A DNA stretch of 25,780 nucleotides. It comes from a virus. Below the pieces are notes generated by a model. That model had not been told where the DNA came from, ran no database searches, and was given only the letters and a program-made list of their open reading frames with translations. The stretch is from the IMG/VR virus record IMGVR_UViG_3300032296_001972, positions 1 through 25,780 of that record; one strand, given 5' to 3'. The position numbers were made by a program, and so were the translations under genes. Below, piece by piece: positions 1-25,780 of this stretch; positions within the stretch are counted from its first letter, which is position 1; each line of letters begins with the position of its first letter.

Positions 1-458
1 AGGGTAAGTGAAATTTCAACAGGGTCGTCTGTTCCCCAATCCATTTCACCCATTGATGTTGCTTGAATAAAAGCACCCTTCAAAGTCCATTCTTCAACCT
101 TGTCACCAACAGGGCCAAGTGTATTGAATGTAATGTCCTTCTTGTAGAAGTCAGAATAACCATCACGACCTGTTACAGACTCGTGTGATAAACGAACCCA
201 TTCCATAACCGCCTGAGCAGCAGATGGAACAATCGGGTCATATAGCTTAATCGTTACTGGTTCCCACTTCGCTTTACCCTTAATCATTCTCTTGACGTTA
301 ATGTGTTCAAGAGTAATTGCATTAAAAGTTACATTCGGTCTTGACGCACCTTTGATAAGGTAAGCAGGAACGCCTTCGATATACATGATAAACCGATTCG
401 CAAGTTTCGGTTCATACGGGGTAAAAAATATTTCGGTAGGGTCAATAAGTTCAGCCAT
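1..458 (-). CDS. 19: Tail tube protein, gp19-like (3' end beyond window)
   Basis: This is the subunit of the inner tube of a contractile tail, through which DNA passes after the sheath contracts. The frame starts at an ATG at 456-458 with a GGAG ribosome site 7 bases upstream and stays open to the left edge, giving about 152 residues; T4 gp19 has 163, so most of the protein is present. The N-terminal part reads MAELIDPTEIFFTPYEPKLA, followed by NRFIMYIEGVPAYLIKGASR, which resembles the gp19-family start (NRF-hydrophobic-I-x-GVPAY-I). Later segments such as VKRMIKGKAKWEPVTIKLYD and SAAQAVMEWVRLSHE also fit the family. It follows the sheath gene, as in T4 (18-19), but is separated from it by a terminator and a promoter-like motif, so it probably has its own transcript. 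Family assignment is from recognition, not a search. Confidence 0.9.
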   Translation of the reverse strand, partial: MAELIDPTEIFFTPYEPKLANRFIMYIEGVPAYLIKGASRPNVTFNAITLEHINVKRMIKGKAKWEPVTIKLYDPIVPSAAQAVMEWVRLSHESVTGRDGYSDFYKKDITFNTLGPVGDKVEEWTLKGAFIQATSMGEMDWGTDDPVEISLT

Positions 459-488
459 TTATTTCTCCAAGTTTAAAAATCTTTCTTT

Positions 489-501
489 CATATAAATATA
501 G
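489..501 (-). promoter_or_regulatory. Candidate late promoter motif before tail tube
   Basis: The coding strand reads TATATTTATATG here, with core TATTTATA at 498-491, 32 bases before the tail tube ATG. It lies just beyond the sheath terminator. The same core recurs before several other genes in this window. It is the exact reverse complement of the T4 late -10 element TATAAATA. Promoter function is inferred from recurrence and position. Confidence 0.45.
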
Positions 502-508
502 TGTTCAA

Positions 509-540
509 TAAAAATTGGGGGAGTGTATTTCAACTCCCCC
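509..540 (-). terminator. Rho-independent terminator after tail sheath
   Basis: On the minus strand a perfect 8-bp GC-rich stem, GGGGGAGT pairing with ACTCCCCC (540-533 and 524-517), encloses an 8-base loop and is followed by AATTTTTATT. It starts 10 bases after the sheath stop codon and ends before the tail tube promoter-like motif. Structure and position are typical of an intrinsic terminator. Confidence 0.85.
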
Positions 541-550
541 GATTATTTCA

Positions 551-2995
551 TTAAGCACCTGGGAATGCCGCACCTGTTGATTGAATGTTGAAGTCAAGAA
601 TGATGAATTCAGCAGTCTTAGCAGGTTGTAAGAACAATTGTCCATAAAGAATGTTACGGTCAATAATGTCAGGTGTGTTGTTAGACTCGTCCATGATAAC
701 ACGGAAGGCATACAAACCTTGACGTTGTTGAATCGACTCAAGATATGGTGTAACAATGTTCAAGAAACGTGTACGTGTTTGTGTTGTGTTTTGTTCGAAC
801 ACAAGGTAACGTGTAGCAGAAGCGATAAACTTCTTAGCAGCGATGAGAAGACGACGAACGTTGATACGGTCAAGAGCAGATGGACGACCTTGAAGTGTCT
901 TCTGACCCCATACACATACTCCTGTTGATGGGAATACAGCGATTGGGTTGATTCTAGCTTCATACAGATCATCTCTTTCTGAATGTGTAAGACGTGTCTT
1001 AACTTCAATAACCTCTGTAAGACCACCGCGATTTAAACCAGCAGGAGCAAACCATTCAGCAGCAACACGGTCGTTGAATGCAAGAACTCCGGGGAGAACA
1101 ACTGACGGTGGAACCCAAACTGGCTTGTTTCTATCTGTGTCAAGAATCTTGACCCACGGATAATAAGTAGCAGCGTAGTTTGAATCAAACGCCTCAACTG
1201 TTGAGATTGCCGTAGCGATATTGTCATCCAATCCGATTGAATCCATAACATAGAACGTATCACCTCTATCTTCACAAATATCTTTAGCATAAGTTGTGAT
1301 TGGTGAGTGGAGTGAGTGAACAACACCAGGTGTCACAATCATGTTAATATCGAACTCATCGGAGTTAGAGATTGTATCAAGTGCCTTCTTGTATGATGTA
1401 TAACCGGCGGCACTTGTTGAAGAGATATCAAATCCTTGTGTGTTACCAGCGACGATATGTGTTCCTGTTTTCTTTTGGAGGTGTGGTTTGTGACCATCGA
1501 ATCCGCCTTGGAATGGAACCATGAACTTACGTGTATCAATTGATGTACTTGTTGATAGACCAATTGAACCCGTGTATGGTGAGGTTGAACTTGGATAGTT
1601 CGCACCAACGTTTTGTGTATAATTACCCAAGTAGAAATCTGCATTCGAACCAGTTGTTGTTTCAGAAGAAACAGGAAGTGGTTTCAAATAATTTTGATTG
1701 TCTGTATTTGTGAAATCATAGCTAAATCCATAATAAACACGTCTGTTATAAGCACCGGCAGAAGTTTGTGCCGATACAAATGAAGCAGAAGCTGGTTGTG
1801 TGAAATCAGAAGGAATCGGTGACTTCAGGGCACGGAATCCAAATGGCACAAGTGTTGCAGATACAGCACCATTTGCCACACCTTCTGTTACTTCAACACG
1901 AATATACTTTGACTTGTTAGAATAATCTCCATTTATAACAACCTTTCCTTCTGATGTGATTGTCACGTATCTATCACCAATAACTCTAGAGATATACTTT
2001 GGAGAATTTGGATCAAGACTAACCTTATATTGTTCTACAATATTTGGACGCAAATCTTCGTCATCAGTTGTAAATGGTGAACCATAAATTCCTGATTGAT
2101 CAACATAACGAACCACTACATCAAAATCACCATACTCAGAACCAGCTATTGTTCCAGCTGGACGAACGTTTGCAATACCAACTTTTACTTCGTAGTTAGC
2201 ATGAACACCATGAGAAAGTGTGTGGAAACGGAATAGATCATTTGTTACAGCACCAATCTTTTGTGAAGTGATCCACGGAGTTGAAGCTTCTTTGTAAGAA
2301 TCTGTAAAGTTCCAAGAAACACCACCAGCTGAACCTGTTTCAATTATAAGTGTTGTTGTTGGGTCGGCAGCTAGTGAAGCAGATGCCTGTTTACCGAACA
2401 ATACATAGTTGTAAACAGCGTGTGTACCGTCGGCTGTATATCCGTACAAGTCACCAATATACGATGTTGAGTTTGGATTTATAGAAGCACTATACGGTGT
2501 TCCATTTTCGTCTACAGCACCACCTGTGAAGGTAGATGTGTCAGTTGTAAATGTACCAGAGACAGTTAATACAAAGCTACCACTTTCATTTGAAGCAAGT
2601 GTTGATTGGTTGAATAAATCAGCGGCATCAGCACTTGTTACAACAAATGTTGGGTGAAGAAGACTGATTAATTTTTTACCCCAGCTACCTGTAGCAACAA
2701 GCGCAACTGGATAATCGAGTGAATAACCACCTGAGCCGAGAACTCGGACGATGGTCGCACTACCCGCATTTGTCAGGTAGCTCTTTGCAGTATAAGGAAG
2801 ATATGATTTTTCATACCCACCGCCAAATTTTGTTATAAAATCGCCGTACCCTTCAACTACCGTAGGAACAAAAGCTGGGCCTTTAAGTGTTGGGCCTATA
2901 AGAGCCGCACCGATTTGACCGATTCCCTGTGGTAAGAATGAAAGATCCTTTTCGATTGTAAACACGCCAGGACTTACAATTCTTTCATTAGCCAC
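551..2995 (-). CDS. 18: Tail sheath protein, gp18-like
   Basis: This is the contractile tail sheath subunit, whose contraction drives the tube into the host envelope. The protein has 814 residues against 659 for T4 gp18. The first 90 residues (ERIVSPGVFTIEKD, then a GAALIGPTLKGPAF stretch and SATIVRVLG) and the last 330 residues look like the conserved sheath core. C-terminal hallmarks are GQKTLQGRPSALDRINVRRL, AAKKFIASATRYLVFEQNT and ESNNTPDIIDRNILYGQLFL. Residues of roughly 100-460 are Ser/Thr/Gly-rich and low in recognisable conservation, and probably form surface domains. The start is GTG at 2995-2993, with a GGAG ribosome site 7 bases upstream. The gene is flanked by a promoter-like motif upstream and a strong terminator downstream. 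C-rich synonymous codons (TTC, AAC, ATC) are common, as in the capsid gene, which suggests high expression. Confidence 0.95.
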   Translation of the reverse strand: MANERIVSPGVFTIEKDLSFLPQGIGQIGAALIGPTLKGPAFVPTVVEGYGDFITKFGGGYEKSYLPYTAKSYLTNAGSATIVRVLGSGGYSLDYPVALVATGSWGKKLISLLHPTFVVTSADAADLFNQSTLASNESGSFVLTVSGTFTTDTSTFTGGAVDENGTPYSASINPNSTSYIGDLYGYTADGTHAVYNYVLFGKQASASLAADPTTTLIIETGSAGGVSWNFTDSYKEASTPWITSQKIGAVTNDLFRFHTLSHGVHANYEVKVGIANVRPAGTIAGSEYGDFDVVVRYVDQSGIYGSPFTTDDEDLRPNIVEQYKVSLDPNSPKYISRVIGDRYVTITSEGKVVINGDYSNKSKYIRVEVTEGVANGAVSATLVPFGFRALKSPIPSDFTQPASASFVSAQTSAGAYNRRVYYGFSYDFTNTDNQNYLKPLPVSSETTTGSNADFYLGNYTQNVGANYPSSTSPYTGSIGLSTSTSIDTRKFMVPFQGGFDGHKPHLQKKTGTHIVAGNTQGFDISSTSAAGYTSYKKALDTISNSDEFDINMIVTPGVVHSLHSPITTYAKDICEDRGDTFYVMDSIGLDDNIATAISTVEAFDSNYAATYYPWVKILDTDRNKPVWVPPSVVLPGVLAFNDRVAAEWFAPAGLNRGGLTEVIEVKTRLTHSERDDLYEARINPIAVFPSTGVCVWGQKTLQGRPSALDRINVRRLLIAAKKFIASATRYLVFEQNTTQTRTRFLNIVTPYLESIQQRQGLYAFRVIMDESNNTPDIIDRNILYGQLFLQPAKTAEFIILDFNIQSTGAAFPGA

Positions 2996-3030
2996 TATTT
3001 ATCTCCAAAAAAATGATATAATTGTCTCTG

Positions 3031-3040
3031 ATATAAATAT
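3031..3040 (-). promoter_or_regulatory. Candidate late promoter motif before tail sheath
   Basis: The coding strand reads ATATTTATAT, with the TATTTATA core 36 bases before the GTG start of the sheath. This is one of the recurrent coding-strand TATTTATA elements of the window. Its position upstream of the ribosome site, with no gene overlapping it, supports a promoter role, but function is inferred. Confidence 0.45.
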
Positions 3041-3057
3041 GGATTAAAAAATCCAAA

Positions 3058-3342
3058 TTATTCAGTTGATGGAATAAATCTTCCAGAATCTAAATCAAGA
3101 ACACCGTCACCGTATTTGTCATTTAATTTATTAACAAGTTCCTTTTCTTTACTTTGTAATTCTTCATACTTTGCAAATAGCTCTGTGCGAAAACTTTCAA
3201 GGTCAGAAAGCCTCTTTCTTAATAAATGTAATTCGACTTCGACTTGGCCTATTTGGGCAGTTACTGCCGCATAATCAGACTGTAATCCTTTTACTTCCTC
3301 GATGTCATTTGATTCGAATTCTTTTCCAATTTGTTCAGACAT
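3058..3342 (-). CDS. Small coiled-coil protein, function unknown
   Basis: This 94-residue protein is not one I recognise. Residues of about 12-72 are charged and leucine-rich with heptad-like spacing (for example VELHLLRKRLSDLESF), which predicts one long coiled-coil helix. The C-terminus (KYGDGVLDLDSGRFIPSTE) looks like a short folded or extended tail. There is no signal peptide or membrane segment. The ATG at 3342 has GAGAGG about 6 bases upstream. The gene sits alone between the gp15-like tail-completion gene and the sheath, so it could be a minor tail component or an assembly chaperone; this is inference from position only. The C-terminal dipeptides and charge pattern give no enzymatic hint. 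Confidence 0.8.
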   Translation of the reverse strand: MSEQIGKEFESNDIEEVKGLQSDYAAVTAQIGQVEVELHLLRKRLSDLESFRTELFAKYEELQSKEKELVNKLNDKYGDGVLDLDSGRFIPSTE

Positions 3343-3387
3343 AAAAACCTCTCATTAACTATAAAAATATAACCTGTATACATATAA

Positions 3388-4389
3388 TTATGGTTCTAAT
3401 TCCGTAGGATATACATCTGGACTTCTGTTTAGTGAAGTATCTTCAAAATAATTTAATCTACGTTGTAAATCGTCTGCCTTATCTTTATCATTTGCGTTTA
3501 TCGTTCTAAACGGATCTTCTGAAAATACGGTGTTATTTTGAGCTATAGCAGTATTTACATCACGAAATGCCTCAGAGACAAATGTAACTTTGTTTGGAGT
3601 TATAGTACGTTTTGTTGTTACTTCTCCAGCAACTTCTTTTGGTAATAGATATGCGTGTATAACTAATTGAAAATTGGCACGAACTATTCTATCCTGCCCT
3701 GTTGTGTTATTATCTTCCATACTTAAATTCTGAATATTAGAAGCAAATTTAAAGAAGTTTTTATCTCCAAATGATTTACCACCGTGATATACAAAATTTT
3801 CAATTACATTATTTAATTGAGTTTGATATTCACACCAAATAATAAAATCATATGTTACATCAACATAGTCAGGGATTGGAGTAACAAAGTATTCTTTTGG
3901 TGTTTTTACCCCATACAAGGAAGAAAACTTATCATATGGTGCAAGTCTACTATATTTTTGTGCCGTATAATAGGCAATCTGGTTTGTAGTTGCAACCTTA
4001 TTTCGTTTTAACTGTTGGTTAATGTCAACAGCCGAACGTCTGAATGTAAGAAGTGGGACGAGAGTTTTACCTTTCTTGTCTTTTAAATATCCATTTCTTT
4101 GTATTGACGCCCATTTTTCCGAATTTGCATACAAACTCGGTACTGTTACAAAGTCATCATTATCTAATATTTTTAACTTCATTGTATTGTCTATGTACGA
4201 CTTTACAGCAAAGTCAACGTCATATAATGTCACACCGATTGGACGAATCGTGTCTTTATCACGTCTAATTTGTGTTTGTCTTCCTATTCCTAAATCTATT
4301 CTCGGATTTTGTTGAGAGTTTTTATCATCAATAAAAGTATCACGAGTTCTTTTTATAGGAGGTTTACGGTATGGGGATGAGTTCTTCAT
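3388..4389 (-). CDS. Tail completion / sheath stabiliser, gp15-like
   Basis: The protein has 333 residues; T4 gp15 has 272. In T4, gp15 caps the finished tail and docks it to the head neck. The first 50 residues are basic, hydrophilic and probably disordered. The most conserved-looking part is residues 171-250: PIPDYVDVTYDFIIWCEYQT, a helix NNVIENFV, and IVRANFQLVIHAYLLP. This pattern of a beta strand, an IIW-x-EY turn, an amphipathic helix and a final hydrophobic strand is familiar from tail terminator/sheath-stabiliser proteins of T4-like phages. Its ATG overlaps the stop of the upstream gp14-like gene by one base (TAATG), so the two are translationally coupled. The gene order 13-14-15-like supports the call. 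It could instead be a gp3-type tube terminator. Confidence 0.5.
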   Translation of the reverse strand: MKNSSPYRKPPIKRTRDTFIDDKNSQQNPRIDLGIGRQTQIRRDKDTIRPIGVTLYDVDFAVKSYIDNTMKLKILDNDDFVTVPSLYANSEKWASIQRNGYLKDKKGKTLVPLLTFRRSAVDINQQLKRNKVATTNQIAYYTAQKYSRLAPYDKFSSLYGVKTPKEYFVTPIPDYVDVTYDFIIWCEYQTQLNNVIENFVYHGGKSFGDKNFFKFASNIQNLSMEDNNTTGQDRIVRANFQLVIHAYLLPKEVAGEVTTKRTITPNKVTFVSEAFRDVNTAIAQNNTVFSEDPFRTINANDKDKADDLQRRLNYFEDTSLNRSPDVYPTELEP

Positions 4390-4913
4390 TAGATGTTATC
4401 CGGTAAATCATTTGAATCAAATCTTGGTGCAGAACGAACTTCCTCAATATGAATACGAGAACGTCTTGTCAAGTGTGTATTAGCGATGATAGAAACATTA
4501 TGTCCCCATCTTTCTGTTGCAAATGAGTAGTCGGGATTCTTACCACCGAAATATTGGTTTTCAAGAATACCGTCCACTTCCCAATATTCACCATTATACT
4601 CGATAACATCACCAACTTCAACATATGTTTCATAGTCTTTTAGTAACTCTCTAATGAATCCAAAATCACAAGGTTGTGTGTAATCTTGACCAAACTCCGT
4701 TCCTTCAAATGTTTGTTCTTGACGATTAATTAAAGCCGGTATCTTTATTGGTTGATGATAAACTTTTTTATCAGATTCATCATAGATGTTCGTCTTAGTA
4801 TCATCGAGTGATAACTTATATAAAGAAACTTCGGTATCAATAATATCTACAATGAGTTCCATATTCACCTTATGAACCAATGAAGCATCTCTTTGTCCAT
4901 GAAATAGTGGCAT
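4389..4913 (-). CDS. Neck protein, gp14-like
   Basis: This 174-residue protein lies between the gp13-like and gp15-like genes, the place of gene 14 in T4, whose product (256 residues) forms the neck with gp13. It opens with HGQRDASLVHKVNMELI and contains TYVEVGDVIEYNGEYWEVDG at about residues 96-115, a beta-hairpin-like stretch, then an aromatic segment (ENQYFGGKNPDYSF) and an Arg-rich end (TRRSRIH). The VGDVIEYNGEYWEVD pattern is common in phage head-tail joining proteins with a small beta-barrel. It is 4 bases from the upstream stop and overlaps the next start by one base, so it belongs to a tight operon with both neighbours. It is shorter than T4 gp14, and the call rests on context plus a weak pattern. 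Confidence 0.5.
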   Translation of the reverse strand: MPLFHGQRDASLVHKVNMELIVDIIDTEVSLYKLSLDDTKTNIYDESDKKVYHQPIKIPALINRQEQTFEGTEFGQDYTQPCDFGFIRELLKDYETYVEVGDVIEYNGEYWEVDGILENQYFGGKNPDYSFATERWGHNVSIIANTHLTRRSRIHIEEVRSAPRFDSNDLPDNI

Positions 4914-4917
4914 TAAA

Positions 4918-6069
4918 TTACCCTATGTAAATTTTAAGTGGCGTTGCATTCAAAGAAACACCCAAAGACTCTACCTCAGCTCGTTTCGCCTCAAGAAGTT
5001 TTGAACGTGTCATTGTGTCTAACATTGTTCTTAATTGTTCAACTAAAAATTGTTTTTCGGTCGTAGCCGCTGTTAATAAATCCGCAGCATTAAGAGTTGT
5101 TTCTCCGTTCGGAATTGGAATAGTTCCATACTTACCACGAATATATCCCAACATTTCTTTTGCTAATGCAAGACCATATGAATATATCCAGTTTTTACCA
5201 ACAGAATTTATGTTAGAATAAACCATAAAATCATAAGGAGCATTTGACATATCAGATACAAGAGATGTTACTCCAGAACCACTTATAGGTTGATACTTTA
5301 AAGGATTTGAACGTTCTTCTTTAACGATATACTCAATCCAAAGTTTAAAATTTTTAACAGGGACCGGAAATATTCTTAATTCATTATTGATGAGTTCAAA
5401 TGAATATGAAGACTTTCGCATAAGGTCATTGAATTCAATTGCCTGAATACGAAGTAAGTCTGCATACATAGGCATCAACATAAATGATACCCCCGTTGAA
5501 TAAGCACCAAAACCGAATGTATCTAACATCGCCTGATTACCCAAGTATGGGTCATAGAAACGAATGGATGCCGGTGGTGAGTAGTGGTGAACTTTTTTAA
5601 TTTCGATGGAACTTGTTGGATTATACACATCTCGGATAAGAGAATCTAAATTATATCGTTGCTTATCCATTTGAATATCTATGGATGCGGAATAAAATTT
5701 GACATTGCCATTTGTAAAAGTTTCAGAACCATACTCGGTTGCCAACTGAATTAAACCGCCCATGTTTGTTGAGATATTCTCGTGGGTAAGGTTATTATTC
5801 GTAGGTGTGCCAAGAATACTCAACATATTTTGTTGGATATTAAACTGATTTACATTATATGAATATTCATATATTGCTTCTTCAAAACAGGCATAAAAAT
5901 TTACATCCTGTAATTCCACGTCTACAATTGGATATCCCAATCTTTTTGCACACCAATTAGCAAACTTATCAGTATCTCCTTGAAATTGTGCATCTGCATC
6001 AAATGTTCCGAACGGTGTACTACCTGTTGCAAAAGATGATGAACCTGGCCATATAGGAATATCAGTCAT
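4918..6069 (-). CDS. 13: Neck protein, gp13-like
   Basis: This 383-residue protein resembles the T4 gp13 family (309 residues in T4), which completes the head and forms the neck with gp14. After a Ser/Gly/Phe-rich N-terminal 30 residues, residues 34-75 read FANWCAKRLGYPIVDVELQD, then FYACFEEAIYEYSYNVNQF. This matches the family's characteristic N-terminal helical signature of a short helix, LG-x-P-hydrophobic-V-x-hydrophobic-E-hydrophobic-D and an acidic-aromatic helix. Later, LWIEYIVKEE and YGLALAKEMLGYIRGKYGTI are also typical of neck proteins that end in a helical bundle. The ATG at 6069 follows AAGAGA and lies 9 bases after the phoH stop, so it is cotranscribed with phoH. Confidence is moderate to high because motif and neighbours agree. 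Confidence 0.75.
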   Translation of the reverse strand: MTDIPIWPGSSSFATGSTPFGTFDADAQFQGDTDKFANWCAKRLGYPIVDVELQDVNFYACFEEAIYEYSYNVNQFNIQQNMLSILGTPTNNNLTHENISTNMGGLIQLATEYGSETFTNGNVKFYSASIDIQMDKQRYNLDSLIRDVYNPTSSIEIKKVHHYSPPASIRFYDPYLGNQAMLDTFGFGAYSTGVSFMLMPMYADLLRIQAIEFNDLMRKSSYSFELINNELRIFPVPVKNFKLWIEYIVKEERSNPLKYQPISGSGVTSLVSDMSNAPYDFMVYSNINSVGKNWIYSYGLALAKEMLGYIRGKYGTIPIPNGETTLNAADLLTAATTEKQFLVEQLRTMLDTMTRSKLLEAKRAEVESLGVSLNATPLKIYIG

Positions 6070-6078
6070 TTATGTCTC

Positions 6079-6804
6079 TTATTTCTGTTCTTCAAAAAAG
6101 TTCAATATAGAATCAACTATTGGATGACGGTGATTTGTTTTTAGTTCGTATGCACCAAGACCAGAAACCGCGTTGACCATATTAAATAAATATGGAAAAC
6201 CAGAGTCTTTCTTGTTTTTCAAATCCGTTTGTGATATATCACCACAAATCAACATCTTTGAGTTAGTACCAAGACGGGATAGAATCATTTCCATCTGTGA
6301 TTTTGTTACGTTTTGTGCCTCATCAACAATAACACAGGCGTTTACGAAGGTTCTACCACGAAGAAATGAAATCGGTGCAATCTCGATAGTGTTTTCATTT
6401 ATTAATTTGTCAATTCTTGGTTTACCATACAACATATACATATTGGCATGAATTGGTGCAACCCACGGATTCATTTTTTCTTTGATGTCACCTGGTAAGA
6501 AACCAATATCCTCATTAGATACGGTTGGTCGTGTGATGATTATTCTTTCTACTTCACGATAGAAAAGATGTTCGAGTGCAATCTGTGTGGCCAATAATGT
6601 CTTGCCTGAACCGGCTTTTCCCGTTAGAACTGAAATTGTATCTTTCAGTATTTCTGCCTTTACTTCTTTTTGTTCCGCGTTCAAAGACAAATTGAACTGT
6701 ATCTTGTTCTTGATTTGTTTTCGCCCTTTCTTTATACCGTTTACTTCTATTCCCACAACTTCTTCCTCTATAACATATTCGTCTGAATGTTCATTCATTC
6801 TCAT
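6079..6804 (-). CDS. phoH: PhoH-family P-loop ATPase
   Basis: This cytoplasmic P-loop ATPase of the PhoH family has 241 residues. Walker A is GKAGSGKT (62-69), Walker B is VIVDEAQN (158-165), and the family motifs ITRPTVSNEDIGFLPGD (90-106), ISFLRGR (145-151) and ICGDISQTDL (186-195) are intact, so an active enzyme is expected. The first 40 residues are a charged extension that replaces the N-terminal PIN domain of PhoH2-type proteins. Phage PhoH is widespread, especially in marine phages; its role is unsettled, with RNA metabolism (helicase or ribonuclease-linked) and phosphate-stress links proposed. The ATG has GTAGGAG upstream, embedded in the stop region of the preceding GAF-like gene. 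Placement directly before the gp13-like neck gene puts an enzyme in the late structural operon. Confidence 0.95.
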   Translation of the reverse strand: MRMNEHSDEYVIEEEVVGIEVNGIKKGRKQIKNKIQFNLSLNAEQKEVKAEILKDTISVLTGKAGSGKTLLATQIALEHLFYREVERIIITRPTVSNEDIGFLPGDIKEKMNPWVAPIHANMYMLYGKPRIDKLINENTIEIAPISFLRGRTFVNACVIVDEAQNVTKSQMEMILSRLGTNSKMLICGDISQTDLKNKKDSGFPYLFNMVNAVSGLGAYELKTNHRHPIVDSILNFFEEQK

Positions 6805-6813
6805 AAAAAACTC

Positions 6814-7413
6814 CTACAAAAGTTTAGAAAGGGTTTCTCCTATTACTTTACCGTCTTGTTTGAGTTCCACATAAGAATTTTCTATGTTTTTTAATTTATG
6901 TGTCCACTCAAACCCAACCATACCGACTAGTTCTATACCGCGCACTATTGGATATACCACAGCGGTTTTTGTGCCTCTTTGAGCAAAAAAGGCACGAGTT
7001 AAAATATCATCTATATCTTCTGTTATTGGAAATATACCACGTTCACTTCTAACAACATCAACTAAACCAGAATAAAGAGAAATCGGAAGATTTTGATATT
7101 CTTTGAATTCTGTTGAGACGCCGTCTTCGAGTGCTTCAAATGTTGTTGAAAGTTTGGTCATTGATTTGCCCGTACCGTATTTACCGCCATTGTGACGTTG
7201 AAGGATAAAGGCACGTTGTGCTCCATACTCATGGAGTTGTTGTTCTATAATTGTTTGAACCAATTTTGATTGGGAAATTTCGCGGGTAATCTTACGGTGT
7301 TTGTATTCGCCGTACTTGTACTTCAGGAACCATGAGAGAAATACACCCAGTAGGGTGACTGCACTTGATACTCCAAGTCGTATCACATCTATGTAATCAG
7401 TGAATAGTTCCAT
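6814..7413 (-). CDS. Membrane-anchored GAF-like domain protein
   Basis: This 199-residue protein has one predicted transmembrane helix near the N-terminus (about 10-30, GVSSAVTLLGVFLSWFLKY), followed by basic residues (KYKYGEYKHRK), which suggests a cytoplasmic C-terminus. Residues of about 60-175 look like a divergent GAF sensory domain: RAFILQRHNGG (68-77), a middle KLSTTFEALEDGVS segment (87-100), and a terminal strand pair with AVVYPIVRG and ELVGMVGFEW (151-170). The small-molecule ligand, if any, is unknown. The short GAF fold without a kinase or cyclase suggests a sensor or protein-binding role at the host inner membrane; a holin-regulating or superinfection role is speculation. It lies 9 bases upstream of phoH and shares its ribosome site region. 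There is no clear Shine-Dalgarno sequence before its own ATG, which follows an inverted repeat. Confidence 0.6.
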   Translation of the reverse strand: MELFTDYIDVIRLGVSSAVTLLGVFLSWFLKYKYGEYKHRKITREISQSKLVQTIIEQQLHEYGAQRAFILQRHNGGKYGTGKSMTKLSTTFEALEDGVSTEFKEYQNLPISLYSGLVDVVRSERGIFPITEDIDDILTRAFFAQRGTKTAVVYPIVRGIELVGMVGFEWTHKLKNIENSYVELKQDGKVIGETLSKLL

Positions 7414-7416
7414 ATT

Positions 7417-7445
7417 CTATAAATAGAGTTTTTATCCATTTATAG
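7417..7445 (-). promoter_or_regulatory. Inverted repeat with TATTTATA just before the GAF-like gene
   Basis: Two perfect 8-base arms, CTATAAAT and ATTTATAG on the coding strand, flank a 13-base spacer. The downstream arm contains the recurrent TATTTATA core and ends 3 bases before the ATG at 7413; the upstream arm contains CTATAAAT, close to the T4 late -10 element. No Shine-Dalgarno sequence is seen between the arms and the ATG. It could be a promoter giving a near-leaderless transcript, an operator-like site, or a translation-blocking hairpin. Function is inferred. Confidence 0.35.
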
Positions 7446-7490
7446 TGTATTTTTAGCACCTATACTGAAATTTAATATTTAAATAAATAA

Positions 7491-8171
7491 TTATCTTCGT
7501 ACTCCACGCGACCACACCGAATACTGATAATACGTTCCCCAATCTGGTATTGGAACGGCAGGATTGGGTACCCAACTTCTAATAGCAATAGCGTATGCTT
7601 TTGACGCCCATTGGGCGGCTTCAAAATCAGATAATTTACTAAATTCTGTTGCATCCAATAGTGGGTTGTAAACAGCAAACGGAGAAACTGGTATATCTTC
7701 ACCAGAAACTACAACATTAGGGTAATACAGTTCACCAGCGACGCTTACACCAAATTGAAAATTCTGTGGTTTAATTTCTCTTTTAACAACTAACCCAAGA
7801 ACAGTTATGGTAGTTCTAATTGCACGTAAAATATCCAAATCAAAGGTGGAAGATGCCTCAAAAGTAATATCTATATTTTTATCAGGACATCTAGACGGAT
7901 TATATTCTGAATGAATATCCCAACCAGGCAGTTTTGCTTCTGCCAAAAATCTAGGTAAAAAGGCTAGCCTAACTATACAGGGCATTGTCCCTAAAGATTT
8001 CGTTCCACCCACATCAGTTAATTCTTCGATAAATTCCGTAGTTAATTTATCTTCAAAAATTAAGTCTTCTTTGTAACGATAAATTGGAATTTCTGGAGGA
8101 ATCGGTTTTCGTATTAGTTTTCGTTGTATATTATCATCCGTTTCACACGCTTGATTTAATGTTTCTGCCAT
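7491..8171 (-). CDS. Conserved-looking unknown protein (226 aa)
   Basis: I do not recognise this 226-residue protein. It has a proline-rich stretch at 23-33 (KPIPPEIPIYRY), a mixed alpha/beta middle with ATG-proximal Cys9, and a Trp-rich end (SWVPNPAVPIPDWGTYYQYS) finishing in Arg-Gly-Val-Arg-Arg. No membrane segment, signal peptide or enzymatic motif is visible. Its ATG has AGGAG 8 bases upstream, within the 23-base gap after the 2017-residue giant, so the two are likely cotranscribed and perhaps partners. The size and the position at the end of the giant-gene block would suit a baseplate or tail-fibre adaptor protein (like T4 gp11 or gp53 by size), but no motif supports that. Confidence 0.75.
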   Translation of the reverse strand: MAETLNQACETDDNIQRKLIRKPIPPEIPIYRYKEDLIFEDKLTTEFIEELTDVGGTKSLGTMPCIVRLAFLPRFLAEAKLPGWDIHSEYNPSRCPDKNIDITFEASSTFDLDILRAIRTTITVLGLVVKREIKPQNFQFGVSVAGELYYPNVVVSGEDIPVSPFAVYNPLLDATEFSKLSDFEAAQWASKAYAIAIRSWVPNPAVPIPDWGTYYQYSVWSRGVRR

Positions 8172-8194
8172 GTAATATTAACTCCTAAAATTGT

Positions 8195-11100
8195 TTACTT
8201 CTCATAATCACACTTACAATTTTTACGTCTTTTCTTTTCTTCCTCTAACAATTTTATAAATGTTTCATTTGCCAAATCAATTTCATATTGACAATTTTGA
8301 GTAATTATAGGTCGTGAATTTTCATTATCTTTTTTATATGTGTTAGTACCAACATACTCAGCAGAAAACACATCACAACAGGAAGATAGTGTATCAGGAC
8401 TACGGTCGGCGGCCTCTACTCCATATTTGCGTCGTATTAACCATATAACTTCTTTTTCAGTTATTTGTTTATAACTTTTACCAATAATATTGGTATAAAT
8501 CGGTTGCTTCCACACATCATCCCCTGAATCTATAATAGCATATAATGCCCATTTGTTTATTAATGGATTTGATAATGTCAAAGCATTAGAATTAATTGCA
8601 AATTCACCATATTTCCATAACTGTGAAGAAACTGTTGGAGCACCTGAACCGAATAATATATTATCCTTTATGTGATGAAAATGACCCCAACTATCAAATC
8701 CATATTTCAATTCACTGGAATATAATGACAAACTATCACCATCCGGAGATGAAACATTTGGTCTGAAACTTTTGAAACTATAAGGTGTAATTAGACTATC
8801 AGGTGAGTGTTTAGTATTTTTCGATGTTCCATTATTTAATATTATTTCATCAAAAACACTTGGTATTTGTGGCTTTCTTAAAACCCTATATTGTTTAGAA
8901 GGCATTGAACAATAAATATATTTAGACAGATCTTCCGCCGAAGATATTATCACATCTGGATAGAAAAATGTAGTTTTAAACATATAAGTTAGTTGACTGT
9001 TTTCATGTTTATATCCATATCTAAAAAAAGAACCAGGAAATGTATCGTAATTTGAACTGCGGTCTACATATGGAAATTCTACAACATTATTCCAATCTTG
9101 AAAAACAGTCGCAGGTGTGCGGATTGAATCCCAAGTTTTATTCATCGACCCAATATCAAATGAATTTGGTGCAGCATTTATAATAGGATTATACATAATA
9201 GAATCCTGTCCCATTCCATTTTTTGATGTAATGGTTTCTCTAGTAAAACTACTATAGCTTTTATGATATTGTGAATTGTATAGTTTAATATCTTCCTTGT
9301 ATTCATTTTCCCAATACAATTTGCTTATCTGTCCTGAGTCATAAAATTTAGATTTTGCTACCTTTAAAAATGCACAAATGTCCGTGTCATCCATATTTGA
9401 GACTAATATCTCAGCGTCAGTTTTTCCGGCATTAATACCACCAGTATGTTTATATGTATAAAATTTTACGTTCTGTTGCTGTCTAAATGTTAAACCAGTA
9501 TTCCCAGTCGCGGTTGAATTTTTATCTGGCCGTTGACTTGTACTCACCAATTCATAAGTTGGTGTATAATTGCCATTGGCATCTACCTTTGGTATTGTTT
9601 TTGTCCGACCATTCGAATCAGTTACTATTTCCGTCTCAATACCAATTGGAATTTTACCAGTTGGTGATTTAGAAATTTTAACTTCTCCAAATGATTCAGC
9701 ATAAGGCGCTTCTAATAAATTTTTTGAAGTTGCCTCTGCAAGTAATGATAAAAACTCTTCTCTACTAGCTTGTTGTTTAAATGCCGCAAGGACTATATCT
9801 ATTCCTAGAGATAAAAGAGTTATACTTAAACTAACCTTCCATCCTAATCCAGTTTTCAACCCATTATATAACTTTTCCAGTCCAGGAACTTCTTTTCCTG
9901 CCGCTTTAGCAAGATCTATGTATTTTTTAAATTTATCGCTTATAAAGATACTCCAAAGTGCAGAGACTGTTGAATACCCCATAGTCATTGTAGTTGACCA
10001 CAACCCATAAACATCATCTTTTGATTTTATCCCGTCTAGTTTATACCCAAGTGTTTCAACTTTAAGTAAATATCCTGCCCAATTTACATATGCTTTGAAA
10101 TTATGAAATGATTCCCAACTTTGGTGCGCATTAACTAAAGCCTGTTCGAAGAGCGGAAGGCCTTGGAGGTCTTGTAGTTGATCCATCATAGTCTCTAAAC
10201 CAGTAATAGTAGGCGATAAAAACGCTTCTTTAAGTACAGTTGTAAAAATAGTTGCACTCAGACCACCATATGTATTTAATGCTTTGTATTTAAGATTTCC
10301 ACCGGAAGATAATTTCAAACCATCAGACTTTGATTTTACTCTATTCCTATGATCTTCTACATTTTTTACGTTATTTAAGGTATCTTTATATCCACCATGT
10401 TCTAAATCAAAAAAGTTAGTAATAACATAAAAATCTCTAGGGTTACGACCATATATGGTATCACTATCATTGACTAATTTATATGTTTCACTTCTTCTTG
10501 CCAAATGACCAGCTAATAAACTAACATTAATAATTTTTTCATAGCATGAATTTAAATTGGTAGATAATAATTGAGTTAAATCTGGTCGTATAATATGTCT
10601 CATATATTGAGTGACAGACTCACACCCATCGGTTCTAAATTTTCTATCGGAGTCCCATGTTGTGTTGTTTGGAAAAAGTGAATACTTTCCAGATGACCAC
10701 GGTCTTTTACTTCTTGGATTGTCATTCGGTGTATCTAATCCAGATACAAAAATTGTAGAATACCGATAAACTGATTTTTTTTCTTCTTCCGATAAATTTA
10801 GAGGGTCTGAACCACAGACTATATAATGTTTAGTATCAATTCCTAATGATGAAAATTCGCCAGCAAACCCTTCGTCCATGTGTTGAATTTTTTTAGCCGC
10901 CGCAGCACCTGGACCTTGTCTTGTATTAACATCTTCTGTCCAATTGCCGGCTTCAAATGGGACTTCTAAAACTTCGCCGGTTTTTAATCCATCATAAACA
11001 TATTTTGCCCAGTTTTCAATTTCATAAAATGCTGCTAAAGCCTTACCATTTGAAATTAAATTTGAAATAAGTATACCATTTGACATTTTTGGAGTTAACA

Positions 11101-14100
11101 TTTTAATTAGTTTTTTAGCATAACCATCTGTATTTTTTACAGATTCTTGACTTGGAACTGGTGGAGTTTTTAAAGTTCCTTCAGTGGCTTTCCTCACAAC
11201 CCAATCCCAGTATTGTATAACAGAATACACATTTGTTGGTCTTTCAGACGTATCATCGTAGTTATATCGAAGAAGTGTCTCAGGAATCATTAAGTCACCA
11301 TAATACAAAGAATGGGGATTGTAAACATCATTCATAGCACTAAGAACATAATTTAGACCAAGAGTCTCAGTTGCAACAGCCATATCACCAACACTTTCAA
11401 GAATTTGACCTGTCCAACTTTGTTCAGATTTTGATGCCTCTGCCCTTCTTGTTGTTTCGAGTGCCCATGATCTATTATCATCCATGAACTCAGGATGTTC
11501 TTTCTTAATTTTTTCATCAATTGGCACATGAATCAAGTTAGTATATTGGTCATAATTATAAATTATCGGTGTCAAGTATCCTCTAACAATTGGATATTTA
11601 AAATCTTCACTTGATTGCCAAAGTTCTTGTCTTGGTGAAGCTGAAATTCCGTATTTATATCTTATCCAGAAAACCATTTCTTGATAACTCACTGGCCAGT
11701 CTACTCCATCAATTTTTACTTTAAAAACATTTGTGACTTTTTGATCACGAGAAGTAAATGTAGCGGGCCCTTGAAGTCGAAACGTATCATTTATACCAAT
11801 TGTTGTTTCTGGTCCTCTACCAATATTTCTCATATTTTTTATGTAAAAATTTAAACATTCTTCCAATTGTAGAAGTGCCTTCTTGTAGTCCTTGCCGCCA
11901 TCGCCCAAAACAAAAACAGGGGCCGGTATTACATTATACCATTCGCCGACTGGTTTTTCTGGACTGTCAAATCCCAGACTACTTTCCATTTTGATTGGTA
12001 TAGATCTAAATATAGTGTTGCGTCTCAATGGATGAGTTTCAAAATAAGCATTAAGTGGTTGAGTTACTGATCCACCAGATCTCTCTATCCAACCAGCCCA
12101 ACTACTAATTTTACCAGGTTCTCCTGCCACATTTCTTATTCCAATACCATCTTTAAGTCTATTTTGAAATTCTTCTGCCAAAAGAAATCCCTTATTCCCC
12201 ATAAAATCACCATAGTACGGGTTTATTTTTTTACCAAATCCCTGAGTAATATCAAATTCTACAGTGTTTTCACTAAATTGTTGCCAGTCAAGTGAACTAT
12301 ATGCGTTTGTTTTTTCCCTGGCATTTCCAGATGGCCCATACAACCATTGGGGACTATAAAAAACAGAAATTCTAGTATCATTTGCATAATGATTTATTTT
12401 ATCATTTTGCCAAAGTGATTTATTCTTTAAAAATTGATGATCTGCCGGTGCGTGATTCAATGCCTGATATGCAATAAAAGAACTGTTCCACTTTTGAAAA
12501 TTTGTATCTGAAAAATTCATATAAGTCGATGTCAAAGATGGAAACACATAAGCCATTGACAAATCACCCAAAAAGACAGCCTCATTTGGTTCAAACATAG
12601 TCACATCAAAATGTTGCAGTGTATTTTTAACACGAGCGGCCTCTGGATGAATTTGTTTTTCTAAATTTTGATTTATCCATTGGGCCCCACCTGGATCAGC
12701 ATTTGTAGCAGTTCCGTCTGGATTTTTCCAAAATCGTAGAAAATAATCCGGATCTGGAGTATCTGGATTTCGTCTTGAATATTCGTTTCTGATTAATTTT
12801 AGAAAGGAATCATTACAAAAATTTGTATTATCAGAAACATGGCCCCATGGTGGTAAAAAATGACCTCGCCATCTACCAGTTCCATTTGAATCAAATAAAT
12901 TTTCAGTGGATTTAATCGGTGATGGGCCAAATGCCCAATCTCCAGGATTAATTGGTAATTCTGGTATGTATCCAAGTTTCACCCGAGCCTCCATACAACC
13001 ACCATCTATATCCATCCCCGCATTTGATTTAGCGGTAACTTTGTATCTAGACTGTGCCTTTTTTGGACTAATATAATTTTTGTCATTATTTTCAGAATTC
13101 CTAATATCTAAAAAATAATCACGAGGATTATCCAGCCAACCACCACGTCCATTTGTCATTCGGTCTATATGTTTTGATGTGACAAAATATTCAACAATAT
13201 GTGTTGTCCAAGGAGTCCCATTCCAACCATTCCATTTTCCATCTGCTTTTAATTTTTGACAGGCTATAATTTGGTCTAAACCCAAATTTTGTATATCATT
13301 TGATGTTGGACTATCAAATCCACCCACACCCGGTTTTCTCTTCCCATTCGAAACAGAATAATTACCGACCCAGCCCCCAAAAGCCTCCCAGCCTTCGTTA
13401 AGACTAACATATGAATCAGAAACATAGTGCAATCCATGCCTTGCCCGTATGGCAAATACCTTTTGTCTGTCAGAATATTCCGTAGAATTCAATATGAACG
13501 TGATGAAATTATCATTCATAGTCCCTTCTTCTTCAACAAAAAGTTCTGGCTGATCAAACGGATACTTTTTCACTTTTACTTTTGTATTCGTATCATATGA
13601 ATTCAGAGCTGTGTCTTTTCTCCACCCGTTTGAACCATCACCCACCGAACCAGTATACCAAGAATATTTCCCATATCCTATACCAGCTGGGTGTTTATAT
13701 TTAAGTGTATTTTCATCTAAAGAATTTTCTTCAGGAGATTGTCTAATTGTCCATCCGGAAATTTCTATTTTCTCATATTGATATGGACCAGCCTCATTAG
13801 CAGTACCGAAGTTTCCAGCCTTTATCATCTGATTATAATGGTCTTCATTTAATTTAAAAAGTGGAAATATTAAAGAATACCCACCCCTTTCCGATAAATT
13901 TTTTTGACCAAAAGTTTTACCTTTATATGTTTTTCTATTATTCACCGCTCTTTGTGTCAGACCACCATATGTTCCTCTGGGTATATCACGTAATGTTGTA
14001 GTATATAACCAATTATTTTTTCTAGTCTTTTCAGTTAAAAACCACTCAGATGCCCAATCTTTTGGGGTAGGTGCAAAACAAATAGCAGAACCATCATTTT

Positions 14101-14248
14101 CAACAAATTTTTTATATAACCAGTCTAATTCTCGGTTACTCATTCGTTTCATCAATTCTGGAACTTTTGTACCATCCGCATACTTTAATTTAGTGTCAAC
14201 GTCTGAAATAATTTCAGACATTTTTTTATATTCTTTTCTTTTTGCCAT
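8195..14248 (-). CDS. Giant protein of unknown function (2017 aa)
   Basis: This is the largest gene in the window and matches no family I know. The first 850 residues are Trp-, Tyr-, Gly- and Asn-rich with many short aromatic-proline strands, typical of extracellular beta-rich virion proteins. Residues of about 1330-1500 are helical and contain two hydrophobic stretches (about 1415-1436 and 1472-1490, SLSITLLSLGIDIVLAAF). A short motif resembling VFxIRxKYG occurs near residues 262-272, 857-867 and 1932-1943. The C-terminus is basic with two cysteine pairs (SSCCDVF; NCKCDYEK). There is no signal peptide. The ATG at 14248 lacks a strong ribosome site; the ATG ten codons in is an alternative. 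It lies 25 bases after a 73-residue gene and upstream of the neck operon, where T4 carries baseplate and fibre genes. A baseplate, tail-tip or neck-appendage role is inference. Confidence 0.9.
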   Translation of the reverse strand: MAKRKEYKKMSEIISDVDTKLKYADGTKVPELMKRMSNRELDWLYKKFVENDGSAICFAPTPKDWASEWFLTEKTRKNNWLYTTTLRDIPRGTYGGLTQRAVNNRKTYKGKTFGQKNLSERGGYSLIFPLFKLNEDHYNQMIKAGNFGTANEAGPYQYEKIEISGWTIRQSPEENSLDENTLKYKHPAGIGYGKYSWYTGSVGDGSNGWRKDTALNSYDTNTKVKVKKYPFDQPELFVEEEGTMNDNFITFILNSTEYSDRQKVFAIRARHGLHYVSDSYVSLNEGWEAFGGWVGNYSVSNGKRKPGVGGFDSPTSNDIQNLGLDQIIACQKLKADGKWNGWNGTPWTTHIVEYFVTSKHIDRMTNGRGGWLDNPRDYFLDIRNSENNDKNYISPKKAQSRYKVTAKSNAGMDIDGGCMEARVKLGYIPELPINPGDWAFGPSPIKSTENLFDSNGTGRWRGHFLPPWGHVSDNTNFCNDSFLKLIRNEYSRRNPDTPDPDYFLRFWKNPDGTATNADPGGAQWINQNLEKQIHPEAARVKNTLQHFDVTMFEPNEAVFLGDLSMAYVFPSLTSTYMNFSDTNFQKWNSSFIAYQALNHAPADHQFLKNKSLWQNDKINHYANDTRISVFYSPQWLYGPSGNAREKTNAYSSLDWQQFSENTVEFDITQGFGKKINPYYGDFMGNKGFLLAEEFQNRLKDGIGIRNVAGEPGKISSWAGWIERSGGSVTQPLNAYFETHPLRRNTIFRSIPIKMESSLGFDSPEKPVGEWYNVIPAPVFVLGDGGKDYKKALLQLEECLNFYIKNMRNIGRGPETTIGINDTFRLQGPATFTSRDQKVTNVFKVKIDGVDWPVSYQEMVFWIRYKYGISASPRQELWQSSEDFKYPIVRGYLTPIIYNYDQYTNLIHVPIDEKIKKEHPEFMDDNRSWALETTRRAEASKSEQSWTGQILESVGDMAVATETLGLNYVLSAMNDVYNPHSLYYGDLMIPETLLRYNYDDTSERPTNVYSVIQYWDWVVRKATEGTLKTPPVPSQESVKNTDGYAKKLIKMLTPKMSNGILISNLISNGKALAAFYEIENWAKYVYDGLKTGEVLEVPFEAGNWTEDVNTRQGPGAAAAKKIQHMDEGFAGEFSSLGIDTKHYIVCGSDPLNLSEEEKKSVYRYSTIFVSGLDTPNDNPRSKRPWSSGKYSLFPNNTTWDSDRKFRTDGCESVTQYMRHIIRPDLTQLLSTNLNSCYEKIINVSLLAGHLARRSETYKLVNDSDTIYGRNPRDFYVITNFFDLEHGGYKDTLNNVKNVEDHRNRVKSKSDGLKLSSGGNLKYKALNTYGGLSATIFTTVLKEAFLSPTITGLETMMDQLQDLQGLPLFEQALVNAHQSWESFHNFKAYVNWAGYLLKVETLGYKLDGIKSKDDVYGLWSTTMTMGYSTVSALWSIFISDKFKKYIDLAKAAGKEVPGLEKLYNGLKTGLGWKVSLSITLLSLGIDIVLAAFKQQASREEFLSLLAEATSKNLLEAPYAESFGEVKISKSPTGKIPIGIETEIVTDSNGRTKTIPKVDANGNYTPTYELVSTSQRPDKNSTATGNTGLTFRQQQNVKFYTYKHTGGINAGKTDAEILVSNMDDTDICAFLKVAKSKFYDSGQISKLYWENEYKEDIKLYNSQYHKSYSSFTRETITSKNGMGQDSIMYNPIINAAPNSFDIGSMNKTWDSIRTPATVFQDWNNVVEFPYVDRSSNYDTFPGSFFRYGYKHENSQLTYMFKTTFFYPDVIISSAEDLSKYIYCSMPSKQYRVLRKPQIPSVFDEIILNNGTSKNTKHSPDSLITPYSFKSFRPNVSSPDGDSLSLYSSELKYGFDSWGHFHHIKDNILFGSGAPTVSSQLWKYGEFAINSNALTLSNPLINKWALYAIIDSGDDVWKQPIYTNIIGKSYKQITEKEVIWLIRRKYGVEAADRSPDTLSSCCDVFSAEYVGTNTYKKDNENSRPIITQNCQYEIDLANETFIKLLEEEKKRRKNCKCDYEK

Positions 14249-14273
14249 ATTTTTATCTAATAATAAAACAAGA

Positions 14274-14495
14274 TTATCGGTGGTTTCCTAAATATAGATC
14301 TGCCAGTTCTTTTGCCCAATTATACACATCCAATGGGTCATCATTTTTAAAGTCCGGAGGATTATTCATTAATAGTTTATATTTTTTTTGAACATCTGAT
14401 AATTTTACATTTGGTACTTCTTCACCCAATGTAATTTTATTATCATGTATTTCTGATTTGTTATTCAAAAGTTCTTTTAATTTTACATACTGCAT
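14274..14495 (-). CDS. Small unknown protein (73 aa)
   Basis: This short acidic-basic mixed protein contains two likely helices: residues 33-45 (KLSDVQKKYKLLM) and 57-70 (LDVYNWAKELADLYL). No motif, membrane segment or signal is visible and I do not recognise it. It is packed 17 bases after the 214-residue gene and 25 bases before the 2017-residue giant, with AT-rich codon use like its neighbours, which supports it being a real gene. The upstream ribosome site is weak (CGGAAAA). It could be an assembly partner or chaperone of the following giant; this is position-based only. Confidence 0.7.
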   Translation of the reverse strand: MQYVKLKELLNNKSEIHDNKITLGEEVPNVKLSDVQKKYKLLMNNPPDFKNDDPLDVYNWAKELADLYLGNHR

Positions 14496-14512
14496 AGAGT
14501 TTTTCCGATAAG

Positions 14513-15157
14513 TTAATATGAGTAGCCACCAAGTGATTGCCCTAGACTAGTTAAAAAGTTTTTCAATCCACTTGTTTCTTTTTTTGCATTTTTAATTACT
14601 TCTTCCATTTCCGGCAAAATATCTATGAATCCAACGGTTCCGGGGATAGGTAATCCTTTTTCATCGTATAATTGACCAGTTTGTGGATCTCTAAACTTAT
14701 TACCTTCCCCTGCACCTCGATGTATAAATCTAATAACCTTTGGTATTAGTGTTTCAAAAAAATCAGGTTCCTTTTTATTAGCAAGTATAAATCTTTGTAT
14801 ATCTTGTTCTTCTCTATCGTATCCATCACTTGGGTGTTCTCCCGTATCTGGAAGATTTCTTTTTGCTAAAGCGTTTTGTCTTAATTTTTCTAATGCGTTT
14901 TGTATTTCTTTACGTTCTTTATCTGAAATCAAAAATTGAGTTATGGGTATATAATTTGATATTTCATCTTCCCCAAATGATTTTATTCTATTATATAAGG
15001 CATACATTCTTGCAAGTCTAACTCTATTTGGTAATTTTGATATATCCATTGATATATCAAAAGGAACTTTTTTAGAATCTTCTTGAATTTTATTTCTTAT
15101 TTCCGTCAAAGTTTTATCCGCCTGACTTAATAATTCATGTCTACTACTTAATTTCAT
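14513..15157 (-). CDS. Unknown helical protein (214 aa)
   Basis: This protein is mostly helical and charged in residues 1-125, with heptad-like segments (LTEIRNKIQED; KERKEIQNALEKLRQNALAK), then a Gly/Pro linker with FRDPQTGQLYDEKGLPIPG (about 159-177), and a Gly/Ser-rich end finishing in GGYSY. I do not recognise the family. The ATG has GGAG 8 bases upstream, and a TATTTATA motif lies about 28 bases upstream, so it probably begins its own transcript that continues into the 73- and 2017-residue genes. The FRDPQTGQLYDEKGLPI pattern looks like a small surface loop. A scaffold-like or wedge-like partner of the giants is possible but unsupported. Confidence 0.75.
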   Translation of the reverse strand: MKLSSRHELLSQADKTLTEIRNKIQEDSKKVPFDISMDISKLPNRVRLARMYALYNRIKSFGEDEISNYIPITQFLISDKERKEIQNALEKLRQNALAKRNLPDTGEHPSDGYDREEQDIQRFILANKKEPDFFETLIPKVIRFIHRGAGEGNKFRDPQTGQLYDEKGLPIPGTVGFIDILPEMEEVIKNAKKETSGLKNFLTSLGQSLGGYSY

Positions 15158-15184
15158 TGAAATACTCCATTCTAGTCTGTATGA

Positions 15185-15194
15185 TTATAAATAT
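15185..15194 (-). promoter_or_regulatory. Candidate late promoter motif before 214-aa gene
   Basis: The coding strand reads ATATTTATAA, with the TATTTATA core 28 bases upstream of the ATG at 15157, in the 52-base gap after the 1099-residue giant. It matches the elements upstream of the tube, the sheath and the gene after the capsid. Promoter function is inferred. Confidence 0.4.
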
Positions 15195-15209
15195 CATATT
15201 AACTTAAAT

Positions 15210-18200
15210 TTATACAGGTCGGCGGCCATCTTCTTTATTACCAATTTTTTCACAAACACAGTAGTAAGAACCTTTTGGATTACATTCATTTCCAGATAAA
15301 TATCTTTTACTGATTCTAAAAGTTCTACTCCATCCTGTTGGATCGGGCTCTTCTGGCCATTTACCAGATTTTCCGCGGTATGTCCAATAAACTATAACGG
15401 ACTCCGGTTCTATGGCATTCGGACCTTGCGTTTCTATATCATCAGGAACATAATTACCCCTAGTGCCTAATGGAATTAATGTATCACAAAAATCTAATTG
15501 TTTGTATATGGGAGTTTTTCCATTGTAGCCAGCTATATACTCTCTTTGCATTCTATCTAATTCAAATTGAACTGTTTCACAACTAACTACACTCGCAATT
15601 GTTATTTTATTCGATACTATCTCAATCGTACCAATCTCTTGTCCATCTTTTTTATAAAGAGAAACCTGTGGACTTTTTTCAAATCCATCTTTTTCAAGTT
15701 CTGGAATATCTGGTTTTTCAGTTGATTCTGGTCCTTTTTTAACAAAAAGACCACGTATATCAGACGCAAACCTTGGCCAGAGTTCCATATTATATGCCTC
15801 TCTCTCCCATTCTAATCCGGGTTTTCCTAGAGAATTTTGCCAGACAATTCCCGTTATATCACAAGGACCAGTTGGTATAGGAAGTCTAAATCTCGCTATC
15901 TCACTATTTGAATTTATTCTTATAGGTATCACCACATTATTTGAATCCACAACATAATAAATCCTATTGCCTAAAAATGTATACCCATCCGGAATAGGTT
16001 GGAAATTGTTTCTAACATATCTTATTTTTTTATCACGAGTAACTGGATCACGATATGTTTCTCTTCTAAATGGTTTCCATTCTTCAGCGAACGGCTCATA
16101 TGAATTTGTATACCAAGGGCCTAAATTTTTAACATATCTATCCAAAACCTCTGGTAATTTATTTGAACTTATAAGTTGTGTCCATGATTTTCTCTTTAAA
16201 TCCACCAAAGCATCACCCAACACACCAAAATATAGTTCTAATTCATCTATATATTCACCAAATGTATCATAGTCCGTCGTTTCTTTAAAATCTTTAAAAT
16301 GACTTCTAGCATTGGTGAGTGGTATATTTGGATTAGTCCACCAATATCCACCGTCTCGTAAATCTAATGATTTTGGAAATGGCGATTCCTCAAAAACTTT
16401 TTCATAAGTAAGATATCTACCCTTGTCACCATCTTCTTCATAATCCCAATCCATATTCACACCAGTTGTATGGATGAGATTAAAGACAGTAGTGATAGCA
16501 GTCCCAATACCAGCCCCTGGAGCTAATATATCTGCAGCATAACTACCTATCTGAACAATCAGTGCTACTACATCTAAATTTACTCCGTTAAAATCACCAG
16601 TTCTCAAAAATCGCATAGTAGAATCAAAGTCAAAAGTAAATTTATAACCACGAGCATCTATCTGATTATTTAACATCTGTATTTCTTGAGTAACAGCTGT
16701 AGTCTGAACCGTAAATGGTATTGAACTTTCTTTTGAAAATGTATCACCAGGTGGTTTTCTTAGTATCATCATTACACCACGGAAAGCAGAAGCATATTTT
16801 TGGTATGCATCTGAAAATTCTTTTATAGAAGTAAATATATTTTCTTGTCCTTTATTAAATTCATCATCTAATGGTTTTTTTACAATAAATTGTTCTTTTT
16901 TTGGAGGCAATACAAATCTAACATTTTTCAATTGAACTAACATTCCATTATATTTTGATGGAGACGGTCTACTTACCCATGGGTTATTTTCAGGTACTTT
17001 CCAAACTATCTCTGAATTTATTTCTGGAATATCTTTTTTGTAATCTTCTAATTTAAAAATAGGAATTCCTCGTAATTCATGATTTTTTAGTATAATTGGG
17101 GCCGGTGCTTTTCTATCTATTTCGTCCACTAAGAAATCGGAACTCATTATATAAGGCATCCCTGTATTTACTGGAATCGGTGTTCCAGTAGACCACGGAT
17201 GGTCTTCTTGAACGGGATATAGTGCATATTCGTCACCTTTTATACCCCTTGGCGCTACGTCACGGCCAATATCCTCTGGGTGTAAAAACCATTTTACAGA
17301 AGTATCTATTCCAAGTAAGCCTTCTACTATTCTATGATTTTGAGCAGAATCTTTTAGTCCACCCCATCCATTAATATAAGGTGGTCTATTTAATCCCTTT
17401 CTATTACGTCTTAAACTTGCAGCAGTACAATCATCAGCAGGAGCGGCCCTCAAATATCTTTCTGGTATCATATCTTCGGGTGGTGCGTCATAATAGGATT
17501 CCCAATCTATTGGATCTCTATCTCCGTATGGGCCATATAGTTCCTCCCAATATCTTGGTTGCATACCAAGTACACTATGCCAGTATTTAAAATTAGTTCC
17601 AATTTCAATTGCAATCAAATCACCTACGCGTAAAAATTGTCTATAATCTGCCTTCGGAATCATTATAGAACCCATATGCATAGTATCTGCATATAAATTT
17701 GGATTTGAAAAATTAAATTTATATATTTTTGGGTGGTACATATATCTAGTATCAGAACCAAGTGATATACCAATAGCACGGTCTGATTCATCCTGTATGA
17801 AACAAAGTCCTGTTGGGATCATTTCATCACCTGGTTGTCTACCCTTACCCAATTCAGCCTGTCTGAATACTTCATTTTTATCGTAATTTAAAAATGAATT
17901 GGATTGAATCCCACCAAAAACACCACTCCCCGCCGTAACAAATCCTATTACTATTTTATTTGAACCGTAAAACCATGGTTCAAATTCAGGATATCCCTGA
18001 AGTATATTTTCTCTAAATCCCCACTCACGTCTTTGTTTTTTATCAACTAGATATATCGGTTCGTTTGAACGTCTCACTCCAGTTTTCGCATATCGTAATT
18101 CTCCAGTTATTGCACCAAATAAATCAGATGATGGTTTTGTGAGGGTTGGCCAATTTTTTGGCCAATTTGCTTTAGTATACCAAGAGTCAGAGGCCCAATT

Positions 18201-18509
18201 ACCCGGAGATAATGTATCAAACATTCCACTAAAAGTCGCATCATAAAAATCATACGGAGGAAGTGGGTCAATTACTTTATTTTTAACACGAATATCTTCA
18301 GTACCATTAGTTTGAATTCTACTATCTTTAAATTGATTTTTTGTAAGAAAATCAGCTATAGTAATTCTATCAACTTGATTTTTTTGTGAATTTATCAGTT
18401 CCATTATACGATTAGTCGCGTAAGACTTCCACTCAGTATAAGACGAAAATTCATCTGGTTTAGGAAATCCATGAATATTCAAAGTGGCTGGATTTAATAT
18501 ACTATTCAC
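15210..18509 (-). CDS. Giant protein of unknown function (about 1099 aa)
   Basis: I do not recognise this protein. It is Trp/Pro/Tyr-rich throughout (for example WASDSWYTKANWPKNWPTL), with a hydrophobic Gly/Ala stretch at about 647-679 (VVALIVQIGSYAADIL, then APGAGIGTAITTVFNLI) and a Cys-bearing C-terminus (GSYYCVCEK). Start choice: the frame is open back to 18602, but that overlaps the upstream small gene by 101 bases. The GTG at 18509-18507 has GTGGAG 8 bases upstream and overlaps the small gene's stop by only 8 bases (GTGAATAG), a typical coupled arrangement. The ATG pair at 18542/18539 is the alternative but has no ribosome site. The composition and the hydrophobic stretch are shared with the 2017-residue giant, so the two may belong to one structure. 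A tail or baseplate role is inferred from position only. Confidence 0.88.
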   Translation of the reverse strand: MNSILNPATLNIHGFPKPDEFSSYTEWKSYATNRIMELINSQKNQVDRITIADFLTKNQFKDSRIQTNGTEDIRVKNKVIDPLPPYDFYDATFSGMFDTLSPGNWASDSWYTKANWPKNWPTLTKPSSDLFGAITGELRYAKTGVRRSNEPIYLVDKKQRREWGFRENILQGYPEFEPWFYGSNKIVIGFVTAGSGVFGGIQSNSFLNYDKNEVFRQAELGKGRQPGDEMIPTGLCFIQDESDRAIGISLGSDTRYMYHPKIYKFNFSNPNLYADTMHMGSIMIPKADYRQFLRVGDLIAIEIGTNFKYWHSVLGMQPRYWEELYGPYGDRDPIDWESYYDAPPEDMIPERYLRAAPADDCTAASLRRNRKGLNRPPYINGWGGLKDSAQNHRIVEGLLGIDTSVKWFLHPEDIGRDVAPRGIKGDEYALYPVQEDHPWSTGTPIPVNTGMPYIMSSDFLVDEIDRKAPAPIILKNHELRGIPIFKLEDYKKDIPEINSEIVWKVPENNPWVSRPSPSKYNGMLVQLKNVRFVLPPKKEQFIVKKPLDDEFNKGQENIFTSIKEFSDAYQKYASAFRGVMMILRKPPGDTFSKESSIPFTVQTTAVTQEIQMLNNQIDARGYKFTFDFDSTMRFLRTGDFNGVNLDVVALIVQIGSYAADILAPGAGIGTAITTVFNLIHTTGVNMDWDYEEDGDKGRYLTYEKVFEESPFPKSLDLRDGGYWWTNPNIPLTNARSHFKDFKETTDYDTFGEYIDELELYFGVLGDALVDLKRKSWTQLISSNKLPEVLDRYVKNLGPWYTNSYEPFAEEWKPFRRETYRDPVTRDKKIRYVRNNFQPIPDGYTFLGNRIYYVVDSNNVVIPIRINSNSEIARFRLPIPTGPCDITGIVWQNSLGKPGLEWEREAYNMELWPRFASDIRGLFVKKGPESTEKPDIPELEKDGFEKSPQVSLYKKDGQEIGTIEIVSNKITIASVVSCETVQFELDRMQREYIAGYNGKTPIYKQLDFCDTLIPLGTRGNYVPDDIETQGPNAIEPESVIVYWTYRGKSGKWPEEPDPTGWSRTFRISKRYLSGNECNPKGSYYCVCEKIGNKEDGRRPV

Positions 18510-18759
18510 TTGGCGATTCTCCACTTTGTATTTTGACATCATTTTCAATAGTAATATTGGAAGCATCTCCAATATTTTTGGTTTGAATATGGATTTTAGC
18601 AATATTAATTAGATTAATAGTATCTTCAAATATTTTTAAAACCAATTTACTAGCTTCGGTGGCTTTTTCGTCATTAGTTATCTTTGGAATTGCAGTTTCA
18701 ACTGTTTTCTTCGATAATTCATAATATTTAATTATTCCATCTATTCTTTCTATATCCAT
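18502..18759 (-). CDS. Small helical unknown protein (85 aa)
   Basis: This is an 85-residue mostly helical protein. Residues 1-60 (MDIERIDGIIKYYELSKKTV, then helical segments to IAKIHIQT) suggest a two-helix bundle, ending in a polar Ser/Glu-rich tail (IQSGESPSE). The ATG at 18759-18757 has GAGGT 6 bases upstream; the frame extends 9 codons further to a TTG, but that start lacks a ribosome site. It lies between the two giants, 33 bases after the stop of the 1545-residue protein, and its stop overlaps the likely start of the 1099-residue protein. The size, helicity and coupling suggest a cofolding partner or chaperone of the downstream giant, by analogy with phage fibre-assembly factors; there is no direct evidence. 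Confidence 0.75.
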   Translation of the reverse strand: MDIERIDGIIKYYELSKKTVETAIPKITNDEKATEASKLVLKIFEDTINLINIAKIHIQTKNIGDASNITIENDVKIQSGESPSE

Positions 18760-18792
18760 AAGTATACCTCGATAAAAATTCAACAAAACAAA

Positions 18793-21700
18793 TTAAAGTT
18801 TATATTTTGGAATAAATCCGGGAGTAAAACTGCACCCATTTAAAGCGATCGAAACTATTTTAGATGTATCATCTAATCTTTTCTTAACACCACCCTTTTC
18901 AGACAAAATTTTATAATTGATAATCAGATTTGCAGTATAAACTTGATCATAAAATTTTGGAGTAAATGCTATATTCAAATTGTAGACAGGAGATTCTGTA
19001 AAATCATATTCTTTAAATGGTTTTAAAATTTGATTTAATATTATTTTATTATTTTCAATTACTGAAAATTCTCCGTCTTTGATTGTTACATATTTAAAAT
19101 ATGGCACGGGACTTGATGAACCACCATAATCTTCGAAATATTTTGGACCAATCATTCTTGTTAGTTTATTAAATCCATCTACATCTCTATCATGTGATCG
19201 CTGTGGATAAATAAAATCTATACTCTCTATGAGAATATCGTCGTAATCCAAAATATTAGTCAATTTTAAAGATTTTATAAGTAATTTACTTGGGTCTCTA
19301 GTATCGTAAAATGTTTGCCCATCGAATTCAAAATTTTCATTTTCGGCTGCTATATCTCCAAAATATAATTCCTGTTTACAGTCAAGTGGCTGTATAGAAG
19401 ATATCTCTGTATTTCTAAAACGATATTTACTAGTAGGCATTCCAGAAATATAAATTTTCTTGTAAAAATAATTATTTCCCAATTTTCCTCTTATAATTAG
19501 GTACACATCATATAAGAACCCATGTTCTGCATATTCAGGAAAAAATGTTATTGGAATTTTTGGCATCGAGGAGTATTCATATGAATTATTTATATCCAAT
19601 GGGTTTACCGTAAATCCACTCATAGATTTTCCAGTGATTTTTATCAAGGGGTCTGACTGATTTGGTATTTGTTCTGTATTCAAATAAAAATGATCATAAC
19701 CAGAATTTTGATATATATCAGTCCTTGCCGTTTTTTCTAAAAATATCTCATCTATTTTGAGAATTTTATCAGTCCTATTTATTATGTGTATATTTTTTAC
19801 ATACTTGCCCAATAATTTTTGCACTTCACGTTCGTCTTCAATTGTTTCTGGAAGAGTTGATACATCTTTTACCATGCCAAATAAAACAAAAGGTGGTATG
19901 TAAATATCATCATTATTTGGAAAAAGTGTAATTGCTAACAATGTTTCAGAAACCATAGCATTTATTGACTCTAATTCACTAAGATCTAATTCATAGTCGT
20001 CATTTTCTTTATACTTTATACAAGATTTTATTTTTTCAACATAGTGGAGTATTTCATTCCAAGAAACGCCACGGATATGCATTTCCATTAACATATAATA
20101 TAAATCAAGTATTGGTGTTTTATCTCTTAATACAAGAACTTCCGCATTCGAGTTTCCCGTCTTTAAATACTCACTCAATTCATCTGGTATTCCGGATGAT
20201 GCTAGTTCAGCTTCCCATCTGTCATATAAACTCAATATTGTATTTGGTTCTCTCTTTTTCCATGCTATATCACCGTGAGTTGAACCAGCATACAAATCAT
20301 TTTCTGCCAATCCGTTTAAATCTGTTGTTCTTGTTGGTTCATTCCACATTGGTGGAAAAATAGATGGATATTGTCCCCATGTAAAATCTGGCCAAATCTT
20401 TTTATCTGATTTATTGTGTGGATAACCAAATGGAGTCTTTTTATTGTGAGGATGTGGGTGTGAATATGGGTGTCCAGCATCTGATGACTTATTTGGTTTC
20501 ATATTTAAATAAAATATATCTAAAAGTGGATTTATGCCATATTTTTTTACTCGTCTCTTCATCATTGGTCTAGTAAATATACGAGTCAAGGTATCTGACG
20601 ATGAAAGGTCATTCCCGTCTTGATTTACAGAATTTATAGACTGTGTATTAATTGTACTTCTATGGATCAATGATGATTGTCCATTAAAAATATTATCACT
20701 ATTCTGATTTATAATAGTCTTAAGTGTAGTATTTTCTGTGTCATCAGAGGAAACAGATACGCCGTAATTTTTACCCTTATAGTATAATGTATCTATTAAA
20801 TTGTTCTTTTTTAAAGTTCGTATATCTGCATTTATTTGCATTTCATCTTGAAACCCTAAAAACATCACAGGACACGGTTCCATCATAGTCCTATATAAAC
20901 CAGTTCTTGATTGCAATACTACTCCACCTTCTTTAAACATTCTTAGTGGTTGTAATGAGTTTCTTGGTGGATTCGGAGCATATAGATCCATAACAGTGTT
21001 TAGATAAACATATTCCAAAGCATCTATTGTTATTCTTGTTGCCAAAGCTATTATTGCATTATATTGCGTATCAGTCAATTTAAATTCTGGTTCTTGAGGT
21101 GTTGGTTTAAATTTTATATATCGTTCTATAGCTCGCATCGTATTCGATATGTCTCTAACATTTGGCAAATTTGGGATTGCGACTTGTATATCAGTTCCAG
21201 GTAGATTTATTACATTAGTAAAAAAATTAGTAATAAAGGTCGGGGCCCAATAAAAAGGATTGAATGCCTCTTTATTTTGATTTTCTATAGAATTTACTAA
21301 TTCATTTGTATTTTTTACAGATATGGCTTCATCCAATCTATCATAAATATTTTTAATTAAAAATGGTGGAGATGAATCTTCACTCCCACCTTTTCCAAAT
21401 TCATTATTTCTATATTTCATGAAGTCGCCTAATGTTTCTATAGAATCCCATCTCGGCATAACTTCAGTTGAATTCATAAGACGTTGAAATATTGGTCGTG
21501 TCATTGCTTTCCATCTTGAAACCAATTTTCTATCATTTCGTTCAGACCAATCATCATCTGGATATGAAATGTGCCAGTCTTCCCATCGTATCCAATTATC
21601 ATATGTTACAGTCTTTCCCTCAACATAATCTTGATCGGGTACGCCAAGAGTCAAATCTTGAATCAAATCATTTATATGAGCCTGGTCATGTATTCTAATA

Positions 21701-23430
21701 TCCACATCTGAGATTATATTTCCCAATATATCCGCCCACCAATCTGGTAATTTACTGGCTCGTTCTATTTCTCTTCTATATTTTTTTGTTTCGGAATTTT
21801 CAAATTTTCTATACATTTCTACAAAAAATTCTGGAACAGAAATAATAGATATTTTATCACCACACCCAAATGCAGATTCGCCAATATATTCTATAAAAGA
21901 ATGACCATCGCTAAATTGAGTTAGTCCATCCGTGCCGCACCCCAGTTCTAATAACTGTTTTCCATATCCTCTAATTCCAAATACATTATGTATGTTATAA
22001 CGTATCTGTTGAATATAATTTTCCACTATAGGCCCAACAAATTCTGGAATATCCCCATCTTTATCCCTGAATTTTGGTACCGCTTCAGCATCACAAGTAT
22101 TACAATTATATACAATATTTAATATACCTTTTTGTAAATCTTTACTGGTTGGATTTGGTTCTCTTGGGTCGCGTATACCGTCTGTGATTAATTCAGATTG
22201 AAAATTATGTTTTACAAATGTTAAGTCAGTTGAATCGACTTCTGTTGGATAACTGATATCGGCTGGGGACAAGGTTGTTGAGGCGCCTTGAATTGGATAT
22301 TCACTTTTATAATTTCCTTTTTGTTCAATTGGAAATGATACTTCATTACCATGACAATCCATAGCCAATATTGGGAATCCAGACATTTTTGGAAATTCAT
22401 CAAATGGAAAATTTGGATCAGAAAAATAAACTCTATCATCTACGTCGTCCACACCATCTCGTTTATCGTCGCGCTTGTCTTCTCCACCACCAGTATCAGT
22501 AGAGCCAGATGGTATACACGACCCCGTATTGAAATATAAATTCAAAAAAGTTTCCCTATTCAGCAAAAGAACAGGCTCACGGTCACTCGCTTTTGCACCA
22601 AAATCAATACTGGTACCACGTAATCTTCCCCACTTACCATCAGCTTGTGGCAGAGTGAAGGGATTATTGAAATGTTCGGTTATTGTTGCAAGATATAAAT
22701 CTACACGTCTTATTGGATTTGTTGGTTTATACGTTGCACTTAATTGAACAGAGTCAAATGGGCTTGGTAATAAGTAGTCGCCATCACCACGTCCACGTTG
22801 ATAATAAAATTCAGTGTCCCAATTAGGAACACTCCCATTAATCACTACATTCTTAAAATACTCATTAATACCCATACCATAAAGTTTTGGACCTATTAAT
22901 CCTAAATTATTTTCTATATTTGGGTCTATTGGAGCAAGTTGTTCTAAAGCGGGTAGGCCTACATTTGTACGACCTTGAGGCCCATCTGGACCAGTAACTA
23001 ATCTAAAATTATCAATATAGAAATTGTCAATATCAAAATAATGTTCAGAGTGTGGTTGTTTCCCTGAGCCAGTTGGTGTGAGTTTACAGTCTTTATAGTA
23101 AAATGACGCTCGTGACTTATTAATTACCACCCAACCAATTTCGTTTACAGTTTTAACCATCTCCCCTCGTTCAAGGGTTTGACGAAATTGTTCAGGTGTC
23201 ATCGTATCTATTTCATTTGGATTTCTTCGTTTAGTGTCAACTGTTACTTTATCCAATAATCCAAGTAAATGAACATTTTGTATAACGCCCAAAAAATCAG
23301 AAGTCCCTCCGGGAGTTTGTGGCGTATCTAATGTATATGTAGAAAATCCACCGTCCTCGACCAAACCAGCTGTTTGAGGAATTGCTGTCTGATAAAAATT
23401 TTTAAATTTATATCGTGTTATAATCGCCAT
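18793..23430 (-). CDS. Giant protein of unknown function (1545 aa)
   Basis: This begins the giant-gene block and matches no family I know. The N-terminal 300 residues are beta-rich and polar; residues 312-334 form a Gly/Asp/Lys/Arg-rich charged linker (GGGEDKRDDKRDGVDDVDD); a CxxC pair lies at 443-446 (NCNTCDAEA). A His/Pro cluster, HPYSHPHPH, occupies 987-995. The last 250 residues are again beta-rich (repeated strands ending in FTPGFIPKYKL). There is no signal peptide or membrane helix. The ATG at 23430 has AAAGGAAAA upstream, and a TATTTATC motif lies 63 bases further up. HxH-type clusters coordinate metal in several phage tail-tip and fibre proteins, which would suit a receptor-facing or baseplate role, but this is inference. 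Codon use is AT-rich, unlike the capsid gene, which suggests moderate copy number. Confidence 0.9.
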   Translation of the reverse strand: MAIITRYKFKNFYQTAIPQTAGLVEDGGFSTYTLDTPQTPGGTSDFLGVIQNVHLLGLLDKVTVDTKRRNPNEIDTMTPEQFRQTLERGEMVKTVNEIGWVVINKSRASFYYKDCKLTPTGSGKQPHSEHYFDIDNFYIDNFRLVTGPDGPQGRTNVGLPALEQLAPIDPNIENNLGLIGPKLYGMGINEYFKNVVINGSVPNWDTEFYYQRGRGDGDYLLPSPFDSVQLSATYKPTNPIRRVDLYLATITEHFNNPFTLPQADGKWGRLRGTSIDFGAKASDREPVLLLNRETFLNLYFNTGSCIPSGSTDTGGGEDKRDDKRDGVDDVDDRVYFSDPNFPFDEFPKMSGFPILAMDCHGNEVSFPIEQKGNYKSEYPIQGASTTLSPADISYPTEVDSTDLTFVKHNFQSELITDGIRDPREPNPTSKDLQKGILNIVYNCNTCDAEAVPKFRDKDGDIPEFVGPIVENYIQQIRYNIHNVFGIRGYGKQLLELGCGTDGLTQFSDGHSFIEYIGESAFGCGDKISIISVPEFFVEMYRKFENSETKKYRREIERASKLPDWWADILGNIISDVDIRIHDQAHINDLIQDLTLGVPDQDYVEGKTVTYDNWIRWEDWHISYPDDDWSERNDRKLVSRWKAMTRPIFQRLMNSTEVMPRWDSIETLGDFMKYRNNEFGKGGSEDSSPPFLIKNIYDRLDEAISVKNTNELVNSIENQNKEAFNPFYWAPTFITNFFTNVINLPGTDIQVAIPNLPNVRDISNTMRAIERYIKFKPTPQEPEFKLTDTQYNAIIALATRITIDALEYVYLNTVMDLYAPNPPRNSLQPLRMFKEGGVVLQSRTGLYRTMMEPCPVMFLGFQDEMQINADIRTLKKNNLIDTLYYKGKNYGVSVSSDDTENTTLKTIINQNSDNIFNGQSSLIHRSTINTQSINSVNQDGNDLSSSDTLTRIFTRPMMKRRVKKYGINPLLDIFYLNMKPNKSSDAGHPYSHPHPHNKKTPFGYPHNKSDKKIWPDFTWGQYPSIFPPMWNEPTRTTDLNGLAENDLYAGSTHGDIAWKKREPNTILSLYDRWEAELASSGIPDELSEYLKTGNSNAEVLVLRDKTPILDLYYMLMEMHIRGVSWNEILHYVEKIKSCIKYKENDDYELDLSELESINAMVSETLLAITLFPNNDDIYIPPFVLFGMVKDVSTLPETIEDEREVQKLLGKYVKNIHIINRTDKILKIDEIFLEKTARTDIYQNSGYDHFYLNTEQIPNQSDPLIKITGKSMSGFTVNPLDINNSYEYSSMPKIPITFFPEYAEHGFLYDVYLIIRGKLGNNYFYKKIYISGMPTSKYRFRNTEISSIQPLDCKQELYFGDIAAENENFEFDGQTFYDTRDPSKLLIKSLKLTNILDYDDILIESIDFIYPQRSHDRDVDGFNKLTRMIGPKYFEDYGGSSSPVPYFKYVTIKDGEFSVIENNKIILNQILKPFKEYDFTESPVYNLNIAFTPKFYDQVYTANLIINYKILSEKGGVKKRLDDTSKIVSIALNGCSFTPGFIPKYKL

Positions 23431-23492
23431 TTATTTTCCTTTGTTTCAAAACTGTTTATATTGTAACATACAAAAATTTGATATTATTTCAT

Positions 23493-23503
23493 AGATAAAT
23501 ATG
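23493..23503 (-). promoter_or_regulatory. Candidate late promoter motif before 1545-aa gene
   Basis: The coding strand reads CATATTTATCT, a one-base variant of the TATTTATA core, in the 97-base gap before the 1545-residue gene and 63 bases from its ATG. This is the longest leader among the candidate sites. No hairpin terminator was seen in the same gap. Function is inferred. Confidence 0.35.
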
Positions 23504-23527
23504 TCATTAAAATGTATTGATAATATC

Positions 23528-24349
23528 TCACACATTCTTATTATGATATTTATTCGTTAATTGAAAACCGATATATTGTGCATTAGGAACACGAGCCCGT
23601 TCAGTAATAGTTTGAGTTGTATTTATTGTATACTCTTGTTTATCAAGACCATATGTGTTTGTTTGAAGAGTTTTCACTTGTGATGTATTACTGGTCAGTT
23701 GATAATTTATCATATCAATTTTACTTATCCCATAACTATTTGTTTGGATAATTTCTTCAGGTACAAATCCAATTGGAGACTTAATATCAAAAATGTCTAT
23801 TGCATAGTTATTAGCTTGAATGTTTACCTTTTGTTCTGTGGTTGGTTCGATAGTTTCTTTTTGAGTAAAATCAGATATAAGTTTATTATTCACACTGAAA
23901 GTAGAATTCGATTCTTCCGATGACGTAACTTTATTTTCTAAATAATTTTTCTTTAATTGAGTTTCTTGTTGTGTTAAATAACTTAAAGATTCTTCGGGTG
24001 TACCTTTTAAAGAATATGCGCCATAATTAAACGTGGATTCGATTGACGAATTATTCAAATTACTATTCGAAGATTCTATAAATGGTTCTTCTATGTCAAA
24101 TGAAAATTCTTGTGAAGTAGAATTTATAGGCAGTGAATTGTCTATCATTTGAAATGATTTTTCTGATATATTTAAAGATGAACCGTATCTATCTACCAGT
24201 GCCTGAAAATAAGGATTTATGTTCATACTCAGTGTGTTATCAATAACTCCACCCAATCCATTACCAAGATTGGTTGGGTTGGGCATAACAGATGACACAC
24301 TTCCAAGTTGAATACCAAATGGATTTGAGTTATTATAATTCATTTCCAT
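23528..24349 (-). CDS. Asn/Ser/Thr-rich protein with C-terminal repeats (273 aa)
   Basis: I do not recognise this protein. It is rich in Asn, Ser, Thr and Gln, poor in aromatic clusters, and probably extended or partly disordered. Three imperfect copies of a motif, Q-(A/T)-N-(N/S/T)-Y-(A/G)-(I/L), occur at residues 178-190 (QANNYAIDIFDIK), 202-214 (QTNSYGISKIDMI) and 229-241 (QTNTYGLDKQEYT), spaced 24-27 residues apart. A related FNYGAYSLK lies at 107-115. Start: ATG at 24349 with GGAG 7 bases upstream; the TTG one codon earlier is less likely. The gene stands alone between the capsid terminator and the 1545-residue giant, with a promoter-like motif 40 bases upstream. A fibrous, decoration or scaffold-like role is possible; the repeat supports a repetitive binding surface. 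Confidence 0.85.
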   Translation of the reverse strand: MEMNYNNSNPFGIQLGSVSSVMPNPTNLGNGLGGVIDNTLSMNINPYFQALVDRYGSSLNISEKSFQMIDNSLPINSTSQEFSFDIEEPFIESSNSNLNNSSIESTFNYGAYSLKGTPEESLSYLTQQETQLKKNYLENKVTSSEESNSTFSVNNKLISDFTQKETIEPTTEQKVNIQANNYAIDIFDIKSPIGFVPEEIIQTNSYGISKIDMINYQLTSNTSQVKTLQTNTYGLDKQEYTINTTQTITERARVPNAQYIGFQLTNKYHNKNV

Positions 24350-24387
24350 CAAAATGCTCCAATTTCCTTTAAAAACGTAAGAATATA

Positions 24388-24399
24388 CATATAAATATG
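24388..24399 (-). promoter_or_regulatory. Candidate late promoter motif after capsid terminator
   Basis: The coding strand reads CATATTTATATG, with core TATTTATA at 24397-24390, 40 bases before the ATG at 24349. It lies about 14 bases after the capsid terminator stem, the same arrangement as between the sheath and tail tube. Promoter role is inferred from recurrence. Confidence 0.45.
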
Positions 24400-24435
24400 C
24401 TTAAAATAAAAAAGGGAGTGATTTCTCACTCCCTT
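24400..24435 (-). terminator. Rho-independent terminator after major capsid protein
   Basis: On the minus strand a perfect 10-bp stem (AAGGGAGTGA with TCACTCCCTT) closes a GAAA tetraloop of the stable GNRA type (stem 24435-24426 and 24421-24412) and is followed by the T-rich tract TTTTATTTTAA. It begins 25 bases after the capsid stop codon. This is the clearest intrinsic terminator in the window. Confidence 0.92.
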
Positions 24436-24460
24436 AATTTACTCTATCTTGTGGGATAGA

Positions 24461-25780
24461 TTAGATGTCACCGAGTTCAGATACTTGGATAAGACCATAG
24501 AACTCAGGACGAACTACCTTCTTAGCGTAGCGAGTCATTACACCCTTACGTGGTGTGAAGTTCGCTGGGTCGTATACCAACGGTGTCATCACGAGTGGGA
24601 TGTAAGGAGCGTATACCGCACCTGTTTCGAGGAATTGTGTTCCACGGAAACCGACGAGGATTTGATTTTCAAGCATATATGGGTTCTTGTAGACTGTGAT
24701 ACGGCCGTTAAGCTGACCAACCTTCTGAACACCCATCGCGAACTTCATACCTTCACCGTCTACTGCATATCCAGGGATCGACTCAAGGATTGTAGCGACT
24801 TGTGGTGAACATACGAGGAAGTTAGCACCACCACGAAGTGTCTTCTGGTGGATAACGTTCGATACCTTTTGGATCTTAGTACCAAGTGTTTGGAACCAAG
24901 TTTGTTGGTTGAACGCTGCTGCTTGAGCTTGACCTGATGTGTAGTCACCGAATGTGTTTGTAGCACCATCGTATGTGCGACCGATACGAGCTGACCATCT
25001 TTCTGTTGTCTGAGCGTTCTTGATAAGCATATCAAGGATTTCGAGATCAATTTCTTGTGAGATGTACTCAGAAAGCATTGATGTCAATTCTGCTTCAGCG
25101 TCGATTGAGTGGTAAGCGTTCAAGTCTTGTGCGAATTCAGGAGTCCAAACTGCCTTCAACTTGCGTGTCTTAGCAACGATAGACTCTGAGCGAAGCTCAA
25201 GATTGATTTCTGGGATTGCGATTGTTTCAGCAAGTGCTGAACCTACGCCATCTTCGAAGTCGTTACGAGTAATTGATGTTGGTTGCTTCTGATATGTAAC
25301 AACAAGGTTATTAGCTGGTGCAGCTGATGCAGAAACCACGAATGTGATTTGTGAATCGTTTGAGTTAGCTGTTGTATACTGTGGGAAGTAACCAAGAATG
25401 TTTGAACCAGAAACCTTGAATGCACGGATACCTTCTACATCATGAGTACCACTGCCTAAAGAAGCAGATGAAATTGTGATTGTGTAGATGTAACCACCAA
25501 CAAGAGAAGCTGAGTAAGCAGCTTGGAATTCTGTATCAAATTGGAATACACTTGTTGAAGAGTAACCAACAGAAGCAGTTGCGAATGTTGTTGTGTTTAC
25601 TGTTGTGTTAGCAACAGATGTTGTGATGTTACCAGAAGTTGCTTCGTTAATTGAATAACCAAAGCGACCTGCACCGTAAAGACCACCTGATGGGTCAACA
25701 CCCTTAGCTTCTTTACCAGTTACACCGAATACAGAGTCAGCTTGTGAATCCTTACCAGAACCTTGTGTGAATCCAGGTTG
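24461..25780 (-). CDS. 23: Major capsid protein, gp23-like (5' end beyond window)
   Basis: This is the main shell subunit of the T4-like head. The frame is open to the right edge: about 439 codons are visible and the start lies outside; T4 gp23 has 521 residues. The family core is unmistakable: AETIAIPEINLELRSESIVA, then KTRKLKAVWTPEFAQDLNAY, HSIDAEAELTSMLSEYISQE and IDLEILDMLI. The C-terminus includes PLVYDPANFTPRKGVMTRYA and VVRPEFYGLIQV. The visible N-terminal 147 residues, upstream of a GTG that could be mistaken for a start (25339), are Ser/Thr/Gly-rich with SGGLYGAGRFGYS. Like the sheath, it favours C-ending synonymous codons for Phe, Asn, Ile and Tyr, consistent with very high expression. 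It is followed by a strong terminator. In T4 it would be preceded by genes 20-22, which lie outside this window. Confidence 0.97.
   Translation of the reverse strand, partial: QPGFTQGSGKDSQADSVFGVTGKEAKGVDPSGGLYGAGRFGYSINEATSGNITTSVANTTVNTTTFATASVGYSSTSVFQFDTEFQAAYSASLVGGYIYTITISSASLGSGTHDVEGIRAFKVSGSNILGYFPQYTTANSNDSQITFVVSASAAPANNLVVTYQKQPTSITRNDFEDGVGSALAETIAIPEINLELRSESIVAKTRKLKAVWTPEFAQDLNAYHSIDAEAELTSMLSEYISQEIDLEILDMLIKNAQTTERWSARIGRTYDGATNTFGDYTSGQAQAAAFNQQTWFQTLGTKIQKVSNVIHQKTLRGGANFLVCSPQVATILESIPGYAVDGEGMKFAMGVQKVGQLNGRITVYKNPYMLENQILVGFRGTQFLETGAVYAPYIPLVMTPLVYDPANFTPRKGVMTRYAKKVVRPEFYGLIQVSELGDI

Follow-up and report, generated by a model that had tools for sequence, protein, structure and literature searches.

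In a T4-like phage, why should three giant genes separate the major capsid gene from the neck genes, and what might their products do? The genes lie in a metagenomic fragment of 25,780 nt (IMG/VR record IMGVR_UViG_3300032296_001972), which we analysed at its full length and call the window. The genes that frame them, in window coordinates, are the following:

24461..25780, minus strand: gp23 major capsid protein, truncated at its 5' end by the window edge; flanks the cassette on the left (Pfam Gp23 E=1.9e-64; PHROG major head protein)
24412..24435, minus strand: intrinsic terminator after gp23 (terminator scan)
6814..7413, minus strand: o199, conserved gene bordering the slot on the right (61-83% identity among relatives with or without the cassette)
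6079..6804, minus strand: PhoH-like ATPase, right flank (60% identity to the PhoH of Microcystis phage Mel-JY01)
4918..6069, minus strand: gp13-like head-tail adaptor of the neck (phrog_211, head-tail adaptor Ad2, E=5e-14)

The surroundings are T4-like, as had been claimed: gp23 lies on one side, and PhoH, the gp13-like adaptor, sheath and tube lie on the other. Judged by its gp23-type major capsid protein (70% identical to that of Mel-JY01) and by the synteny of a contractile sheath (Phage_sheath_1 E=5.7e-16) with the gp13-like adaptor, the phage belongs to a T4-superfamily lineage.

The giant genes and their small partners

The three giant open reading frames of the original prediction were confirmed on the minus strand, encoding 1545, 1099 and 2017 residues (G1545, G1099 and G2017), and their order is kept in other contigs; because frames of such length recur in the same order in relatives, they are not due to chance. 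Four small genes that the prediction did not list, o273, o85, o214 and o73, belong to the same block, whose order is o273, G1545, o85, G1099, o214, o73, G2017 (small, giant, small, giant, small, small, giant). The search for homologues in other gp23-bearing phages that the prediction had proposed recovered the cassette in three further IMG/VR contigs: L094, where it is complete (314, 1657, 80, 1544, 200, 73 and 2146 aa, then o199), L017, where it is compact and lacks o85 (207, 851, 462, 156, 66 and 761 aa, then o199), and L006, where it is cut by the contig end (315, 1719, 87 and 448+ aa). These relatives were reached through a capsid search and family alignments; scans with single window proteins missed all of them. 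The features of the block are:

24391..24397, minus strand: late-promoter-like TATTTAT, 45 nt ahead of the o273/o274 start and found at the matching position of L006 and L094
23528..24349, minus strand: o273, Asn/Ser/Thr-rich, first cassette gene; position and motifs common to relatives
18793..23430, minus strand: G1545, giant protein 1; homologues in L006, L094 and L017
18502..18759, minus strand: o85, small protein with Shine-Dalgarno sequence and start; similar to the 87-aa protein of L006 (z 3.8), with the 80-aa protein of L094 in the same slot
15210..18509, minus strand: G1099, giant protein 2, 1099 aa from a GTG with Shine-Dalgarno sequence (open frame 1130 aa); homologues in L094 and L006
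16473..16577, minus strand: hydrophobic stretch inside G1099, LDVVALIVQIGSYAADILAPGAGIGTAITTVFNLI (hydropathy); the aligned place in L094 is also hydrophobic
15187..15193, minus strand: late-promoter-like TATTTAT, 36 nt before o214; the L094 counterpart stands at the matching position, 35 nt ahead of the 200-aa gene
14513..15157, minus strand: o214, small protein; 200-aa homologue in L094 (E=0.001)
14274..14495, minus strand: o73, small protein directly before the third giant; homologues of 66 aa in L017 and 73 aa in L094
8195..14248, minus strand: G2017, giant protein 3; co-linear with L094 and L017 proteins
13436..13465, minus strand: G2017 motif copy 1, QKVFAIRARH (motif search)
11651..11680, minus strand: G2017 motif copy 2, QEMVFWIRYKYG (motif search)
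9779..9835, minus strand: hydrophobic segment of G2017, VSLSITLLSLGIDIVLAAF; the stretch best conserved with L094 and L017 comes next
8423..8452, minus strand: G2017 motif copy 3, KEVIWLIRRKYG (motif search)
7491..8171, minus strand: o226, which ends the block and is particular to this window; absent from L017 and L094, with no relatives found

The homologues of G1545 (25-34% identity) are most alike in the N-terminal ~200 aa and least alike at the C-terminus, which the 851-aa L017 copy largely lacks. G1099 shares 34% identity with the 1544-aa protein of L094 over residues 42-949 and 33% with the partial L006 homologue. The G2017 counterparts measure 2146 aa in L094 (best pieces E=7e-7 and 5e-4) and 761 aa in L017; a short motif occurs three times in the window protein, three times in that of L094 and once in that of L017, is absent from shuffled sequences and, among 3633 ORFs, is exclusive to G2017-type proteins. 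The small proteins follow the same pattern: o73 matches its L017 homologue at phmmer E=5.6e-4 (z 6.7) and its L094 homologue at E=0.006, and stands immediately ahead of the third giant in relatives too, while o273 and its counterparts in L006, L094 and L017 have in common VMPNP and a repeated [TI]N[TSK][FY], with no significance in whole-length alignments of the window copy to those of L006 and L017. Comparison of G1545, G1099 and G2017 with one another gave no support for homology among the three.

The giants had been described as matching no recognised family, rich in Trp and Tyr and devoid of signal peptides. The first statement is borne out: the cassette proteins gave nothing above cutoff in Pfam, PHROGs, NCBIfam or PADLOC, PDB sequence and profile searches with the proteins or their families gave nothing meaningful, the giants matched none of 50,697 phage records, tblastn of the cassette proteins against phages and plasmids gave no match, and neither did scans of bacterial and archaeal genomes with G1545 and G1099. 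For composition, Trp is indeed elevated (1.2, 2.4 and 2.4%, where gp23, the gp13-like protein and sheath have 0.7-1.0%), but Tyr is not (5.2-5.6% vs 6.3% in the gp13-like protein and 5.4% in sheath). No hydrophobic N-terminal signal was found in the giants. The L094 homologue of G1099, alone, gave a match to DUF5689 (PF18942; E=0.015, 15.7 bits vs a cutoff of 28.6), and a Pfam profile search of the window protein gave none; it is possible that G1099 contains a divergent DUF5689/OB-like region. Hydrophobic, partly glycine-rich stretches are found in G1099, G2017 and their L094 relatives; those in G1099 and G2017 are unusual for a simple fibre and, as such, speak against an appendage.

An accessory cassette beside a recombination junction

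In 16 relatives with capsid proteins 70-83% identical, including Mel-JY01, the slot between gp23 and o199 holds instead 0.1-3.9 kb of unrelated small genes. Across genomes the slot spans 0.1 kb to 17 kb, and its content varies between close relatives; because most of the close relatives examined lack the giants, these are accessory. The capsid tree has too little resolution to tell whether the cassette carriers form one clade. The small slot proteins of the other relatives are helical and resemble internal or membrane-active proteins more than fibres, which sits poorly with an appendage. Eight of them form a helical, hydrophobic family with a match to a phiKZ internal-head-protein profile that lies far below the Pfam cutoff (E=0.052); AlphaFold2 on this family gave an unusable model (pLDDT 36).

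Presence or absence and variation in content at a fixed site, both seen here, characterise a hyperplastic region. That of T4-like cyanophages lies between g15 and g18, inside the structural module, where 4-14 genes predicted to act in metabolism have been inserted (PMC2984593). Both loci place variable genes within a conserved T4-like virion module, with content that differs between close relatives; the cassette, however, sits between gp23 and the neck genes, is one co-linear set with three giants, and has late-promoter-like elements. A second comparison is offered by an immuto-like sister clade (L030, L050, L061 and others). In the corresponding interval, from the capsid gene to the gp13-like gene, it too carries giant genes whose length varies widely (1214-1976 aa), but their sequences are fibre-like, with SGSFSG repeats, and homology to the cassette proteins was not detected. 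Blocks of several genes for novel proteins that adjoin the head module, and that related phages gain or lose as a whole, are a further parallel; in that case others have reported the products to be in virions, whereas the cassette belongs to a T4-superfamily phage and has no sequence match in the phage collection.

The DNA of the window is ~94-96% identical to that of L006 and L094 in the capsid region, and this identity ends just past the terminator (window ~24373; blastn and position-wise identity), beyond which identity to L006 falls to ~35-40%. Between L006 and L094, a stretch of 3529 bp with 98.9% identity runs on into the first cassette gene and stops after about 110 of its codons. We considered, and dropped, a swap limited to the cassette: between the window and L094, dS is 0.12 for the capsid gene and >1 for the flanking neck genes, so that the neck genes are old as well. 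With old neck genes and a recent capsid gene, the junction, which is located at or just past the capsid terminator, is a recombination edge, and the neck genes are a fair yardstick for the speed of the cassette. By that yardstick dN is 0.66-1.24 in the cassette and 0.05-0.12 in o199, PhoH and the gp13-like gene, a protein-level divergence of the giants roughly 6-18x that of the adjacent neck genes.

That the block is an assembly chimera or a set of spurious ORFs is hardly credible: the window is a 25.8-kb metagenomic fragment and its DNA identity to relatives shifts sharply beside the capsid gene, but the gene order recurs, with its flanks, in independent contigs, and the junction position differs between genome pairs, as expected from recombination.

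TATTTAT is found in 89 of 276 ORF upstream regions with a distance peak 35-46 nt before the start, and in Mel-JY01 it precedes 10 of 33 virion genes vs 2 of 35 replication-region genes. The cassette has the same element at the same spacing as before virion genes (in L094 at matching places, 42, 44 and 35 nt before starts), and from these signals it appears to be switched on together with the virion genes, i.e. late.

Possible roles of the cassette products

Late-type control together with fast divergence would fit a host-facing part of the virion. With moderate confidence, we hypothesize that the cassette is an accessory module, expressed late, that encodes a virion structure in contact with the host, probably an appendage attached to the head or neck. 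Because AlphaFold2, run on G1545 residues 1-1200 with an alignment of three sequences, returned an unusable model (mean pLDDT 27), the mechanism is one that we infer. The 15-kb stretch would be a fast-evolving accessory cassette inserted between capsid and neck genes, with products made late that assemble together into an extra host-facing structure, most likely on the head or neck. The conserved N-terminus of G1545 may dock on the particle while its diverging remainder interacts with the host surface, and phages may exchange allelic versions of the cassette by homologous recombination at its conserved capsid side. Membership of the products in the virion is likewise inferred from sequence and gene context. 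More broadly, and tentatively, three co-inherited giants and their small partners may form an undescribed multi-protein virion machine, either an optional head or neck appendage or an ejected complex, exchanged by recombination beside the capsid gene.

The main rival to an appendage is that the giants are cargo: packaged in the head or tail, they would enter the host with the DNA as one large complex, able to cross the cell envelope or act on it, much as internal head or ejection proteins do. It draws on the hydrophobic stretches, on the position of the block directly after the capsid gene and on the helical, hydrophobic family in the same slot of related phages, whose weak phiKZ match, however, falls far short of its cutoff. 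The head would also have to accommodate about 4,660 residues of giant protein, and, on reading the sequences, the giants have no N-terminal sequence in common with the small slot proteins that might serve as a capsid-targeting signal. We consider such a complex unlikely, if worth keeping in mind.

A lesser chance still is given to late-made proteins that stay outside the virion, for example for the host surface, lysis or competing phages. A place in the structural operon is no proof of assembly, non-structural genes also occur in T4-like hyperplastic regions (PMC2984593), and PADLOC, which gave no match, covers known defence families only. Against this, no signal peptide, enzyme or defence domain was found, and so large a co-inherited set would be unusual for single effectors. 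A search of the literature collection at hand on Mel-JY01 and immuto proteomics found nothing.

The original prediction had suggested a baseplate, tail-tip or neck appendage. Its undescribed giants in the structural region and a possible neck appendage are retained, but a relocated baseplate, tail-tip or tail-fibre set now seems quite improbable. Size, fast divergence and lack of homologues do resemble distal tail proteins. Nevertheless, in Mel-JY01 and L017 alike the tail/baseplate module (hub-like protein, tape measure and gp25-like wedge) is encoded downstream of the tube, and because L017 has the cassette as well as a complete module elsewhere, the cassette does not look like the baseplate. 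Most relatives examined do without it, so that it is not part of the conserved essential tail module. Searches of Pfam, PHROGs, NCBIfam and PDB with window proteins and family profiles gave no significant match to gp6, gp7, gp10, gp12, gp34-37 or wac, and no fibre, adhesin or depolymerase domain is recognisable in the cassette proteins. In T4, wac (fibritin) maps upstream of gene 13, a position that resembles that of the cassette. Compared with wac and the baseplate and fibre genes 7-12, however, the cassette giants are far larger and without sequence match, and the cassette is dispensable in relatives, whose baseplate genes sit elsewhere.

Through recombination, accessory modules that have diverged deeply can thus come to sit next to capsid genes that are almost identical. 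If the products of the cassette are in the virion, they would constitute an optional host-interaction device of >4,600 residues, outside all database families and evolving much faster than the neck genes. The cassette is a defined locus at which determinants of host range or entry may be sought in a poorly studied branch of the T4-like phages.

Gene layout and relatives of the cassette

The genes of the window, a 25.8-kb viral fragment from IMG/VR, lie on the minus strand, and the interval between the capsid gene gp23 and o199 (the slot) is occupied by a cassette encoding three giant proteins, named G with their residue count, and several small ones, named o.

Genes of the window from gp23 through the cassette
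24461-25780, minus: gp23, cut by the window edge (Pfam Gp23, E=1.9e-64)
23528-24349, minus: o273, first cassette gene after gp23
18793-23430, minus: G1545
18502-18759, minus: o85
15210-18509, minus: G1099, GTG start with a Shine-Dalgarno sequence
14513-15157, minus: o214
14274-14495, minus: o73
8195-14248, minus: G2017
7491-8171, minus: o226

Tailward of o226 follow o199, PhoH, a gp13-like adaptor (head-tail adaptor PHROG, E=5e-14), more neck genes, the sheath (Pfam, E=5.7e-16) and the tube. The 1130-residue open reading frame at G1099 is a mere open-frame extension beyond the GTG start. The original prediction of three unmatched giants among T4-like structural genes is borne out: the reading frames were confirmed, gp23, adaptor and sheath flank them, and the giants have no match in Pfam, PHROGs, NCBIfam, PADLOC, PDB or 50,697 phage records. 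Of the unusual composition claimed for them, the raised tryptophan content stood, but tyrosine is ordinary among virion proteins of the same phage.

Searching other gp23-bearing phages, indirectly via the capsid protein and via family alignments, recovered cassette relatives in at least three further contigs. L094, whose capsid protein is 99.3% identical to that of the window, encodes proteins of 314, 1657, 80, 1544, 200, 73 and 2146 residues, followed by o199, PhoH and the gp13-like gene; L006 (capsid 97%) encodes 315, 1719, 87 and at least 448 residues up to the contig end; and L017 (capsid 83%) has a compact cassette of 207, 851, 462, 156, 66 and 761 residues, followed by o199. Homology is firm for G1545 in all four, for G1099 in the window, L094 and L006, and for o73 in the window and L017; it is weaker yet co-linear for o85, o214 and G2017 (for the last, pieces at E=7e-7 and 5e-4 in L094 and z 3.3 in L017). 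The 462-residue L017 protein was assigned chiefly from its position in the gene order (to L094, E=0.008; to the window, no significant match), and the window o273 from its position together with short motifs.

In at least 16 other relatives with capsids 70-83% identical, Microcystis phage Mel-JY01 among them, the slot is just 0.1-3.9 kb long and, in the matches listed, holds small genes unrelated to the cassette. One slot family has eight helical, hydrophobic members that conserve both the N-terminus (SLKxLxNEVxSE) and the C-terminus, and perhaps comprises internal head proteins. The DGHHRWAA motif of another slot gene is reminiscent of ParB-like nuclease domains. In the immuto-like sister clade, different giant genes occupy this interval, past PhoH; they are fibre-like, with SGSFSG repeats and up to 1976 residues. 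A ribosomal protein S21 (RpsU) gene is annotated within the Mel-JY01 head gene module (L002 16837-17064).

Slot genes in relatives and the sister clade
L008 12483-13862 and 13877-15163, L010 12551-13864, L011 11054-12409, L015 3233-4636, L016 12527-13894, L018 11413-12831, L019 8108-9400: eight-member family
L008 11455-12444, L010 11441-12451: DGHHRWAA genes
L030 7297-12240, L050 5247-11177, L061 12085-17280, L064 12085-17259: immuto-like giant genes

Divergence and probable recombination at the slot

The DNA of the window and L006 is 94% identical through gp23 and its terminator (window 24435-24412) and about 35-40% identical past it. L006 and L094 share 98.9% identity across 3529 bp, up to about 110 codons into the first cassette gene. 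That the junction shifts between genome pairs points to recombination rather than a single insertion. Between the window and L094, dS is 0.12 for gp23 and above 1 for the neck-side genes o199, PhoH and gp13-like; therefore, recently shared capsid genes adjoin older cassette-plus-neck segments. For the same pair, dN is 0.05-0.12 in these neck-side genes and 0.66, 0.73, 1.00 and 1.24 in G1099, G1545, G2017 and o273, the giants' divergence being roughly 6-18 times that of the neck-side genes. Cassette gene lengths differ two- to threefold. Conservation along G1545 is highest in the first 200 residues (41-43%, window versus L006) and lowest in the C-terminal part, which is mostly absent from L017.

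Related proteins are encoded immediately 3' of the capsid gene in L017 (11417-12796), L004 (21465-25216), L032 (11449-12963) and L083 (11449-12519), the L017 product matching REase_MTES_1575 and the Mom family below threshold. Exchange at the post-capsid site could be driven by a homing-type endonuclease.

A late-promoter-like element

TATTTAT is the commonest 7-mer upstream of open reading frames in the clade, present at 89 of 276, and its positions peak clearly at 35-46 nt ahead of the start; it precedes virion genes in the window, L002, L006-L025 and L094, and in Mel-JY01 it stands before 10 of 33 virion genes versus 2 of 35 replication-region genes. The window has copies just past the gp23 terminator (24391-24397, 45 nt before o273), 71 nt before G1545 and 36 nt before o214 (15187-15193), with others at about 3033-3039 and 492-498, some 35-46 nt before virion-gene starts. 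In L094 the first gene has a copy 42 nt upstream, the 80-residue gene one at 44 nt and the 200-residue gene one at 35 nt. The late elements of T4 and cyanophages, TATAAATA and NATAAATA (PMC2984593), are not enriched upstream of open reading frames in the clade; TATTTAT is the reverse complement of part of the T4 element TATAAATA. We infer that it is a putative late promoter of the clade, and the cassette would then be expressed late, alongside the virion genes. Before o199, TATTTAT lies only 12 nt from the annotated ATG in the window (about 7419-7425), L094 (21381), L017 (21003) and others, with 11 cases counted, which suggests leaderless transcription or a true start farther downstream.

Possible role of the cassette

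We hypothesize that the cassette is a host-facing virion module: it is accessory, keeps a fixed gene order, carries late-type control elements and evolves quickly around a conserved N-terminus. This is the best explanation, and we give it about an even chance. Its main rival, appreciably less probable, is a complex that is packaged and ejected: G1099 and G2017 contain hydrophobic stretches, matched at aligned places in their L094 relatives, and helical, hydrophobic proteins occupy the slot in other relatives. That these are late proteins outside the virion seems less likely again. The baseplate role originally proposed for the giants is unlikely: 3' of the tube, Mel-JY01 encodes a tape measure protein, a gp25-like wedge and a protein resembling the baseplate hub (PHROG, E=9e-12), and the carrier L017 has the same series downstream (about 29-62% identity). 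As L017 owns both tail module and cassette, the cassette is an addition. After the tape measure gene, Mel-JY01 and relatives (L087 6572-13339) encode a further giant protein, 2255 residues in Mel-JY01, whose homologues in L017 and L091/L092 are of different lengths and give several overlapping alignment pieces, a sign of possible internal repeats.

The motif E-x-x-[FW]-x-x-R-x-[KR]-[YH] occurs three times in G2017, three times in its L094 relative and once in that of L017, and was absent from all other protein types among 3633 open reading frames and from shuffles; the L017 copy lies within a SHOCT-like Pfam match that stays below threshold (E=0.008). DUF5689 is matched, also below threshold, by the L094 relative of G1099 (E=0.015), and structure prediction of G1545 residues 1-1200 gave an unusable model (pLDDT 27). 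The first cassette protein (window 23528-24349; L006 8356-9303; L094 3200-4144; L017 13346-13969) is of low complexity, with repeated [TI]N[TSK][FY] and VMPNP-type motifs that are possibly short docking peptides.

The closest parallels in the literature are the hyperplastic regions of T4-like structural modules (PMC2984593) and phage 0305phi8-36, where exchangeable blocks of novel virion proteins adjoin the head module (PMC2147016); the organisation is alike but the sequences are not. The giants are real, unusual protein families, without match in any library searched, that sit in a hypervariable slot, and the genome organisation of their cassette is of a kind already known in phages.
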